From positions 124,001-188,000 of the forward strand of contig NZ_JAAMFB010000022.1 of NCBI RefSeq assembly GCF_013322225.1: a DNA stretch of 64,000 nucleotides, in the 5' to 3' direction. Position numbers and translations under genes: made by a program. The notes beneath the pieces were generated by a model, which saw nothing but the letters and a program-made list of their open reading frames with translations, was not told the DNA's origin and made no database searches. This DNA is from Agrobacterium larrymoorei (GTDB lineage: Bacteria; Pseudomonadota; Alphaproteobacteria; Rhizobiales; Rhizobiaceae). Below are positions 1 to 64,000 of this stretch, in pieces (the first letter of the stretch is position 1; every line of letters starts with the position of its first letter).

Positions 1-489
1 GGAGACGGAACCGATCTTGCCTGTTTTGGAGAGGGCTGCCGCTGCCATGCCCAGCAGATATGTACCCTGGAAATATTTCGCTGCGAAGGGCGAAAAATTC
101 GGCGCGACCTGAAAGCCGGAAGCATGGAGCACGCTGACTTTCTTGTCGCGTCGCGCAACCTGCAAGGCACCGTTTTGATAGCCGAACGAACCGGCAATGA
201 GGAACTTGTTTCCGTCCGCAACGGTCTTCGTCATGATGCGGTCGGCGTCCGGGCCTTCCGCGATGTTTTCAATGATCGTCACCTTCACCTTGTCGCCATA
301 TTCGGCCTTGACCGGCTCAAGTCCTGCGGCAAGGGCATGGCCCCAGCCGACATCGCCGATGGGCGAAGGCACGACGAGGGTGATGCCGAGCGGCTGGTCA
401 GCGGCCGATGCTGCGCGACCGCCGAGTGCACCGGCAATACCGGTGGCTGCTGTCGCCTGGAGTAGGGTTCTGCGGGTGAGTTTCGTCAT
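1..489 (-). CDS. BMP-family ABC transporter substrate-binding protein (partial, C-terminus outside window)
   Basis: The frame is open from an ATG at 489 to the window edge, giving 163 residues of an N-terminal half. The first ~28 residues form an export signal with a twin-arginine-like start (TRRTLLQ) and an AASA cleavage region. The mature part (ITLVVPSPIGDVGWGHA, then GPDADRIMTKTVADGNKFLI) resembles the BMP/Med family of periplasmic lipoprotein-like binding proteins, which often bind nucleosides or purines. It lies 24 nt downstream of the amidohydrolase stop on the same strand, so it is probably the last visible gene of the Rieske/GST operon and would deliver that operon's substrate. The BMP assignment is fairly secure; the ligand is inference from the neighbours. 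Confidence 0.8.
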   Translation of the reverse strand, partial: MTKLTRRTLLQATAATGIAGALGGRAASAADQPLGITLVVPSPIGDVGWGHALAAGLEPVKAEYGDKVKVTIIENIAEGPDADRIMTKTVADGNKFLIAGSFGYQNGALQVARRDKKVSVLHASGFQVAPNFSPFAAKYFQGTYLLGMAAAALSKTGKIGSVS

Positions 490-513
490 GACTTTCGTTC
501 CCTTTGATCGTTA

Positions 514-1893
514 TTAGAATTCTATTGCCGCAAGCGCAGCCTCGGCATCTGCCGCCAGCTTTGCCTCGTCAAGCCCGATGAACTCGCCCTTTTTCCAGAC
601 GATCTTGCCGTTGATCATCGTCATGTCGGTGGTGGAGCCGATGCCGACGCGGGGGATGAGGCTGAGTGGATCATGACGCGTGCCGACATAATCCATGCGG
701 CGCGTATCGATGGCGAAAAGGTCCGCCGCCATTCCCGGTGCCAGACGGCCAATATCCTTGCGCCCTAGCAGGCTTGCGCCGCCGGATGTGCCGTAGCGCA
801 GAAAATCGACAGGCGATGGTACCGGATGCTTTCTGCTGGACGAGACCAGACATTGAAGCATGTATGCGGAATGCAGGCAGTGCATCAGGTTCGAATTGTC
901 GTTGGACGCCGCACCGTCGCAGCCGAGCCCGATGCGCAAACCGAGTGCAGCCATGGCTGGAATGTCGGTAACTTCAGCGCCGACGAGATAGACCGGTTCC
1001 GGGCAATGCGAAACGCCGGTGCCGCTCGCAGCAATCGTCCGCAGTTCATCATGCGTCAGTTCCCAGCAGTGCGCATAGAAAACGTCCGGTCCGGCAAAGC
1101 CTATCTCTTCCAGATAATCGACCGTGCGAAGACCATGACGTGCCTTGATGACATCACTCTCGCCCTCACCGACATGGGTGTGCAGGAAAGCACCCTTGTC
1201 GCGGGCAAGCCTCACGGATTCCACGAAGGTCTCGCGGTAGCTATTGACCGGCTGGCACGGCGCCACCACCACCTGACGCATGCTGAACGGGTTGGTGTCG
1301 TGGTAGATATCGATCAGCCGCGCACAATCACTGATAAATTCGTCTGTGGTTTCGAGCATCTCATCGGGGATTGTCGACCCCTGAGATTTCGGCAGGCTGT
1401 TGCCACCGCGCCCGGCATGAAACCGCATTCCGAGCAGGTCTGCCGCCTCAAACTGACGGTCGATCAGGCGCTTTCCCGCGTGTCGCGGAAAATTATACTG
1501 ATGATCGAAGGCCGTGGTGCAGCCGTGCTTTATCAACTCTGCCATGGCAGTGACAGAGGAATGATAGAAGCAGTCTTCCGTCAGTCGCGAGAAGACCGGA
1601 TAGATACGATCCAGCCATTCGATGACCGAGAGCTTCGTCCAGTCGAGATCGGCGCGGTTGCGCACGAAGCACTGGAAGAAATGGTGATGCGTGTTGACGA
1701 GACCGGGATAGACGAACCAGCCCTTTGCATCTTCGATGATGGTGTGTGGCGGGAGATCTCGGGATTGCAGGTCGGGGCCGATGGCGTGGATCGCGGGGCC
1801 ATCGGTCAGAATATCGACGTTGCGCAGAACGGCGGGACCAGTCCCATCGTCGACGCCAACCGCTTCACAGTTTTTAAACAGATAGCCGGGCAT
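514..1893 (-). CDS. Amidohydrolase, guanine/8-oxoguanine deaminase-like (COG0402 type)
   Basis: This 459-residue protein has the ATZ/TRZ-type amidohydrolase layout. The first metal motif is in NTHHHFFQ (His69, His71), then HTHVGEGE (His238, His240), AHCWELTHDE (His275, His281) and GCDGAASNDNSN (Asp326). The C-terminal SLLGRKDIGRLAPGMAADL segment is typical of deaminases of this superfamily, which hydrolyse amino or halogen groups from purine and triazine rings. The start lies 1 nt beyond the GST stop, so translation is probably coupled. In this context I expect deamination of a purine ring (guanine, 8-oxoguanine or a methylated guanine). The family call is strong; the substrate is inference. 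Chlorohydrolase-type dechlorination cannot be excluded. Confidence 0.85.
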   Translation of the reverse strand: MPGYLFKNCEAVGVDDGTGPAVLRNVDILTDGPAIHAIGPDLQSRDLPPHTIIEDAKGWFVYPGLVNTHHHFFQCFVRNRADLDWTKLSVIEWLDRIYPVFSRLTEDCFYHSSVTAMAELIKHGCTTAFDHQYNFPRHAGKRLIDRQFEAADLLGMRFHAGRGGNSLPKSQGSTIPDEMLETTDEFISDCARLIDIYHDTNPFSMRQVVVAPCQPVNSYRETFVESVRLARDKGAFLHTHVGEGESDVIKARHGLRTVDYLEEIGFAGPDVFYAHCWELTHDELRTIAASGTGVSHCPEPVYLVGAEVTDIPAMAALGLRIGLGCDGAASNDNSNLMHCLHSAYMLQCLVSSSRKHPVPSPVDFLRYGTSGGASLLGRKDIGRLAPGMAADLFAIDTRRMDYVGTRHDPLSLIPRVGIGSTTDMTMINGKIVWKKGEFIGLDEAKLAADAEAALAAIEF

Positions 1894-1894
1894 C

Positions 1895-2554
1895 TCAGGC
1901 GCTTTCCGCCTGTATCTCCGGCTCCGGCTTCAACTCGTGCAGCCGGTGAATACCGGGCATTTCGATGAAGTTCGGAAGCGAACGAAGCGACCGCGACCAG
2001 AGGCGGATCGTCGGGTAGGGATCAAGCGAGACGTTGCCGTCAGGGGCAAGTGCGACATAGGGAAAACAGGCGATGTCCGCAATCGTCGGACGGTCTGCAG
2101 CGAGATAGCGCTGCCCGCGTATTGCCTGCTCGGCAAGACCAGCCTCAAGCTCGCGCAGGGCGGCAGTTCCTGCTTTCTGCAATGCATCGATGTCTCCGGG
2201 AACGAGCAGCATTCTGTCCAGACGCGCGCCACCGAGGCTGGATGTCAGTCTTCCCGAAAAGGAAAGCCATTGCTGAATTCGGGCCGTCTGTGCCGGGCTC
2301 CCATCACCCAGCCATTCGGGCGATGCCGTGGCTGAGATATAGGCGAGCATGGCAGACGATTCCGTCAGCAGCAGATCGTCATGCTCGAGAATGGGAATCG
2401 TCCCAGCCGGATTGATCGCAAGCATCTTAGGGCTGCGATGTTCGACGCCCGGATGGAAGTCTACGGGGTGAAGGTCGAGCGTGACACCCGCAAGAGCGGC
2501 CATCAGCCGGACTTTGTAGCAGCTGGGTGAAAGGATGTAATCGTAAAGCTTCAT
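1895..2554 (-). CDS. Glutathione S-transferase-like protein, possible structural partner of the oxygenase (NdmE-like)
   Basis: The 219 residues have an N-terminal thioredoxin-like GST domain (about 1-80) with the NPAGTIPILEHDD loop and the TES glutathione-contact motif (Glu65-Ser66), followed by an all-helical C-terminal domain with the usual ADRPTIADIACFPY segment. The start overlaps the oxygenase stop (ATGA, 2551-2554). In the caffeine degrader Pseudomonas putida CBB5, the GST-like protein NdmE has no required catalytic role and holds a Rieske-less oxygenase (NdmC) together with a Rieske-bearing partner (NdmD). The same gene trio occurs here, so a scaffold role is a serious alternative to glutathione transfer. 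The GST fold is clear; the scaffold role is inference. Confidence 0.85.
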   Translation of the reverse strand: MKLYDYILSPSCYKVRLMAALAGVTLDLHPVDFHPGVEHRSPKMLAINPAGTIPILEHDDLLLTESSAMLAYISATASPEWLGDGSPAQTARIQQWLSFSGRLTSSLGGARLDRMLLVPGDIDALQKAGTAALRELEAGLAEQAIRGQRYLAADRPTIADIACFPYVALAPDGNVSLDPYPTIRLWSRSLRSLPNFIEMPGIHRLHELKPEPEIQAESA

Positions 2555-3396
2555 TGCGCCACCAGTTGCGCGCCATAGGTATAATTGCGCCGCTTGAGCC
2601 AGCGCCTGTAGGCGATTGATGTCAGGTCTGCACGGGTCGGAATTTCCTTGCCGGGATCGAGCGGCAGGCGTGTGGGAATCTGATTTTCGAGGATGGACCG
2701 GTCCTGAAGAAAAATCGTCTGCTGGAAATGGATGAGATCAGCCATCGGCGTCTTGTCATCGAATAGAGCCATCCACGGCCAGACATCACAGACATCTTCG
2801 CTGAGCGGTTGCACGAAGAGCGTAATGACGTCCCAGTCGCTCGGGCGCGGAGGGCAGGTCTTGTAAAGCACCGAGCAGGTAGGGGCGGGCACGCGGTACA
2901 TATATTCCGTGGTTATGCCGCCGCTGGCAGATTTGGCCGCCTGTGGCTGGTAGAACTTGACCTGCGTCGCCCATACCTCATCCACATCTTCGCGAATCTC
3001 GACCTTGTATTCCTGCACCTCGGTATGGGGCTCGGAGCCGAGAATGTCGGTATGAACGAACGGAAAATGAGCGACATCGAGAAAATTTTCCACCGCACGC
3101 AGTGGTGAGCATCGCACACGAACAACGCCGACATCCACCAGTCTGCGACCGGGCTGATCTGCTTCAGGAATAGAGAAAAGCTCGTGCGACGGATTGCCGA
3201 GTGAGGTCCAGATATGACCGTAGCGCTCGGTTACCGGTAATGCGCGACCTTTGTCGTCGGTAACGACTATTCCACCCTCAGCACTGCGACCAACCGTGAT
3301 CGGAGTGCCCATTAACATCGTCTGGCGAGCGACAGATTTGGTCTGGCTTATCAAGCCGACCGGATACCATTCATCGAGCATACCAACCTTGCTCAT
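2551..3396 (-). CDS. Aromatic-ring-hydroxylase-type non-heme iron oxygenase subunit lacking its Rieske cluster (NdmC-like)
   Basis: The 281-residue protein has a normal mononuclear iron domain: ENFLDVAHFPFVH gives Asp107, His110 and His115, and QDRSILENQ gives the likely second carboxylate ligand Asp232. The N-terminus begins like a family member (DEWYPVGLI), but where the CxH and CxxH ligands should be it runs from VTDDKGRALPVTERYG straight into HIWTSLG. About 50 residues carrying the [2Fe-2S] site are absent. Usual alpha subunits have 340-450 residues. The start overlaps the Rieske gene stop and the stop overlaps the GST start, both by ATGA. Electrons must come from another Rieske protein, presumably the upstream neighbour. 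The reaction is inferred to be O- or N-demethylation or ring hydroxylation. Confidence 0.85.
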   Translation of the reverse strand: MSKVGMLDEWYPVGLISQTKSVARQTMLMGTPITVGRSAEGGIVVTDDKGRALPVTERYGHIWTSLGNPSHELFSIPEADQPGRRLVDVGVVRVRCSPLRAVENFLDVAHFPFVHTDILGSEPHTEVQEYKVEIREDVDEVWATQVKFYQPQAAKSASGGITTEYMYRVPAPTCSVLYKTCPPRPSDWDVITLFVQPLSEDVCDVWPWMALFDDKTPMADLIHFQQTIFLQDRSILENQIPTRLPLDPGKEIPTRADLTSIAYRRWLKRRNYTYGAQLVAQ

Positions 3397-4031
3397 GCGG
3401 CAGCTCCAGATGTAAATGTCTCCGCCGAACGCCGCAATGCTTCGGCTGCACGCGAAGCAGCGATGCGCTGTGCCGTTCCGGCGTCATCAGGCATGAGAAC
3501 GAGGATCAATGTTTCGTTTGCGGACTGTGCGTGACACAGCAGGGAAAGTCCGCCGATCTCCAGCAGCCCGTTGTCATCCGCCTGCGCCCCAGTCGAAGCT
3601 TCCAGCGCCTCAATTCCGATATTTGCTGACATGGATCGAAGTGGGGATAGGCCTTCGAGGCGAGGTGGTTCTGCCGTGAGTGAACCGTCGCTCACCCAGA
3701 CGACGGCATTCTGCTCGCGAACAGTGTATGTCACCACACGAATTGTCTCTGGTGGCTTTAGAGAAGGATGGGCCGGAATTTTCATGCACTGACCGGACTG
3801 CGCATAGCTCCAGCCATGATAAATACAGGAAAGCAGCTCTCCGCGAACGAAGCCGTGCGACAGTCGCATTCCCCGGTGGGGACATCGATCAGCCGATGCC
3901 GTCACTCGCCCCGAAGCGCTGCGCCAGAGAGCAATCGTTTCACCGGCAAAACGAACAGGCATTACCGCTAGCGCTGGGATGTCTTGAGATAAAGCGACCG
4001 GCACCCATGAACCTGGCGAACGGGCATGCAT
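3393..4031 (-). CDS. Stand-alone Rieske [2Fe-2S] protein, electron donor half of a split oxygenase
   Basis: This 212-residue protein has a complete Rieske motif, DRCPHRGMRLSHG then SCIYHGWSY, giving ligands Cys50, His52, Cys69 and His72. Residues 1-120 resemble the N-terminal domain of a ring-hydroxylating oxygenase alpha subunit, up to the VVWVSDGS strand. Residues 120-212 resemble neither the catalytic iron domain nor a flavin/NADH reductase; I do not recognise them. The protein therefore supplies exactly what the overlapping downstream oxygenase lacks. In NdmD the Rieske domain is fused to a reductase. Here no reductase is visible in the window, so it must be encoded elsewhere. The start is the ATG at 4031. 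Confidence 0.85.
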   Translation of the reverse strand: MHARSPGSWVPVALSQDIPALAVMPVRFAGETIALWRSASGRVTASADRCPHRGMRLSHGFVRGELLSCIYHGWSYAQSGQCMKIPAHPSLKPPETIRVVTYTVREQNAVVWVSDGSLTAEPPRLEGLSPLRSMSANIGIEALEASTGAQADDNGLLEIGGLSLLCHAQSANETLILVLMPDDAGTAQRIAASRAAEALRRSAETFTSGAAA

Positions 4032-4194
4032 AGATAAACTTTCTAAAGTAAACAGAGGCTTATAAGTGTCGTCATCTGCGTAGCAGCACTGACAGTAATT
4101 ATGTTTGCATAAAATTTGCCCAATAGCAATGTCGGTCTAAATAAAGTGCATTGCAGTTGCGAAAATAAAAAGTCACTCGCAATTGTACAGAGTT

Positions 4195-4431
4195 TTACAG
4201 CCGCTCGATGGCATCCACCCAAACATCGATTGGGCCCAAAAAACATCCGACCTCCATCATATCGATCAGATCTTCCTGTCCATGAAAATCGATCTCTATT
4301 CGTGTGTCCGAAACATGAATTATCGACTGAGACAAGCCCAGTTTGGCAGCGTGGCGGTCGATCCACGGAAGAAATACGACCGGCTTCAAGTCGCCTAAGA
4401 TAATGACGCGTTGGATCGTATGCTGGGTCAT
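4195..4431 (-). CDS. Degenerate acylphosphatase-like small protein
   Basis: The 78 residues follow the acylphosphatase plan: a first strand and loop (RVIILGDLKPVVFLPW), a helix (IDRHAAKLGLS), a strand pair (RIEIDFHGQEDLIDMMEV) and the closing GPIDVWVDAI. The catalytic residues look lost: the loop usually reading GxVQGVxFR has no arginine, and the asparagine of the usual GWVRN strand is replaced (QSIIHVSD). It may bind a ligand or protein without hydrolysing acyl phosphates. It lies 164 nt upstream of the Rieske gene on the same strand and may lead that operon or stand alone. A longer minus-strand frame across the same DNA (4043-4444) shows no family resemblance, so I prefer this one. Confidence 0.6.
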   Translation of the reverse strand: MTQHTIQRVIILGDLKPVVFLPWIDRHAAKLGLSQSIIHVSDTRIEIDFHGQEDLIDMMEVGCFLGPIDVWVDAIERL

Positions 4432-4494
4432 CTATGGTATCCAATGTCTGGTCTGCTCTACGGTTTCCAACGATTGTTCATTGTTAATGCAGAG

Positions 4495-4525
4495 ACCTGC
4501 GAGCCACTTAAATACGCTCGCAGGT
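4495..4525. terminator. Perfect 10-bp inverted repeat between two minus-strand genes
   Basis: ACCTGCGAGC (4495-4504) pairs with GCTCGCAGGT (4516-4525) around an 11-nt loop. It lies between the stop of the small secreted protein gene (4563) and the start of the acylphosphatase-like gene (4431). No T-run follows on the minus strand, so it may be a hairpin that stops or stabilises the upstream transcript, or an operator. Confidence 0.45.
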
Positions 4526-4562
4526 CCGTATATTAAACCAGCCATATGATCGCTAAATCAAG

Positions 4563-4886
4563 CTATTGCCAACGATATTCGCGGTAATCGTAACCCCGGT
4601 CCCAATCGCGACGTTCGCGCCATGCTCTCCGTTCCTGGCGCTCGCGCCATTCGCGGCGTGCCTCCCAGCGATCTCGACGATCCCAGCCGTCATAATAGGC
4701 CCGGGGAGGGCCATTGGGGCGACAATAACCACGCGGCGAAAGATGAAATCCCCGTCCACAAGCGTAGTCAGCCTGCTGGACGAGAGGTGCCTTTGCGTGT
4801 GGTATCGCAGATATCGGTAACGCGTTTGCGGTCGGTGCAACCAGTCCGCTGATGATCATTCCCGCGCCTATAATCAAATTGCGCAT
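4563..4886 (-). CDS. Small secreted GCG/CRPN-type cysteine-motif protein
   Basis: I chose the ATG at 4886 (107 residues) because a GGAG ribosome-binding site lies just upstream; an in-frame GTG at 4895 is possible. Residues 1-24 are a signal peptide (hydrophobic stretch, then PTANALPIS). The mature protein has the compact motif ACGRGFHLSPRGYCRPNGPP, known in small rhizobial exported proteins with a GCG...CRPN signature, followed by a tail very rich in Arg, Trp, Glu and Asp (WDRRDRWEARREWRERQERR). No enzymatic residues are visible. It probably acts in the periplasm or at the envelope; function unknown. It has no obvious operon partner. Confidence 0.75.
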   Translation of the reverse strand: MRNLIIGAGMIISGLVAPTANALPISAIPHAKAPLVQQADYACGRGFHLSPRGYCRPNGPPRAYYDGWDRRDRWEARREWRERQERRAWRERRDWDRGYDYREYRWQ

Positions 4887-5094
4887 CTCAATCACTCCGT
4901 TGTGGATGACGCAATTTAGCTTTCGTTTCCGTGAACTGTGGCTGAATGAACAATGACCATTTCAGGGCGAACGGTGCCCGATTTGGTCGAAAAAGCGACT
5001 TTAGAGGTGGCCGTTCCAGCTGCACTTTTCGCAAACGAGAGCAACGAGACGGTAGCGCGTCGGCATCACGCAAAGTTGGGTGGTTTTCTAGACT

Positions 5095-5256
5095 TCAGGA
5101 CGCCCCTATGCCGTTGTGAACCGCCAGCGCATCGTCATAGAGCGAGCAGAATTGTGCCGACACGTCGGAAGCAATCGTCGCGATCAGGGGTGAAAGCCGT
5201 GACGAAGGATTATTCAGATAAACAGCATAGTAATCGGTGGCCGGGGGCGCCACCAC
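5095..5256 (-). other. Orphan C-terminal tail of an unidentified gene (possibly LysR-type)
   Basis: After an in-frame stop, a 53-codon frame reads APPATDYYAVYLNNPSSRL then SPLIATIASDVSAQF and ends at 5095. It resembles the last strand and helix of a LysR-type effector domain, but this is weak. It overlaps the end of the RraA-like fragment in another frame and has no start with a ribosome-binding site, so it looks like debris. The rest of 4887-5476 holds no convincing gene. Confidence 0.3.
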
Positions 5257-5316
5257 AGCTTACCGGCACGTTAAAGCAACCGCCAAGATCGTAGAGCCGG
5301 GTGGTTAACCCTTGAG
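5240..5316 (-). pseudogene. Fragment of an RraA-family gene
   Basis: The minus-strand translation reads GLTTRLYDLGGCFNVPVSCG. It is nearly the same as residues 137-156 of the intact RraA-like protein at 22261-22938 (GITTRLNDLGGSLNLPVSCG). Similarity stops abruptly on both sides and there is no start, so this is a relic of a second RraA-like gene, joined to unrelated sequence. Confidence 0.5.
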
Positions 5317-5476
5317 ACTTGCTCCGGTATATATAGCATGAGCTTCGTCGCACGCTCTGTTCCGGCCTGATCCAGCAGGACTTACCACACCAGACATGAG
5401 CATGCGAAAAGCGGCTACTGCTCCAAGAACTCGATCTTGAAAGCTTCGCCAAATAAGGGAACGAAGGAACCGATAC

Positions 5477-6832
5477 ATGACCATCATACCAAATTCGATT
5501 GAAGGCCGCGATATTGCCTATCAGATGCATCCGAACGTCAATCTTCGGAAATATGAAAAGACGGGCGGTCTCGTTATCGAGTCGGGGGAGGGCGTCTATG
5601 TTTTCGATAGCAGCGGCAAGCGCTACATAGAGGGCCTGGCCGGTCTCTGGTCGGTGGCTGTCGGGTTTGGGGAGAAACGTCTGTCGGAAGTAGCGAAAGC
5701 ACAGATGGATAAGCTGCCCTATTATCATACCTTCGCTTACAAGACCCATGGCCCATCGATCGAGCTTGCCGAAAAGCTGATCCAGATCGCGCCCGTTCCA
5801 ATGTCCAAGGTTCACTTTACGTCGTCCGGCTCGGAGGCAAACGATCTCGCCTGCAAGATGGTCTGGTATCGCTCGAACGCCCTTGGAAAGAAGGACAAGA
5901 AGAAGATCATCGGGCGGATCAAGGGTTATCACGGCGTGACGATTGCCTCCGGTTCGATCACCGGCCTGCCACGCAACCATGAAAGCTTCGATCTGCCGCT
6001 GGACCGAATGATCCATACATCCTGCCCGTCCTTCGTTCATCATGGATCAGCAGGCGAGAGCGAGGAAGAGTTTACCGCCCGCATGTTGAAGGATCTGGAA
6101 GACCTGATCCTTAAGGAAGGTCCGGAAACCATCGCTGCATTCTGGGGCGAGCCGGTCATGGGTGCGGGCGGCGTGCTCGTTCCACCAGCAGGATACTGGG
6201 AGGGCGTGCAGAAAATCCTGAAGAAACACGACATCCTGCTGGTCGTCGATGAAGTCATCTGCGGCTTTGGCCGCACCGGCAAGATGTTCGCCTGCCAGAC
6301 CTATGGTATCGAGCCGGATGTTCTGGTTCTCTCCAAGCAGCTTTCCTCGTCTTACATGCCGCTGTCGGCAATTTTGATGAATGACGCGTTCTACCAGCCG
6401 ATTGCCGACGAGTCGGATCGCATTGGCGTATTCGGTCACGGTTTCACTGCATCCGGCCATCCCGTTGCGACGGCCGTTGGGCTGGAAAACCTGAAAATCA
6501 TCGAGGAGAGAGATCTGATCGGCAACGCTGCACGGCTGGAGAGCAAATTCCTCTCGCGGCTTGAAGGCCTCTCCCAGCATCCGCTAGCGCATTCTTCCCG
6601 TGGTGTCGGCCTGCTTGGCGCACTCGAGATCAAGCCTTGGGCAAACGCGAAAGCTGGAGACGCAGCGGCTGCCGTTGGCGCTGCCTTGGAACATGAAGGC
6701 GTTATCGCCCGTGTCGTTGGAGAAGCAATCTGCTTCTGCCCACCTCTCATCATCACGGCGGAACAGATTGATGAGATGTTCGATGCCTTGGCTCGCGCGC
6801 TCGATACCGTCGCGGCAACGCGTAGCGCTTAA
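5477..6832 (+). CDS. Class III (omega) aminotransferase, PLP-dependent
   Basis: The 451 residues fit a fold-type I class III aminotransferase. Visible features are the phosphate-binding SSGSEAND (116-123), the cofactor-contact YHG (151-153), VVDEVICGFGRTG with Asp258, and the Schiff-base lysine Lys287 in LVLSKQLSSSY. The SKQLSSSYMPLSA stretch and overall length match omega-amino acid:pyruvate and putrescine/diamine aminotransferases rather than ornithine or acetylornithine enzymes. The ATG at 5477 has a purine-rich upstream site (AAGGAA). It is convergent with the polyamine-type importer downstream, so an amine taken up by that importer is a plausible amino donor; this is inference. Confidence 0.88.
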   Translation: MTIIPNSIEGRDIAYQMHPNVNLRKYEKTGGLVIESGEGVYVFDSSGKRYIEGLAGLWSVAVGFGEKRLSEVAKAQMDKLPYYHTFAYKTHGPSIELAEKLIQIAPVPMSKVHFTSSGSEANDLACKMVWYRSNALGKKDKKKIIGRIKGYHGVTIASGSITGLPRNHESFDLPLDRMIHTSCPSFVHHGSAGESEEEFTARMLKDLEDLILKEGPETIAAFWGEPVMGAGGVLVPPAGYWEGVQKILKKHDILLVVDEVICGFGRTGKMFACQTYGIEPDVLVLSKQLSSSYMPLSAILMNDAFYQPIADESDRIGVFGHGFTASGHPVATAVGLENLKIIEERDLIGNAARLESKFLSRLEGLSQHPLAHSSRGVGLLGALEIKPWANAKAGDAAAAVGAALEHEGVIARVVGEAICFCPPLIITAEQIDEMFDALARALDTVAATRSA

Positions 6833-6845
6833 GAGGGCAGGTGAT

Positions 6846-6865
6846 CCGGCAGCGAAAGCTGCCGG
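6846..6865. terminator. Bidirectional hairpin terminator between convergent genes
   Basis: CCGGCAGC (6846-6853) and GCTGCCGG (6858-6865) form an 8-bp stem closed by a GAAA tetraloop, followed by GTTT on the plus strand. It lies between the aminotransferase stop and the convergent permease stop. Confidence 0.75.
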
Positions 6866-6880
6866 GTTTAACACGACTGA

Positions 6881-7666
6881 TCAGCCGACAGTCGTTTTTC
6901 TCACATGCCTGAAAGCAATGGCCAAGGCGCCCGCCAAAAGGGTTGCCGTGATGAACAGGAAGGCAGCGGCGGCAATGGCAGGGCTGATATTCTCGCGGAT
7001 GCTGGAGAACATTTCACGCGCCAGCGTTCTTTGATTTGGCCCCGCAACGAAGAGCGTCAAGACCACCTCATCCAAAGACGTCGCAAAAGCCAGCACGGCG
7101 CCAGAAAGAACGCCGGGCATGGCAAGCGGCAAGGTAACGCGGCGAAAGACGGTGGTGGGTGAAGCACCCAGACTTTCGGCGGCAAGCTCTACGCGTCCAT
7201 CGATACCGGCCAGCGCCCCGCTGACACTGACGACGACGAAGGGGACGGCCACGACAGTATGGGCGATGATTACGCCTATATAGCTGTTGGTGAGCCCAAA
7301 GCGCGAAAGCAGAACCTGCATGCCAACGCCGAGAACAACAGCCGGAACCACCATCGGCAGCAAAAACAGAGTGCGGATCGTTCCCTTGAAAAAGAGGCGG
7401 CGGTTGCGCAAGCCGAGCGCCGCCAATGTTCCGAGAATTACCGCGAGCATTGTGGTGCCAGACGCAATGATGAGGCTGTTGATGATCGCCCGACGCCAGG
7501 CATCTGCGGTGAACAGTTCCTCCAGCCATCGCAGCGACCAAGAGGGAATGGGGTAGGTGAGGATGACACTCGATGTAAAGGCGAGGGGCAGGATTGCGAG
7601 GAGTGGCGCGATCAGAAAAAGAATGGCGGCAACGGCAAAGAGTGGCTTGAGAATTCTGAGCGTCAT
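6881..7666 (-). CDS. ABC transporter permease, polyamine/opine type (PotC-like)
   Basis: I start this at the ATG at 7666 (MTLRILKPLF), 2 nt after the upstream permease stop; a longer frame reaching 7942 runs through that gene in the wrong frame. The 261-residue inner-membrane protein has about six hydrophobic segments and the cytoplasmic EAA-type loop that contacts the ATPase (AAESLGASPTTVFRRVTLPL). Length and the RNRRLFFKGTIRTLFLLPM segment are typical of the second permease of spermidine/putrescine-type importers. It is the last gene of an SBP-ATPase-permease-permease operon. The substrate is probably a small amine, opine or amino compound. Confidence 0.88.
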   Translation of the reverse strand: MTLRILKPLFAVAAILFLIAPLLAILPLAFTSSVILTYPIPSWSLRWLEELFTADAWRRAIINSLIIASGTTMLAVILGTLAALGLRNRRLFFKGTIRTLFLLPMVVPAVVLGVGMQVLLSRFGLTNSYIGVIIAHTVVAVPFVVVSVSGALAGIDGRVELAAESLGASPTTVFRRVTLPLAMPGVLSGAVLAFATSLDEVVLTLFVAGPNQRTLAREMFSSIRENISPAIAAAAFLFITATLLAGALAIAFRHVRKTTVG

Positions 7667-7668
7667 GG

Positions 7669-8843
7669 TCAGTACTTCGTCTGCTCTTCCGCCGAAAGCC
7701 GGGCGTAAACGCTGTAAAGAACGAGCGTGGCGACGAGCAGCACGACGCCCAGCGCACCTGCCATCCCCCAGTTTGCGGTTCCTGTCGCATAGAATGCGAT
7801 GACGGAGGAAATCATCTGATCGCCCGGACCACCGATCAAAGCGGGGGTGATGTAATAGCCGATGGCCGAGATGAAGACGAGCAGGCAACCGGAGGCCACG
7901 CCGCGCAGGCTGAGTGGCAGTAGCACCTTGATAAAGGCCCAAAGCGGGTGAGCGCCGAGCGAAGCTGCGGCGGGCATGAGGTTGCGCGGTATGGTGATCA
8001 GCACCGAATAGATCGGCAAAACCATGAAGGGCAGCAGCACATGCGTCATGGCGATGATCACACCGATCCGGTTGAAGATCAGCGGCAGAGGATCACTGAT
8101 CAGGCCGATCCATTGCAGCATTTCGTTGATCAGCCCCTGCTCCTGCAGCAGAATGAACCACGCCGCCGTTCGCACCAGAAGCGATGTCCAGAGCGGCAAA
8201 AGCACCGCACCCAACATGAGATCGCGCTTCCAGCCTTCGAGGGAGGCTGCAATCAGCGCATAGGGAAAGCCGATGAGGACGCAGGCCGAGGTTACAAGCG
8301 CGGCTATCCAGAAGGTACGAGCGAGGATGACGCCGTTGACGGATTGATCGGCGGGTAGATGCTCGATGTCCCCTGCCGAGTTGCGGCCAAGGTCCACCGC
8401 CGCGAGCAGGTTGCGATCCGTGATTGGCGAAAGTGCATCCGCAATCGCAATCCAGTAGTCAGGCTGGCCCCATCTCTTGTCTATCGAAACGAGATCGACA
8501 GGTGACGCCGCTCCGTCTGCCAAAGCACTCGTTGTTTTCGACATCAGTGTACGAAAGCCGGGGCGGGCGCTGTTGAGACGGCGAACCATGTCACCCAGCG
8601 CCTGCGTATCGTCCACCGCCTTCAAATCCGAAATCAGCGCCGCCTGCATCTCGCTCGTAGGGGGCGTCTGCCGATCCCATTCAGCGACGATTTGAGTGCT
8701 CTTCGGCAAAAGGCGCAACACCGCCGTATCCGAAACCGATTGCGACACCATGCTGAGAAGCGGCCAGATGAAGAAACCGACGAGAAACAGGAGAAGCGGC
8801 GAAAGCAGCAGAAGTGAGCGAGCGGTGGGTTGCGAGAAACCAC

Positions 8844-8847
<4 letters not shown>
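7669..8847 (-). CDS. ABC transporter permease, polyamine type (PotB-like), with enlarged periplasmic insert
   Basis: The start is the ATG at 8847, which overlaps the ATPase stop (ATGA, 8844-8847), giving 392 residues. A first membrane segment (LLLLSPLLLFLVGFFIWPLL) is followed by about 130 residues of probably periplasmic sequence (AEWDRQTPPTSEMQAALISD onward). The transmembrane core with the EAA-loop region (AASLGAHPLWAFIKVLLPLS) comes after it. PotB-type permeases are usually 280-310 residues, so the insert after the first segment is a noticeable extension, known in a subgroup of this family. It pairs with the 6881-7666 permease in one importer. Confidence 0.88.
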
Positions 8848-9911
<1,064 letters not shown>

Positions 9912-9967
9912 GGAAACTCCATCGACTGCTCCGGCAATAAAAAGGAGCAGGACGTGTCGTAACTGAA

Positions 9968-9994
9968 GCAGGACACCGACATGCGGTGCCCTGC
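9968..9994 (-). terminator. Hairpin after the binding-protein gene
   Basis: GCAGGACACCG (9968-9978) and CGGTGCCCTGC (9984-9994) form an 11-bp stem with one mismatch and a 5-nt loop. It sits 14 nt past the stop of the substrate-binding protein and before the ATPase. This is the usual place for a hairpin that protects the binding-protein mRNA and lowers expression of downstream transporter genes. Confidence 0.5.
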
Positions 9995-10008
9995 GAGGGT
10001 ACTAAAGC

Positions 10009-11061
10009 TTACTTGGCCAGCCAGGCGTTGAAGCGCTGGGTGAGGGATTCCGCATTGTCGATCCAGAAATCGACATTGAGCGGGATCGCATCCGTCATAT
10101 TGGCGGGGTCTGTCGGCAGGTCCTTGGCGTATTCTGCCGGTACCTTGGAAGCGGCTTCCTTGTTCGGCAGGCCGTAGGCCACGAATTCCGGAAGCTTGGA
10201 CTGGTGTTCCGGCAGGCTTGCGAACGCGATGAAATCCTGCGCCTCGGCCTTGTTTGCCGCATCCTTTAACACCACCCAGCTATCGACAGCATAGATGCTG
10301 CCCGGCCAGACAACCTTGAAATTCTTGCTCTCGGTTCGGTTGATACCGGTAATGCGGCCATTATAGGCGGAGGTCATCACCACTTCACCCGATGCCAGAA
10401 ACTGCAAGGGCTGCGCGCCGGATTCCCACCAAACGATGTTCGGTTTCAACTCATCGAGTTTTTTGAAGGCGCGGTTGACGCCTTCTTCGGTTGCGAGAAC
10501 ATCGTAAAGCTCATCTTTTGAAACGCCATCCGCCAGAAGAGCGAATTCGAGCGTGTATTTCGGGCCTTTGCGCAGCGAGCGCTTGCCCGGAAATTTCTCC
10601 ACGTTCCAGAAGTCTTGCCAGGATTTCGGGCCTTCCTTCAGCTTTGCGCCGTCATAGGCAATGGCGGTTGACCAGACGATTGCGCCGACGCCACAGTCGT
10701 TGACGGCTGTTGGCAGGAACTTGTCCTTGCCGCCCATCTTGTCCCAATCGATCTTTTCATAAAGACCGTCGGCGCAACCAAGGGCCAGTTCTTCTGCCTC
10801 GACCTGCACCGCGTCCCAGTTCGGCGCGCCAGCTTTGACCTTGGACTGGATGACGCCGATGCCGCCATCCCAGGCTTCGTCCAGAACCGGCTTGCCGATC
10901 TTTTCGGAGAAAGGCTTGAAGTAAATCTTGCGCTGCGCATCCTGATAGGTACCGCCCCAGGAAACCACGGTCAGGTCTCGGCTGAAGGCTGGCAAGCTCT
11001 GGGTAAGCGTCAAGGCGATGGCAGCTGCCGCGATAGCGGAAAATTTCTTGAACTCATTCAT
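10009..11061 (-). CDS. Periplasmic substrate-binding protein, spermidine/putrescine type (PotD/PotF-like)
   Basis: The 350-residue protein starts with a classical signal peptide (MNEFKKFSAIAAAAIALTL, cleavage near PAFSRD). The mature N-terminus DLTVVSWGGTYQDAQRK is typical of family 1 polyamine/opine/iron-type binding proteins, as is the WWESGAQPLQFLASGEVVM strand in the second lobe. It would capture the ligand and deliver it to the ATPase and two permeases encoded directly downstream. The ligand-contacting acidic residues of true PotD cannot be assigned by eye, so 'polyamine-like' describes the family and not the proven ligand. Confidence 0.88.
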   Translation of the reverse strand: MNEFKKFSAIAAAAIALTLTQSLPAFSRDLTVVSWGGTYQDAQRKIYFKPFSEKIGKPVLDEAWDGGIGVIQSKVKAGAPNWDAVQVEAEELALGCADGLYEKIDWDKMGGKDKFLPTAVNDCGVGAIVWSTAIAYDGAKLKEGPKSWQDFWNVEKFPGKRSLRKGPKYTLEFALLADGVSKDELYDVLATEEGVNRAFKKLDELKPNIVWWESGAQPLQFLASGEVVMTSAYNGRITGINRTESKNFKVVWPGSIYAVDSWVVLKDAANKAEAQDFIAFASLPEHQSKLPEFVAYGLPNKEAASKVPAEYAKDLPTDPANMTDAIPLNVDFWIDNAESLTQRFNAWLAK

Positions 11062-11266
11062 TATGTTCCCCTTTTCGTCTTGAGAGGACCGGCGTCGTAT
11101 GCTCGGCCCGGATGGAATTCCTCAAGGTCTCGCAGATGTCGTGCTTGTCTTTTGCAATGTCACGAGGCCTGCATGTCGCCCGCCGGTCTTCCCTTTTCCT
11201 CTGGAAGGCGGCGAAGTATCGTATGCATTCTTCTGACCGGCGGCGGATGTTCAGCCCGCCCACAAG

Positions 11267-12007
11267 TCAAACGTGCTGCCCTCCATTGATGTGGATTTCG
11301 GCTCCGGTAATATAGGAGGACTGCTCTGAGCAAAGGAAGTAGATGGTTTCCGCCACTTCTTTCGGTTCCCCGAGCCTACCCATCGGCACCTCTGCGGCAA
11401 CCAGTTCATCGGTACCCGGCGACAGGATCGAGGTCTCGATTTCCCCCGGCGCAATGGCATTCGCACGCACGCCGAAACGGCCAAACTCGTGCGCCATTTC
11501 TCGGGTGAGAGAAGCCAGCGCTGCCTTCGATGCAGCATAGGCAACGCCGGCGAATGGATGCACGCGCGATCCGGCAATAGAGGTGACGTTGACGATCGAA
11601 CCCTTTGCCGCTTCAAGCTCCGGCAGTAGCGCCCGGGCCAGAAGCGCAGTCGAAATGAGGTTGACGTTCATCACCTGCGTCCAAACGCTGGCCTCTGTTT
11701 CTGCAACACCCAGACGGCTCTTGTCCGGTCCCTTCGGAGAGATTCCGGCATTGTTGACGAGGGCTTGCAATCTGCCTTTCGGCAGTCTTTCCCGCACAGT
11801 ATCGACAAGACGATCAATCTGACTCAGATCGGCCAAGTCTGCCTGAATATGACTTTCGCGAGCAGACGGCCATGCGCATTCTTCGGCAAAGGGTTGACGG
11901 GAAACGGTAAGGATACGCCAGCCCTTGGCCTGGAAGAGCTTCACGGTGGCGTGGCCGATACCACGGCTTGCGCCTGTCAGTAGCATGTAAGGTCGATCTT
12001 CGCTCAT
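11267..12007 (-). CDS. Short-chain dehydrogenase/reductase (SDR)
   Basis: The 246 residues form a classical SDR: cofactor motif TGASRGIG (11-18), NNAG (85-88), catalytic Ser143, Tyr157 and Lys161 (AYAASKAAL) and a C-terminal GAEIHINGGQHV. It uses NAD(P)(H) to interconvert an alcohol and a carbonyl. It lies between the GntR regulator and the importer genes on the same strand and has a copy of the 19-bp operator-like repeat just upstream (12019-12037), so it is probably the first gene of the regulated transport operon. It might process a semialdehyde made by the kinase/phospholyase pair across the regulator; that is inference. Confidence 0.88.
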   Translation of the reverse strand: MSEDRPYMLLTGASRGIGHATVKLFQAKGWRILTVSRQPFAEECAWPSARESHIQADLADLSQIDRLVDTVRERLPKGRLQALVNNAGISPKGPDKSRLGVAETEASVWTQVMNVNLISTALLARALLPELEAAKGSIVNVTSIAGSRVHPFAGVAYAASKAALASLTREMAHEFGRFGVRANAIAPGEIETSILSPGTDELVAAEVPMGRLGEPKEVAETIYFLCSEQSSYITGAEIHINGGQHV

Positions 12008-12018
12008 ACGCCGCTCCC

Positions 12019-12037
12019 TGATGTTTGATGCATCATA
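12019..12037. promoter_or_regulatory. Operator-like 19-bp repeat, copy 1 (upstream of SDR operon)
   Basis: TGATGTTTGATGCATCATA contains the perfect 10-bp palindrome TGATGCATCA (12026-12035). An identical 19-bp copy, in the same orientation, lies on the other side of the GntR gene (12760-12778). The site is 12 nt upstream of the SDR start codon, where a bound repressor would block transcription or translation. Confidence 0.7.
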
Positions 12038-12077
12038 TTACCCCATTCCGGAATTGCAACAGCTCATTTTCGACCGG

Positions 12078-12740
12078 TCAATTCTCCCGAATTGTGATCC
12101 GCTCGAGGATCGGCTTGCCGCCCAGTAGTATGTCATCGATGATCGCCATTGCAGCCCCAGCAGAATCGTGCCGCTTCAAAGCTTCTACGACCGGATAGTG
12201 GTGATCGATCATGGCGCGTCCCGCCGGAATGTAAATATCCGATATGTGCGGGCCCATCTGGAGCCAGAGACGTCTTAGTATCCCGTTCAGCACGGGAAGC
12301 CCAGCAATCTGAGGCAGCATGAAGTGAAATGCTTGGTTGAGCGCAGCGCCCCGTCGACCATCTCCATCGGCAATTGCCTGTTCGTTTTCCCGCAAAACCT
12401 GCTCCAAAGCAGCAATATCCTGTCCTGTCGCGGTCTGTGCCGCCGTCTCTGCCGCCAGCCCTTCCAGCTTCACGCGAATAGTCCTGATCTCCCGGTACCG
12501 CGCCTGTTTCATGTCTGGAATTCGAATATCTCGCGGCGAGCGGAAGATAAGGGCCTCGTCATTGGCGAGACGCAGGATAGCATCACGGATGGGGGTGACA
12601 CTTGTGCCGAACTGTTCGGCGAGATCGCGGATTTTCAGGCGCTCGCCGGGCTGGAACCGTCCCTGCATGAGGGCATCGCACATCGCGGAATAGACCGTGT
12701 TGCTCAAGCTTTCATAGCCCAGCGGAGAAAATTCCGACAT
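12078..12740 (-). CDS. GntR-family transcriptional regulator, FCD (FadR) subfamily
   Basis: The 220 residues have an N-terminal winged helix (about 10-75: NTVYSAMCDALMQGRF, PGERLKIRDLAEQFGTS, TPIRDAILRL) and a helical FCD effector domain with the metal-binding pattern visible as AALNQAFHFML and MIDHHYPVVEALKRHD. It is flanked by two identical 19-bp palindrome-bearing repeats. One precedes the SDR/importer genes; the other lies between its own start and the divergent kinase. It therefore probably represses all three units until an effector, likely the transported amine or its catabolite, is bound. Confidence 0.88.
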   Translation of the reverse strand: MSEFSPLGYESLSNTVYSAMCDALMQGRFQPGERLKIRDLAEQFGTSVTPIRDAILRLANDEALIFRSPRDIRIPDMKQARYREIRTIRVKLEGLAAETAAQTATGQDIAALEQVLRENEQAIADGDGRRGAALNQAFHFMLPQIAGLPVLNGILRRLWLQMGPHISDIYIPAGRAMIDHHYPVVEALKRHDSAGAAMAIIDDILLGGKPILERITIREN

Positions 12741-12759
12741 AAAACCTCCCGACCCAATT

Positions 12760-12778
12760 TGATGTTTGATGCATCATA
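12760..12778. promoter_or_regulatory. Operator-like 19-bp repeat, copy 2 (regulator/kinase divergent promoter)
   Basis: The 19 bases are identical to 12019-12037 and contain TGATGCATCA at 12767-12776. The copy lies 20 nt upstream of the GntR start and about 58 nt upstream of the divergent kinase start, so one bound dimer could control both promoters. Confidence 0.7.
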
Positions 12779-12835
12779 ATTTTGTGTTACACCACTCATA
12801 TCAGTTTAGTCTTGATTGGCAATGGGGGGAGACAG

Positions 12836-13879
12836 GTGGAAGCAGTCGCGACGTCCAAGGCGGACGCCATCTCTGCGTCGCTGACCGTGACGCCGCTCTC
12901 GACGGTGTGCGAGCATGCGTTCGAAATCTATGGGTTTATCGGCTCTACCAAGCGATTGTCGAGCGAGCGCGACGAGACGTTCCTGTTCACGCGGAGCGAC
13001 GGCGCTGAGTTCACGTTGAAGATCGCCAATGCCGCAGAAGATCCAGCGGCGCTTGAATTTCAGGATGGTGCTCTGCTGCATCTGGCCAAGGTTGCTCCCC
13101 ATGTTCCGGTGCCTCGTCTTGTGCCGACACGCGACGGCAGGGAGAGCCAAACACTCCAGACGGTGGATGGGCCTCGCATCATGCGCCTGCTCACATATCT
13201 TGGCGGCGACTTGCAGTATCGCACGCCCACAACAGCCGAGCAGAGCCGAAATATCGGCATGGCGCTGGCTCAACTGGGGCTAGGACTGAAGGATTACGGC
13301 GGACGACCGCCCAGCGGAAAACTAATGTGGGACATCTCTCATACCCTGGATTTGCAGGGTTTCACCGATTTCGTGGGGGAGGAGCGCCGAGAAGCCGTTG
13401 AGGTGGTGCTTGTCGATTTCGAGGCTGCCTTGCCGGCGATCAGGGCGTTGAAGCGCCGCCAGATCATTCATAACGACTTCAACCCGCACAATATCCTCAT
13501 GCAGCCGTATGCTCCTTGCGAGGTCTCCGGTATCATCGACTTCGGTGATATGGTTGAAGCACCGCTCATCAACGATGTGGCAGTCGCGCTCTCTTACCAT
13601 CTCGCAACCGACAACTGGCAGGAGAGGACACAGGCCTTTCTGGAAGGTTTCATTGCTGTGCGTCCGTTGGAAGCCGACGAAATAGAGCTTCTGCCGCTTC
13701 TTGCCCGCTGCCGTCTGGCCATGTCCATTATCATCGCGGAATGGCGCTCGGCGCTTTTTCCCGACAACCGCGATTATATCATGAGAAACCATGCGTACGC
13801 ATGGCGTTCGCTGCAACACATTCCGCAACTCACATCCGCCGGGTTGAAAAGCCTTGCGCCAAATCTTTCGAGGGCTTGA
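12836..13879 (+). CDS. APH/ChoK-type phosphotransferase, hydroxylysine-kinase-like
   Basis: I prefer the GTG at 12836 (347 residues), which follows a strong GGGGGAG ribosome-binding site; a longer frame from 12782 would begin inside the promoter region. The protein has the aminoglycoside-phosphotransferase fold with catalytic loop HNDFNPHNIL (His212, Asp214, Asn219) and the metal-binding IIDFGD (Asp235). The segment RIMRLLTYLGG and the overall layout resemble the human hydroxylysine kinase (AGPHD1/HYKK) group more than antibiotic-resistance enzymes. It ends 3 nt before a phospholyase-type class III PLP gene, the same functional pairing known for hydroxylysine and phosphoethanolamine breakdown. 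The substrate is therefore probably an amino alcohol, not an antibiotic. Confidence 0.78.
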   Translation: MEAVATSKADAISASLTVTPLSTVCEHAFEIYGFIGSTKRLSSERDETFLFTRSDGAEFTLKIANAAEDPAALEFQDGALLHLAKVAPHVPVPRLVPTRDGRESQTLQTVDGPRIMRLLTYLGGDLQYRTPTTAEQSRNIGMALAQLGLGLKDYGGRPPSGKLMWDISHTLDLQGFTDFVGEERREAVEVVLVDFEAALPAIRALKRRQIIHNDFNPHNILMQPYAPCEVSGIIDFGDMVEAPLINDVAVALSYHLATDNWQERTQAFLEGFIAVRPLEADEIELLPLLARCRLAMSIIIAEWRSALFPDNRDYIMRNHAYAWRSLQHIPQLTSAGLKSLAPNLSRA

Positions 13880-13882
13880 AAC

Positions 13883-15211
13883 ATGTCTATGGTCAACGCT
13901 TTTTCGCGCGATGATTTCGAACGTCTGGATGAAGCCGAGAAGGCATTGATCGCCAGGCGCAACAAGGTTCTTGGCCCGGCATATCGACTTTTCTACGAAA
14001 AGCCCCTCCACCTTGTGCGCGGAGAAGGCGTCTTTCTCTATGATACGGCAGGCAAGCAATATCTGGATGCCTATAACAACGTCGCGTCTCTCGGTCACTG
14101 CCATCCGCGTGTCGTAGAGGCCATTACGCGGCAGACTGGGGTTCTCAACACCCACACGCGCTATCTGCATGAAGGCATTATAGAATATGCCGAAGAGCTG
14201 ACCGCAACTTTTCCCGATGAACTGAGCCAGGCGATGTTCACCTGCACGGGCAGCGAAGCAAACGATCTCGCCTTCCGCATCGCCCGCTTTGTCACCGGCG
14301 GCACGGGCGTCATTGCAACCGAACTTGCCTATCATGGGCTGACGAGCGCTGTTGCAGAATTCTCTCCTTCGCTAGGCGAATCCGTAACGCTTGGTGCACA
14401 TGTCCGCACCATTCCATCACCCGATAGTTACCGTCATTCCCCGGAAGAAATCGCACAGAAATTCGGTGCGGACGTGAAGCAGGCCATTGCCGACCTTAAA
14501 CGTCACGGCATTAAGCCAGCGCTTTTGATCGTAGACACGATCTTTTCCAGCGACGGCATCTTCGCCGGTCCGAAGGGTTTCCTGAAGCCCGCTGTCGATG
14601 CGATCCACGAGGCTGGCGGTCTGTTCATCGCCGATGAAGTTCAGCCGGGCTTCGGCAGAACTGGCGAAGCGATGTGGGGTTTCCAGCGCCACGGCGTGAT
14701 GCCGGATATGGTGACGCTCGGCAAGCCTATGGGCAATGGCTATCCCATGGCGGGCATCGTGATGCAGCCGGAAGTGATTGCGCAATTCGGACCACAGGCA
14801 CGATATTTCAACACCTTCGGCGGCAACCCGATTGCGGCGGCAGCGGGTAAAGCCGTTCTGGATACGATCAGAGACGAGGGCTTGCAGCAAAATGCGCTGG
14901 AAGTTGGCCGTTATCTTATGGACGGACTTTCAAACCTCAGTGGACCGCATTCGGTTATCGGCGATGTCCGTGGCTCCGGCCTCTTCATCGGCGTGGAGAT
15001 CGTGTCCGACCCTGCAACGAAAAAGCCCGATGCGGCTCTCACCTCCCGGATAGTTAACGGCTTGCGTGAACGTTACGTTCTGATCAGCGCTTCGGGGCCG
15101 AATGCCAACGTACTCAAAATCCGCCCCCCGCTCGTCTTTGCGAAAGAACACGCCGATCTTCTCCTCGAGAAATTGAAGCTTGTCCTTGATCAGTGTGTTC
15201 CCGCCCTTTAG
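13883..15211 (+). CDS. Class III PLP enzyme of the ethanolamine-phosphate/phosphohydroxylysine phospho-lyase type
   Basis: The 442 residues have the class III aminotransferase fold: TGSEAND (122-128), YHG (150-152), ADEVQPGFGRTG with Asp251, and Lys281 in TLGKPMGNGYP as the Schiff-base lysine. The segment YNNVASLGHCHPRVVEAI and NTHTRYLH strongly resembles the AGXT2L1/AGXT2L2 subgroup, whose members remove phosphate and ammonia from phosphoethanolamine or 5-phosphohydroxylysine to give an aldehyde. It follows the kinase by 3 nt, so the pair would phosphorylate an amino alcohol and then eliminate phosphate. Ordinary transamination remains possible; the neighbouring kinase argues for the lyase. 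Confidence 0.8.
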   Translation: MSMVNAFSRDDFERLDEAEKALIARRNKVLGPAYRLFYEKPLHLVRGEGVFLYDTAGKQYLDAYNNVASLGHCHPRVVEAITRQTGVLNTHTRYLHEGIIEYAEELTATFPDELSQAMFTCTGSEANDLAFRIARFVTGGTGVIATELAYHGLTSAVAEFSPSLGESVTLGAHVRTIPSPDSYRHSPEEIAQKFGADVKQAIADLKRHGIKPALLIVDTIFSSDGIFAGPKGFLKPAVDAIHEAGGLFIADEVQPGFGRTGEAMWGFQRHGVMPDMVTLGKPMGNGYPMAGIVMQPEVIAQFGPQARYFNTFGGNPIAAAAGKAVLDTIRDEGLQQNALEVGRYLMDGLSNLSGPHSVIGDVRGSGLFIGVEIVSDPATKKPDAALTSRIVNGLRERYVLISASGPNANVLKIRPPLVFAKEHADLLLEKLKLVLDQCVPAL

Positions 15212-15373
15212 TTCACCAACATTGCCTATGGCGGTTGTTCCGGTGCGACGACCTCGAACCAGACGATCACATTTAAAGCAACACTGTCAGGTGGGATATC
15301 GCCGTCGAGAACAGTGACATTTAGAGACCTCGAGACGGCGCTTGGCATAGGAACGATTGCCGGTACGGTGGCA

Positions 15374-16300
15374 TTATGCGATATCCGGAGGCAGAAGACG
15401 ATTTCGTCCAGAAAATTGCCGCCGGGAAAACTCTACGAAATCCAGAACGGCCTTTGATTTTTCATTAGCCTGCCATCCCACAACAAGTTCCACCTCGTCC
15501 GGTATCTCGATAAGCGCGCGGTATATGAGATGTGGGCTGATATTATGGGCGAGCCATGATGGCGCGATTGCAATGCCCACACCCGCCGCAACAAGTGTGG
15601 CTATCGCAAGTGTGTGCGACACTTCCTGAACCACCATGGGGTAGATCCCCGCGAGCCGGAAAGCATCCATGATGACGTGGTGATAACTTGCGCCAACCGT
15701 TGGCGCGTAGGTGATGATAGGTTCACCGGCAAAGTCCTTGACGCTGATCACCTCCTGCCTGGCTAGGCGGTGGTCCTTGTGTAGCACCGCTACGAACCCT
15801 TCTTTCAGCAAATGCTCGGTTTTTAAGAAGCCCGCAGGATTGGTGGGGCGGATGAAGGCGACTTGCACCTTGCCGTTCTGCAGCATCTCCAGTTGGCTGG
15901 CGGTGCCAAGCAGCTGCACATCGACCTGGATATTCGGATACTTCTTGTGGAACTCGGCAATGACGCCGGGCAGCACGTGCGACAGGGCAACGTGAACGCC
16001 GCTCACGTAAATCTTTCCACTATCATCGCCAGAAATAGAACGGGTGTGCGTGACCGCTCTGTCGATGCCACCTAGTATTTCCATGGCATGACGTAGGAAA
16101 ATCTCTCCCGCCGGTGTCAGTTTCACGCTGCGTGTGGTGCGCGATAGAAGACGCGTTCCGATACGTTCCTCAAGTTGACGAATCTGCTGGCTGAGAGGCG
16201 CCTGCGCCATGCCAAGCCTGTCTGCCGCGCGGCTGAAATGCAGCTCCTCCGCAACGCAGGCAAAATAGTGAAGGTGACGAAACTCTATGCCGTATTTCAT
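15374..16300 (-). CDS. LysR-family transcriptional regulator
   Basis: The 308 residues have an N-terminal winged helix (MKYGIEFRHLHYFACVAEE, FSRAADRLGMAQAPLSQQI, LEERIGTRLLSRTTRSVKLT) and a two-lobed effector-binding domain (GKIYVSGVHVALSHVLPGVI onward). The GMAQAPLSQQIRQLE recognition helix is of the common BenM/CbbR-like kind. It is divergent from the nine-gene operon that starts at 16424, the usual arrangement for a LysR activator. The AT-rich 123-bp gap contains several near-symmetric AT stretches but no site I can define with confidence. Confidence 0.92.
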   Translation of the reverse strand: MKYGIEFRHLHYFACVAEELHFSRAADRLGMAQAPLSQQIRQLEERIGTRLLSRTTRSVKLTPAGEIFLRHAMEILGGIDRAVTHTRSISGDDSGKIYVSGVHVALSHVLPGVIAEFHKKYPNIQVDVQLLGTASQLEMLQNGKVQVAFIRPTNPAGFLKTEHLLKEGFVAVLHKDHRLARQEVISVKDFAGEPIITYAPTVGASYHHVIMDAFRLAGIYPMVVQEVSHTLAIATLVAAGVGIAIAPSWLAHNISPHLIYRALIEIPDEVELVVGWQANEKSKAVLDFVEFSRRQFSGRNRLLPPDIA

Positions 16301-16423
16301 ATTCTATAGATATCAATGCCCGGCTTATTTTGTAATAGATAATGATTTATTTCCATGATTATCTGAAAAAACAAATGAAATAACGGGAATAGCTGAAACA
16401 TCAATTCCAGAAAACGGAGCCCC

Positions 16424-17344
16424 ATGACGCGCTTCTGGTTGCTGAAAATACTGCGCACAGCTTTGACGCTGTGGTTCGTCGTGACCTTTACATTCGTTGT
16501 TTTGAGAACGTCCGGAGATCCGGTCGTGGCCCTAGTCGGAGCCGATGCAACGCCTGATGAAATCGAACAGTTTCGCGCGCTCTGGCGGCTCGATGATTCG
16601 CTCTGGGTCCAATATTTTCGCTACATCGGACAGATGGCGACGGGCCAGTTCGGCATTTCCTACCGCGACGGTCGGGAGGTTATCGACATCATTGCGGAGC
16701 GTGTGCCATCGACGATCATGCTTGGGCTGTTTGCCTATGCTGGCGCCATCCTCATCGGCATTCCGGCAGGTATCATCGCTGCCATCAAGCGTGGCTCGCC
16801 CTTCGATAATCTGATCATGGCCACTGCCGTATTCGGTTTTGCCATACCAAACTTCTTCCTCGGCATCCTTCTCATTCTGTTGTTTTCGCTTGGTCTGCAA
16901 TGGCTTCCCAGTTCGGGGACAGGGACGATATGGCATGTTCTCATGCCAGCACTGACGCTTGCGACATTTACGGCCGGAACGCTTGCCCGCTTTACGCGCT
17001 CGGCCATGCTGGAAGTGCTGGACAAGCTCTATATCCGCGCCGCAGCCGCGAAAGGCGTCAGTTACTGGAAACGTATCGTGTTCCATGCGCTTCCCAATGC
17101 GGGCATCCCGATCATTACCATCATCGGCCTTAACCTGGGCGAACTCATTGGCGGTGCGATTGTGGTGGAGACCGTGTTTGCCTGGCCCGGTGTTGGCAGA
17201 TTGCTCGTGACAGCCGTGTCGTCTCGCGACCTTGCGGTCGTGCAAGCGCTGGTTCTCATCATGGCGGTTACCATGGTCATGGCCAACCTCATCGTGGACC
17301 TGCTTTATGGTTTGCTTGACCCGCGCATCCGCGTCTCGAACTAG
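16424..17344 (+). CDS. Peptide/opine ABC transporter permease (DppB-like)
   Basis: The 306-residue membrane protein has the DppB/OppB plan: an N-terminal membrane segment (LWFVVTFTFVVLRT), the GDPV motif soon after (conserved GDP), then five more segments and the ATPase-contact loop RAAAAKGVSYWKRIVFHALP. It ends with the typical LIVDLLYGLLDPRIR. It is the first gene of the operon and would form the channel with the 17355 permease, powered by the fused ATPase at 20627. Start ATG 16424 follows ACGGAG. Family call secure; substrate inferred from the co-transcribed hydrolases. Confidence 0.92.
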   Translation: MTRFWLLKILRTALTLWFVVTFTFVVLRTSGDPVVALVGADATPDEIEQFRALWRLDDSLWVQYFRYIGQMATGQFGISYRDGREVIDIIAERVPSTIMLGLFAYAGAILIGIPAGIIAAIKRGSPFDNLIMATAVFGFAIPNFFLGILLILLFSLGLQWLPSSGTGTIWHVLMPALTLATFTAGTLARFTRSAMLEVLDKLYIRAAAAKGVSYWKRIVFHALPNAGIPIITIIGLNLGELIGGAIVVETVFAWPGVGRLLVTAVSSRDLAVVQALVLIMAVTMVMANLIVDLLYGLLDPRIRVSN

Positions 17345-17354
17345 GACGATCACG

Positions 17355-18191
17355 ATGAAGCGCCGCTCTCCTATTCTCATTTTCGCTGTAATCGTGCTCG
17401 CACTGGCGGTGTTTATCGCGGTCGTCGGAAATATCTTCACGTCCCATGGCGTCACGCAACAAAACCTGCTTGCGCGCCTGAAGCCTCCGGCCTTCCTCGG
17501 CGGCAACCCGGATTTCCCGCTCGGAACAGATCGCATCGGTCGCGATATGGTCGCACGCGTCATCGCCGGTTTGCAGATGTCGCTTTCGGTCGCCATAGCG
17601 GGCACTATTATCGGCGCCGTTTTCGGCTCTCTCATCGGCTTCATTGCCGCACATTTCCGCGGATGGGTGGATGAGGTGCTGATGATGCTGGTGGATTTCC
17701 AGGCATCGCTACCGTTCATCCTGATTACGCTGACGCTTCTGGCATTCTTCGGCAATAGCCTCACTTTGTTCATTCTGCTGATGGGTCTGTTCGGATGGGA
17801 AAAATATGCCCGTCTTTCCAGAGGTGTCGTGCTCTCGGCGGTCAACCAGCCCTATGCTAAGGCCATCGTCGCACTGGGCGCTGGCAATAGCAGGCTCTAT
17901 GTGCGGCATGTGCTGCCCAATGTCGCGAGTGCCTTGATCGTTCAGGTAACGCTGACATTTCCGCAAATCATTCTGCTTGAGACGTCGCTGAGCTTTCTCG
18001 GCCTCGGCATCCAGGCTCCGCAGACGAGCCTCGGCCAGATCCTTGGCGATGGTCGCGACTATCTCTCGACGGCATGGTGGATTTCCGTTGTGCCGGGCAC
18101 GGTGATTTTCCTCGTAACACTCTCGATGAGCATCGTCGGCGACTGGCTGCGTGACCGGCTGGACCCGATGCTGCAGGGACGAAACGCATAA
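17355..18191 (+). CDS. Peptide/opine ABC transporter permease (DppC-like)
   Basis: The real start is the ATG at 17355 (MKRRSPILIF), 10 nt after the DppB-like stop; the frame is open further upstream but inside the neighbour. The 278 residues have the DppC hallmarks: the periplasmic FPLGTDRIGRDMVARVIAG motif after the first membrane segment, AALGAGNSRLYVRHVLPNV as the ATPase-contact loop, and a C-terminal WLRDRLDPMLQ. It pairs with the upstream permease. The usual DppC N-terminal cytoplasmic extension is short. Confidence 0.92.
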   Translation: MKRRSPILIFAVIVLALAVFIAVVGNIFTSHGVTQQNLLARLKPPAFLGGNPDFPLGTDRIGRDMVARVIAGLQMSLSVAIAGTIIGAVFGSLIGFIAAHFRGWVDEVLMMLVDFQASLPFILITLTLLAFFGNSLTLFILLMGLFGWEKYARLSRGVVLSAVNQPYAKAIVALGAGNSRLYVRHVLPNVASALIVQVTLTFPQIILLETSLSFLGLGIQAPQTSLGQILGDGRDYLSTAWWISVVPGTVIFLVTLSMSIVGDWLRDRLDPMLQGRNA

Positions 18192-18222
18192 ATAAATAAA
18201 ACAGGATCAAGGAAGGTGGAAC

Positions 18223-19800
18223 ATGTTTACCAGGCGTGAAGTTGGAAGTCTCCTGCTCGCAGCAGGCGCAGTCACATTGGCAGGCCGGGTGCCGTTGGCG
18301 CAGGCCCAGCAAAGGCCTACACTCAACATCGCCGTCGATAATCTGTGGGCGACGATGGCCCCGATCAACGGCATCTCCACTACATCCCGCCGTATTTTCC
18401 CGAATTTCTACGACACGCTGGTCGAGCGGGATTATATCAATGACGAGAATGGTTTGATCTTTGCGCCCAAGCTGGCAACCAAGTGGGAGCAGAAGGGCAA
18501 TATCTGGACGTTCACCCTTCGCGAGGGCGTGAAATTCCACGATGGCAGCGAAATGACCGCTGAAGATGCGGTCTTCACCTTGTCGCCAGAGCGTCTATGG
18601 GGCGAGAAGCCGTTCGAACCGCGCGGCAAGACATTTACGGCGGGTTTCAAGCGGGTCGAAGCAACTGGAAAATATACTTTCGAGATCGAGACCGCCGCAC
18701 CCGACCCGAATATTCCAGCCAAGTTGACCGGCTATATCGGCTTCGTCGTGCCGAAGAAATACTATCTGGAAGTGGGCGTCGATGCCTTCGGCCAGAAGCC
18801 CGTCGGTACAGGGCCTTACAAGGTCACAACCTTCCGCTCGGGCGAAATCATGGTTCTCGATGCGTTCGATGAATATTGGGCGGGGCCTCCTCCGGCCCAG
18901 AAGGTCAACTGGAAGATCATTCCAGAATTTGCGGCACGCATGGCCGGTCTGGTTTCGAAGGAGTTTGACTTCATCGTCAATATTCCGACCGATCAGGAAG
19001 CATCGCTGGAAAGCTATGATGGTGTGACGCTGAAGCGTGTGCTGGCGGATAATTACCCTGCGATTGCGTTCAACACGCGGCCAGACCCTGTCGATAATCC
19101 GCTGGTCGATCCGAACCTGCGTTATGCGATGGTTCAGGCAATCGATATGAACGCCATCGTTCAGGCGCTGTTCAACGGGACCACCGAACATCCAGCCGTG
19201 CCATTCAACTTCAAGGAATATGGCAAGTTCTACGATCCGAATCTGCCGGTCAAGCTTCCCTATGATGTCGAAGCCGCCAAGGCGCTGGTTGCTAAGACGA
19301 AATACAAGGGTGAGACGCTGATCTGGCACATTACACGCCAGTTCTATCCGAACTACGAGGCCGCTGCCGAAATCATGATCGAGCAATGGCGCGAAATCGG
19401 CGTCAATGTACAGGCGCAGGTGCTGGATAACTTCGAGCTGGTCTATCGTCGGCCATACCACATGATGAACATGTCCATGAGCTCGGACTTCATTCCGGGC
19501 GACCCCTATCAGCCGCTCTGGCTGGATTGGGGTCCGACGGCGTCGCGTTCGACGGCAAGCTGGAAGACCTGGGATCCAACGCCCGAATTCCTTGATCTTG
19601 GCAAGAAGTTCGATGCCGCGACGAATTTCGAAGAGCGCAAAGCTGCGTATCTCGCTCTTTCCGATGAGTGGCAGCGCGTCACGCCGGGCTATTACATGTG
19701 GAAGAGCGTCTATAACTGTGCCCATCGCTCCGGTATCGAGTTCCGTCTCAAGCCGAACGGCGAAATGCGCATCTACGGCGACTACTTCAAGCTGGTGTGA
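18223..19800 (+). CDS. Peptide/opine ABC transporter substrate-binding protein (family 5)
   Basis: The 525 residues begin with a signal that has an RR pair and a hydrophobic core (MFTRREVGSLLLAAGAVTLA, cleavage near AQAQQ). The mature chain is a family 5 binding protein: FYDTLVERDYINDENG, LATKWEQKGNIWTFTLREGV, KFHDGSEMTAEDAVFTL and VGTGPYKV are standard motifs. Proteins of this family bind di- and oligopeptides, opines, nickel complexes or glutathione. Its operon contains a gamma-glutamyltransferase-like and an N-formylglutamate-hydrolase-like gene, which suggests a gamma-glutamyl or N-acyl ligand. That is inference. Confidence 0.92.
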   Translation: MFTRREVGSLLLAAGAVTLAGRVPLAQAQQRPTLNIAVDNLWATMAPINGISTTSRRIFPNFYDTLVERDYINDENGLIFAPKLATKWEQKGNIWTFTLREGVKFHDGSEMTAEDAVFTLSPERLWGEKPFEPRGKTFTAGFKRVEATGKYTFEIETAAPDPNIPAKLTGYIGFVVPKKYYLEVGVDAFGQKPVGTGPYKVTTFRSGEIMVLDAFDEYWAGPPPAQKVNWKIIPEFAARMAGLVSKEFDFIVNIPTDQEASLESYDGVTLKRVLADNYPAIAFNTRPDPVDNPLVDPNLRYAMVQAIDMNAIVQALFNGTTEHPAVPFNFKEYGKFYDPNLPVKLPYDVEAAKALVAKTKYKGETLIWHITRQFYPNYEAAAEIMIEQWREIGVNVQAQVLDNFELVYRRPYHMMNMSMSSDFIPGDPYQPLWLDWGPTASRSTASWKTWDPTPEFLDLGKKFDAATNFEERKAAYLALSDEWQRVTPGYYMWKSVYNCAHRSGIEFRLKPNGEMRIYGDYFKLV

Positions 19801-20624
19801 TGAGCAACATGCGCAAGAACGCCCTGAAAGACATGACGTTCGCGGAGTTTCGCGAACGTCTCCCGGAAAAACCCGTGATCCTTCTGCCATTCGGCAGCCA
19901 GGAGGAGCAAGGGCCTCACGCCCCCATGGGTGATTTCATGCTGACGGAGGCCATCGCGCTCAAGGTGGCCGAGGCCTCCGGCGCCATCGTGGCACCGACG
20001 GTGCCGTTCGGTTATGCGGATTTCTTCAAAACCATTCCCGGCGGCATCCAGTTGCGGCCCGCAACCTTTATGGCTCTTGTGGAGGATATGGTTGCAGCCT
20101 TTCTGGATCACGGCATCGATCATATCCTCATCCTCAATGGCCATACGACCAATGCGTCGCTGATTGATCAGGTTGTTCGGCGTGTTCGTGCAGAACGCGG
20201 CGTGTCGGTGGCATCGATCAATCTGTGGCAATCGATACCGGACGCCCTGTGGCAGGAACTGCATGGTCCGGCCGTTGCTGCGGCACGCGGACATGGCGGC
20301 GAACCGATCACCTCCGTCTATATGCATCTGTTTCCAGAGTTGTTGCGCATGGACCTTGCAAGACCAGCCGGTCGCGCCAAGGCATTCGGGCTTGCCACGG
20401 GTGGTGTCAACACCATCCAGTTCGAAGGCATGCCGGTGAATGTGCCGCTCAACTGCCATGAAGTGAATGCCGATGGCATGCTGGGTGGCGATCCTTTGCT
20501 CGCAACGGCTGAAAAAGGCGAGCGGATCGTTCAGCATCTCGTCGGCTTTTGCAGCCGGTTCGTGGACCACATGCGCGCCTTCGACATGCGCTCACCGTCT
20601 CACCAAACACATAAGGCGATTTGA
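19800..20624 (+). CDS. Creatininase-family amidohydrolase
   Basis: The start ATG at 19800 shares its A with the TGA of the binding protein (TGATG), indicating coupled translation; a GTG at 19797 is less likely. The 274 residues have the creatininase metal-site pattern: FGSQEEQGPHAPMGD (Glu36, His40, Asp45), ILNGHTTN in place of the more usual NGHGGN, and RGHGGEPITS. Members open cyclic amides or small amides, such as creatinine or mycofactocin-type and formamide substrates. In this operon it may hydrolyse a cyclic or terminal amide of the imported compound. The family is clear; the exact reaction is unknown. Confidence 0.85.
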   Translation: MSNMRKNALKDMTFAEFRERLPEKPVILLPFGSQEEQGPHAPMGDFMLTEAIALKVAEASGAIVAPTVPFGYADFFKTIPGGIQLRPATFMALVEDMVAAFLDHGIDHILILNGHTTNASLIDQVVRRVRAERGVSVASINLWQSIPDALWQELHGPAVAAARGHGGEPITSVYMHLFPELLRMDLARPAGRAKAFGLATGGVNTIQFEGMPVNVPLNCHEVNADGMLGGDPLLATAEKGERIVQHLVGFCSRFVDHMRAFDMRSPSHQTHKAI

Positions 20625-20626
20625 CC

Positions 20627-22264
20627 ATGAGTGACGTAAGGCTGTCGATCGATCACTTGAGCGTTCCCCTGCCGCAGGGTGCAGAGCGCGGCTTTGCAGT
20701 CGAGGACCTGTCCCTGACTGTCGCCAAAGGTGAAATCCTCTGTATCGTGGGCGAATCCGGTTCCGGCAAATCCCTGACGGCGCTTGCCACCATGGGACTG
20801 CTGCCCAGCAATCTCGGCAAACCAAGCGGACAGGTGATATTCGAGGACAAGAACCTCCTGACGATTGATAACGCGACAAGGCGCAGCATCACCGGGCGCA
20901 GTATCGCAATGATTTTTCAAGAGCCGACCGCCGCGCTCAATCCCATCTTCCGCATCGGTGAACAGGTGTCCGAGGCGTTTCGGGTCCATACGTCCCTGTC
21001 GAATGCAGAGATCAAGGAACGGGTCATCAAGCTGTTCCAGGAAGTGCAACTGCCCAACCCTGAACAGATATTCCACTCCTATCCCCATCAATTATCCGGT
21101 GGCCAGTGCCAACGCGTCATGATTGCCACGGCGCTCGCGCTCGAACCATCCGTGCTGATTGCGGATGAACCCACGACGGCGCTGGATGTGACGACGCAGG
21201 CGCAAATCCTCAAGCTGATGCTCGAACTGAGAGAGCGGCACGAAACAGGCATTATTTTCATCACCCACGATTTCGGCGTAGTGGCTGAAATCGCCGACTG
21301 CGTGGCGGTGATGCAGAAGGGCAAACTCATCGAGATCGGCTCGCGCGACGAGGTTCTCAATCATCCGCAGCAGGATTACACGAAAAGATTGCTGGCAGCG
21401 GTACCGACGCTCACACCTCGCAAGGAACGGGAAGGGCTTGGGACACCCGTCCTCATCGCGAAAAACATCATCAAGACGTTTTCCATATCAGGCGTTTTTG
21501 GGTCTGGACGTGTCGTCAAGGCCGTAGACGATGTCGATATCACCATCCGTCGCGGTGAAACGCTGGGGCTTGTCGGGGAATCCGGATCGGGAAAATCTAC
21601 GCTGGCGCAATGCGTCATTCGGCTTGTCCAGCCTGAAAGCGGCGATATAGTCATTTCGGATGGCGACTTTTCGGGCCTGCGCGGCAAAGCTTTGCGTGAA
21701 GCCCGGCGCAAGGTCCAGATCGTCTTTCAAGACCCCTATACGGCGCTCGATCCGCGTCAGCGTATCGGGGATGCCATTGCTGAGGGGCCTATCGTCCATG
21801 GTCTGGACAGAAAGGCCGCCATGCAGCGTGCGCTCGATCTGCTTGAGGCATGCGGTCTGGATCGCGCTTCGGCAACCCGCTTTCCCCATGAATTTTCCGG
21901 CGGGCAGAGACAACGTATCTGCATTGCCCGCGCGCTTGCCGTCGAGCCGGAACTGCTGATTGCCGACGAGTCCGTTTCCGCTCTCGATGTCTCGGTGCAG
22001 GCACAGGTGCTGGAACTTCTGGCAAAAATGCAGGCGCGGCTTGGTTTCGGCATCCTATTCATCACGCATGATCTGCGGGTTGCGAGCCAGATTTGCGACA
22101 ACGTCGCCGTCATGCGTCACGGTCGCATCGTTGAGCGGGGTGATCCGGCAACGCTGTTCGTCGCGCCAAAGGATCCCTACACGAGAGAATTGCTTGCCGC
22201 GGTTCCGGGCAAGGGCTGGCAACACAAGCCGGAAACCGCCAAAATCGCAGAGGACTTGTCATGA
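20627..22264 (+). CDS. Fused duplicated ABC ATPase of the peptide importer (DppD-DppF in one chain)
   Basis: The start is the ATG at 20627, 2 nt after the creatininase stop. The 545 residues contain two complete nucleotide-binding domains: Walker A GESGSGKS at 42-49 and again at about 316-324, signatures [15 protein letters not shown] and [15 protein letters not shown], and Walker [12 protein letters not shown] and [11 protein letters not shown]. The second Walker B has Ser where Pro is usual, a common variant in this family. Each half ends with the oligopeptide-type extension ([13 protein letters not shown]). It replaces the two separate ATPases of typical Dpp systems and powers the permeases at 16424 and 17355. 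Confidence 0.92.
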
Positions 22265-22938
22265 AAAAATACCATATCGGCGCCCAGCCCAAGCAGATCG
22301 ACCCCGAGCTGATCGCCAAGTTCGAAAGCGTCGAGGTTGCTACCATCGGGCATTTTCGCCACCGTGGTTTCGTCCATCATTCCATCACACCCGTTGTCGA
22401 TGCGAGGCGCACATTGGTTGGCACCGCCGTGACCGTCGCCATTCCCGCCACGGATTCCACCTTGCTCCACCATGCGGTTTCCGTCATCCGCCCGGGCGAC
22501 TTTCTCTTCGTAGATCGCCTCGGCGATGACCGGCACGCCTGCATCGGCGGGGGCGTGGCATTTGCCATCAAAACCGCTGGAGCCATCGGTGTCGTCATAG
22601 ACGGGCCGTGTACGGATGTTGAGGAAATCATCGAGCTGGACATGCCTTTGTGGTCGCGCGGCGTGTCCGGCATCACCACGCGGCTAAATGATCTTGGTGG
22701 CTCACTCAATCTTCCCGTTTCCTGCGGCAATGTGCCTGTCATGCCGGGAGATGTGGTGATTGCAGATGCTAGCGGCATCCTCGTCATTCCTGTCGATGAG
22801 GCAGAGGAGGTCGTGGAAGAAGCCATGATCCGGCAGGCGCGGGCAGGGCGCAACAAGGGCAAGATCGAGGCTGGCGAGAAGCTTGGCGATCTCTCTGGCG
22901 CAAGCCGCATGGTGGCAGCGGCGCTGGAGGCGAAGTGA
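22261..22938 (+). CDS. RraA-family protein lacking the canonical catalytic arginine
   Basis: The 225 residues overlap the ATPase gene by ATGA. The RraA/HMG-aldolase fold is seen in RPGDFLFVDRLGDDRHACIG, GGVAFAIKTAGAIGVVIDG and GDVVIADASGILVIP. Class II pyruvate aldolases of this family need the arginine-aspartate pair in a DGxxRD strand; here the strand reads DGPCTDVEEI, so Thr replaces the arginine. It may therefore bind a related ligand with different chemistry, or act as a regulatory protein. The GITTRLNDLGG segment matches a gene fragment at 5240-5316. It is often mislabelled as a menaquinone methyltransferase, which nothing here supports. Confidence 0.82.
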   Translation: MKKYHIGAQPKQIDPELIAKFESVEVATIGHFRHRGFVHHSITPVVDARRTLVGTAVTVAIPATDSTLLHHAVSVIRPGDFLFVDRLGDDRHACIGGGVAFAIKTAGAIGVVIDGPCTDVEEIIELDMPLWSRGVSGITTRLNDLGGSLNLPVSCGNVPVMPGDVVIADASGILVIPVDEAEEVVEEAMIRQARAGRNKGKIEAGEKLGDLSGASRMVAAALEAK

Positions 22939-24485
22939 TGGAAAATCCGCAGTTCGATCATCTGCGTGTCGAGCGTAGCACAACGCGAAAGACACCGGGT
23001 GTCAGCACAAAAGGGGTCGTCACGTCGCAGCATTTCGTAGCGGCGGAAGCCGGTGCGTCCGTGCTGCGCGCCGGAGGAAATGCCGTCGATGCGGCTGTGA
23101 CCGCAGCCTTCACCTTGCAGACGGTCGAACCGTGGATGACCAGCCTTGCCGCATGCGGTTACATGCTGGTGGCGCAGCCCGATGGGACGGTCGATACGAT
23201 CGAATTTACCGGGAGGGTGCCATCCTCTTTCGATGCTGATTTTTACCGGCCTGACCCCACCATCAAGACATTCATCGGCCATCCCGCCTCGGTGGAAAAC
23301 CGCAATGTGGATGGGTTCACGGCTGCGGTCGTGCCCGGCTGCGTGCGTGGTTTTGCAGAGGCGCTGAAGCGCTATGGCACGATCGGTTTCGATGCGGCAC
23401 TCGCACCGGCCATCGAACGTGCCCGAAAAGGTCTCGTCGTTGACTGGCACACAACACTCGCCATCGCCATTGCAGCATCCGGTCTTGCCAAGGATGAAGG
23501 CGCGCGCAGCGTGTTCATGCCGGACGGTTATCCGCCGGAACCTGGCACCGTTCTGTCGTTGACGGCACTGGCCGAAACATTGGAGCAACTGGCGAAGGAT
23601 GGTCCGGACGCGCTTTATGGCGGCGCCATCGGCCAGAAGCTGATTGCAGATTTGCAAGCGGGCGGCAGCTTCATGACGCTTGACGATCTCGCGGCTTACG
23701 AAGCGCGGCTTTACCCGGCAAGAAGCATGACCTTGCAAGACAAGACGATCCATGTTGCAGGAGAGACGAGTGCCGGGCAACGCCTGTTCGATGCTCTGGC
23801 CTTCTTCGACAAGACCCGTGGTATTGGCCCGGTGGATGCCGGGTTCTTTACCGCCATGTCTCAGGCGCTTTGGGAATCCTTTGGCGCTCACCGTCGCAGG
23901 CTCAACCCGGCAGAAACCACCAACAAGACTAGCACGACGCAGGTCAATGCCGTGGATAGCGAGGGGCGGATGGTAGCTATTACCTTCACCTTGCTGAACC
24001 GGTTCGGTGCACGGGCTTTGTCCTCCTCAACCGGCATTCTGCTGAACAACGGCATGTCCTGGTTCGATCCGACCCCCGGTCGCGCCAACTCCCTGACGCC
24101 CAATGCCTACGCGCCGAGCAATATGTGCCCCGTTGTTCTCACCGATTCCGGCGGCACATTCGCGGCCTATGGAGCCGCCGGCGGCAACCAGATCGTGCCA
24201 TCGCTTGCGCAACTGACAGGTATGGTCGTGCATGCCGAAATGGACATCGAAGATGCGATGAATACCCCGCGCATGACGACGGGTCCCCACGCCGATATCA
24301 TCGTCAATGTCGATATGCCTGCTGACTACATCGCCGCGCTATCGCAGATCGCCAAGGTCAAAGCCGCAGCACAGGTGGTTTTCCCACGACCTTTCGCGGC
24401 ACCGGGCATGGTTGGCCGTCGTGGCGAAAGCTTTATCGGCATGGCGGACACCACCTATCCTGCGGCTTACGCTGCCCCTGCATGA
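22938..24485 (+). CDS. Gamma-glutamyltransferase-family hydrolase, predicted cytoplasmic
   Basis: The start ATG at 22938 shares its A with the upstream TGA. The 515 residues have the GGT N-terminal signature (GVVTSQHFVAAEAGASVLRA, GGNAVDAAVTAAF) and the autoprocessing/nucleophile region STTQVNAVDSEG around residue 332. The usual TTH is TTQ here. GILLNNGMSWFDP and AAGGNQIVPSLAQ follow. No signal peptide precedes the domain, unlike the periplasmic GGT of enterobacteria, so it should act on imported substrates. It probably cleaves gamma-glutamyl or related acyl amides; acylase activity of this Ntn-hydrolase family is the alternative. Confidence 0.87.
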   Translation: MENPQFDHLRVERSTTRKTPGVSTKGVVTSQHFVAAEAGASVLRAGGNAVDAAVTAAFTLQTVEPWMTSLAACGYMLVAQPDGTVDTIEFTGRVPSSFDADFYRPDPTIKTFIGHPASVENRNVDGFTAAVVPGCVRGFAEALKRYGTIGFDAALAPAIERARKGLVVDWHTTLAIAIAASGLAKDEGARSVFMPDGYPPEPGTVLSLTALAETLEQLAKDGPDALYGGAIGQKLIADLQAGGSFMTLDDLAAYEARLYPARSMTLQDKTIHVAGETSAGQRLFDALAFFDKTRGIGPVDAGFFTAMSQALWESFGAHRRRLNPAETTNKTSTTQVNAVDSEGRMVAITFTLLNRFGARALSSSTGILLNNGMSWFDPTPGRANSLTPNAYAPSNMCPVVLTDSGGTFAAYGAAGGNQIVPSLAQLTGMVVHAEMDIEDAMNTPRMTTGPHADIIVNVDMPADYIAALSQIAKVKAAAQVVFPRPFAAPGMVGRRGESFIGMADTTYPAAYAAPA

Positions 24486-25366
24486 ATGGAATATGCATGA
24501 ATGATTTTTCGATCTCGCCTCTCGATATCGAGGGTGTTCTGTCCATCCTGCCGCCAAGCGCGCCGTCCATTCCCATGGTGTTCGACTCGCCCCATAGTGG
24601 CCTGATGATTCCAACGGATTTCGAGCGGGTCGTTTCCGACGAACTGGTTCTGGTGGCGTCCGATACCTATGTCGATGATCTGTTCGGCTTTGCCCCTGCC
24701 ATCGGCGCCCCCATGCTTCTGGCTCACTTCCCGCGAAGCTTTCTCGATCTCAACCGCTCACTGCAAGACGTCGATCTGGAGCTTGTCGAGGGACGATGGC
24801 CGCATGCGTTGCGAGACAGCGCCTCGGCGCGTCGCGGCATGGGCCTTACCTGGCGTTTCGCCTGGGGAGACCAGCCCATGTATGGCCGGAAATTGACCGT
24901 CAGCGAACTTGAAAAGCGCATCGACACCTACTGGCGTCCCTATCATCATCACTTGGTCCAGTTGCTGGATGAGACTTATGATGCTTTCGGGCGCGTCTAT
25001 CATGTCAACTGCCACTCCATGCCAGCCATAGGCCACGCCCTGTCGCCCGACCCGGCAGGAACCGTGCGAAAAGACATCGTTGTCGGGGATTATGACGGGA
25101 TGAGCAGCGAACCGGAATTCGTGCATCTGGTCATCAGGACGCTGGAAAGTTTCGGCTATTCCGTGTCTCTCAACGTGCCGTTTCGCGGTGCCGAACTCGT
25201 TTCCGCATATAACGCACCAGAGAAAAACCGTCACAGCATCCAGATTGAGCTTAACCGCAACCTTTATATGGATGAGGTGACCCGAGAGAAGACCGCCGGT
25301 TATGAAGAGCTGAAAGGAAACCTCTCCAAACTTGGGACAGTCCTTCGAGCTTATGTAGCAACTTGA
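24482..25366 (+). CDS. N-formylglutamate amidohydrolase-family protein (HutG-type)
   Basis: The 294 residues begin at the ATG overlapping the GGT stop (ATGA); an internal ATG at 24497 is also possible. The family features are VFDSPHSG near the N-terminus, DLNRSLQDVD, YHVNCHSMPAIG with the metal-binding His, and NRHSIQIELNRNLYMDE. Enzymes of this group release formate from N-formylglutamate or act on related N-acyl glutamates. As the last gene of the operon it would complete breakdown to free glutamate. The deformylase family is clear; the acyl group removed is not known. Confidence 0.88.
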   Translation: MNGICMNDFSISPLDIEGVLSILPPSAPSIPMVFDSPHSGLMIPTDFERVVSDELVLVASDTYVDDLFGFAPAIGAPMLLAHFPRSFLDLNRSLQDVDLELVEGRWPHALRDSASARRGMGLTWRFAWGDQPMYGRKLTVSELEKRIDTYWRPYHHHLVQLLDETYDAFGRVYHVNCHSMPAIGHALSPDPAGTVRKDIVVGDYDGMSSEPEFVHLVIRTLESFGYSVSLNVPFRGAELVSAYNAPEKNRHSIQIELNRNLYMDEVTREKTAGYEELKGNLSKLGTVLRAYVAT

Positions 25367-25975
25367 GCGTTTGTCTCGAATCGATCTGGTTTGAACGACG
25401 TGTTCAATGTTCGTGTTTTTGTGCCAACTGATGCACTTGCGTGGGCGTCGGCGGTTCGCCTCCTATCAAGGTGAGGGCGACCGCAAAATTCGTTCTCGAA
25501 CCAAGCCATCTTGTTTCTTCTGAGTAAATTTTTCCAAACGGCGTCATCCGGGACGGGGAAGAACAGATAGGGGGCAAGCTTATGGCTCAGTTCAGGCTCG
25601 CCGTTACCCGTCGCGACACGTTTTGTCGAAGACAGAACGACCGAGCGTTCTTTAGGTTTGCAACACCCGTTGGCGTCAAGCGGGAAGATCGCAGCCTCCC
25701 CATTCCGTATCATTTAAGTTCTGGCGGATGATGGAATGAATTGCTGCACTTTTGCCGATGCGGTGCGGGGAGCTTTCGAGGCCGTGTTCGGCATTCCTTT
25801 CTTCGCCGCCTTTAATACGCGTTTGGACGCCAGAAACACACGCAGCCAGAGGTGACTTCACGTTTTGAAATGAACGGTCACCGAAAATGAGTTCCCATTC
25901 TGTGCAAATGCGGTCATGTCTCTCTGAAAGTTCGTATGAGCCGCCGCTTTACGAAACACGAATCAAGAGCTGAGC
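25367..25975. other. 609-bp region without a recognisable gene
   Basis: Two minus-strand frames (25351-25713 and 25676-25861) read as low-complexity basic sequence with no family I recognise. The first overlaps the end of the amidohydrolase gene. The region does not show inverted terminal repeats or a terminator. The promoter for the gene at 25976 is presumably in its last 100 bases. Confidence 0.5.
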
Positions 25976-27355
25976 ATGGAAAATCTGGTTTCATTAAATC
26001 GTCTCTCTCAGAATACGGTTTTCCGTAAAGGCGATGTTTTTGTCCTTTTCGGCGAACTGTTCGGTCGCGGATACGCGACCGGCTTGCTCGATGAGGCGAA
26101 GCGCGCCGGGATGGAGATTGTTGGGATCACGGTCGGCAGGCGCGATGAGAATAACGCACTGCGCCCCCTCAATGCAGAGGAACTGTCTGCGGCGGAGGCC
26201 CAATTGGGCGGCAGGATCATCAACATACCTCTTATGGCGGGCTTCGATCTCGATGCGCCCGTCGACGGCCCGACTCCAACCGATCTCCTGGCCAAGATGA
26301 CACTTGAGAGCTGGGAAGAAGACAAGCTGGATTGGGGCTATATCGAGCAATGCCGTGAGGTAGCCACTGCGCGTTTCACCGACTCGCTTTCAAAGGTCAT
26401 GACCGTTCTGGATGGAATGATCGCTGAAGGACGCAACGTTTTCTTCGCACACACGATGGCTGGAGGCATACCGAAAGCGAAGGTGTTCCTCGTCGTTGCC
26501 AATCGAATCTATAAGGGTACCGGGACCCGTCACATGTCATCGCAGAGGCTGGTAGACAGCGACCTGGGAAAACTCATTCTTGCGAATTTCGACGAGGTCT
26601 CTGCAAACACTTTTCGCCATCTCATCGATTTCAGCGCGGCTATCCGCGATCGCGTGGAAGCTTCGGGCGGCCAGGTGCGATATACTGCATATGGTTACCA
26701 TGGATCAGCGGTTCTCATCGACGGACGCTATCGTTGGCAGACCTACACCAATTACACCCAGGGTTACGCGAAGATGCGGCTCGAAGGCATTGCGCAGGAA
26801 GCTTGGGCGAAAGGCATCAAGGCTACTGTCTATAATTGTCCTGAAATTCGGACCAATTCCTCAGATGTGTTCACGGGTATCGAACTGCCCTTGATACCGC
26901 TACTGCTTGCGTTGAAGAAAGAAAACGGCGGGCAATGGGCCGACAAGCAGTGGCAGGCCTGCGAGCAGCTTCTGGCCGACGGCTTAACCATGGATGATGT
27001 TCTCAAGAAGATCACCGAGATGCAGGCAAGCGAGGTCATGCGTCCGTTTTACGACTTTTCGGCATGGCCCATGGCAAACAGTCAAGCACAGGCAGATTTG
27101 ACCATCGGCACGTCCAATGAAATCACTCGGATGCATCGGGACAGCAAGGTGATGATCAGCGACGTCCTGAGCGGTCTCATTGTGAAGGCAACCGGTCAAC
27201 TGATTTTCGGCGAATCGTCCGAACCCTCCGGTCCAGTGCTCTGGCTCAACCACGACATCGTGGCTCAGCGACTTAACGCTTCCCACTCATGTTCTACTGC
27301 GCCAGCGCCAGTTATGGCGCATGGATCAGATCCCTCACACCTTGCGGTGGCGTGA
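25976..27355 (+). CDS. Uncharacterised 459-aa protein, possibly FabMG-type enoyl reductase family
   Basis: I am unsure of this family. The N-terminus KGDVFVLFGELFGRGYATGL followed by LDEAKRAGMEIVGITVGRRD looks like a Rossmann beta-alpha-beta unit with a glycine-containing loop. Later come FFAHTMAGGIPKAKVFLVVA, GTGTRHMSSQRL and YGYHGSAVLIDGRYRWQTYT. There is no signal peptide or membrane segment, so it should be cytoplasmic. From memory this resembles proteins labelled enoyl-ACP reductase FabMG family, described as triclosan tolerant, but I cannot verify it. It stands alone between two gene-free stretches. The last ~30 residues (SCSTAPAPVMAHGSDPSHLA) are unlike the rest. Confidence 0.55.
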   Translation: MENLVSLNRLSQNTVFRKGDVFVLFGELFGRGYATGLLDEAKRAGMEIVGITVGRRDENNALRPLNAEELSAAEAQLGGRIINIPLMAGFDLDAPVDGPTPTDLLAKMTLESWEEDKLDWGYIEQCREVATARFTDSLSKVMTVLDGMIAEGRNVFFAHTMAGGIPKAKVFLVVANRIYKGTGTRHMSSQRLVDSDLGKLILANFDEVSANTFRHLIDFSAAIRDRVEASGGQVRYTAYGYHGSAVLIDGRYRWQTYTNYTQGYAKMRLEGIAQEAWAKGIKATVYNCPEIRTNSSDVFTGIELPLIPLLLALKKENGGQWADKQWQACEQLLADGLTMDDVLKKITEMQASEVMRPFYDFSAWPMANSQAQADLTIGTSNEITRMHRDSKVMISDVLSGLIVKATGQLIFGESSEPSGPVLWLNHDIVAQRLNASHSCSTAPAPVMAHGSDPSHLAVA

Positions 27356-27658
27356 AGGCTATGAGTGAAATTGGACGGCGGGAGTTTCATCTCTGAAGCG
27401 ATAATTTCCCGACAGGGATGCGTCCTGATGACAGCCCTCCCGCTGGGTCAATTCTGTTCAGCAGTCGTGAAAATACTTTAAGTTTTGATCGGCTTGGAAT
27501 GTTGGCCCCTACCGCGTACGCGCACCTGATCGACTTTTTGATTGTTTCGACACAGGCTCAAGCCGACGAGCGTTCGCTGCCATTGGCGCAACCTCTATCT
27601 GTCCCGTTCAAGGCTGCAAATATTCGAAGCGGTGGATGGGCTAGCCCGTTGCCTGGCG
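27356..27658. other. 303-bp region without a recognisable gene
   Basis: A 90-codon plus-strand frame (27418-27690) runs into the end of the convergent hydantoinase gene and shows no family features. I see no terminator hairpin or repeat here. Confidence 0.45.
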
Positions 27659-29083
27659 TCAGCTCAATGCTTCCGAACGCTGCTTCGTAAGCGATGATCG
27701 TTGGCGCGGCAGATAGTTTCCATGTGGGGTCGGCCCAGCAAAATCTCCGTCCTCCACGATGGTCTTGCCGCGCAGTAACAGGCGCACAGGCCAGCCCCTG
27801 ATGTCGAGACCTTCATACGGTGTGTAATCAGCACCATGGTGCAGCATGTCGTTCGTGAGAGTGACGCTCTTGGTCGGGTCCCACAATGCAATATCGGCAT
27901 CCGCGCCGACGGCGATTGTGCCCTTGCGAGGGTACAGCCCATAGAGCTTGGCGTGGTTGGTCGAGGTGACAGCAACGAACTGGTTGATATCGATCCTGCC
28001 CTTCATCACGCCCTCCGAAAACAGGATCGGCAGGCGCGTGGCGACACCGGGAATGCCGTTCGGAATCCAGCGGAAATGTCGCTTGCCTTTCTCGTTCAGT
28101 TTTCCTTCCGGATCGTCGAAGCGGAAGGGGCAGTGGTCGGACGAAAACAGATCGAAAACGCCCTGTTCCAGACCTTCCCAGCAGGCACCCTGACTGGCCT
28201 TGTCGCGTGGTGGCGGTGAGCAGACATATTTGGCGCCTTCCATCTCGCTCTGATCGAGATCGTCGGCGGTCAGCATCAGATATTGCGGGCAGGTTTCACC
28301 CGCGATCTTCTGGCCACGCTGTCGGGCTCTGCGAATTTCCTCCATCGCCTCGCGGTTGGAGACATGGACGATGACGATAGGGACGTCCACGATTTCGGCC
28401 AGCGATAACGCCCGGTGCGTTGCCTCGCGCTCAGCCGCGATCGGTCGCGTCGTGGCGTGGAATTTCGGCTCGAATTTGCCATCTTCCTCATGGCGACCGA
28501 TGAGATAGCGAATGGCGTCCTCGTTTTCGCAGTGGACCATAACGAGTGCTCCGGTGCGCCGAGCCGTATCGAGGGTGGCAAGGATTTCGTCGTCGCGCAG
28601 CCGCAGACCCTCATAGGTCATGAAGACCTTCAGCGAGGTGTAGCCGTCCTCGACCAGCGCCGGCAGTTCCTGCCCGAGCACTTCCGCCGTCGGGTCCGTA
28701 ATGACGAGGTGAAAGGACACGTCTACATGGCATTTGCCTTCCGCCTTGGCGTGATACACCTTCAGCGCTTCACGCAGAGACTGACCTTTTTCCTGCATGC
28801 AGAATGCCAGAACGGTGCTGTTGCCACCGATGGCGGCCGAGCGGGTGCCGCTGTCGAAATCATCGGCCATGACGATGCCATCCCCGGATGGCTGGTCGAG
28901 ATGGACGTGGCTGTCGATGCCGCCGGGCAGGACGAACAGGCCGGTGGCATCAATGATCTCGTCCGCATCTGTCAGTTCCGCTGCCAGCGCCGCGATACGA
29001 CCATCCTTGATCCCGACATCGCTGACAAAGGTATCGCTTGCCGTTACCACGGTTCCGTGCCGGATCACTGTGTCAAAACGCAT
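27659..29083 (-). CDS. D-hydantoinase/dihydropyrimidinase-family hydrolase
   Basis: The 474 residues form a cyclic-amidohydrolase barrel. The metal ligands visible are His59 and His61 (DSHVHLDQ), the lysine expected to be carboxylated, Lys152 (YTSLKVFMTY), His184 (VMVHCEN) and the aspartate in FSSDHCPF. The HLDQPSGDG and AFCMQEKGQ segments fit the dihydropyrimidinase/phenylhydantoinase group. These enzymes hydrolyse dihydropyrimidine or 5-substituted hydantoin rings to N-carbamoyl amino acids. It is the last gene of an operon with an amino-acid-type importer and a class V PLP enzyme. No N-carbamoylase lies in the window, so the next step must be elsewhere. Confidence 0.9.
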   Translation of the reverse strand: MRFDTVIRHGTVVTASDTFVSDVGIKDGRIAALAAELTDADEIIDATGLFVLPGGIDSHVHLDQPSGDGIVMADDFDSGTRSAAIGGNSTVLAFCMQEKGQSLREALKVYHAKAEGKCHVDVSFHLVITDPTAEVLGQELPALVEDGYTSLKVFMTYEGLRLRDDEILATLDTARRTGALVMVHCENEDAIRYLIGRHEEDGKFEPKFHATTRPIAAEREATHRALSLAEIVDVPIVIVHVSNREAMEEIRRARQRGQKIAGETCPQYLMLTADDLDQSEMEGAKYVCSPPPRDKASQGACWEGLEQGVFDLFSSDHCPFRFDDPEGKLNEKGKRHFRWIPNGIPGVATRLPILFSEGVMKGRIDINQFVAVTSTNHAKLYGLYPRKGTIAVGADADIALWDPTKSVTLTNDMLHHGADYTPYEGLDIRGWPVRLLLRGKTIVEDGDFAGPTPHGNYLPRQRSSLTKQRSEALS

Positions 29084-29113
29084 CTTTCCATGTCCTTCTC
29101 ATCGTTCATGAGG

Positions 29114-30379
29114 TCAGCTCGCCTTCGCAAACCCGGCATCGCCTGAGAGGATGCGATCAAGTGCGGCGGTGAAACGGTCAACCTCTTCCAGCGTGTTGTA
29201 ATGCACCATCGAGACACGCAGCATGCCGCCATGGTCGGTCAGACCAAGATATTCGGCAAGCCGTCTCGAGTGGAAATCACCGAAGCGCATGGCGACATGT
29301 TCGCCATCCATCGCCTTGCAAAGATCGCCAGCATCGCGGCCATCGAAGCGGAAGGCGATTGTCGGTACGCGCGTCTCGCCGTGATTGGAGGACTGTCCGA
29401 CGATCCGGCAATCGTTGCGGGAGCGCAGGTAGCTCAAGAGCCGCTCTGTCAGCAGGTTTTCCTGCGCGGTGATGGCCGAAAACGCTGCTTCTATCTTCTG
29501 GCGGACAGTGCCTGTTTCGCCCGACTGCTCGCCGAGTGCCACCAGGTAATCGACGATGCCGCAGGTGGAATAGGCCAGTTCATAGTTCGGGTTGCCGGGC
29601 TCCAGCTTACCCGGCACTTTGTCCTTGCCGTAGAAGTAGTGGTAGAGCGTGTCGAGCTCGAGCAGCAGATCGTATTTGCCATACATCAGGGCGTAATGCG
29701 GGCCATAGGTCTTGTAGAGGCTGAAGACGTAATAATCGACATCCAATGCCTGCACGTCGACGGCGCGGTGCGGGGCGTAGGCCACGGCATCGACGCAGAT
29801 CTTTGCCCCGCGCGCATGGACAAAATCGGCGATCTCGCGGATCGGATTGATCGATCCTAGAATGTTGGAGACGTGGGTGACGCAGACCATTTTCGTGCGC
29901 TCACTCATCAAGGGTTCAAGATCGGAGAGGTCGAGCTGCAACGTTTCCTTGTTCAATGGCCAGAATTTGAGCGTGATACCTGCATCCTGCAACCGGTCCC
30001 AAGGCCCGATATTGGATTCGTGATCGCTGACCGTGACGATGATCTCGTCGCCTGACGACAGTTGGCTCTGCATCGCGCGGGCAAGGTTTTGCAACAATGC
30101 CGTTGTGGAGTTGCCGAACACGATTTCTTCCGGTCTCGACGCATTGACCAGATGCATGGCCGCTGTGCGCGCTTCGTAAAGTGCCTTCGCGGCGCTTTGT
30201 GAGACCTCATAGGAGCCTCCGATCTGCACGTTTTTCTCGATCAGAAACGTATTGATCCGCTCCAGCGCGCCCTTGAGGATCTGAGATCCGCCCGCATTGT
30301 CGAAGAATGTCCAGCCGCGCGACAGCCCTGGAAACTGGCTGCGCACATAATCGAGGTCGAGTTTTGAAGTGGTGGTCAT
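29114..30379 (-). CDS. Class V PLP enzyme, cysteine-desulfurase-like
   Basis: I start at the ATG at 30379 (MTTTSKLDLDYV), which follows GGGAGACACCAGGA; an in-frame TTG at 30412 would overlap the ATPase. The 421 residues have the fold-type I class V pattern: FFDNAGGSQ near the start, SDHESNIGPW (His120), ICVDAVAYAPH (Asp197, His204) and the Schiff-base Lys223 in VFSLYKTYGPH. It resembles the desulfurase-like group that lacks the long cysteine loop of NifS/IscS, so it may be a beta-lyase or desulfurase for an imported amino acid. It lies between the ATPase and hydantoinase genes. Confidence 0.8.
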   Translation of the reverse strand: MTTTSKLDLDYVRSQFPGLSRGWTFFDNAGGSQILKGALERINTFLIEKNVQIGGSYEVSQSAAKALYEARTAAMHLVNASRPEEIVFGNSTTALLQNLARAMQSQLSSGDEIIVTVSDHESNIGPWDRLQDAGITLKFWPLNKETLQLDLSDLEPLMSERTKMVCVTHVSNILGSINPIREIADFVHARGAKICVDAVAYAPHRAVDVQALDVDYYVFSLYKTYGPHYALMYGKYDLLLELDTLYHYFYGKDKVPGKLEPGNPNYELAYSTCGIVDYLVALGEQSGETGTVRQKIEAAFSAITAQENLLTERLLSYLRSRNDCRIVGQSSNHGETRVPTIAFRFDGRDAGDLCKAMDGEHVAMRFGDFHSRRLAEYLGLTDHGGMLRVSMVHYNTLEEVDRFTAALDRILSGDAGFAKAS

Positions 30380-30408
30380 TCCTGGTGTCTCCCGACTGGT
30401 ATTTTTAT

Positions 30409-31158
30409 TCAATGGTTGAGGACAGCGCGAAGGAAGCCGCGCGTTCTTGGCTCTTTTGGAGTGTCGAAAATCTCTGCCGGTGTGCCGGATTCAACGAGGC
30501 GTCCGCCATCCATGAAGATGACGCGATCCGCTACCTGCCGGGCAAAACCCATCTCGTGCGTGACGATGACCATTGTGACGCCGGTGCCCGCCAGTTTGCG
30601 CATGACATCAAGCACTTCGCCCACCATCTCAGGATCGAGCGCCGATGTCGGTTCATCGAACAGCAGAACGCGGGGTTCCATCGCCAATGCCCGCGCAATG
30701 GCGACGCGCTGCTGCTGACCGCCGGAAAGCTGTCCGGGAAATTTCTCCGCCTGCTCGGAAATGCCGACACGGGCCAAGAGTTCGCGTGCCTTGCGTTCCG
30801 CCTCTGCTTCTGGTGTTTTTCGCACCCGCATGGGTGCAATCATCACGTTTCTCAGAACGGTCATATGCGGAAAAAGATTGAAAGATTGAAACACCATACC
30901 GACTTCGGCCCGCACTTTGGCAAGCGCTGGGCCGGGTGCAACACGAGTACCATCAACCGTGATGGTGCTGTCAGGCGAAAAGGCTTCTAAATGGTTGATG
31001 CAGCGAATGAGCGTCGATTTGCCGGACCCTGATGGGCCGATAACGCAGACGACTTCACCTTCGGCAACATCAAGATCGATACCGTGCAGCACGGTGAAGG
31101 TTCCGTAGGCCTTGGTCAGTCTACGTATGGAAATGAGAGGGGCGCTGGTCTCGTCCAT
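30409..31158 (-). CDS. Polar amino acid ABC transporter ATP-binding protein (GlnQ-like)
   Basis: The 249 residues include Walker [10 protein letters not shown] (41-49), Q-loop [19 protein letters not shown], signature [15 protein letters not shown], Walker [21 protein letters not shown] and the switch region [15 protein letters not shown]. These are typical of the polar amino acid (PAAT) group. Its start codon shares one base with the TAA of the upstream permease. It powers the single permease at 31158, which must act as a homodimer because no second permease gene is present. Confidence 0.93.
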
Positions 31159-31829
31159 TATCGTTTCCCCCGGCTGAAGTGCTTTTCAAGACGCGCGACC
31201 ACGGCAACCATCGGCCAGAGCAGGGCGATGTAGATGAGTGCTGCACCAATGAGGGGTGTCGGGTTTGCATTGAGGGCCTGTGCTTGCGTTGCCTGTTTCA
31301 ACAAGTCCGGCATGGCAACCACCGAGGCAAGGGCGGTATCTTTCATGACGTTGATACAATTGTTGGTCAGCGGTGGAATAACGATGCGAATGGCCTGCGG
31401 CAGAATGATATCGACCATGGTGTTGCGGTTGGAGAGGCCAAGGGCAGCAGATGCCTCGAACTGCCCATGCGGAACCGCTTCGATGCCTGCACGGAAGATT
31501 TCGGCGGTATAGGCGGCAGAGACCAGCGACAGCGCAGTGACCGCAGACAGGAATGGCGACAAGCGGATCCCGACAAACGGCAGCGCGTAGTAAACGACGA
31601 TCAACAGCACGAGCAGCGGTATCGACCGGAAGATATCGATGTAACCGCGGATCAACAGTTTGAAGAATGCCGGTGCATACAGGCGCGCCACCGCCAGAAA
31701 CAAGCCACCAATCAGGCCGCAAAGGATGCTGGTGATGCCGATCTGGATGGTGACGGCGAGACCCCACAGCAGCTGAGGAAGGCTGTTGAGGAACACTGAA
31801 ACATTGAAGAAGGTATTGATGAGGTTCAT
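31158..31829 (-). CDS. Polar amino acid ABC transporter permease (HisM/GlnP-like)
   Basis: The 223 residues have about five membrane segments. The family motif [20 protein letters not shown] is followed by [20 protein letters not shown], the EAA loop contacting the ATPase. The N-terminal part [20 protein letters not shown] is the usual PAAT start. It is encoded after the binding protein and before the ATPase. Only one permease gene is present, so a homodimeric channel is expected. Confidence 0.93.
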
Positions 31830-31850
31830 GCCTAAGTGGCTCCCTTGGCA

Positions 31851-31881
31851 ATCCGGCGGGGCACGAGCGGCCCCGCCGGAT
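31851..31881 (-). terminator. Strong GC hairpin after the binding-protein gene
   Basis: ATCCGGCGGGGC (31851-31862) and GCCCCGCCGGAT (31870-31881) form a perfect 12-bp stem with a 7-nt loop. It lies 13 nt past the binding-protein stop and 22 nt before the permease start. It probably acts as a partial terminator or mRNA stabiliser that keeps the binding protein in excess over the permease and ATPase. Confidence 0.65.
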
Positions 31882-31893
31882 GCTGTTTAAGCC

Positions 31894-32691
31894 TTACTTG
31901 GCCTCCGGCATGTCGAGAACGGCGACCGTCGATGTCGTGTCCTCGGCCTTTGCGCCGAACCATGTCTCGTGCAGCTTGGCTATGAAACCTTCGCCCTTCA
32001 GCGTGGTGATGATTTTGTTGACGTCTTCCGCCAGCGGATCGCCCTTGTTGAACATGATCGAATATTTCTCACCAGTCGGGATACGCTCGACTACCTTCAG
32101 TTCCGGCTTGTCCTTGGCGTAATAGAGCAGAGCTGGAATGTCGGAGATATATCCATCGATGCGACCAGCGACGAGGTCGAGCATGGCTGGCTGCAGACCT
32201 TCGAATTTGCGGATTTCGCCAAGCTTGTACTCGGCCTTATGGGCTTCCGCCCACATGTCACCTGTCGAGCCGGTATCGACGCCGACGACCTTGCCGCTCA
32301 TGTCCTTGAGGCCGGTGATGCCGGAGGCGGCTGTCACCGTCAAAGACTGGTCGCTATCGTAATAGGGCTGTGCGAAGGTCACGGATGCCAGACGCTTTTC
32401 CGTGATGGTAATCGAGGAAATCGCCATGTTGATGCGACCGGATTGCACGGCCGGAAACAGGCCGTTGAACGGCGTATTGACGAATTCCACCGACTTGCCA
32501 AGACGCTTGGCAATTTCGTTGACGAGATCGACTTCGAAACCCGTCACCTTGCCGCTGGCATCTTCGAATTCCCATGGGACGTTGCCGATATTGGCGCCGA
32601 CCGTCAGATCGGCAGCCTGAACGTTGAATACGCCAAGCGCTGAGACCAGCCCGGCTAGAAGTGTGCTTTTGATGCGCGAAACGTGAAGCAT
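31894..32691 (-). CDS. Polar amino acid ABC transporter periplasmic binding protein
   Basis: The 265 residues begin with a signal peptide (RIKSTLLAGLVSALGVFNVQ, cleavage near VQAAD). The mature chain is a family 3 solute-binding protein: FEVDLVNEIAKRLGKSVEFV, FNGLFPAVQSGRINMAISSI, ITITEKRLASVTFAQPYYDS and the GKVVGVDTGSTGD hinge. It is the first gene of the five-gene operon and the closest to the FadR-like operator at 32737-32753. The ligand is probably an amino acid derivative cleaved by the hydantoinase or the class V enzyme. Confidence 0.93.
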   Translation of the reverse strand: MLHVSRIKSTLLAGLVSALGVFNVQAADLTVGANIGNVPWEFEDASGKVTGFEVDLVNEIAKRLGKSVEFVNTPFNGLFPAVQSGRINMAISSITITEKRLASVTFAQPYYDSDQSLTVTAASGITGLKDMSGKVVGVDTGSTGDMWAEAHKAEYKLGEIRKFEGLQPAMLDLVAGRIDGYISDIPALLYYAKDKPELKVVERIPTGEKYSIMFNKGDPLAEDVNKIITTLKGEGFIAKLHETWFGAKAEDTTSTVAVLDMPEAK

Positions 32692-32736
32692 TCGAGAACC
32701 CCTTGTTTTATATTTTAAGCCAATCTACGTTGGCCT

Positions 32737-32753
32737 AACTGGTCAGACCAGTC
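32737..32753. promoter_or_regulatory. FadR-type operator in the divergent promoter
   Basis: AACTGGTCAGACCAGTC contains the perfect palindrome CTGGTC-A-GACCAG (32739-32751). It closely matches the TGGTCnGACCA core bound by FadR-type GntR proteins. It lies 46 nt upstream of the binding-protein start and 94 nt upstream of the divergent GntR gene. A second half-site GACCA follows at 32755-32759. Confidence 0.75.
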
Positions 32754-32846
32754 CGACCAAACAAGCACGCGCTTTTCTGCTTTGCAAGATGTTACTTAAA
32801 AAATATATCGGAAGAGCCGGGGGCGGCTATTAGGGACAGGGATCGA

Positions 32847-33539
32847 ATGCTCAACAAAACGCTTGTGCCACAATCGATTGCCCGCGAAATCCAGGCTATG
32901 ATTCAGGCCGGGCAATTGAAAGCAGGCGAAAAAATTCCGTCGCAGCGCGAGTTCTCCCAAAAGTTGGGCATCAGCCGGGCATCCCTGCGCGAGGCTTTGC
33001 TGACGCTTGAGACATTGGGTTTGTTGAAAACGGAAGCCGGGCGCGGAACGTTCGTGGCCGCTGGTGATGGAGCGGCTGGCCAGTCAGGAATGGCGCCTTG
33101 GCGTTATTCCGAAAGCTATTCCGTCTTTGACGTCTTCCAGACCCGCATCCTTCTCGAAGGTGAGATCGCCCGCCTTTCCGCTGGGCGGCTGTCGCAGACA
33201 CAGCTGGAAAAGATGGAAAAGGCGACCAAGACCATGGAGGATTGTTGGGCCAATCAGGATTTGCTTGCCAATGTCGATGCCGATCTGGAATTTCATGGCA
33301 TAATCGTATCGGCCTGCTCCAACACCATGCTCAAAGCGCTTTACCAGACAGTGCGGGATCAGGTTACTGAAACCCAGCGCCAGCCCATTCCGATCACGGA
33401 TCCGGAACGAATGCGGCAATCCATTGCAGAACATCGCCGCATTATCGTCGCGCTGAGAGCAAACGATGGCATCTTGGCCCGCAGCGAGATGGAAGCGCAT
33501 ATCCGCAATACGGCGCGATGCGCGGGTTTGCAGCCCTAA
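32847..33539 (+). CDS. GntR-family transcriptional regulator, FCD (FadR) subfamily
   Basis: The 230 residues have an N-terminal winged helix (IAREIQAMIQAGQLKAGEKI, PSQREFSQKLGISRASLREA, LETLGLLKTEAGRGTFV) and a C-terminal FCD domain with VDADLEFHGIIVSACSN and SIAEHRRIIVAL, whose Asp/His residues usually bind a metal and the effector. It is divergent from the importer/hydantoinase operon, and the palindrome CTGGTCAGACCAG between them is the expected site for this family. It is probably a repressor released by the transported compound. Confidence 0.92.
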   Translation: MLNKTLVPQSIAREIQAMIQAGQLKAGEKIPSQREFSQKLGISRASLREALLTLETLGLLKTEAGRGTFVAAGDGAAGQSGMAPWRYSESYSVFDVFQTRILLEGEIARLSAGRLSQTQLEKMEKATKTMEDCWANQDLLANVDADLEFHGIIVSACSNTMLKALYQTVRDQVTETQRQPIPITDPERMRQSIAEHRRIIVALRANDGILARSEMEAHIRNTARCAGLQP

Positions 33540-33543
33540 GATT

Positions 33544-33702
33544 AAGTTCCCTAAGGTTGGGGCAAAAGCAGTTGATGGGGCCGGGTCCATAGTCACGAGA
33601 GTTGTTGAAGCGAAACCAGTAATAGCGGGTCATCCTGCAAGGATGATCAAGGAACACCTCGTTTGGGCACCATATAGTGGCAGCATCGCCTCGAATGGCT
33701 GA
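33544..33702 (+). pseudogene. C-terminal remnant of a hexapeptide-repeat acetyltransferase
   Basis: Downstream of the GntR stop, in another frame, the plus strand reads VGAKAVDGAGSIVTRVVEAK then PVIAGHPARMIKEHLVW. This is the typical last coil and tail of left-handed beta-helix acetyltransferases (GAGSVVTxDVxPxxIVAGNPAKxIxxR). The N-terminal three quarters are missing. The frame ends at 33702, and the DNA from there to the LysR stop at 33836 shows no gene. Confidence 0.55.
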
Positions 33703-33835
33703 CGGATGCTGGCGTCGCAGCGTTGAGCCCCAACCAATCTTGAGAGTGCGTCGTCTAAAAAATAAAGCCGCGTTAGAACGCTGGCCTATCATGGTTCGCC
33801 ATATATTGCAGGAGGTGGTCCAACAGTTTCGCTGC

Positions 33836-34681
33836 TTAGCGGGGCAGGTGCGACTTGTTTCGAACGCACAGATACAGCTCTCTTTCGGCCCACGGTTCGT
33901 CGATTTGAACGATGCGGAAATTCATTGTGCGACCGTATCGCAAGGCCGCCGTCTGCGGGACGATGCCAACGCCGACGCCGCTTTCGACCATTCGGCTGAG
34001 AGATTCGAAATTCTCGCATCGCAGGCGGATGTTAGCCCGACGACCTAACTCGTTGGCCAAGCGACGGAGGAATTGCGACAATGCCACTTTTTCCGGTAGT
34101 CCGACTATGGACGCATTCAGAATTGTCGAGAAGCCTACCGAGCCGACCAGAGGCGAAGTGGCCGGTACGATCAATACGAGCTTGTCGCGCACGAATCTCC
34201 ATCTTTCCAGCGCCGTCATATCGGCAGATGCGGCGGCCACCCCAATGTCTGCCTCGCCGTTGCGCAGCAGATTAACGACCTCGTGGCTGGGTTTGTCTTT
34301 CATCGACACGAATATGTCGGGGTTGTCTCTCAGAAAAGGCGCTAGCGCCTGCGGCATATGCTCCGAGAGCATGTTCGTGTTGGACAACAGGCGAACTTTG
34401 CCACTCCGTCCTTCGGCAAATGCCTCAAGATCCACCTCGAGTTTGCGTGCATCGTCGAGTATCGTTCTGGCGTGGCGGGCAAACATGTGCCCGGCCAAAG
34501 TCGGCCTGATCCCACGTCCCGTTCGCTCGAAAAGCTCGAGATTGAACGCGCCTTCCAGACGCTTCAGGCGATTGCTCAGCGCCGCAACGACGAGATTGCT
34601 TTCCTCTGCCGCCGCCGAGAGGCTGCCGCGATCAACCGCTGCCACAAAAATCTTGAGATCGGTGAAATCGAACTTCTGCAT
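33836..34681 (-). CDS. LysR-family transcriptional regulator
   Basis: I prefer the ATG at 34681 (281 residues); an in-frame TTG at 34693 is less likely. The winged helix is clear: FDFTDLKIFVAAVDRGSLSA, AAEESNLVVAALSNRLKRLE and FNLELFERTGRGIRPTLAG. The effector domain follows (GKVRLLSNTNMLSEHMPQAL, ESGVGVGIVPQTAALRYGR). It is divergent from the three-subunit sugar dehydrogenase and is probably its activator. The gap of about 250 bp between the two start codons should contain the binding site, which I could not define. Confidence 0.88.
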   Translation of the reverse strand: MQKFDFTDLKIFVAAVDRGSLSAAAEESNLVVAALSNRLKRLEGAFNLELFERTGRGIRPTLAGHMFARHARTILDDARKLEVDLEAFAEGRSGKVRLLSNTNMLSEHMPQALAPFLRDNPDIFVSMKDKPSHEVVNLLRNGEADIGVAAASADMTALERWRFVRDKLVLIVPATSPLVGSVGFSTILNASIVGLPEKVALSQFLRRLANELGRRANIRLRCENFESLSRMVESGVGVGIVPQTAALRYGRTMNFRIVQIDEPWAERELYLCVRNKSHLPR

Positions 34682-34935
34682 GCTTTCATCCAAGGTGAAA
34701 GCTGCTTCTATGACATATTGATTTTCAAAGCCACCACCCCGGCGATATGTCCGGGATCAAATTGTCTCCGCGACACATCGACACGTCCGCTAGCTACCAA
34801 TGCCCCACTCGAAATAAGCATTTTACCCAAATGTTTCGAGGAGAGTGATGGTTTTTCGATGCAATCGCGTGGACACCTGCCACATGGACCAGCCTTGCTC
34901 TCGGGAGGAGAAGTCTGGTCCGGCAATGATTGTTC

Positions 34936-36390
34936 ATGCTTGATGAAAGCGCACTGCCTATGCCTAAGCTTCCTCCCCCTTTGCGCCCCTTTCTCCTCTG
35001 TCTGACCGCGCTTGCAGCCGTTTCGGGCGCAGCGCAGGCGCAGGACATGACGATAGCCAATCCGGACCTTGTGGCCCGCGGGCGTTATCTCGCTACAGCG
35101 GCAGACTGTGCTGCCTGTCATACCGCCCCTCACGGTGGCGCGCCTTTCGCCGGTGGTTATGCGATCGATACGCCGCTCGGCCAGATCTTCTCGACCAACA
35201 TCACCCCATCGAAGACCGCTGGTATTGGCAATTACAGCGAAGCGGATTTTGCCCGGGCCGTGCGCGATGGTGTGGCCAAGGATGGAAGCCATCTCTATCC
35301 GGCCATGCCCTATACGGCTTATGCCAAAATCACGGATGCCGACATGAAGGCGCTCTACGCGTATTTTATGAGCGATGTGAAGCCGGACGACCACAAACCT
35401 CAAAAAACAGACCTGCCATTCCCGTTCTCCATCCGCACATCCATGACGGTGTGGAACCTGCTTTTCCTTGATAAAAACCGCTTCCAGCCAAACCCCGCCA
35501 AGTCAGCGGAGTGGAGCCACGGCGCCTATCTTGCCGAAGCACTGACGCATTGCGCGACCTGCCACACGCCGCGCAATGGCCTGATGGCAGAAGACGGCAG
35601 CCAGCCGCTTGCAGGTGGTGCTGTCGGCCCATGGTTCGCACCCAACATCACGTCTGACAAGATCGCAGGAATTGGTGACTGGTCGGATGCCGATCTCACG
35701 CAGTACCTCAAGACGGGCAATGTGGCGGGCAAGGCGCAGGCGGCAGGACCGATGGCCGAAGCTATAGAGCAGAGCTTCCAGCATTTGCCCGACGACGACA
35801 TCAAGGCTATTGTAACATATCTCCGCGATGTCCCGGCAATTGCTTCTGCCGACTTGAAGGCCCGGGACGACTTCGGAAAGCCATCCACCGAGATCGAGGC
35901 CTCATTGCGCGGTCTGCCAGGGCAGGCTCCGAATGAAAACGGGTTTCATATTTTCAGCGGCAGTTGCGCTTCCTGTCACCAGCCGGAAGGGCAAGGTAAT
36001 CTCCATTATCCGTCGCTGTTAAAAAATACCGCGACTGGAGCGTCTCGTCCCGACAACTTGATTGCCACCATCCTGTACGGGCTGCATCGAACGGTTGGTG
36101 AAAACGTCGCCTTCATGCCGGCCTTCGGGCCAGGTGCCTCCTATACGGACAGACTGTCCGACAAGGATATCGCAGATGTCAGCAATTATGTTCTGGCCAG
36201 TTACGGCAATCCAGCTGTCAAAGTCAGCGAGGCCGATGTCGCAGTCATTCGCGAAGGTGGTGAAAAGCCGTTGATCGTCCGACTGGCACCACTCGCAGCC
36301 CCTGCGGCAATCGCGGCTGTAATCATCGTCTTGGCATTGGCCGCATGGCTATTGTTGGGGCGTCGTCGTTCACACTCAGCCCGCGCCTGA
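34936..36390 (+). CDS. Triheme cytochrome c subunit of a membrane FAD dehydrogenase
   Basis: I take the ATG at 34936 (484 residues); the ribosome-binding site is weak and ATG 34960 is an alternative. A signal peptide (RPFLLCLTALAAVSGAAQA) is followed by three CxxCH heme sites: CAACH at about 58-62, CATCH at 206-210 and CASCH at 344-348. A C-terminal membrane anchor (AAIAAVIIVLALAAWLLLG) ends the protein. This is the cytochrome subunit of gluconate, sorbitol and fructose dehydrogenases. It takes electrons from the flavoprotein and passes them to ubiquinone in the inner membrane. It is the first gene of the three-gene operon. Confidence 0.9.
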   Translation: MLDESALPMPKLPPPLRPFLLCLTALAAVSGAAQAQDMTIANPDLVARGRYLATAADCAACHTAPHGGAPFAGGYAIDTPLGQIFSTNITPSKTAGIGNYSEADFARAVRDGVAKDGSHLYPAMPYTAYAKITDADMKALYAYFMSDVKPDDHKPQKTDLPFPFSIRTSMTVWNLLFLDKNRFQPNPAKSAEWSHGAYLAEALTHCATCHTPRNGLMAEDGSQPLAGGAVGPWFAPNITSDKIAGIGDWSDADLTQYLKTGNVAGKAQAAGPMAEAIEQSFQHLPDDDIKAIVTYLRDVPAIASADLKARDDFGKPSTEIEASLRGLPGQAPNENGFHIFSGSCASCHQPEGQGNLHYPSLLKNTATGASRPDNLIATILYGLHRTVGENVAFMPAFGPGASYTDRLSDKDIADVSNYVLASYGNPAVKVSEADVAVIREGGEKPLIVRLAPLAAPAAIAAVIIVLALAAWLLLGRRRSHSARA

Positions 36391-36434
36391 AGCGCGCCCT
36401 CATTTCAGCATTAAACGCTCCTCAGGAGGTCCTG

Positions 36435-36962
36435 ATGCCTACCGATAATTCCCTCCACGCCAGTTTCGGCCATCACGTCTCGCGCCGCGGCCTCCTGCGC
36501 ACAACGGTTTCTGTGGCGGGGCTGGCGCTGCTGGCCGATTTGGCCGGTCCCCTTTCTGCCGCTGCAGGTGATGACGCCGTCGCATCCTTCACTCAGCTGT
36601 CGGAATTCCTGACTGGATACACGCTCGATCCGGTACTCGGCGCGCGCTTTCTGGCGGCACTGAGAAAACGCGATGCCGACCTAGATGCCAGCATGGCGGC
36701 GCTTTTTGCCCTGATCAAAAAGTCAGGCGTGCCGAACATGGACGGTTTTCTCGCTCTTTCGGGCACCGATCCGGCTTTGATGAAGACCGCCACCAAGATT
36801 GTTTCTGCCTGGTATCTCGGCGTTGTTGGCGAGCCGGAAGACGCCGAACTCATCACCTATGCCGATTCGCTGATGTATCGCCCGACCAGAGGCCTTCTGA
36901 CCATTCCCTCCTATGGTCCCGGCCCAAATGCCTGGGGACCCAAGCCCGGCAGCAAAATCTGA
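36435..36962 (+). CDS. Small (Tat-exported) subunit of the FAD sugar dehydrogenase
   Basis: The start at 36435 follows a strong AGGAGGT site; a longer frame from 36345 lies inside the cytochrome gene. The 175 residues contain a Tat signal (SRRGLLRTTVSVAGLALLAD). The mature helical chain has the small-subunit features TQLSEFLTGYTLDPVLGARF and VSAWYLGVVG. In fructose, sorbitol and glucose dehydrogenases this subunit carries the Tat signal that exports the folded flavoprotein, which has no signal of its own. It lies 44 nt after the cytochrome and 12 nt before the flavoprotein gene. Confidence 0.88.
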   Translation: MPTDNSLHASFGHHVSRRGLLRTTVSVAGLALLADLAGPLSAAAGDDAVASFTQLSEFLTGYTLDPVLGARFLAALRKRDADLDASMAALFALIKKSGVPNMDGFLALSGTDPALMKTATKIVSAWYLGVVGEPEDAELITYADSLMYRPTRGLLTIPSYGPGPNAWGPKPGSKI

Positions 36963-36974
36963 CAGGAACGAAAA

Positions 36975-38609
36975 ATGGCTAACACATCTTATGATGCCGA
37001 TCTGATCGTCATCGGCTCCGGCGTCATGGGCGGCATCGTCGCCGCCAATCTCGCGAAGGCCGGTAAAAAGGTCATCGTGCTGGAAGCCGGTCCGCGCGTT
37101 AATCGCCGCGAGATCGTCGAGACTTATCGTAACGCTCCGGTCAAACTCTCGCTTGCCAATGCCAAGCTGCAAGGTGCTGGTTCGCCCTTTCCCAGCCTGC
37201 CGCATGCGCCATCCACTTATGGCGATTATCTGCAATACGAAGGCCCGGTGAAGTACAACACTTCGTATTTGCGCGTTGTCGGTGGAACGACCTGGCACTT
37301 CGGCTCGGCGCTGTGGCGCATGATCCCGAACGATTTCAAGATTCAGACGCTCTACGGGCGCGGCCGTGACTGGCCAATCGGCTACGACGATCTCGAACAG
37401 TATTACAACAAGGCCGAACTCGAACTTGGTGTTACGGGAACGGATGGCCAGGACGAAAGCGGGCAGGGTGGCGGCCCCATGCCGCCACGTTCCATGCCAT
37501 TCCCGATGAAGCAGCTGAACTCGACATACATGTTCGACACACTGGCCGAAAAGCTACTGGTTGGTGGCTTCAATCCGGTTCTGGAGCCGCATGGCCGTGC
37601 TTCGCGTCCCTACGGCAACCGGCCCATCTGTGCAGGTAACAACAACTGTAATCCCGTCTGTCCCATCGGTGCAAAATACGACGGTTCGATGCATATCGAT
37701 GAGGCGGAACGCCACGGCGCCAAGTTGCTCGACAATTCGCCTGTCTACAAGATCGAAGCTGGTGATGACGGCAAGATCACAGCCATCTGGTACAAGAAGC
37801 CGGACAATTCCGAACACCGGCTGACCGCGAAATATTTCGTTCTTGCCGCCTATGGCATCGAATCCGCGAAGCTGCTGCTGATCTCCACCTCGGAGAAATA
37901 TCCAAACGGCATTGCCAATTCCTCCGACCAGGTGGGCCGTAACCTGATGGACCATACCGGCATCAGCATGAACATGCTGACCAAAGAGGACATGTGGCCG
38001 GGCGAAGGCCCTACCGAACTTCTGGTCTATCTCAACCAACGCGATGGCGAATTCCGCAGGGACTATCCAAGCTACAAGATCAAGGTTCGCAACACGGTGC
38101 CGACTGCACAAATGACCGAGGGTTTCATTAAAAAGGGCATTCTCGGCTCCAAGCTCGACGAACAGATCCGCAAATATTCGGCACGCTCGCTGAACTGGGC
38201 AATCGATTTCGAGCCACTTCCACTTGCGGAAAATCGCGTGACCCCCTCGAAGACCAAGTTCGACGCGCTCGGCATCCCCGTTCCAGTGCTCTATTACAGC
38301 GTGACCGACTACTGGAATGCCGGTCGCGACAGGGGCTTGCAGGACCTGAACAAGATCGCCGAACTGCTCGACGCTGAAGTCCTGTCCACCGATGTCAAAT
38401 GGCAGAACCGCCAACACGTTATGGGAACGACCCGCATGGGAGACGATCCGACGGACTCGGTGGTCGATCGCGACTGCCGCACACATGATCATCCCAACAT
38501 GTTCATCGCCGGGACGAGCGTTATGCCGTCGGCGTCGTGTATGAACCCGACATTGACGGGAGCTGCGCTAAGCGTGCGCATCGCCGAGCAGTTGATCAAG
38601 GAGCTTTGA
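36975..38609 (+). CDS. GMC-family FAD-dependent sugar/polyol dehydrogenase large subunit
   Basis: The 544 residues have the FAD-binding motif IVIGSGVMGGIVAANLAKAG (11-30) and the substrate-domain end VMGTTRMGDDPTDSVVDRDC, with the C-terminal ASCMNPTLTGAALSVRIAEQ. Cys219, Cys225 and Cys229 in ICAGNNNCNPVCPIGA match the cysteine cluster that holds a [3Fe-4S] centre in FAD-dependent glucose and fructose dehydrogenases. It oxidises a sugar or polyol in the periplasm, exported by the small subunit, and donates electrons to the triheme cytochrome. Candidate substrates are gluconate, 2-ketogluconate, sorbitol or fructose. I cannot choose among them by eye. Confidence 0.9.
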   Translation: MANTSYDADLIVIGSGVMGGIVAANLAKAGKKVIVLEAGPRVNRREIVETYRNAPVKLSLANAKLQGAGSPFPSLPHAPSTYGDYLQYEGPVKYNTSYLRVVGGTTWHFGSALWRMIPNDFKIQTLYGRGRDWPIGYDDLEQYYNKAELELGVTGTDGQDESGQGGGPMPPRSMPFPMKQLNSTYMFDTLAEKLLVGGFNPVLEPHGRASRPYGNRPICAGNNNCNPVCPIGAKYDGSMHIDEAERHGAKLLDNSPVYKIEAGDDGKITAIWYKKPDNSEHRLTAKYFVLAAYGIESAKLLLISTSEKYPNGIANSSDQVGRNLMDHTGISMNMLTKEDMWPGEGPTELLVYLNQRDGEFRRDYPSYKIKVRNTVPTAQMTEGFIKKGILGSKLDEQIRKYSARSLNWAIDFEPLPLAENRVTPSKTKFDALGIPVPVLYYSVTDYWNAGRDRGLQDLNKIAELLDAEVLSTDVKWQNRQHVMGTTRMGDDPTDSVVDRDCRTHDHPNMFIAGTSVMPSASCMNPTLTGAALSVRIAEQLIKEL

Positions 38610-38633
38610 CGCTGACAAGCTCATAACCGAGCC

Positions 38634-39302
38634 TCAGTCGCGCCCTGGCATTTCGATGGATGCTAACCGGGCTGCTTGGGCGCCTGGTTGGTCTGCTGCC
38701 GTTTTCCGTAGTGGCATGATCCATTCATGTCTAGGATACATTGCCTCAAGCCAACCGCTCAGGTGAGATTTTTCCTGATCGCCAAGCTTGCGTAACGCGG
38801 CTTGGAAGTCTTGCGCATCCTTGGCTCGAACGTGTTTTGCCTTAAACAGCAGGGCAAGCGCAGGAGCGAGATAAGGAATCCCGTTGGGGGTCTCACGGAT
38901 TGCGGTCGATCTGGGTAAGCGGAACGATGGATCTCGCTTGTAAATCCAGTCTTCCACAGTGCCATGCTCTATCATCATATCCACGCGCCAGCGACCGTTG
39001 GCAGTGTCGGCTCCCCACAATTGTGTAGTGTCTGACCGAGGCCTCATTTCTGGAGCCAAATAGGCAAACGTGCCATCCCGGACTTCAAAGAAATCCAACT
39101 CGCATAACTGTGCGCGAAAGAGATCCACATCTTCTGAGAGTACACAGAACTCCAAATCCTCGTGATCGCGTGTCGGGTAGCCGTGCCACAGGTCGAGTGC
39201 CCAGCCACCGACAACGTACCAAGATACACTCTGATTGCGGAGGCGTTCAAAGAGCAATTCCGGTGCCCAAGCATCCCACGCATCATCTGGAATATGCTGC
39301 AT
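38634..39302 (-). CDS. Nucleotidyltransferase-fold protein, aminoglycoside/lincosamide adenylyltransferase-like
   Basis: I prefer the ATG at 39302 (MQHIPDDAWDAWAPELL, 222 residues), where family members usually begin; the frame extends to 39413. The nucleotidyltransferase core is WYVVGGWALDLWHG then TRDHEDLEF, with the acidic residues that bind metal and nucleotide. GRWRVDMMIEHG and PYLAPALALLFKAKH follow, as in the 2''-adenylyltransferase-like family. It may adenylylate a small molecule. Resistance function cannot be concluded from sequence, as most chromosomal members are untested. It is convergent with the dehydrogenase operon. Confidence 0.72.
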   Translation of the reverse strand: MQHIPDDAWDAWAPELLFERLRNQSVSWYVVGGWALDLWHGYPTRDHEDLEFCVLSEDVDLFRAQLCELDFFEVRDGTFAYLAPEMRPRSDTTQLWGADTANGRWRVDMMIEHGTVEDWIYKRDPSFRLPRSTAIRETPNGIPYLAPALALLFKAKHVRAKDAQDFQAALRKLGDQEKSHLSGWLEAMYPRHEWIMPLRKTAADQPGAQAARLASIEMPGRD

Positions 39303-39547
39303 CTCTGTCACTTGCCTTTCGAAGAAGGGTAGCCGTAGCGTTTCCTGATATGTCGAGAGACGCTCTTCATGCCTCGTCAGCGATTGCACCCTTACATGAA
39401 ACAAGCGTCCCAAATAGCTCAGACTAGCGATGTACGCAAAGGGTTCAGAAGCGGTCGTTGCGGCCGATCAATTGCGTAAGCACAGAGCTATGAGCCCTAT
39501 ATTTGAGCTGATAATAAGGGTCGAGAGTTCGGATTCCGATTTCAGGC

Positions 39548-39997
39548 CTATCCCTTCGCTGCGCTGAGGCCGGGCGTTTCAATCCGGATAAGCCGTGTTC
39601 CAATCTCCGCGCTTGTGGCCCTATCGATTGTGACGGGATCGATCTCGGTGCCCGCTTCAGCATCGAAAAAGCGCGTAAATTCGCCGCCGCCTCTGTGCTT
39701 CCCGCCCCATGCGGCTAGTGCGAAGAGGACTGGCAGCAAGTCACAGCCTGCCTCCGTCAACAGATATTCGTCCCGTGGCGGCCGTTCGCAGTAGCGACGC
39801 CTCTCCAAGAGCCCCTCTTCAGTCAGGGATGCCAGCCTGCTCGTCAGCATCGTCGGCGCTATGCCGAGATTTTTCCTGAACTCGTCGAAACGGGTAAAGC
39901 CAGCATGGGCATCACGCATAATTAACATGCTCCACGCATCGCCGACCAGAGCTAGGCTTCTGGCGATCAGGCAGGGAAGCGTTTCCAGATTCTTCAC
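39548..39997 (-). CDS. HxlR-family transcriptional regulator
   Basis: The 149 residues have the HxlR winged helix with the conserved cysteine near the start (TLPCLIARSLALVGDAWSML, IMRDAHAGFTRFDEFRKNLG, APTMLTSRLASLTEEGLLER). PRDEYLLTEAGCDLLPVLFA completes the domain. Many HxlR proteins sense electrophiles or redox stress through that cysteine. It is divergent from the YciI-like gene at 40117, its likely target. The short gap contains an AT-rich stretch but no site that I can define. Confidence 0.88.
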   Translation of the reverse strand: MKNLETLPCLIARSLALVGDAWSMLIMRDAHAGFTRFDEFRKNLGIAPTMLTSRLASLTEEGLLERRRYCERPPRDEYLLTEAGCDLLPVLFALAAWGGKHRGGGEFTRFFDAEAGTEIDPVTIDRATSAEIGTRLIRIETPGLSAAKG

Positions 39998-40116
39998 GTC
40001 GATATCATTTTAATAGTGAAAAGGTATGAATTTGATAGTAACCAATGGCTCGTCAACGGTCCAGCGAATATTCATCGCGGCCATTGGTCCCACGACATAA
40101 AGCCGGAGCGACAGCG

Positions 40117-40413
40117 ATGAAATTCTACCTCTGCAAGTTTATTCCCCCGCGTGAGGATTTTCTGGCGACGATGAGCGCCGACGAGAAGAGATGGATGGGC
40201 GGGCACGGCGCGTTTCTTGATGATCTGCTCGAACAGGGGGTCATCGTCGCCCATGGTCCTGTCATGGATCCAGCTGGCGGCTATGGCGTCTCGATCTACC
40301 GGATCGCCGATGACCAGGACATCGCATCCTTCACCTCTCGCGACCCAATCGTGGCGAATGGTGTGGGTCATTATGAGCATCACCCGATGCTGAGCCTGAA
40401 GGCCAAGGGCTGA
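40117..40413 (+). CDS. YciI-family small protein
   Basis: The start is the ATG at 40117 (MKFYLCKFIPPRED, 98 residues); the upstream part of the frame lies in the promoter region. The ferredoxin-like YciI fold is indicated by KRWMGGHGAFLDDLLEQGVI, VAHGPVMDPAGGYGVSIYRI and ASFTSRDPIVANG. The His-Asp pair of this family is present in GGHGAFLDD and in the DPI region. Members are proposed muconolactone-isomerase-like or dimeric small-molecule enzymes of unclear role. It is probably controlled by the divergent HxlR regulator. A broken SDR gene follows immediately. Confidence 0.82.
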   Translation: MKFYLCKFIPPREDFLATMSADEKRWMGGHGAFLDDLLEQGVIVAHGPVMDPAGGYGVSIYRIADDQDIASFTSRDPIVANGVGHYEHHPMLSLKAKG

Positions 40414-40429
40414 CTACCTCACGGCATCG

Positions 40430-40765
40430 TCTACGCACACCGCCTGCGGCCTTGATCTCGTCTTGGTCGCGCGCGACGCTGTCACAGGGTCTTTATGCCG
40501 GAGTCGGCTCAAAAGGCGTGGACGTACAAGCCGTGCTTCCAGCTGAGACCCGCACTGAAATCTACGATCACATGGTGGTGATATCAGCAAGGTGCCGGAT
40601 GTGATGGAGGTCGACGATCTTGTCGATGCAGCACTCATCGGTCTCGACCGCCAGGAGATCCGCGCCATCACCCCGGCTCCGGATGTTGCTGACTGGGAGG
40701 CTTTTAAGCAGGCGCGTACGGTTTTGGCGCATAGCATTCAGCAATGCACAGCCGGCTGCGCTAAT
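40430..40765 (+). pseudogene. Short-chain dehydrogenase gene broken by internal deletion and frameshift
   Basis: Three SDR pieces can be read in order. First, CGLDLVLVARDAV (about 40447-40485) resembles the second strand of an SDR. Next, in another frame, SQGLYAGVGSKGVDVQAVLP and AETRTEIYDHM resemble the helix and loop after the active site. Last, after a one-base shift near 40573, come VPDVMEVDDLVDAALIGLD and PDVADWEAFKQAR, typical of the C-terminus. The Rossmann core and the catalytic YxxxK region are missing, so the gene cannot be functional. It was probably the original partner of the HxlR/YciI pair. The rest of 40766-41035 shows only an operator-like palindrome. Confidence 0.7.
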
Positions 40766-40989
40766 ACCGGAAGTAACGGAACCATTGATCTGCCGCGTAT
40801 CTGTCCGACGTACTTTTCTGACTTACAGAGCAGAAGACGTAGGCCAAGCTTAAGGTTGGCGCTTTATGTCCCGTCGATTAAAGGCGGGATGGTCAGGGCG
40901 CTTTTCAACCAACGAACAGCCCTACCTCCTTCATAACCATCAGCCGCCTATGGCTTGCGCGCAAACCCATGCTCGTGGAAGCTCGAAAT

Positions 40990-41001
40990 ACTACCATGGT
41001 A
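40990..41001. promoter_or_regulatory. Copy of the GntR operator-like palindrome beyond the regulator stop
   Basis: ACTACCATGGTA, with the perfect core TACCATGGTA (40992-41001), matches 12 of the 14 bases of the palindrome at 41852-41865. It lies 35 nt past the GntR stop and has no intact gene nearby to control, so it may be a leftover from a lost target gene. Confidence 0.5.
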
Positions 41002-41035
41002 CAACGCCAAAAACTTCGCAATTGTCCGTTTCCGT

Positions 41036-41779
41036 TTAGTCCTCCACAAGGTCGCGCCGCTGTTCGCTAAGAGTACGCGCCGTATGTAGCACTTCCCGTA
41101 AATGCGCCGCCATTTGGCTTCCAGCCTTGTGCACATCACCAGCCTCGATGGCATCGACAATCGATCTGTGCTGCATAAGGAGTACGCGCAGATGTCCGAG
41201 ATCCGGAAGGCTGAGGTAACGAACCCGGTCCATCTGCAGCTTGACGGCCTGGATCACGCGCCAACTCTTGGAAAGCCCTGCTTCCTCGCAAAAACTTCTG
41301 TGAAAAGCCTCGTCAAGCTCCAGGAACAGGTCCAGCGCCTCGATATTGACGGCCTTCTCCTGGTCATAGAGATTGCTCTTGATCTCCGTCAAGAAACGCT
41401 TCGAACAGCCTTCGGCGAGCCTCTTGCTGACCGCAACTTCAAGGGATTCCCGAATGAATTGAGCCTCTTCAACGTCACGCAGGCGGATGGGGGCAACGAA
41501 GCTTCCCCGCTGTGGCAGGATGTCGATCAGCCCCTCGTCCGCCAGCCGAATGAGCGCTTCGCGTACAGGCGTGCGGCTGACGCCCAGTTGCAGAGAGAGC
41601 TCCTTTTCACTCAGCGCTTCTGAAGGAAGCATTGACAGAGTCGTGATTGCTCGCCTCAGCCGCTCATAAATCTGGCCAGCAATCGGTTGGCGCGGATTGA
41701 TCGGCTGCAAGGCAGGCGATGTTGGTGTGCCTAGATCCGCGTCTTCCGCAATTGCCCTCGTCTTTCTTTTTGCCGTCAT
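41036..41779 (-). CDS. GntR-family transcriptional regulator, FCD subfamily
   Basis: I start at the ATG at 41779 (247 residues), which follows an AAAGGGG site; the frame reaches 41851 but would run through the operator region. Residues ~30-95 form the winged helix (IAGQIYERLRRAITTLSMLP, SEKELSLQLGVSRTPVREAL, LADEGLIDILPQRGSFVAPI). The FCD domain follows (FLELDEAFHRSFCEEAG, LMQHRSIVDAIEAGDVHKAG), including the Asp/His residues expected to bind metal. It is divergent from the importer operon at 41981. The 14-bp palindrome ACTACCATGGTAGT lies between the two. Confidence 0.9.
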   Translation of the reverse strand: MTAKRKTRAIAEDADLGTPTSPALQPINPRQPIAGQIYERLRRAITTLSMLPSEALSEKELSLQLGVSRTPVREALIRLADEGLIDILPQRGSFVAPIRLRDVEEAQFIRESLEVAVSKRLAEGCSKRFLTEIKSNLYDQEKAVNIEALDLFLELDEAFHRSFCEEAGLSKSWRVIQAVKLQMDRVRYLSLPDLGHLRVLLMQHRSIVDAIEAGDVHKAGSQMAAHLREVLHTARTLSEQRRDLVED

Positions 41780-41851
41780 ACGCCGCCCCTTTCTCTCTGC
41801 TGCCACGGCATCGCACAAATCAAAGCGATAATCCATCAGCCGGATTGACAC

Positions 41852-41865
41852 ACTACCATGGTAGT
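41852..41865. promoter_or_regulatory. GntR operator-like palindrome between regulator and importer
   Basis: ACTACCATGGTAGT is a perfect 14-bp palindrome 73 nt upstream of the GntR start. The sequence GGTAGTAT that follows its centre recurs at 41912-41919, 62 nt before the importer operon start, as a half-site. A near-copy lies at 40990-41001. The repetition next to a GntR gene supports an operator. Confidence 0.68.
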
Positions 41866-41980
41866 ATGTATTTTTGAAAGGTGCGCGGTGGAGGAGCTAT
41901 CAGGTTAGACTGGTAGTATTCGCGCAGGAACAGAACCGCGAGCGCTGTCAGCGGTTTGGCCAAACCCGGGAGGATGCATC

Positions 41981-43057
41981 ATGAAAATCGGAATAATCAG
42001 CACCGTTACGGCCTCGCTTCTTGCTGGAGCAATGTTTGCCTACCCAGCGATGGCCCAGGAAGGTGTCGCAAGGGGTGACACGAGCGGCAAAAAGATCGCA
42101 TTCAGCAATTCCTATGCCGGCAACTCGTTCCGGCAGGTGATGATAAAGAGTTTCGAGCAGACGGGCGCCAAGGCGAAGGCCGATGGCAAGATTGCCGAAA
42201 CCTCCGTCGTCAGCGCGAATAATTCCGTCACCGAGCAGGCTTCGCAGATTCAGAACCTCATTCTTCAGGGCTATAATGCAATTATCGTTCTTGCCGGTTC
42301 CGATACGGCTCTGAACGGCGCGATCAAAGACGCCTGTGATGCTGGCATCGTGGTCGTCGCCTTTGCTAGTGGCGTCACCGAGCCCTGCGCCTATGTGGTC
42401 GACTACAATCTCGATTCCTACGCCAAAGCAGAACTTGATTACATTTCCGGAAAGCTCGGCGATAAGCCGGCCAATATCCTGGAAATTCGCGGCATGGCTG
42501 GCGATGGTTTCGATAAGCGCCTGAATGAAGGCGTAAAGAAAGCCCTCGCTGCGCATTCCAATTATAAGAAGGTCGGCGAAGTCTACGGTCAGTGGACTGC
42601 AACAGTCGCGCAGAAGGAAGTTTCCGGCATCCTGCCCTCTTTGCCGCAGATCGATGGCGTGCTGACCCAGGGCGGCGACGGTTACGGAGCAGCCCAGGCT
42701 TTTAAAGCGGCCGGCCGCAAGCTGCCAATCATCATCATGGGCAATCGCCAGGATGAGCTCGCCCTGTGGAAACAAGAGCATGACGCGACCGGCTACGAAA
42801 CCTTCTCGCTCGGCGCGACGCCTTCCGTTTCTCAGGTTGCCTTCTGGGTAGCGCAGCAAATCCTTGCCGGGAAGAAAGTACCGAAATTCGTCGAAGTGCC
42901 GCTCCTGCAGATCCAGCAGCCGGATCTCGACGCATGGCTGAAGATTGTTCCGGAAGGCGGCGTCGTGAATGCCGAATACCCACAGGATCTCGTCGCCAAG
43001 ATCATCGATGCTAACGTCAAGAAGGAGCCGCTCCCCATGGTTCCGGCTCCGAAATAA
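41981..43057 (+). CDS. Ribose-type sugar ABC transporter periplasmic binding protein
   Basis: The 358 residues start with a signal peptide (STVTASLLAGAMFAYPAMA, cleavage near AMAQE) after a good GGGAGGA site. The type 1 periplasmic binding fold shows in KKIAFSNSYAGNSFRQVMIK, ASQIQNLILQGYNAIIVLAG, CDAGIVVVAFASGVTEPCAY and the C-terminal LPQIDGVLTQGGDGYGAAQA. Two cysteines (CDAG and PCAY) could form a disulfide. The protein is probably the first gene of a GntR-controlled operon with an ATPase, two permeases and a cyclase-family hydrolase. The ligand is not evident; a sugar or hydroxylated aromatic/lactone compound is possible. Confidence 0.88.
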   Translation: MKIGIISTVTASLLAGAMFAYPAMAQEGVARGDTSGKKIAFSNSYAGNSFRQVMIKSFEQTGAKAKADGKIAETSVVSANNSVTEQASQIQNLILQGYNAIIVLAGSDTALNGAIKDACDAGIVVVAFASGVTEPCAYVVDYNLDSYAKAELDYISGKLGDKPANILEIRGMAGDGFDKRLNEGVKKALAAHSNYKKVGEVYGQWTATVAQKEVSGILPSLPQIDGVLTQGGDGYGAAQAFKAAGRKLPIIIMGNRQDELALWKQEHDATGYETFSLGATPSVSQVAFWVAQQILAGKKVPKFVEVPLLQIQQPDLDAWLKIVPEGGVVNAEYPQDLVAKIIDANVKKEPLPMVPAPK

Positions 43058-43067
43058 GGCACTGGTT

Positions 43068-44528
43068 ATGCTGTCCTCCCAAGCTGACGCGGGCACTGCC
43101 GCGGGTCTCCTCATCGAGGCCCGCGGAGTACGCAAGAGCTTTGGCGCCGTCCACGCTCTGGTCGGTGTCGATTTTACCCTTGCTCCGGGCGAGGTTGTTG
43201 GACTTGTCGGCCATAACGGCGCTGGCAAGTCGACCTTGATGAACGTCCTCTCCGGCGCTATCCAGCGGACCGAGGGTCAGTTCATCTACGACGGCCAGTC
43301 CGTCAACCGCTGGGGGACTGCTGAAGCGCAGTCCAACGGCTTGCGTTGCATTTTTCAGGAGCTTTCGCTCTGCGCCAATCTTTCGGCGGCCGAAAACACA
43401 CGCATCATCCACCGCAGCCTGCGCGGCTTTGGCTGGCGGCGCAGGGCACGGTCACTGATCTCGGCCGCTTTGGATGGTATCTTTCCCGGCCACGGCATCG
43501 ATCCGGACGCCAGGATTGCCGCTCTATCCATCGGCGAGCGGCAGATGGTCGAGATCGCGCGTGCCTTTACCGAGACGGAAACCAGGGTGCGATGTGTCAT
43601 TCTCGACGAACCGACCTCGGCTCTGGGTCACAAGCCTGCAGAACAGCTTCTGGCCTATATCAAAACGGCGTCTGCACGTGGTGTCGCCTGTATCCTGATC
43701 ACCCACCGCCTCAACGAGATTCTCGCCGTCTGCAACCGCGTCGTCGTGATGATGGATGGTGCGATCGTCGGTGATCGGCCGACGGCTGGCCTGACACGCA
43801 GCGATCTAGTCGGGATGATGGGCAATATTGAAGCGTCGCACGAACGGAGCCCAGCGTTGCGGCAGAAGAGCGCTCGAGCCCTCGTCGTTGATCATGCAGG
43901 TATCGATGACGCGGATCTGCCAATCAGGGCGGCGCCAGGCGAAATCATCGGCTTTGCAGGCCTCGACGGACACGGCCAGCGGGAACGGCTGCGGGCGATC
44001 TACGGCGCCACCCGAAGGGTTCCTGTCGCGTTCGTCGCCGGTGACCGTGGCGTTGAGGGCGTCATGCCGCTTTGGTCGATCGCCGACAACCTGACGATCC
44101 GCAGCCTCAATGCGCTGCAGAAGGGCGGTTTCGTATCGCCGTCTGCAGCATATAAACTCGCAGAGACATGGTCGCAGCGCCTCAAAGTCAAGGCGCCATC
44201 AATCGATACGCCTATCCTCTCACTCAGCGGTGGCAATCAGCAGAAGGTTCTTTTCGCCCGTGCGCTTGCTTCGGATGGTGAGGTTATACTGCTCGACGAT
44301 CCGATGCGCGGCGTCGATGTCGGCACCAAGCAGGAAGTCTATCAACTGATTCGCGACGAAGCGGATCGTGGCCGCATCTTCATCTGGTATACGACAGAAT
44401 TCGAGGAGCTGAAGAACTGCGACCGGCTCTACGTCTTCCGCGAAAATCGCGCTGTCGCCGAGGTGTCCGGCGATGAGATCGACCATAACCGGATCCTCGA
44501 AGCATCCTTCGGAGGCGCTCATGGCTGA
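43068..44528 (+). CDS. Ribose-type ABC transporter ATPase (RbsA/MglA-like) with a shortened second domain
   Basis: The start is the ATG at 43068, 11 nt after the binding-protein stop (486 residues). The first domain has Walker A GHNGAGKST, signature LSIGERQMVEIARAF and Walker B CVILDEPTSALG. In the second domain the usual GLVGAGRTE loop is GFAGLDGHGQRE. It then passes from YGATRRVPVAFVAGDR directly to VEGVMPLWSIADNL, so a segment of about 25 residues found in RbsA (the G-x-ldG strand and following loop) is missing. The signature LSGGNQQKVLFARAL and Walker B ILLDDPMRGVDVG are intact. The missing piece should make the second site non-hydrolytic, as is common in this family. Confidence 0.88.
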   Translation: MLSSQADAGTAAGLLIEARGVRKSFGAVHALVGVDFTLAPGEVVGLVGHNGAGKSTLMNVLSGAIQRTEGQFIYDGQSVNRWGTAEAQSNGLRCIFQELSLCANLSAAENTRIIHRSLRGFGWRRRARSLISAALDGIFPGHGIDPDARIAALSIGERQMVEIARAFTETETRVRCVILDEPTSALGHKPAEQLLAYIKTASARGVACILITHRLNEILAVCNRVVVMMDGAIVGDRPTAGLTRSDLVGMMGNIEASHERSPALRQKSARALVVDHAGIDDADLPIRAAPGEIIGFAGLDGHGQRERLRAIYGATRRVPVAFVAGDRGVEGVMPLWSIADNLTIRSLNALQKGGFVSPSAAYKLAETWSQRLKVKAPSIDTPILSLSGGNQQKVLFARALASDGEVILLDDPMRGVDVGTKQEVYQLIRDEADRGRIFIWYTTEFEELKNCDRLYVFRENRAVAEVSGDEIDHNRILEASFGGAHG

Positions 44529-45504
44529 TGCCACCATTTCCCGGCAGAAGAGCGACCCGCATAAGAAGCGTGAACTCGGCAATCGTCTCGCGCCTGCCCT
44601 TGAGGTTGGGCTACCGGCCATCGCGCTTGTCGTCATGCTTGCGTTGATCTTCTGGATCCGCCCCGCAGCGATGAGCTATTTCGGCTTTACGTTGCTGTTC
44701 AAGCTCGCCGTGCCACTGATGTTCGCATCGATGGCACAGATGCTCGTCATCATGCTCGGTGACATAGATCTGTCGATTGGTTCCTTCGTCGGTTTCGTCA
44801 CCTGCGTCACGGCGCTTTATCTCGATAGTGCGCCGGCTGTCGCAATCGCCATCTATATCGGAAGCATCGTCGTTTATGCCGGCGTCGGTCTCATCATCCA
44901 CATCCGCCAGCTGCCGTCGATCATCGTGACGCTCGGCATGTCCTTCATCTGGCTCGGCGTGGCGATCATCATCCTCCCGGCGCCGGGCGGCGCGGCCCCG
45001 GCCTGGCTTTCGGGTTTCATGAGCTGGCGTCCGCCGTTCGTACCGCTGCCGGTGCTGCTTGCCATCCTTGCGGCGCTGATAGGCCACCTGGTTGTCAGCC
45101 GATCTTCCTACGGCGTGATATTGCGAGGCGCAGGCGGCAATCCGCGTTCTATCCAGCGCGCCGGCTGGTCGATCACCGGCATCCGCGCTGCGGTGTACGC
45201 GGCCGTCGGACTACTCGGCATCATTGCTGGCATCACCCTGACTGGCCTGACGACATCGGGCGATCCGAATGTCGCACCGGCTTACACACTTCTCGGTGTC
45301 GGCGCGGTTATTCTCGGCGGTGGTTCCTTCATTGGCGGTATCGTCTCTCCAGTCGGAACGGTGATCGGCGCGCTGACGCTTGCGCTTGCAGGCTCGCTGC
45401 TGAGTTTCCTGCAGGTCCCACCAACCTGGCAAATCGGCGCGCAGGGGGGCATTCTTTTCCTCGTGCTCGCCGGACGCATCCTGCTTTCGGAGCAAAAGTC
45501 ATGA
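44521..45504 (+). CDS. Ribose-type ABC transporter permease, first of two
   Basis: The ATG at 44521 overlaps the ATPase stop by 8 nt (327 residues). The RbsC-type features are the FASMAQMLVIMLGDIDLSIG segment early in the protein, YAGVGLIIHIRQLPSIIVTL, LGMSFIWLGVAIIIL and the late AYTLLGVGAVILGGGSFIGG motif. It should form a heterodimeric channel with the next permease, which starts on an ATGA overlap. Two distinct permease genes in one ribose-type importer are seen in some rhizobial sugar systems. Confidence 0.9.
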   Translation: MADATISRQKSDPHKKRELGNRLAPALEVGLPAIALVVMLALIFWIRPAAMSYFGFTLLFKLAVPLMFASMAQMLVIMLGDIDLSIGSFVGFVTCVTALYLDSAPAVAIAIYIGSIVVYAGVGLIIHIRQLPSIIVTLGMSFIWLGVAIIILPAPGGAAPAWLSGFMSWRPPFVPLPVLLAILAALIGHLVVSRSSYGVILRGAGGNPRSIQRAGWSITGIRAAVYAAVGLLGIIAGITLTGLTTSGDPNVAPAYTLLGVGAVILGGGSFIGGIVSPVGTVIGALTLALAGSLLSFLQVPPTWQIGAQGGILFLVLAGRILLSEQKS

Positions 45505-46436
45505 TTGGTCTTTCTCCCAAGCCATGGACATACGGTTTCATCGTCGCGCTTGCCATGTGGATCGCGACAATCGCCTATTCCGGCTTTGCAAGCGCAGTAC
45601 CGACCCTCTCCTCAGCCATTGCTTTCGCCGCCTTCAGCGTTGTGGTGGGGACGGGTCAGATGATGGTGATCGCGTCCGGCCCCGGTAATATAGACCTGTC
45701 CATGCCGTCCGTGCTGACCCTTGCTGCCTACCTGTCCATGTCGGTCATGAGCGGCAGTAATGACATGGTCCTGCCGGGCTTCATCGTTGCGCTTCTGGTC
45801 GGTGCTCTGGCCGGTGCGGCAAACTTTCTGGCGATCACCTTGCTGCGTCTGCCGCCGATCATCGCGACGTTAGCCTGGAGCTTCGTTTTCCAGTCTCTGG
45901 CTTTCAATCTTGGCGGCGAGGCAACCGTGAAGCCGCCGGCAGCGCTTTCGGGCTTCACACTTTGGTCGGTCGGCGGTTTCAGGGTCATGCCTGTCGCAGT
46001 CATCCTCTTGACGGTTGTCGCCGCGATCGTTCTTGCCCGCAGCGTCTGGGGCCGCCAGTTGCTCGCGGTCGGCCAGAGCGAGCGGGCCGCACGCCTTGCC
46101 GGTGTCCCGGTCATGCGGGTCCGGCTGATCGCCTATGTCTTCTGCGGCGTCGCGGCAGCACTGACCGGCTTTCTGCTTGCCGGATTCTCAGGTGGTGCGG
46201 CGCTCAACATGGGCGACAACTACTTGCTGGAGGCCATCGCGGTCGTGGTTCTTGGCGGTACCAGTGTTGCCGGCGGGCAGGCCAATGCGATTGGCATCTG
46301 GGGCGCGGCACTGTTCTTCAATCTCATGGCGACCATGCTGAACACATTCCAGATGCAGGCCGGCGTGCGCTTCGTGCTGACCGGCGCGCTGATCGTCCTG
46401 ATCGTCGCGCTGGTGCCGAAACCGAAGGCAGCCTGA
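45501..46436 (+). CDS. Ribose-type ABC transporter permease, second of two
   Basis: The 311 residues overlap the first permease by ATGA. The RbsC-type motifs are TGQMMVIASGPGNIDLSMPS, FLAITLLRLPPIIATLAWSF, GVPVMRVRLIAYVFCGVAAA and LLEAIAVVVLGGTSVAGGQA. It is only distantly similar to its partner, which favours a heterodimer over a recent duplication. The stop lies 1 nt before the start of the cyclase-family gene. Confidence 0.9.
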   Translation: MIGLSPKPWTYGFIVALAMWIATIAYSGFASAVPTLSSAIAFAAFSVVVGTGQMMVIASGPGNIDLSMPSVLTLAAYLSMSVMSGSNDMVLPGFIVALLVGALAGAANFLAITLLRLPPIIATLAWSFVFQSLAFNLGGEATVKPPAALSGFTLWSVGGFRVMPVAVILLTVVAAIVLARSVWGRQLLAVGQSERAARLAGVPVMRVRLIAYVFCGVAAALTGFLLAGFSGGAALNMGDNYLLEAIAVVVLGGTSVAGGQANAIGIWGAALFFNLMATMLNTFQMQAGVRFVLTGALIVLIVALVPKPKAA

Positions 46437-46437
46437 G

Positions 46438-47175
46438 ATGGATATCGCCTCTCTAACGAAAACCTTCAGCAACGACATGACTCTTGTGGACCTCACCCAC
46501 GCGCTGACGCCGCAGGTGCCAGTATGGCCGACGCATCCGTTCTTCTGTAAGGAAGTGATCGAAAGTTATGATCGCGGAGATTTTGCCTGCAATCACTCGC
46601 TCAGCATGAGCGAACATACAGGAACGCATTTTGATGCGCCGCTTCATTTTATCAAGGGTGCCGCAGGGATCGATGCCATTCGCCTGCAGACCTTCTTCGG
46701 CCGAATGGCCAAGATCGACGCCCGCGATTGCGCTCCGCGCGAAGCGGTCAATGTCAACAGGATCAAGCGCTTTGAAGCGGAACATGGCGAAATCCGCGCC
46801 GGAGACGCCGTCTTCTTCCATTTCGGCTGGGATCGCTTCTGGCATGACCCAGCAGACCATCAGCATTTCCTCAGCGACTGGCCTGGCCTGTCAGTCGAGG
46901 CCACTGAATACTTGCTGAACCGCGGCATCCGCATCGCCGGTTCGGATTGCCTGTCCCTCGACTGCTTCGGCAGCACAAATTTTCCGGCCCATAACCTTTT
47001 GCTCGACGCGAACGTCCTGATCGGCGAAAACTTCGCCAATCTCGGCGATGTACCGGCGTTTTCGTTTCTGATCACCTTGCCGCTGCCGATTGCTGGCGGA
47101 TCAGGCTCTCCCCTTCGCGCCGTGGCGGCGTTTGTCGCAGATGGCCAGTCGCACATCGTAACGGCCAAGGCCTGA
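46438..47175 (+). CDS. Cyclase-family metal-dependent hydrolase (kynurenine formamidase-like)
   Basis: The 245 residues carry the family signature SEHTGTHFDAPLHF, whose His, Asp and His residues bind the metal, after DLTHALTPQVPVWP. The IAGSDCLSLDCFGSTNFPAH region holds the second half of the site. Members hydrolyse N-formylkynurenine, lactams, cyclic amides or isatin-type rings. The gene follows the second permease by 1 nt, so it very probably acts on the compound imported by the ribose-type system. There are no other tryptophan-pathway genes here, so the formamidase name would be misleading. Confidence 0.87.
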   Translation: MDIASLTKTFSNDMTLVDLTHALTPQVPVWPTHPFFCKEVIESYDRGDFACNHSLSMSEHTGTHFDAPLHFIKGAAGIDAIRLQTFFGRMAKIDARDCAPREAVNVNRIKRFEAEHGEIRAGDAVFFHFGWDRFWHDPADHQHFLSDWPGLSVEATEYLLNRGIRIAGSDCLSLDCFGSTNFPAHNLLLDANVLIGENFANLGDVPAFSFLITLPLPIAGGSGSPLRAVAAFVADGQSHIVTAKA

Positions 47176-47599
47176 GCCTGGTCCTCTTCGCGCCCACCCG
47201 GACAGCGACCTGCTGGCCATGGTCAATCGGCTTCCACGACGCTTTCATTTCGCTCATCTGTACACGTCCGCCGCGAGACCGACGGTTCCCTCCTTCTTCG
47301 AGGACCAGCATATCGACAGCACTACCGACATGATCGCCGTAACGGCCGCCGTGGTCATCTGGGAACTGATCCTCGTCAGTTGGTGCCTCAGCCGCGCTTC
47401 GAAGTTTTGGGCCGGTTCGGAAGCGACGCATCAGGCCAGCTGCGACAGGATCTGGCAAGAATTCGACAAAAACGGGCTAAAATAGACTTTTAGCGCTTTC
47501 CAAATGACTCCCGACAACCTGTTGCAGGGCGCGGCCAAATTGCTGGCACGTCCGTTCGGCGGAACCCAACGTCATTAACCCTTATCGGGAGGAAACGTC
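47176..47599. other. 424-bp region, no firm gene
   Basis: An 88-codon frame (47219-47485) has one hydrophobic stretch (MIAVTAAVVIWELILVSWCL) between polar ends and could encode a small membrane protein, but it lacks a convincing ribosome-binding site and I do not recognise it. The last 15 bases are the GGGAGGA site of the next reading frame. No terminator or repeat is evident. Confidence 0.35.
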
Positions 47600-48022
47600 G
47601 TGAAAGCATCAATCTGCAAGGGGCCGGGCCTCGGCTTCACCGTCATGGACATCGAGATAGATCAGCCACAAGCTCGCGAGGTTCTGGTTGAGGTCAAGGC
47701 GTCGGGGCTTTGCCATACGGACCTCACCGTGTCGGAGGCGGATTTTGGATTGCCTTTCCCGGCAATCCTTGGTCACGAAGTGGCGGGTGTCGTCCTTCAG
47801 GTCGGCTCCCAGGTGACGGATATCGCCGTTGGCGACCATGTCGTGGCCTGCCTGATCCAGTTCCGCGGCCGGTGCGTCGCCTGCCTTGGCGGGCGGACGT
47901 TCGAATGCACCGATCCAGGCGCCACGTTGCGCGCGCCTGACGCATCGCCCCGGTTGTCCGGGCCAGATGGCCCCATTTTATGTTTTGATTTGCTCAGGAA
48001 ATTTTACTGTATGAACCGATAG
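47600..48022 (+). pseudogene. 5' fragment of a zinc-containing alcohol dehydrogenase gene
   Basis: A GTG at 47600, after a strong CGGGAGGA site, opens a frame that begins as an MDR zinc alcohol dehydrogenase: SGLCHTDLTVSEADFGLPFP with the catalytic-zinc Cys, ILGHEVAGVVLQVGSQV and the first structural-zinc cysteines CVACLGG then FEC. At about residue 120 (DASPRLSGPDG, near 47965) the similarity ends, and the frame runs 16 unrelated residues to a stop. A full protein would have about 370 residues, so the coenzyme domain is missing. It was probably the last gene of the upstream importer operon, cut by a deletion that joined it to the orphan binding protein. Confidence 0.75.
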
Positions 48023-48030
48023 GAAATGCC

Positions 48031-49077
48031 ATGTCTGTCAGCCGGGTTGTCTTTGCCTCTGCATTGTTGTCTCTGCTTTCACCGCTTGCAGCTGTTCAGG
48101 CACAAGGGTTGTCCGGTGCGCCTGCACCTTTCGATAAGGGCGATGTGAAAATCGCTTTGGTGGGCTATATTTCAGCCGGGGATTTCTTTCAGGCCTATCA
48201 GGCAGGTGCAGTTGCACAGGCAAAAGCTCTAGGCATCGATCTGCGGGTCTTTCAGGGGCGACAGGATGCCGCACAGCAGCGTGAGCAAATCCTGCAGGCC
48301 ATCAATCTCGGCGTTCATGCCATTATCGTTGATCACGGGCAGCCGGAATCACTGAACGATGTGGTGCAGCAGGCGCTGGACAAGGGTATCAAGGTCGTGG
48401 CCTTCGATGTTAACCTGAACAATCCGAAAATCCCGCAGATCGAGCAGTCCGACCATCGGCTGGCGGAACTGGCGCTTGAGCAAGCCTTGAAGGACAATGG
48501 CCCAAGCTTTAATGCCGGTTATGCCTATGTCGCCGGCTTTGCGCCGCTCGATCGCCGCAACGAAATCTGGGAGAAGGTCAAGGGAGAGAACAAAGGCATT
48601 GTCGAGAAGGCTCGCTTCGGAACCGTCAGCGACACAACTGCGACGGCAACCGCCGATCAGGCGAAGGCGATCTTCCGAGCCAATCCGGATATCTCGGTGG
48701 TGTTTGCCCCCTATGATGAATTTGCGCGTGGCGTGAAACTCGCAGCAGCGGACCTTGGCATATCCGACAAGGTCAAGATTTATTCGGCGGATATTTCCAC
48801 AGCCGACATTCAAGAAATCGTAGAGCCTGGCAGTCCATGGGTCGCGACAGCCGCGACCAATCCAGCCGTCGTGGGAGCGGTCTCGGTTCGCGCTGTGGCT
48901 CTTCAGATCGCGGGGCAGCAAGTGCCAGCCAAGGTAGTTGTGGACCCGGTTCTCGTGACGCAAAAACAATTGCGCGATGCCGAAGTCAATACGATTGAGG
49001 ATTTGGCCAAGAAGGTCCCCGCTTTCTCTACAAGCGGGGTTGCGACGGCGAGCTGGATCCCGGCGGCAGCGTTTTAG
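48031..49077 (+). CDS. Orphan ribose/autoinducer-type periplasmic binding protein
   Basis: The 348 residues begin with a signal peptide (SRVVFASALLSLLSPLAAVQ, cleavage near VQAQG). The type 1 binding fold is seen in KIALVGYISAGDFFQAYQAG, REQILQAINLGVHAIIVDHG, LDKGIKVVAFDVNLNNPKI and FRANPDISVVFAPYDEFARG. No ATPase or permease is adjacent: the gene starts 9 nt after a truncated dehydrogenase frame and faces a convergent SDR. It may work with the importer at 54553-58174 or 43068-46436, or be a remnant of a third system. Confidence 0.85.
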   Translation: MSVSRVVFASALLSLLSPLAAVQAQGLSGAPAPFDKGDVKIALVGYISAGDFFQAYQAGAVAQAKALGIDLRVFQGRQDAAQQREQILQAINLGVHAIIVDHGQPESLNDVVQQALDKGIKVVAFDVNLNNPKIPQIEQSDHRLAELALEQALKDNGPSFNAGYAYVAGFAPLDRRNEIWEKVKGENKGIVEKARFGTVSDTTATATADQAKAIFRANPDISVVFAPYDEFARGVKLAAADLGISDKVKIYSADISTADIQEIVEPGSPWVATAATNPAVVGAVSVRAVALQIAGQQVPAKVVVDPVLVTQKQLRDAEVNTIEDLAKKVPAFSTSGVATASWIPAAAF

Positions 49078-49097
49078 CCACGTCAGCCATGGTATCG

Positions 49098-49125
49098 GCA
49101 GATCGCACGTATCCGTGCGATCTGC
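49098..49125. terminator. Strong hairpin between convergent genes
   Basis: GCAGATCGCACG (49098-49109) and CGTGCGATCTGC (49114-49125) form a perfect 12-bp stem with a TATC tetraloop. It sits between the convergent stops of the orphan binding protein (49077) and the SDR (49150) and should end transcription from both sides. Confidence 0.7.
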
Positions 49126-49149
49126 GCTGCATGACCAAATTTACATCCG

Positions 49150-49935
49150 TCATGACATGATCAGGCCGCCATCGACGTTGATGGTCTGGCCGGTGATGTA
49201 TGCTGCGTCTTCAGACGCGAGGAAGGCGACGAGGGCGGCGACTTCCGCAGGGGTGCCCGCGCGGCGCATGGGAATGTTGCGCACCCACTCGGCCATCAGT
49301 TCGCCGGGTTTATAATCACCCAGCATCTTTCCCCAGACGCGGTCGTTGTAATCCCACATTTCTGTATGGATGATGCCGGGGCAGATGGCGTTAACGGTGA
49401 TGCCTTCCGGTGCGAGTTCCTTGGCAAGGCTCTGGGTCAGGCCGATGACGCCGAATTTCGAGGCGGCATAGTGTGGCGTGTAGACGAAGCCCTGACGTGC
49501 CTGGCCGGAAGCGGTGTTGATGAGACGGCCCTTAGTTCCGCTCTGGCGGAAACGGCGAATGGCCTCTTGGCAGCAAAGGAAAGCGCCCTTGGTGTTGACC
49601 TCCATGTTGAGGTCCCACTGGTCTTCGCTCAACTCCTCGACCTTGGAGATGGTGATAACGCCTGCATTCTGGACGGAGATGGAGAGCGCTCCGATTGCAG
49701 CTTCCGTGGCGTCATAAGCCTCCCGCACCGCTGCTGCATCACGCACATCAAGCTTTACGCCGAAAGTTTGAGCGCCGGTTTCCTCGGCAAGCTTGGCCGC
49801 GATATCCGCTGTGTCCTTCTCGACGGCCGCGATTGCGACACTTGCACCTTCTTCGGCAAAGCGGCGGGCAATGCCGTAACCGATGCCCTTATTGCCGCCG
49901 CTGACGAATACGGACTGACCTTCGAAACGTTTCAT
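49150..49935 (-). CDS. Short-chain dehydrogenase/reductase, polyol/sugar type
   Basis: The 261 residues are a classical SDR: VSGGNKGIGYGIARRF for cofactor, SVQNAGV in place of the common NNAG, INTASGQ with the active-site Ser, YAASKFGVIGL with Tyr and Lys, and GQTINVDGGLIMS at the end. A GAGGAGGAGAC site precedes the ATG. It is the last gene of the minus-strand half of the split-transketolase regulon and probably oxidises a polyol or reduces a ketose. Its NNAG variant and the tandem pairing with a second SDR at 58189 suggest two different redox steps. Confidence 0.88.
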   Translation of the reverse strand: MKRFEGQSVFVSGGNKGIGYGIARRFAEEGASVAIAAVEKDTADIAAKLAEETGAQTFGVKLDVRDAAAVREAYDATEAAIGALSISVQNAGVITISKVEELSEDQWDLNMEVNTKGAFLCCQEAIRRFRQSGTKGRLINTASGQARQGFVYTPHYAASKFGVIGLTQSLAKELAPEGITVNAICPGIIHTEMWDYNDRVWGKMLGDYKPGELMAEWVRNIPMRRAGTPAEVAALVAFLASEDAAYITGQTINVDGGLIMS

Positions 49936-49964
49936 GTCTCCTCCTCGGGGAATTCTGGAATCTT

Positions 49965-50918
49965 CTATGAGCCGACCAGACGTTCGGCGGTGAATTTATC
50001 GGTGACGAGAACGTCGATCACTCCGGTTCTCAGAGCCCCCGCGATTGCCTCCGTCTTTTTCGCCCCACCCGCCAACGCGATCACGCGGTCAACATTGGAG
50101 AGGTTTTCAAGCGGCAGGCCGATGACCCGGTCATCAAGCGGGGTTTTGACTGGTCGCCCTTCCTTGTCGAAGAAGCGCAGCGAAATGTCTCCAACCGCGC
50201 CTGCATGCGCAAGATCGGTGAGCTCCTTGGCGGAAAAGATGTTGCCGGATCGTGCGAGAAGTTCAGACGGCTCGACAGCGCCGATGCCGACGATTGCCAG
50301 TGTGATGGACCCGAAGAGATCGATGGTTTCGCGGATGTAGGGGTCGGCCAGCATCAGCAGTTTGGCCTCGCGCGAGGTGGAGACGCCGGGAACGGGGAGC
50401 AACTTGGGGTCTGCTTCCGTAAGGCGCGCCAAACGCGTTGTGATCTGTGTGGCATGAGTTTGTACTGAAGGATCGCCCATGCCGCCAAGCGTTTGAACGA
50501 TGTATTTCGCTTTCGCGCCTTTTAGCGGATGGATGTTTTCAACCATCTTGAAGATGGTCTGGCTCCAGCTGGATACGCCGATGATTTCGTTCTGCGACAG
50601 CGTGACTTCGAGAAAATGGGCCGCAGCCTCGCCAATGCGGGCCATGATCGCGCCATCGCGATCCTCGCTGCAATCTACCACGATGGCTTCGGGAAGATCG
50701 AAGCGCTCTCGTAGCTGGGTTTCCAGATCGTTGAAGGTCCCGACGGGAGGAATGATGCTGGTTCGAACGATGCCTTCCGCTTCCGCACGCTTCAACATGC
50801 GCGACACGGTTGCCTGCGACAGATGCAGGTGTTCGGCAATTTCGGCCTGCCGCTTGTGCTCGCTGTAGTACATCTGCGCAACACGCGATATAAGACGAAG
50901 TTCGTTGATCCTACCCAT
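49965..50918 (-). CDS. SorC/DeoR-type sugar-binding transcriptional regulator
   Basis: The 317 residues have an N-terminal helix-turn-helix (LRLISRVAQMYYSEHKRQAE, IAEHLHLSQATVSRMLKRAE) and a SorC-type sugar-phosphate-binding domain (GVSSWSQTIFKMVENIHPLK, VQTLGGMGDPSVQTHATQIT, FFDKEGRPVKTPLDDRVIGL). Such regulators (SorC, EryD, DeoR-like) usually respond to the phosphorylated sugar of their pathway. The gene follows the FGGY kinase by 18 nt. Three similar sites with the core TGAATATTTATTC or a close form, at 50928, 54341 and 54495, are good candidates for its operators. Confidence 0.88.
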   Translation of the reverse strand: MGRINELRLISRVAQMYYSEHKRQAEIAEHLHLSQATVSRMLKRAEAEGIVRTSIIPPVGTFNDLETQLRERFDLPEAIVVDCSEDRDGAIMARIGEAAAHFLEVTLSQNEIIGVSSWSQTIFKMVENIHPLKGAKAKYIVQTLGGMGDPSVQTHATQITTRLARLTEADPKLLPVPGVSTSREAKLLMLADPYIRETIDLFGSITLAIVGIGAVEPSELLARSGNIFSAKELTDLAHAGAVGDISLRFFDKEGRPVKTPLDDRVIGLPLENLSNVDRVIALAGGAKKTEAIAGALRTGVIDVLVTDKFTAERLVGS

Positions 50919-50927
50919 AAGCCCTCC

Positions 50928-50945
50928 AGTGAATTTTTATTCACT
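50928..50945. promoter_or_regulatory. Operator-like palindrome overlapping the kinase stop codon
   Basis: AGTGAAT-TTTT-ATTCACT is a perfect palindrome with 7-bp arms. It includes the kinase TAA (50937-50939) and lies 10 nt upstream of the SorC-type regulator start. It resembles the sites at 54341 and 54495, so it may let the regulator limit its own expression; a small transcript hairpin is the alternative. Confidence 0.55.
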
Positions 50946-52406
50946 ATTAGCGGACGCAATTCTCAAGGTCGAGCGTGCAATTGCATCCTTCCATGTCGCG
51001 AGCTTCTCGTTCCTTGCTGAGGTGACGGAAGCGATTTCGGTTCCGCTTGCGTTGAGGCTGGCGACGGTCTGGATATCCGGCCACATGCCGAGCGCAAGCC
51101 CGGCAAGGTAGGCAGCACCGAGAGCAGAAGCTTCAGGCGCGTCTCGCTGAATGATGGGATGATCCAGCATGTCCGCTACGCATTGCATCAGGAACCGGCT
51201 CTGGCTCGGGCCGCCGTCCACGAAGAGACGTCCAAAGCCTGTCGGTGATTGAGTTCCCATGGCGGCAAAGACGTCATGCACTTGAAACGCAATGGAATCG
51301 GTTACCGCACGGGCCATTTGGGCGCGGGTGGTCGAGAAATTGATCTGGGAGAACAGCGCGCGGCTGTCTGAATCCCAGTATGGCGCACCGAGGCCAACGA
51401 AGGCAGGCACAAAGCCAGGCGCTCCTGGGGCGGCAGTTGACGCGAGCTCCACCAGCGCTGCGACATCAGGCAATCCCAAAATCTCGACCATCCACGGTAG
51501 CGAAGAGGCAGAAACCAGAATATTGCCTTCAAAGGCGAAGGTCGGCTTGCCGCCAAGCCGCCAAGCGACCGTGGTGGTGATGCCCTGTTGAGGGGCGATG
51601 AAGTGGGGCAGCGTGGTCATGACCGATGAGCCGGTGCCGAAGGTTACCTTGCCATCGCCGGGGTTGAACGCTCCGTGACCAAAGAGTGCCGCGTGGCTAT
51701 CGCCGATGGCTGCAAGGATTGGCGTGCCGTCCTTGATGCCGGGAACATTTTTCGTGACGCCGAAATCGCCGCTGCTGTCGCGAACCTGCGGCAGGGCATT
51801 GATGTCGATCCCGAAAAGTGCGCAAAGCTCTTCGCTCCAGACCTGTCGATTGAGATCGAGCGCCTGGCTGCGTGCTGCATTGGATGCATCGCAGGCGTGG
51901 ACCTGACCGCCGGTGAAGCAGTGGATCAACCAGCTATCGATGGTGCCGAGCCTGACCTTGCGGCCTTCCGGAGCCCGGTCCAGCAGCCAGCGCATTTTGG
52001 CACCGGGGAACATGGGATCGATGGGCAGGCCCGTCAGCGCCATGACGCGTTCGGAATGGCCCTTTTCGATGAGATCGGCGCATTCGCTCGCGGTACGACG
52101 GCACTGCCAGCTCAAGACTGGGCCAAGCGGCTCGCCGGTCTGCGCATCCCAGATTGTCACGGATTCGCGCTGGTTGGATATGGCTATGGCTTCCACAGAC
52201 ACGTCGCCGGGCGCTGCCTTCAGGCAAGCGTCGATGGCTTCGCAGACAGACGCCCATATGCGCGTCGGTTCCTGTTCTACCCAGCCAGATTGAGGGTAGG
52301 TAATTCCGACCGGCGAAGAGCCTCTGGCGAGGATTGCACCCGCTTCCGAAACCAGAATGGCCTTCGAATTTGTCGTACCCTGATCGACGGACAGAATGGC
52401 GCGCAT
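50937..52406 (-). CDS. FGGY-family carbohydrate kinase
   Basis: The 489 residues have both halves of an FGGY sugar kinase: the N-terminal SVDQGTTNSKAILV phosphate-binding segment, the FPGAKMRWLLD stretch, and the C-terminal VTFGTGSSVMTTLP plus LFVDGGPSQSRFLMQCVADM and EASALGAAYLAGLALG. It phosphorylates a sugar, ketose or polyol with ATP in the cytoplasm. The sequence is nearest to glycerol and pentulose kinases of this family. It lies between the split transketolase and the regulator genes, so its product is probably the transketolase donor. Erythritol, a pentulose or apulose are the candidates I would test. Confidence 0.88.
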   Translation of the reverse strand: MRAILSVDQGTTNSKAILVSEAGAILARGSSPVGITYPQSGWVEQEPTRIWASVCEAIDACLKAAPGDVSVEAIAISNQRESVTIWDAQTGEPLGPVLSWQCRRTASECADLIEKGHSERVMALTGLPIDPMFPGAKMRWLLDRAPEGRKVRLGTIDSWLIHCFTGGQVHACDASNAARSQALDLNRQVWSEELCALFGIDINALPQVRDSSGDFGVTKNVPGIKDGTPILAAIGDSHAALFGHGAFNPGDGKVTFGTGSSVMTTLPHFIAPQQGITTTVAWRLGGKPTFAFEGNILVSASSLPWMVEILGLPDVAALVELASTAAPGAPGFVPAFVGLGAPYWDSDSRALFSQINFSTTRAQMARAVTDSIAFQVHDVFAAMGTQSPTGFGRLFVDGGPSQSRFLMQCVADMLDHPIIQRDAPEASALGAAYLAGLALGMWPDIQTVASLNASGTEIASVTSARNEKLATWKDAIARSTLRIASANSE

Positions 52407-52548
52407 CGCTATGCTCTCTTCCCGGCAGACATTGATGATGCGCGATCCTAGCCGGGATTTTCAGGCAAATCGAAGTGCCACGCATAATATAATGAAGAGG
52501 GTGCCGCCCAAATCTCCCAGGGGAAACATGGACGGCTAGGGAGGAGAC

Positions 52549-53505
52549 TTATTTTCTCTTAATCAGCGCCTGCGCAGCATCGGCGATGGCGTTGGGTGCC
52601 ATGCCGAATTCATCCAGCAGCCACTCGGCAGAGCCGGTATGGGCAAAGACGCCGGGAACGCCGAGGCGTTTCATCGGAACCGGTGCCTGCTCGACAACCA
52701 CTTCGGCAATGGCGGAACCGAGGCCGCCATAGATCGAATGCTCTTCCGCCGTCAGGATCGCACCGGTTTCAGTGGCGGCAGCAACGATGGCGGCTTCATC
52801 TATGGGGCGAACGGTTGCCATGTTCAGGACGCGGGCCTTGATGCCGCGCGTTGCCAGAATATCGGCGGCCTTGACCATGCGGTGGGTCAACGTACCGTTG
52901 GCGATCAGCGTCAGGTCGGAGCCTTCACGCAGCAGGTTAGCCTTGCCGACTTCGAAGACGTGACCTTCCGGCAGAAGATCCGGTACGCCGACGCGCGAGA
53001 GGCGCAGGAAGCAGGGACCGGCATATTCCGCCGCCCATTTTACCGCAGCCGCTGTTTCGATGCGGTCGCAAGGGGCGATGACTGGAAGGTTGGGCAGAAC
53101 GCGCGTCCAGGCAAAATCCTCGATGGAATGGTGTGTTGGGCCGAGTTCGCCGTAAGCCATGCCGGACGAAATGCCGACGAGTTTCACATTTGCGTTAGAA
53201 TAAGCGAGATCGGCCTTGATCTGCTCCAGCGCACGACCCGTTAAAAAGCATGAGGCGCCACAGACGAAGGGCAGTTGCCCGCCATTGGCAAGACCGGCGC
53301 CAACGCCCACCATGTTCTGTTCGGCGATGCCGACATTGACGAGGCGTTCCGGGAATTTCGACTTGAAACCACCGAGTTTGGAGGAGCCGACCGAGTCGTT
53401 ACAGACGGCGACGACGCGCTGGTCGTTTGCGGCCAGTGCCTCGATGGTTTCCGCGAAGGCATCACGGCAGTCATAGAGTTTAGGAGCGGATACGGGCGCG
53501 TTCAT
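52549..53505 (-). CDS. Transketolase, C-terminal subunit (pyrimidine and C-terminal domains)
   Basis: The start is the ATG at 53505, which shares one base with the stop of the N-terminal subunit (318 residues); the frame extends further but inside the neighbour. The pyrimidine-binding domain shows in VNVGIAEQNMVGVGAGLANG with the catalytic Glu that activates thiamine diphosphate, then THHSIEDFAWTRVLPNLPVI. The C-terminal domain begins at GSDLTLIANGTLTHRMVKAA and ends AEWLLDEFGM. The subunit is inactive without the partner at 53505-54317. Split transketolases are common in sugar pathways with unusual substrates, such as apulose-4-phosphate or sulfofructose. Confidence 0.9.
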   Translation of the reverse strand: MNAPVSAPKLYDCRDAFAETIEALAANDQRVVAVCNDSVGSSKLGGFKSKFPERLVNVGIAEQNMVGVGAGLANGGQLPFVCGASCFLTGRALEQIKADLAYSNANVKLVGISSGMAYGELGPTHHSIEDFAWTRVLPNLPVIAPCDRIETAAAVKWAAEYAGPCFLRLSRVGVPDLLPEGHVFEVGKANLLREGSDLTLIANGTLTHRMVKAADILATRGIKARVLNMATVRPIDEAAIVAAATETGAILTAEEHSIYGGLGSAIAEVVVEQAPVPMKRLGVPGVFAHTGSAEWLLDEFGMAPNAIADAAQALIKRK

Positions 53506-54317
53506 TACAATGCCTCCGAAAGTTCTTTGACTGCGATGTCGTATTGTTCCTTGCTCGGAACCTTGTGGTGCCAATCCACCTTGTCCTGCATGAAGGAAAT
53601 TCCGTGGCCCTTGTTGGTATGCGCCACGATGCAGTGCGGACGGCCACTGGCGCGATGTTCCAGCGCAGGGACCACCTCGGACATCTCATTGCCGTTGATC
53701 TCGGTGACCTCCCAGCCGAAAGCCTCCAGTTTCGGGCGAAGCGGTGCGATGTCGTTCGTGTCGGACAGGGCCGCACCCTGCTGAAAGCGATTGTGGTCGA
53801 TGATGAGCGTCAGATTATCGAGGCCGAACTGCGCAGCCGCCATGATGGCTTCCCAGTTGGAACCTTCCTGCATCTCACCGTCGCCGGTCATGACATAGGT
53901 ATGGTAATCTGCGCCCGAAAGCTTTGCGGCTTTCGCCATTCCAACGGCTACCGGGAGGCCATGGCCGAGAGGGCCGGTATTGGTCTCGACGCCGGGAACC
54001 TTGTTGCAGTTCGGGTGGCCATTGAGGCGGGAGTTGGGCTGCAGGAAGGTAGAAATTTCTTCTTCCGGAATGAAACCGCGCTTGGCGAGCGTCACATAAA
54101 GCGCGCAGGCGGTGTGCCCCTTGGAAAGAACGAAGCGGTCACGAGCAGGGTTTTTCGGATCGTCCGGCCAGATGCGCAAGACGCGGAAATACAGTGCTGT
54201 CATCACGTCGATAGCAGACATTTCTCCGCCGACATGACCGGCTCCGGCTTCGAAAACGGCTTGCACGTCGCGCAGGCGGATCTGGCGCGCAACGCGCTCT
54301 AGTTCTTTCGGCTCCAT
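53505..54317 (-). CDS. Transketolase, N-terminal subunit (thiamine diphosphate-binding domain)
   Basis: I start at the ATG at 54317 (MEPKELERVARQIRL, 270 residues); the longer frame would run through an operator-like site. The ThDP motif is TGDGEMQEGSNWEAIMAAAQ followed by LIIDHNRFQQG, fitting GDG...N. GHVGGEMSAIDVMTALYF, SKGHTACALYVTLAKRG and GPLGHGLPVAVGMAKAAK are standard transketolase segments. It overlaps the C-terminal subunit gene by 1 nt, so the two are made together in equal amounts. It is the first gene of the minus-strand operon, 24 nt downstream of the operator-like site at 54341-54354. Confidence 0.9.
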   Translation of the reverse strand: MEPKELERVARQIRLRDVQAVFEAGAGHVGGEMSAIDVMTALYFRVLRIWPDDPKNPARDRFVLSKGHTACALYVTLAKRGFIPEEEISTFLQPNSRLNGHPNCNKVPGVETNTGPLGHGLPVAVGMAKAAKLSGADYHTYVMTGDGEMQEGSNWEAIMAAAQFGLDNLTLIIDHNRFQQGAALSDTNDIAPLRPKLEAFGWEVTEINGNEMSEVVPALEHRASGRPHCIVAHTNKGHGISFMQDKVDWHHKVPSKEQYDIAVKELSEAL

Positions 54318-54340
54318 GAAATCCTCATCAAGATGCAAGT

Positions 54341-54354
54341 GTGAATATTTATAC
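54341..54354. promoter_or_regulatory. SorC-type operator-like site, transketolase side
   Basis: GTGAATATTTATAC lies 24 nt upstream of the transketolase start. It shares the TGAATATTTAT core with 54495-54507 on the importer side and resembles the palindrome at 50928-50945. Repetition in both divergent promoters supports a shared operator. Confidence 0.55.
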
Positions 54355-54494
54355 AGATAGCTATATAATTGCAGATATCGCCATCCTGTCAAGTCGCAAA
54401 CCGATATTCGCCATATTTTTGGACGACATCAACCGCCATTGGTGACGCTATTGACAAGCATCGCAAATCTGACTTATGAATTTTACACCGAGTA

Positions 54495-54507
54495 TGAATA
54501 TTTATTC
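54495..54507. promoter_or_regulatory. SorC-type operator-like site, importer side
   Basis: TGAATATTTATTC lies 46 nt upstream of the permease start (54553) and reads as near-perfect TGAATA-TTT-ATTC(a). With the copy at 54341 it brackets the 235-bp divergent promoter region, an arrangement suited to looping or joint repression. Confidence 0.6.
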
Positions 54508-54552
54508 TAATCGGTTTAAAAGTTCTGATGTTTAGATGAATAGGGAGGAGCC

Positions 54553-55533
54553 ATGACTGTGTTGGAGCGCAAGGACGCGATCGTCCAAAACAGAAGTCCG
54601 CTCGCCTGGCTGAGCGGCGCAACCGGGCCTCTCGTGGGTCTGTTGCTGCTGTGTGTGTTTCTTTCTTTCGCCAGTGAAAATTTCCTTTCGCTTCGCAACG
54701 GCCTTAATATTCTCGACCAGATCACCGTTTTGGGCATCATGGCCGTGGGCATGACATTCGTCATTCTGCTTGGCGGTATCGATCTTTCGGTTGGGTCCGT
54801 GCTGGCGCTATCCATGATGATCATGGGCTGGACGGCGAATGTCGCCGGGATGCCGATGGGTGCTGCGATCGTTCTTGCGCTTTTGGCGTCCGGTGTCTGT
54901 GGTCTCGTCGTCGGCATCCTCGTCACCGCGTTCCGCGTCCCTGCCTTTATCGCCACGCTTGCGATGATGTCGGTCGCGCGCGGTCTTGCCAACATGATCA
55001 CGGATGGCCAGCAGATCGTCGGTTTTCCGGACTGGTTCATGATGCTGGCGATTGACCGTCATTTTGGCGTGATGACGGCAACCGTTCTTCTGATGCTGGT
55101 CGTCGTCGCTGTATCCTGGGCATTTCTGCGTTACAGGTCCGAAGGACGTACCGTCTATGCAGTGGGTGGAAACGCGGAAGTGGCGCGCCTCGCAGGCATC
55201 AATGTTCCGCTTGTCACGATCGGCGTTTATGTGATCTGCGCGGTTCTGGCCGGTCTTGCTGGTATCGTGCTCGCCGCTCGTCTCGACTCTGTTCAGCCAT
55301 CCAGCGGCTTCGGTTATGAGCTCGATACCATTGCAGCGGTCGTCATCGGCGGCACATCCCTTTCCGGTGGCGCTGGCGGCATCGGCGGCACGCTGATCGG
55401 CGTGCTCATCATCGGCGTGCTTCGCAACGGCCTCAATCTTCTCAATGTTTCACCGTTCCTTCAGCAGGTCATCATCGGCGTCGTCATCGTGCTGGCCGTC
55501 GGTGCGGAGACCCTGCGCCGCAGGAAAGGCTAA
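54553..55533 (+). CDS. Ribose-type sugar ABC transporter permease (RbsC-like)
   Basis: The 326 residues follow a GGGAGGAG site. The RbsC hallmarks are LGIMAVGMTFVILLGGIDLS (with the following VGSVLAL), GILVTAFRVPAFIATLAMMS, YAVGGNAEVARLAGINVPL and LDTIAAVVIGGTSLSGGAGG. It has about eight to ten hydrophobic segments. It is the first gene of the plus-strand half of the regulon and should work as a homodimer, as only one permease gene is present. The order permease-binding protein-ATPase is unusual; the binding protein normally comes first. Confidence 0.92.
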   Translation: MTVLERKDAIVQNRSPLAWLSGATGPLVGLLLLCVFLSFASENFLSLRNGLNILDQITVLGIMAVGMTFVILLGGIDLSVGSVLALSMMIMGWTANVAGMPMGAAIVLALLASGVCGLVVGILVTAFRVPAFIATLAMMSVARGLANMITDGQQIVGFPDWFMMLAIDRHFGVMTATVLLMLVVVAVSWAFLRYRSEGRTVYAVGGNAEVARLAGINVPLVTIGVYVICAVLAGLAGIVLAARLDSVQPSSGFGYELDTIAAVVIGGTSLSGGAGGIGGTLIGVLIIGVLRNGLNLLNVSPFLQQVIIGVVIVLAVGAETLRRRKG

Positions 55534-55660
55534 GTTTCGCTTTCAGGCGGGGAGTTCCGCCTCAAACAGACCATCTCCCTCCAACGAGGGATGGGATAAA
55601 CGGCCCGAGGGGAGGAGGCTCTGTCTCCCGAAGGCCATAACCAAAACCGGAGGAAAAGAA

Positions 55661-56587
55661 ATGAAATTGTCTCGCATTCTGCTCGCATCCGCAGCACTCG
55701 CTCTCTCCCTCGGCTCGGCCAATGCCGCCGAAGTCAAGAAGATCGGTCTTGCCGTCGCCAACCTTCAGGCAAACTTCTTCAATCAGATCAAGCAGTCCGT
55801 CGAAGCCGAAGCCAAGACGCGCGGGATCACGGTCGTCACCGTCGATGCCAAGGGTGATGGCCCGACGCAGGTCAACCAGATCCAGGATCTTCTGACCCAG
55901 AACATCGACGCGCTAATCTACATTCCCGCAGGTGCGGCTGCCGCGACCGTTCCGGTGAAGCTTGCCAAAGCAGCTGGCGTTCCCGTCATCAACATCGACC
56001 GTAACGCCGATGGCGCACCTGGCGATACGTTCCTTGCGACGGATTCCGTTGCTTCTGCCAAGTCCGTTTGCGATTACATCATCAAGGAAGCTGGCGGTAA
56101 GGGCAAAATGGTCATGATCCATGGCCAGAAGGGTACGACGCCGGAAGTGGACCGCACAAAGGGCTGCATGGAATCCGTAAAGGCCAATCCTGACGTGAAG
56201 ATTGTTGCCGAGCAATGGTCGAACATGTGGAGCCAGGACGAAGGTTTCCAGATCATGCAGAACATGCTGCAGGCAAACCCTGACGTTTCCATCGTGTTTG
56301 CGCAGGCTGACGGTCTCGCACTCGGTGCGGCACAGGCCATCAAGGTTGCAAATCCGTCGCAGAAGATTGTTGTCGGCGGTTTCGATGGCGATACGGCTGC
56401 ACTCGAAGCGCTGAAAAACGGCGTATTCGACGTGACCGCAACCCAGCAGACCCAGAAGATGGGCCGCACGGCCGTCGAAATGGCCGTCAAGATCGTCGGA
56501 GGTGAAAAGGTTGAGCCAGTTCAGCTGCTTGATGCAACGCTGACGACGAAAGAAAACGTGGCTGGCTTCATCTCCAACCATCCTTGA
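55661..56587 (+). CDS. Ribose-type sugar ABC transporter periplasmic binding protein (RbsB-like)
   Basis: The start is the ATG at 55661 (MKLSRILLASAALALSLGSA), preceded by CCGGAGGAAAAG; the frame upstream belongs to the permease and gap. The 308 residues have a signal peptide cleaved near ANAAE and the type 1 binding fold: KKIGLAVANLQANFFNQIKQ, DLLTQNIDALIYIPAGAAAA, GVPVINIDRNADGAPGDTFL and VFAQADGLALGAAQAIKVAN. The NIDRNADG loop is the usual sugar-contact region. It is followed by a strong hairpin, consistent with high expression. Confidence 0.93.
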   Translation: MKLSRILLASAALALSLGSANAAEVKKIGLAVANLQANFFNQIKQSVEAEAKTRGITVVTVDAKGDGPTQVNQIQDLLTQNIDALIYIPAGAAAATVPVKLAKAAGVPVINIDRNADGAPGDTFLATDSVASAKSVCDYIIKEAGGKGKMVMIHGQKGTTPEVDRTKGCMESVKANPDVKIVAEQWSNMWSQDEGFQIMQNMLQANPDVSIVFAQADGLALGAAQAIKVANPSQKIVVGGFDGDTAALEALKNGVFDVTATQQTQKMGRTAVEMAVKIVGGEKVEPVQLLDATLTTKENVAGFISNHP

Positions 56588-56595
56588 TGACTATC

Positions 56596-56622
56596 CGGGT
56601 GCCGTCTTCGTGGCGGCACCCG
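56596..56622 (+). terminator. Hairpin after the binding-protein gene
   Basis: CGGGTGCCG (56596-56604) and CGGCACCCG (56614-56622) form a 9-bp stem with a 9-nt loop, followed by TTATTTT. It lies 9 nt past the binding-protein stop and before the ATPase, so it is probably a partial terminator that keeps the binding protein in excess. Confidence 0.7.
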
Positions 56623-56695
56623 TTATTTTCGAACCGACGCTCTCCCGCAGAGACGATCCGGTTCTCTTACATGAAATATTGGGAGGTTCCCCGAC

Positions 56696-58174
56696 ATGCG
56701 TGAGCCGGTTCTTTCGCTCCGTGGCATCAGCAAACGTTATGGTCCACTCGAGGTCTTGAAGAATGTCGATCTCGACGTCTATGCGGGCGAGGTCGTGGCG
56801 CTACTGGGTGAGAATGGCGCTGGCAAATCCACCCTGTCCGGCATCATTGCCGGATCGCGCGAGCCCTCGCAGGGAACGATGACGTGGCTTGGCCAACCCT
56901 ATGCCCCTGCATCTCCGCGCGAAGCCATCGACAAAGGCGTGGTGCTGATCCATCAGGAACTGAAGCTTCTGCCGGAATTGTCGATTGCCGAAAACGTCTT
57001 CATCGGTCGCTGGTTGATGAAAAACGGCAAGATCGACCGCACTGAGATGGTGCGGCGTGCGCAAGAGCAATTGTCGCGGCTCAACCTTCATATTCCCGCG
57101 AGCCGCAAAGTGGCTGGGCTGTCTACGGCCAACCAGCAGCTTATCGAGATTGCCAAGGCACTGACGCTGAATGCCAAGCTGCTTATTCTGGACGAGCCAA
57201 CAGCAGCACTGGGCGGCGCGGAAACGCAGGCATTGTTCGAACAGGTACGCAAGCTGCGCGCCGAGGGCGTCGGCATCATCTACATTTCTCACCGCATGGA
57301 AGAAATCCGACAGATTACGGATCGCATCGTGGTCCTGCGTGATGGCGTGCGCGTCAACGAGTTTGCCGATAGCGCAACGCCCGTCCGAACCGTCGTCGAA
57401 AGCATGGTAGGGCGTTCGCTTGAGCGCATGTTCCCCACCTTGCCGGAAGCGCAGGACAAGGTCGTACTCGAGGTCAAGGGGCTGACAGGAGCGAACAACG
57501 CATTCCGCAATGTCAGCTTCGACGTTCGTGCAGGCGAAATCCTCGGTATTGCCGGCTTGATTGGCGCAGGCCGAACCGAACTGGTGCGCGCAATTGCCGG
57601 TGCCGATGCGATCTCCGAAGGAGAAATTCTGCTCGACGGCAAGCCGCTTAACCTGAAGGCACCATCGGACGCCATCGATAGAGGCATCGTCATGGTGCCG
57701 GAGGACCGCAAGCTTCAGGGCCTTGTGGTGGAGCATGAAATTGGCGAGAACATCATCTACGCCAATCTCGACCTACTCGGCACGGGCTGGGTCACGTCTG
57801 GCGTCAAGCGCCGTTTCGCCAATGCTGCCATTTCGAAATTCGGAGTGAAGGGCAGGGGCGAACAATCCGCATCCGATCTTTCCGGCGGTAACCAGCAGAA
57901 AGTGGTCATCGCCAAATGGCTTGCGCGCAACCCGCGCGTCGTCGTGCTGGACGAGCCGACGCGCGGCATCGATGTCGGCGCGCGCGCGGGCATTTACGAC
58001 ATCATCGTCGATCTGGCGAAACAGGGCGTGGCGGTCATCGTCGTCAGTTCCGATCTAGAAGAGGTGCTGGGCGTTTCCAGCCGCATCCTCGTTCTCGCCC
58101 AGGGAAATCAGGCCGGTATTCTCAACCGTGACGAGGCAAATGATGTTTCCGTCATGGAACTGGCGACAATCTGA
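56696..58174 (+). CDS. Ribose-type sugar ABC transporter ATPase (RbsA-like)
   Basis: The 492 residues contain two ATPase domains. The first has Walker A GENGAGKST, signature LSTANQQLIEIAKAL and Walker B LILDEPTAALGGAETQ. The second has the degenerate GLIGAGRTE loop, signature LSGGNQQKVVIAKWL and Walker B VVVLDEPTRGIDVGARAG. GIVMVPEDRKLQGLVVEHEI is the usual linker, which the ATPase at 43068 lacks. It energises the permease at 54553. Start ATG 56696 follows GGGAGGTTCC. Confidence 0.93.
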   Translation: MREPVLSLRGISKRYGPLEVLKNVDLDVYAGEVVALLGENGAGKSTLSGIIAGSREPSQGTMTWLGQPYAPASPREAIDKGVVLIHQELKLLPELSIAENVFIGRWLMKNGKIDRTEMVRRAQEQLSRLNLHIPASRKVAGLSTANQQLIEIAKALTLNAKLLILDEPTAALGGAETQALFEQVRKLRAEGVGIIYISHRMEEIRQITDRIVVLRDGVRVNEFADSATPVRTVVESMVGRSLERMFPTLPEAQDKVVLEVKGLTGANNAFRNVSFDVRAGEILGIAGLIGAGRTELVRAIAGADAISEGEILLDGKPLNLKAPSDAIDRGIVMVPEDRKLQGLVVEHEIGENIIYANLDLLGTGWVTSGVKRRFANAAISKFGVKGRGEQSASDLSGGNQQKVVIAKWLARNPRVVVLDEPTRGIDVGARAGIYDIIVDLAKQGVAVIVVSSDLEEVLGVSSRILVLAQGNQAGILNRDEANDVSVMELATI

Positions 58175-58188
58175 AGAAGGAAATTTTC

Positions 58189-58977
58189 ATGTCCACCATC
58201 ACGCTCAACGCGCCGAAGCTTTTCGATCTTTCCGGCCAGGTAGCACTCGTTACGGGTGCCGGTTCCGGCATTGGCCAGCGCATCGCCATGGGCTTGGCGC
58301 AGGCCGGTGCCGATGTCGCGCTGCTCGACCGCCGCACCGATGACGGTCTGGCCCAGACGGCGGATTTCATCGCAAAGGCTGGCCGCAAGTCCGTGCAGAT
58401 CGCAGCCGATGTGACGAGCAAGCAGGCGCTTGCCGATGCCGTAGCGAAGACCGAAGCGGATCTCGGCGCGCTGTCGCTCGCGGTGAATGCTGCCGGTATC
58501 GCCAATGCCAATCCGGCGGAGGAAATGGAGGAAAGCCAGTTCCAGACGATGATGGACATCAACCTGAAGGGCGTGTTTCTGTCCTGCCAGGCGGAAGCGC
58601 AGGCCATGCTGAAGCATGGTCGCGGCTCCATCGTCAACATTGCCTCCATGTCCGGCGTCATCGTCAATCGCGGGCTGATGCAGTGCCACTATAATGCGTC
58701 AAAGGCTGGCGTCATTCACATGTCGAAATCCATGGCGATGGAATGGGTCGGCAAGGGCCTGCGCGTCAACACCATCTCTCCCGGCTATACCGCAACACCC
58801 ATGAATACTCGCCCGGAAATGGTGCACCAGACCAAGTTGTTCGAAGAACAGACGCCGATGCAGCGTATGGCCAATGTCGACGAAATGGTCGGCCCCGCGA
58901 TCTTCCTGCTGTCGGATGCCGCAAGCTTCGTGACCGGCGTTGATCTCTTGGTCGATGGTGGTTTCTGCTGCTGGTAA
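58189..58977 (+). CDS. Short-chain dehydrogenase/reductase, polyol type
   Basis: The 262 residues form a classical SDR: VTGAGSGIGQRIAMGLAQAG for cofactor, NAAGIANANPAEEME, NIASMSGVIVNRGL with the active Ser, YNASKAGVIHMSKS with Tyr and Lys, and TGVDLLVDGGFCCW at the end. The C-terminal VDGGFCCW form is frequent in D-arabinitol/sorbitol-type dehydrogenases. It is the last gene of the plus-strand operon, 14 nt after the ATPase, and is probably the first oxidation step that makes the ketose for the FGGY kinase. Confidence 0.9.
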   Translation: MSTITLNAPKLFDLSGQVALVTGAGSGIGQRIAMGLAQAGADVALLDRRTDDGLAQTADFIAKAGRKSVQIAADVTSKQALADAVAKTEADLGALSLAVNAAGIANANPAEEMEESQFQTMMDINLKGVFLSCQAEAQAMLKHGRGSIVNIASMSGVIVNRGLMQCHYNASKAGVIHMSKSMAMEWVGKGLRVNTISPGYTATPMNTRPEMVHQTKLFEEQTPMQRMANVDEMVGPAIFLLSDAASFVTGVDLLVDGGFCCW

Positions 58978-59086
58978 TTGAAGACCACAAGCCAGGTTTT
59001 TGGTCCGACGCTTGATGAATTGAACCGGCGTATATCAGCTAATTTAATCGCCAGATGCGCAGTAGCATCAAATACGGTCTCGAAGA

Positions 59087-59113
59087 TGTTGGTAGGCAGT
59101 TGGCCTACCAACA
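59087..59113. terminator. Hairpin between convergent SDR and MFS genes
   Basis: TGTTGGTAGGC (59087-59097) and GCCTACCAACA (59103-59113) form a perfect 11-bp stem with a 5-nt loop. It lies 11 nt past the MFS stop and about 110 nt past the SDR stop, and should insulate the two regions. Confidence 0.65.
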
Positions 59114-59124
59114 CATCCGACAGG

Positions 59125-60408
59125 TCAATGGGCCTTATTGCGGTAGAGAAGCGTTGTCAGTGCAAGAGCGCAACCGACAGCGCCAACCACGGCAAATATG
59201 TAGAAATTCCATTGCGGCGCCAGACCCGCACCGAGTACCGCGCCGCCGATTGCCGGCCCGATCATGCCGCCAATACGGCCTATCCCGAGCGAGAAGCCGA
59301 GGCCGGTTCCACGAATTTCTACCGGGTAGAGATTACCCACAAGAACATTCGCCAGGATTTGAGTACCGATTGTGCCGGTGCCAGCCAATCCGACCAGGCC
59401 GTAGACGAGCAGCCCCTGATCGACCTGGGTCAGTAGCCAGATAGACATGGCGCCGATCAGGAACATGGCCGATACCACGACTTTGACATTCCCGCGATCG
59501 GCAATCTTCGCTCCGATTAAAAGGCCGATCGCCGCGCCTGCGTTGAGTGTTACCGAAAACATCAGGGCGGAGCCTATATCGTAGCCCATTTTGTTCATGA
59601 TCGTCGGCAGCCAATTGACCATGCCGAACGTCAATAACAGCGAACAGAAGTGGATGCCCCAAGCGTTTAATGTCGGCAGGAGGCGGCCTTGCGAAAACAG
59701 CGATCGAACGCCGTTTTGACGATCCACGGCAGGTCTCGGAATGGGGTTAGGAAGGCCAAACTCGCTTGCAATCAGATTGGCCTCCGCCTGTCTGTTTTTG
59801 GTCGCGAGCCATTCAGGAGATTCCGGGATCAGCTTCATAATGAAAGGCAGTAGCAGGATCGGCAGTCCTCCGATCATCATCAGAGGCCGCCAGCCATATT
59901 CCCGCACCAGCAGCAGACCGAGAAGACCGGAAATGATGCCCCCAAAAAGATAACCGAGAAGTGCCAGCGAATAGGCCATCGCTTTACGTTTCGGTGGTGA
60001 GAATTCGATGATGAGCGCGGTCACGGTTGGAAACAGCGCCCCGAGGCCAAGACCTGCCAGAAAGCGTGTGCCTTCGAAAATCAAAAAGTTCGGGGCGAGG
60101 CTGCTGCCAATCATCATGAGGGAAAAGCTGAGTAAGCTGCCAATGATGACTTTGCGCCGACCGACCCGGTCTGCGAGTGTGCCGGCGATCAAAGCGCCCA
60201 GCAGCATGCCGAAAAGGGTCAGCGAAGCGGCCCGCCCAGCCATGCCGGGTGTCAGGCCCCAGCTTTGTTCGGCAAGCAGGGCAGGGACGACGGCGCCATA
60301 GACGATCAGATCGTAGCCGTCGAACAGAATGAGCAGGCCGCATAGTGCGATGATGATATTCGGGCTTCTGACCCGCTCTTTGGTGATAGCGATATTTTGT
60401 ATGGCCAT
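59125..60408 (-). CDS. graK: MFS transporter, aromatic acid:H+ symporter type (GraK-like)
   Basis: The start is the ATG at 60408, after GGGAGGCAAC (427 residues). The twelve-segment MFS layout has GMLLGALIAGTLADRVGRRK after segment 2, the DGYDLIVYG motif in segment 1 that is typical of aromatic acid symporters (benzoate, 4-hydroxybenzoate), and a central loop with IPESPEWLATKNRQAEAN. It is encoded next to the MarR regulator and the resorcylate enzymes, so it most likely imports gamma-resorcylate (2,6-dihydroxybenzoate). The Rhizobium sp. MTP-10005 gra cluster also includes a transporter gene, graK, though at another position. Substrate is inference. Confidence 0.82.
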   Translation of the reverse strand: MAIQNIAITKERVRSPNIIIALCGLLILFDGYDLIVYGAVVPALLAEQSWGLTPGMAGRAASLTLFGMLLGALIAGTLADRVGRRKVIIGSLLSFSLMMIGSSLAPNFLIFEGTRFLAGLGLGALFPTVTALIIEFSPPKRKAMAYSLALLGYLFGGIISGLLGLLLVREYGWRPLMMIGGLPILLLPFIMKLIPESPEWLATKNRQAEANLIASEFGLPNPIPRPAVDRQNGVRSLFSQGRLLPTLNAWGIHFCSLLLTFGMVNWLPTIMNKMGYDIGSALMFSVTLNAGAAIGLLIGAKIADRGNVKVVVSAMFLIGAMSIWLLTQVDQGLLVYGLVGLAGTGTIGTQILANVLVGNLYPVEIRGTGLGFSLGIGRIGGMIGPAIGGAVLGAGLAPQWNFYIFAVVGAVGCALALTTLLYRNKAH

Positions 60409-60583
60409 GTTGCCTCCCCATACATTGCGCACAGCGAGCCGATCCCGAATGAGTCGGGTCAGAATAGCCTTTTGTGCAAGTCCTCCAGAATCGCTGTCGT
60501 CAAGTTTCCTCCAAAACCGAACTGCGCCAAATATAAACGCATTATGACAACAACGTTGCTAATAGATAATTGCATCCAAAATA

Positions 60584-60597
60584 TTTGCAACTGCAAA
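60584..60597. promoter_or_regulatory. MarR operator-like palindrome upstream of the transporter
   Basis: TTTGCA-AC-TGCAAA is a perfect palindrome with 6-bp arms, just past the MarR stop and about 176 nt upstream of the MFS start. A near copy (TTTGCA-AA-CGCAAT) lies in the promoter of the hydroxylase genes at 61212-61225. Both are preceded by ATA. Confidence 0.65.
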
Positions 60598-60598
60598 C

Positions 60599-61054
60599 TT
60601 ATCGATTGCCGATTTTTCCTTTGCCGCCTGCCGAGAGCAGGTTGGCGCGCATTTGGCGAAGTGCATTCTTGAATGCATCCACTTCACTATCTGTCATGCC
60701 CGCGATAGCGATATTTTCGACCTCTACGGCAATCGGCATAAGCCGCTCGGTCAAAGCTTCGCCTTGTTGCGTGAGCCTGACGATGACAATCCGGCCATTG
60801 TCCTCGGGTCTGGTTCGACTGACGAGCTTGCGTTTGGAAAGAGTCCCGATCAGCCTCGACAGCGTGGATACTTCTACCGAAACGACATCAGCCAATTCAC
60901 CCAGCGTACTTTCGCCGCGCTCTTTCAGCATTGCCAGGACGCGGTACATGGGAACGGTGAGACCGTCTTCTGCTATTTTCTGAGAAAACACTTCCGCAAT
61001 ACCGACGCCGGAGCGATTGAGAAGATAGGGAACGGAATCGGTCAGTTTGTACAT
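60599..61054 (-). CDS. graR: MarR-family transcriptional regulator (GraR-like)
   Basis: I start at the ATG at 61054 (MYKLTDSVPYLLN, 151 residues); the longer frame to 61432 has no family features. The MarR winged helix is GLTVPMYRVLAMLKERGEST, LGELADVVSVEVSTLSRLIG, LSKRKLVSRTRPEDNGRIVI, followed by the dimerisation helix with EVENIAIAGMTDSEVDAF. MarR proteins of aromatic pathways are usually repressors released by the aromatic acid. It sits between the transporter and the divergent hydroxylase operon, and both promoters contain a TTTGCA palindrome. The gra cluster of Rhizobium sp. MTP-10005 also has a MarR-type gene, graR. Confidence 0.85.
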   Translation of the reverse strand: MYKLTDSVPYLLNRSGVGIAEVFSQKIAEDGLTVPMYRVLAMLKERGESTLGELADVVSVEVSTLSRLIGTLSKRKLVSRTRPEDNGRIVIVRLTQQGEALTERLMPIAVEVENIAIAGMTDSEVDAFKNALRQMRANLLSAGGKGKIGNR

Positions 61055-61202
61055 GCTCTTCGTCTTTTTAGGGTGTGGCCGGGGCCGCCTCGAACAAGAT
61101 GATATGGTGTACAGCCATGCACGTATCGAGCTGGAATGACAATGTAAAAGCCTTTCTTTCCGGCCATTTTTCGCTTCGTCACATCCCGCGCTAAAAATTG
61201 CA

Positions 61203-61230
61203 TTGACAATATTTGCAAACGCAATAGTCT
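61203..61230 (+). promoter_or_regulatory. Predicted promoter of the hydroxylase operon with MarR operator in the spacer
   Basis: TTGACA (61203-61208) matches a -35 element, and TAGTCT (61225-61230) is a weaker -10 about 16 bases downstream. The spacer contains TTTGCAAACGCAAT (61212-61225), the relative of the palindrome at 60584. A regulator bound there would exclude RNA polymerase. A GGGAGGA site and the first start codon follow at 61248-61261. Confidence 0.5.
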
Positions 61231-61258
61231 TGATTGCAAGGAGACACGGGAGGAAACT

Positions 61259-61843
61259 ATGTCTGCCAATGCTGCCGTCGGAGAATCTCCGGCACTCATT
61301 TCGACCAACAATACGTCGATCGGCGCGCAACCCATCGAACCTATGGCAATAGGCGAAGCCTTTCGTGCCACGATGCGACGCTTTCCAGCAACCGTCACGG
61401 TTATCTCGGCCTGTCGTCACGGAACTGACCACGGGATGACGGCGACTGCTGTCACATCATTGTCGATGGACCCGCCGTCTCTCGTGATCTGCCTGAACAA
61501 TCGAACGTTTCTTCACGACATGCTTCTGGAAGTACCGGAATTCGCGGTCAACGTTCTGACCGATCGCCAGATCGCGATCTCCGAAGGTTTCAGCGGGAAA
61601 GTCGCCCCGGAAAAACGCTTCGATTCCGAACGTTGGACCCGCCATCCAAGCGGCATGCTGGTACTAGATACCGCCCACGCCTCCGTCGTTTGTCGACGCA
61701 TGGGAGCAGTCCCTTATGGAACGCACACAATATTCATCGGCCAGGTCGTTGATAGCCGCCTGTCCGAAGCGACCGTTCCTTTGATGTACGAGAATGCCAG
61801 CTATTGCGCGCCTCAGCAGGCGCAATCTTTCTCCCGAAACTAA
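61259..61843 (+). CDS. graD: Flavin reductase component of resorcinol hydroxylase (GraD-like)
   Basis: The 194 residues belong to the flavin-reductase-like (HpaC-type) family: residues ~30-190 contain FRATMRRFPATVTVISACRH, GMTATAVTSLSMDPPSLVIC, LNNRTFLHDMLLEVPEFAVN and SEGFSGKVAPEKRFDSERW. It reduces FMN or FAD with NADH in the cytoplasm and hands it to the oxygenase encoded next. It starts an operon in the order reductase-oxygenase-decarboxylase, which matches graD-graA-graF of Rhizobium sp. MTP-10005. Start ATG 61259 follows GGGAGGA. Confidence 0.87.
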   Translation: MSANAAVGESPALISTNNTSIGAQPIEPMAIGEAFRATMRRFPATVTVISACRHGTDHGMTATAVTSLSMDPPSLVICLNNRTFLHDMLLEVPEFAVNVLTDRQIAISEGFSGKVAPEKRFDSERWTRHPSGMLVLDTAHASVVCRRMGAVPYGTHTIFIGQVVDSRLSEATVPLMYENASYCAPQQAQSFSRN

Positions 61844-61856
61844 AAAGGGTAGGCCC

Positions 61857-63089
61857 ATGTTAAACACGGCAACCAAGATCGCTTCTTTACCGCGGTCAGG
61901 AACTGCTCGTCTTGCGGAGCGCATCGTTCCTGTTCTCGAAAAGATCAGGCAAAGCGCCCGCGACACCGAGAAATCAGGACGCGTTCCCAGCGCTCACATC
62001 GATCTCCTTCGTTCTGTCGGCTACTTCGATATCGTGAAACCCGCGCGTTTCGGCGGCGAGCAAGGTGCGTTTGCGGATCTTGTAGAGGCCAACATCGAAA
62101 TTTCGGCAGCCTGCGCTTCCACCGGTTGGGTCGCCGGGCTCCTGTCTGCGCACCAGTGGCTTCTAGCCATGTTCGATGAGCGGGTGCAAAAGGAGGTCTG
62201 GGGCAGCAATCCCGATGCACTGCTTTGCGGTTCCTATGCGCCTGTTCGTATGGCCGAACGTGTCCCGGGTGGTTTCAAGCTTTCCGGAGACTGGGCTTTC
62301 GCAAGCGGATGCGAAAATGCTCAATGGGCACTTTGTGCGGCGATCATTCCTCCAGACACCGAGGGCGACCGAGCTGTGCCAGCGTTCTTGCTGGTTCCCG
62401 CGAGCGACTACAGCATTTCTGAGACCTGGGACGTGGTTGGTCTCGCGGGCACGGGATCGAAAAGCCTCGTCCTGCAAGACGTGTTCGTTCCGGAATACCG
62501 GATACTGACTTTCCCGGATGCGACTGCCGGTCGAACACCGGGTGGACGTGGATATAGCGGCGTCGGTCTCTACAATATACCGCTTCTGATGGGTGTACCG
62601 TTCTGTCTGGGAAGCGCTGCGGTCGGTGCGGCGAAGGGCGCATTGGAGAGCTATATTGATCTTATGAGCAACCGCGTCACGCGCGGCGCGGTTGCCGGTG
62701 GCAACAACAAGATCGCCGAGTTTCCGACGATCCAGCTTCGCGTCGCCGAAGCGGCCGCGTCCGTGGATGCAGCCCGGGAGATCATGCTGCGCGACATCAC
62801 CAAGGCACAGGAACTCGCACAGGCACGGGAAGATGGTTTGGTAGAAATCACCGAGGAAGACCGGATTCTCGCCCGTCGCAGCCAGTCATTCTCGGTCAGT
62901 CTCGCGCTTCGGGCCGTGGAAGCGCTCAACGCATCGACGGGTGGGCTAGGTCTACAGATGTCCAACCCCGTACAGCGTGCGTGGCGCGATGCCAATGCGG
63001 TCGGACGACATATTTCCATGAACTGGGATGCCGTAGGCACCATGGCCGGACAGCAACTGCTCGGACTTCCACCCAAGGGTCAATACTGA
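61857..63089 (+). CDS. graA: Flavin-dependent resorcinol hydroxylase, oxygenase component (GraA-like)
   Basis: The start is the ATG at 61857 (MLNTATKIASLPRS, 410 residues); the upstream part of the frame lies in the reductase gene. It has the acyl-CoA-dehydrogenase-like fold used by two-component flavin monooxygenases: ISAACASTGWVAGLLSAHQW, GGFKLSGDWAFASGCENAQW, WDVVGLAGTGSKSLVLQDVF and a C-terminal RAWRDANAVGRHISMNWDAV. With reduced flavin from the 61259 product it should hydroxylate resorcinol to hydroxyquinol. The HsaA/HpaB-like family has other phenol substrates, but the neighbouring gamma-resorcylate decarboxylase points to resorcinol. Confidence 0.87.
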   Translation: MLNTATKIASLPRSGTARLAERIVPVLEKIRQSARDTEKSGRVPSAHIDLLRSVGYFDIVKPARFGGEQGAFADLVEANIEISAACASTGWVAGLLSAHQWLLAMFDERVQKEVWGSNPDALLCGSYAPVRMAERVPGGFKLSGDWAFASGCENAQWALCAAIIPPDTEGDRAVPAFLLVPASDYSISETWDVVGLAGTGSKSLVLQDVFVPEYRILTFPDATAGRTPGGRGYSGVGLYNIPLLMGVPFCLGSAAVGAAKGALESYIDLMSNRVTRGAVAGGNNKIAEFPTIQLRVAEAAASVDAAREIMLRDITKAQELAQAREDGLVEITEEDRILARRSQSFSVSLALRAVEALNASTGGLGLQMSNPVQRAWRDANAVGRHISMNWDAVGTMAGQQLLGLPPKGQY

Positions 63090-63136
63090 TCCGGCATCCT
63101 TTCATTTTCGATTGAAGACAAGAAAGAGAGAGTATC

Positions 63137-64000
63137 GTGCAAGGCAAGATCGCGCTCGAAGAACACTTCGCTATCCCAGACACGCTTCAGGACTCCGCAG
63201 GCTTCGTGCCGGGCGACTACTGGACTGAACTGTCCGCTCGGCTGCTGGATATTCAGGACAAGCGCCTGCGTTTGATGGATGCCTATGGCATTGAAAAAAT
63301 GATTCTTTCACTCAACGCGCCAGCCGTCCAGGCGATACCGGATAAAGCGAAGGCGCTGGAAATTTCGCAGCGTGCGAACGATTTTCTGGCTGAGCAGTGC
63401 GTCAAGAACCCGAACCGTTTTCTGGGATTTGCAGCTCTGCCTCTACAAGATCCGGATGCGGCTGCGCAGGAGCTGCAGCGTTGTGTCACCACGCTCGGCT
63501 TCGTTGGCGCGTTGGTTAATGGCTTTTCTCAGGAAGGAGATGGCGCAACACCGCTCTATTACGATCTCCCGCAGTATCGGCCCTTCTGGGCCGAGGTCGA
63601 GAAGCTCAATGTTCCCTTTTATCTGCATCCGCGCAATCCCCTGCCGCAGGACGGCCGAATCTATGCCGGTCATTCCTGGCTGATGGGGCCTACCTGGGCG
63701 TTTGCACAGGAGACCGCCGTCCATGCACTTCGCCTGATGGGATCGGGCCTGTTCGACGAACATCCGGGACTGCGGATAATCGTCGGTCACATGGGGGAGG
63801 GGCTTCCCTACATGATGTGGCGCATCGACAATCGTAATGCGTGGGTCAAGGTCGAGAAAAGCTACCCGGCCAAGCGTCCGATAGCCGATTATTTCAATGA
63901 GAATTTCTACATCACCACATCCGGGAACTTCCGTACGCAATCGCTGATCGATGCGATGCTGGAAATCGGGGCGGACCGTATTCTGTTTTCCGCCGACTGG
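63137..64000 (+). CDS. graF: Gamma-resorcylate (2,6-dihydroxybenzoate) decarboxylase, C-terminus outside window
   Basis: A GTG at 63137 opens 288 codons to the window end; known enzymes have about 327 residues. The sequence closely recalls the Rhizobium/Agrobacterium gamma-resorcylate decarboxylases: KIALEEHFAIPDTLQDSAGF, LNAPAVQAIPDKAKALEIS, VPFYLHPRNPLPQDGRIYAG and GHMGEGLPYMMWRIDNRNAW. The zinc ligands of that enzyme can be placed: Glu8 and His10 in EEH, the His of YLHPRNP, and Asp287 in SADW, the last complete motif before the edge. It converts gamma-resorcylate reversibly to resorcinol and CO2. It is the third gene of the operon. Confidence 0.93.
   Translation, partial: MQGKIALEEHFAIPDTLQDSAGFVPGDYWTELSARLLDIQDKRLRLMDAYGIEKMILSLNAPAVQAIPDKAKALEISQRANDFLAEQCVKNPNRFLGFAALPLQDPDAAAQELQRCVTTLGFVGALVNGFSQEGDGATPLYYDLPQYRPFWAEVEKLNVPFYLHPRNPLPQDGRIYAGHSWLMGPTWAFAQETAVHALRLMGSGLFDEHPGLRIIVGHMGEGLPYMMWRIDNRNAWVKVEKSYPAKRPIADYFNENFYITTSGNFRTQSLIDAMLEIGADRILFSADW

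Follow-up and report, generated by a model that had tools for sequence, protein, structure and literature searches.

A probable NdmCDE-like Rieske N-demethylase of Agrobacterium larrymoorei with its two redox centres on separate genes

Introduction

In ordinary Rieske oxygenases, the mononuclear iron of each subunit receives its electrons from the Rieske cluster of a neighbouring subunit, over a distance of about 12 Å and by way of a bridging aspartate, both centres being present on every chain. A locus of Agrobacterium larrymoorei departs from this scheme, and it raises the question of how an oxygenase can work when these two centres are encoded by different genes. Within the window, i.e. the whole stretch of 64,000 nucleotides that was analysed, a 281-aa oxygenase chain devoid of a Rieske domain is encoded next to a 212-aa protein that bears a complete Rieske motif. 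What these two proteins are to each other, where their electrons would come from and on which substrate they would act is considered here by computation.

A precedent exists in the NdmCDE system of Pseudomonas putida CBB5. According to excerpts of PMC4408171 and PMC10380055, NdmC is devoid of the Rieske cluster, NdmD combines an extra Rieske domain with a reductase, and NdmE is a structural protein resembling glutathione S-transferases (GST), the complex being reported as three of each subunit; in reviews, NdmC is reported to be soluble only together with its Rieske and GST partners. The enzyme is described as an N7-demethylase converting 7-methylxanthine into xanthine (excerpt of PMC4408171), while the single Rieske passage in the excerpt of PMC6421345 is about another protein. 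The open-access records and excerpts consulted, in which NdmCDE was followed through reviews, describe neither a standalone Rieske version nor an NdmD that contains a vestigial catalytic domain, and an earlier notice of the latter point is possible.

Results

Layout of the operon

On the minus strand, the genes follow one another in the order acylphosphatase-like ORF, Rieske protein, oxygenase, GST, amidohydrolase and binding protein of a BMP-type importer (Table 1). The last of these genes is cut by the window edge at base 1, and the importer ATPase and two permeases lie beyond it, in the adjoining stretch of the contig (G000:C27:112001-124500; locus L136). The ORFs of the Rieske protein and the oxygenase share four bases, ATGA. 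The first-pass annotation had overlooked the GST, the importer and the deaminase, which complete an NdmCDE-like methylpurine operon.

Table 1. Coordinates of the operon genes within the window
Feature	Position	Strand	Basis
BMP-family ABC transporter substrate-binding protein gene, partial	1..510	-	phmmer neighbourhood scan
Amidohydrolase, 8-oxoguanine deaminase relative, 459 aa	514..1893	-	PRK08203, PDB 7ww2
GST-like protein, NdmE counterpart	1895..2554	-	GST_N/GST_C Pfam matches
Rieske-less oxygenase catalytic subunit, NdmC-like, 281 aa	2551..3396	-	VanA_C, SxtDIOX matches, ligands
Rieske protein, 212 aa, Cys50/His52/Cys69/His72	3393..4031	-	Rieske PF00355
Acylphosphatase-like small ORF, 78 aa, operon head	4195..4431	-	PF00708 below cut-off

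The small ORF at the operon head scores 20.2 bits against PF00708, below the family cut-off of 22.5, while its relative in locus L007 reaches 23.7. When the homologue from L002 is aligned to a solved acylphosphatase, the catalytic Arg and Asn appear to be replaced. Besides, the catalytic Arg of the GFR loop is found in none of the 79 relatives that fit the anchor pattern, out of 113 that are non-identical; the other 34 were unscored for this residue, and at least two of them (L012, L192) read F-R. Speculatively, this protein could be a further subunit of the system.

The catalytic chain

The 281-aa chain belongs to the VanA_C family (PF19112, 73.7 bits against a cut-off of 23.5) and has no Rieske match in the Pfam profile search. 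It matches SxtDIOX with an E-value of 1.1e-27, and both this match and that to SxtT begin at residue 54. Asp107, His110, His115 and Asp232 are present at the positions first noted, and each of the 183 aligned rows (non-identical, 265-320 aa) has all four, far above chance. The degenerate Rieske row of L008 and the loci with cut or fused genes (L160, L169-L171) were removed before the ligands were counted. So were six ORFs with matches to both profiles, taken to be ordinary oxygenases, and it is partly for this reason that the oxygenase set contains no Rieske motif. Of the 229 oxygenase ORFs present ahead of length filtering, 228 satisfy the motif test, the exception being a frame-broken gene in L122.

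These four residues had at first been read as iron ligands, which stands for three of them: the iron is bound by His110, His115 and Asp232, and Asp107 is the bridging aspartate, whose role in Rieske oxygenases is described in an excerpt of PMC12445004. Such a residue would be of no obvious use if the Rieske partner were absent, and yet no aligned row has lost it.

The segment that holds the cluster in other oxygenases is missing, as had been proposed from the sequence. Between W10 and W63 of the oxygenase, the span has a median of 53 residues (47-83), against 103 (103-106) between the matching tryptophans of the Rieske protein and 101-111 in three full-length oxygenases from the loci. Conversely, 105 residues follow the matching tryptophan in the Rieske protein and 219 in the oxygenase (medians). 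In addition, the first 72 residues of the oxygenase align with the N-terminus of the Rieske protein in hhalign (96.8%, E 2.6e-10, 42 columns). To judge from these comparisons, residues about 5-46 of the oxygenase look like a stub of the Rieske fold from which some 50 cluster-holding residues have been lost.

The Rieske protein and its C-terminal region

The overlapping upstream gene does encode a complete Rieske protein, as the first-pass annotation had claimed. The 212-aa chain scores 78.4 bits against PF00355 (cut-off 20.3), and Cys50, His52, Cys69 and His72, all found where they had been placed, are kept in 123 of 123 aligned rows, far above chance; the rows are non-identical and 180-260 aa long, the degenerate one from L008 having been excluded beforehand. 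Under a strict motif test, 153 of 158 Rieske ORFs pass, and the five that fail are four full-length oxygenases and the same L008 row. No catalytic-domain profile matches the 212-aa chain in the Pfam search, and a D/ExxHxxxxH motif downstream of the Rieske domain occurs in none of the 123 rows. Neither window chain thus unites a Rieske motif and a 2-His-1-carboxylate site on one polypeptide, as a single-chain alpha subunit does, and the claim that the oxygenase is divided over two genes is well supported by the ORFs, the complementary profile matches and the ligand conservation.

It could be argued that the role of the 212-aa protein is that of an ordinary ferredoxin, which would shuttle to the oxygenase in the manner of three-component dioxygenases instead of forming a fixed half of it: its Rieske motif is complete, an electron carrier is required, and Rieske ferredoxins are among its matches (e.g. 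5bok, E 4.9e-7). However, oxygenase alpha subunits match it far better, the best hits being SxtT (E 3.3e-22) and SxtDIOX over about residues 8-120. Rieske-type ferredoxins are also small and single-domain, those of dioxygenase systems among the matches being mostly 103-115 aa, whereas the present chain has 212 residues with a second domain confidently predicted at about 128-211. Moreover, the alignment of its predicted structure (one model) with complete oxygenase alpha subunits extends over the whole chain. The oxygenase chain, for its part, has no Rieske match, so that the cluster facing its bridging aspartate must sit on another protein, and the 212-aa protein is the neighbour. The identity of an ordinary ferredoxin is disfavoured by the SxtT match and this whole-model alignment, and we hold it to be unlikely.

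The C-terminal region, some 90 residues of which had been left unassigned, can now be given a tentative identity. In profile comparisons, the C-terminus of the Rieske protein matches NdmD-like proteins in the region past their Rieske domain and ahead of the reductase (96.7%, E 3.9e-10, 83 columns), and this NdmD linker in turn matches the oxygenase profile (87.8%, E 3.3e-6, 60 columns). The controls, two reversed profiles and ten of unrelated proteins encoded in these operons, stay at or below 1.2%. The direct link between the Rieske protein C-terminus and the oxygenase is weak (28.5%, E 6.1e-4, 31 columns), and the kinship rests on the NdmD-like intermediate together with the one predicted model. 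On this basis, residues about 118-212 look like a shrunken oxygenase catalytic domain, about half of which would be lost along with the iron-binding motif, and the NdmD linker looks related to the same vestigial domain. The earlier statement that the 212-aa protein has no catalytic iron domain hence holds for the profile and the motif but not for the fold, as a remnant appears to persist. Since the Rieske protein has an alpha-subunit-like predicted fold and kinship to the NdmD linker, the two window proteins look like sisters with complementary losses.

Relatives and their gene neighbourhood

With the oxygenase as tblastn query, matches were obtained in 273 plasmid records, the identity being 80-90% in 121. 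The gene order of the window is found again in two loci of that band (L002, on pRL10 of Rhizobium johnstonii 3841, and L003) and in one at 67% (L007). Counting the window's own genome and taking both forms of the system together, relatives occur in 100 of 394 sampled genomes of its family (E 1e-60), 10 of 385 of its class (E 1e-30) and 16 of 398 of its phylum (E 1e-60); oxygenase relatives occur in none of the seven listed genomes of its own genus.

The scan of genome contigs kept the best 80 of 561 relatives, each with at least 60% identity in its best segment. Because these 80 loci are the closest relatives, the figures hold for the window's own clade. When the whole of each locus is considered, all of these best 80 have a GST gene and a standalone gene for the Rieske protein, and 78 have the AcyP-like ORF; a search of genomes for the gene pair had been put forward as a check of the split. 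In none of the best 80 is a Rieske domain fused to a reductase, in agreement with the observation that neither the oxygenase nor a reductase carries it. The overlap between Rieske stop and oxygenase start reads ATGA in 72 of the 80, GTGA in four and neither in four. Where the locus spans at least 16 kb (66 of the best 80), a deaminase of either type accompanies the genes in 64 and a BMP protein in 65.

The conservation also bears on a further explanation, that of an ordinary alpha subunit which is damaged or wrongly sequenced; the split itself speaks for it, and nothing else was found in its favour. Both genes are open, they overlap by four bases, and they recur with their ligands in records of Rhizobiaceae, Rhodobacteraceae and Granulosicoccaceae; each protein also carries its own copy of the common Rieske-fold strands. 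Sequencing error or a pseudogene, the first of which had been named as a possible refutation, is ruled out by the conservation of the pair and its ligands over many genomes, and its probability is negligible.

A wider set comprised 209 loci with 229 oxygenase ORFs, some genomes entering twice, so that the loci overlap in part. The nearest Rieske gene is standalone and upstream for 138 of these ORFs, standalone on the other side for 14 and reductase-fused for 46, a few of the standalone labels being fused genes cut by the ends of short loci (e.g. L169-L171). The remaining 31 have no Rieske gene on the same strand inside 3 kb. The oxygenase/Rieske pair could be obtained from 120 loci.

These 31 ORFs lend some weight to another reading, in which the catalytic chain would use the Rieske cluster of another, full-length oxygenase, or none, and the neighbouring Rieske protein would serve elsewhere. 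Eleven spans were taken from this group, and no Rieske gene was seen in two of them (L219, L220). Against this reading, the other nine spans do hold a standalone Rieske gene in the cluster, as do all of the best 80 of 561 loci, and the window genome contains a single PF19112 match, the 281-aa oxygenase itself. We therefore regard it as very improbable.

Split and fused forms on the tree

A tree built by a quick method holds 78 catalytic chains (49 split, 27 fused, two unassigned) and seven outgroup rows; the labels were given by locus, 16 of the 78 having been set by hand (14 to a state, two to none). The window falls in a clade of 28 chains, all split, with an SH-aLRT of 99. The fused forms lie in two groups, one of five chains that includes P. 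putida, Klebsiella and Paraburkholderia, and one of 25 (22 fused, two split, one unassigned). Three to four changes between the two states are counted, of which the starred branches force at least three; several outgroup branches are long, and the older state is not indicated.

The electron donor

Profile searches found no reductase gene in the window operon. The separate reductase of a Komagataeibacter cluster, used as query, gave two matches in the window genome, the better of which is a GbcB-like protein (28% identity, 360 aa) adjoining a GbcA-like oxygenase, both below their family cut-offs; as a dedicated reductase, this candidate was set aside. A Fer2 search of the same genome found six places, none in the operon; one of them shares its contig, at a distance of about 150 kb. 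The search was extended to 25 further genomes, of which G601 and G457 have the fused form and 23 the split one, and a reductase match at E 1e-5 is present in 25 of 25. However, in six of the split-form genomes (G590, G586, G677, G647, G662, G692) the best E-values are merely 5.5e-9 to 3.5e-18, and hence no conserved reductase partner was found. Finally, among the best 80 of 561 loci, 66 span 16 kb or more, and a reductase- or ferredoxin-like match occurs in two of these.

Substrate and metabolic setting

The amidohydrolase scores 366 bits against PRK08203 (the NF006055 equivalog of 8-oxoguanine deaminase), short of the family cut-off of 532. Its best solved relative is PDB 7ww2 (E 2.1e-86), named both 8-oxoguanine deaminase and hydroxydechloroatrazine ethylaminohydrolase. 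A guanine-deaminase-type gene takes its place in four of the best 80 of 561 loci and in L010, and some relatives lie near molybdenum xanthine-dehydrogenase-type genes. Together with the kinship to NdmC and the BMP-type importer, the deaminase suggests a role of the operon in the demethylation of methylated purines. As to the exact substrate, 7-methylguanine or 7-methylxanthine would be a best guess, at well under even odds.

The architecture could also hold with another N-heterocycle as substrate, e.g. a triazine-like or pterin-like one, an alternative that concerns the substrate only and is compatible with the rest. It draws on the kinship of the amidohydrolase to the triazine hydrolase 3ls9 (E 2.6e-53) and on the double name of 7ww2. 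The guanine-deaminase-type and xanthine-dehydrogenase-type genes of the relatives speak against it, as does the activity of the closest tested enzyme, NdmCDE, on 7-methylxanthine (excerpt of PMC4408171). This alternative keeps a sizeable chance, though one clearly below even.

Discussion

Proposed mechanism

Starting from the sequences, their conservation, the operon and the predicted fold of the Rieske protein, all obtained by computation, we infer the complex, the electron path, its donor, the reaction and the substrate. The system is probably, though well short of certainty, a Rieske N-demethylase of several subunits and of the NdmCDE-like kind, its redox relay being divided between two degenerate sister oxygenase subunits. 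Inter-subunit electron transfer being already usual in oxygenases, each sister can shed the centre that it does not use: the 281-aa chain would have kept the mononuclear iron site and the bridging aspartate and lost the cluster-binding segment, and the 212-aa chain would have kept the Rieske cluster and lost about half of the catalytic domain with the iron-binding motif. With the sisters in contact through the interface usual for oxygenase subunits, the cluster of the 212-aa chain would face Asp107 and the iron of the 281-aa chain. The GST-like protein would probably be a scaffold of the complex, and an unlinked reductase or ferredoxin would reduce the Rieske protein. A methylated purine, once imported, would be oxidatively N-demethylated, and the amidohydrolase would deaminate the guanine form. 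As regards stoichiometry, the three-of-each composition reported for NdmCDE would suit a six-chain core, but two kinds of chain cannot alternate around a simple three-fold ring.

Evolution and meaning

A broader proposal can be put forward tentatively, with somewhat less than an even chance of being right as a whole. Two paralogous alpha subunits would have undergone reciprocal degeneration, one becoming a dead, electron-delivering oxygenase and the other the catalytic half, and the same pseudo-oxygenase would lie in the NdmD linker. With their GST-like and dead-acylphosphatase-like helpers, they would form a demethylase of methylguanine salvage that is common in Rhizobiaceae and also occurs in other bacteria of soil, plants and water. 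If a pseudo-oxygenase does lie inside the NdmD linker, NdmCDE would follow the same logic.

The split is common in Rhizobiaceae (the 100/394 sampled genomes comprising both forms), often without a fused reductase, and the concrete architecture suggested here, with complementary half-dead sister subunits, makes the puzzle of split oxygenases testable. Structural studies would also profit from the smaller proteins of this family, which points to a way for bacteria to process methylated purines, e.g. those from RNA turnover. Finally, it would exemplify how labour can be shared among gene copies in an enzyme whose electrons pass between subunits.

Comparison with known systems

NdmA/NdmB, dicamba monooxygenase and SxtT/GxtA have the same folds and likewise pass electrons from the Rieske cluster of one subunit to the iron of its neighbour, but they differ from the window system in carrying both centres on one chain.

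Closer likenesses are found on plasmids. The NdmCDE-like clusters of Sinorhizobium and Mesorhizobium (L005, L010, L011) share the Rieske-less oxygenase, with one or two such chains, and the BMP-type importer (three of three), a GST being annotated, as in the window, in L005 and L010; they differ from it in having the Rieske domain fused to a reductase. Plasmid pKNA08 of Komagataeibacter nataicola (L008) shares separate Rieske proteins encoded beside Rieske-less oxygenases and GSTs. It differs in having its own separate reductase of the PDR/VanB type, and one of its two Rieske proteins is devoid of a cluster cysteine.

With NdmCDE of P. putida CBB5, as far as the excerpts consulted describe it, the window system shares the Rieske-less oxygenase chain, the Rieske domain in trans, the GST-like third protein and the purine setting, and the pair NdmC and NdmD, invoked as precedent in the first-pass annotation, was rightly chosen. 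The oxygenase is 44% identical to an NdmC-like protein of P. putida Tik1 (the partner in this comparison being the Tik1 protein, not NdmC of CBB5), the neighbouring GST is 36% identical to that of the Tik1 NdmCDE-like cluster, and the Rieske protein is 46% identical to an NdmD-like protein from a P. putida plasmid, over the Rieske part only. The NdmC/D/E names given to locus L004 were assigned here from architecture and are absent from its record. Both the NdmC-like chain and the NdmE-like GST alongside it are thus present in the window, whereas the third trait of the type, a Rieske domain fused to a reductase, is replaced by a separate 212-aa protein with no reductase profile, in an operon where no reductase was found. 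Beyond NdmCDE, the window operon adds a deaminase, a BMP-type importer and the acylphosphatase-like ORF. The kind of system to which the window belongs is therefore already known from NdmCDE, and its standalone Rieske form is a variant of it.

The acylphosphatase-like ORF and the surroundings of the operon

The small acylphosphatase-like ORF was found in 78 of the 80 genome-scan loci, these being the best 80 of 561 relatives of the oxygenase. The catalytic Arg and Asn are seemingly substituted in most of these ORFs, and a C-x-LGP motif recurs close to their C-terminus. The ORF is read as a conserved acylphosphatase fold that is probably inactive.

Features in the window and in the Komagataeibacter nataicola plasmid cluster (L008)
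Feature	Coordinates	Strand	Basis or source
Acylphosphatase-like ORF	window 4195-4431	-	
Two neighbouring ORFs matching PRK06148	window 12782-13879 and 13883-15211	+	profile match
Dihydropyrimidinase/D-hydantoinase, cysteine-desulfurase-like protein and amino-acid-type ABC transporter, side by side	window 27659-31829	-	
Second, divergent Rieske-less oxygenase and adjoining 177-aa Rieske protein	L008:3966-4787 and L008:4784-5317		Komagataeibacter nataicola plasmid

Regarding the origin of the operon, horizontal acquisition is possible, since the oxygenase is absent from the seven same-genus genomes listed in the family sample. About 10 kb of adjoining DNA (window about 5449-15193) shares 90% identity with plasmids of Agrobacterium larrymoorei, in a comparison which ran from base 5000 onward and thus covered the flank of the operon. 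The two PRK06148-like ORFs correspond to the start (profile 20-327) and the end (573-1011) of this 1015-aa family, whose middle part has no match in either ORF; the Agrobacterium larrymoorei match at this position is annotated as phosphotransferase and aminotransferase. Close to the oxygenase operon, the dihydropyrimidinase-containing group constitutes a further N-heterocycle catabolic locus.

Related clusters

In the Komagataeibacter nataicola plasmid, the 177-aa Rieske protein lacks one cluster cysteine, and the oxygenase/Rieske pair is followed by a GST together with a separate PDR/VanB-type reductase. Other divergent clusters (L012, L177, L213-L218, L221-L223) each contain a single acylphosphatase-like ORF-Rieske-GST set and, wherever the span covers both ends, two Rieske-less oxygenases and deaminases. 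One electron-delivering half could possibly be common to two substrate-specific oxygenases in these clusters.
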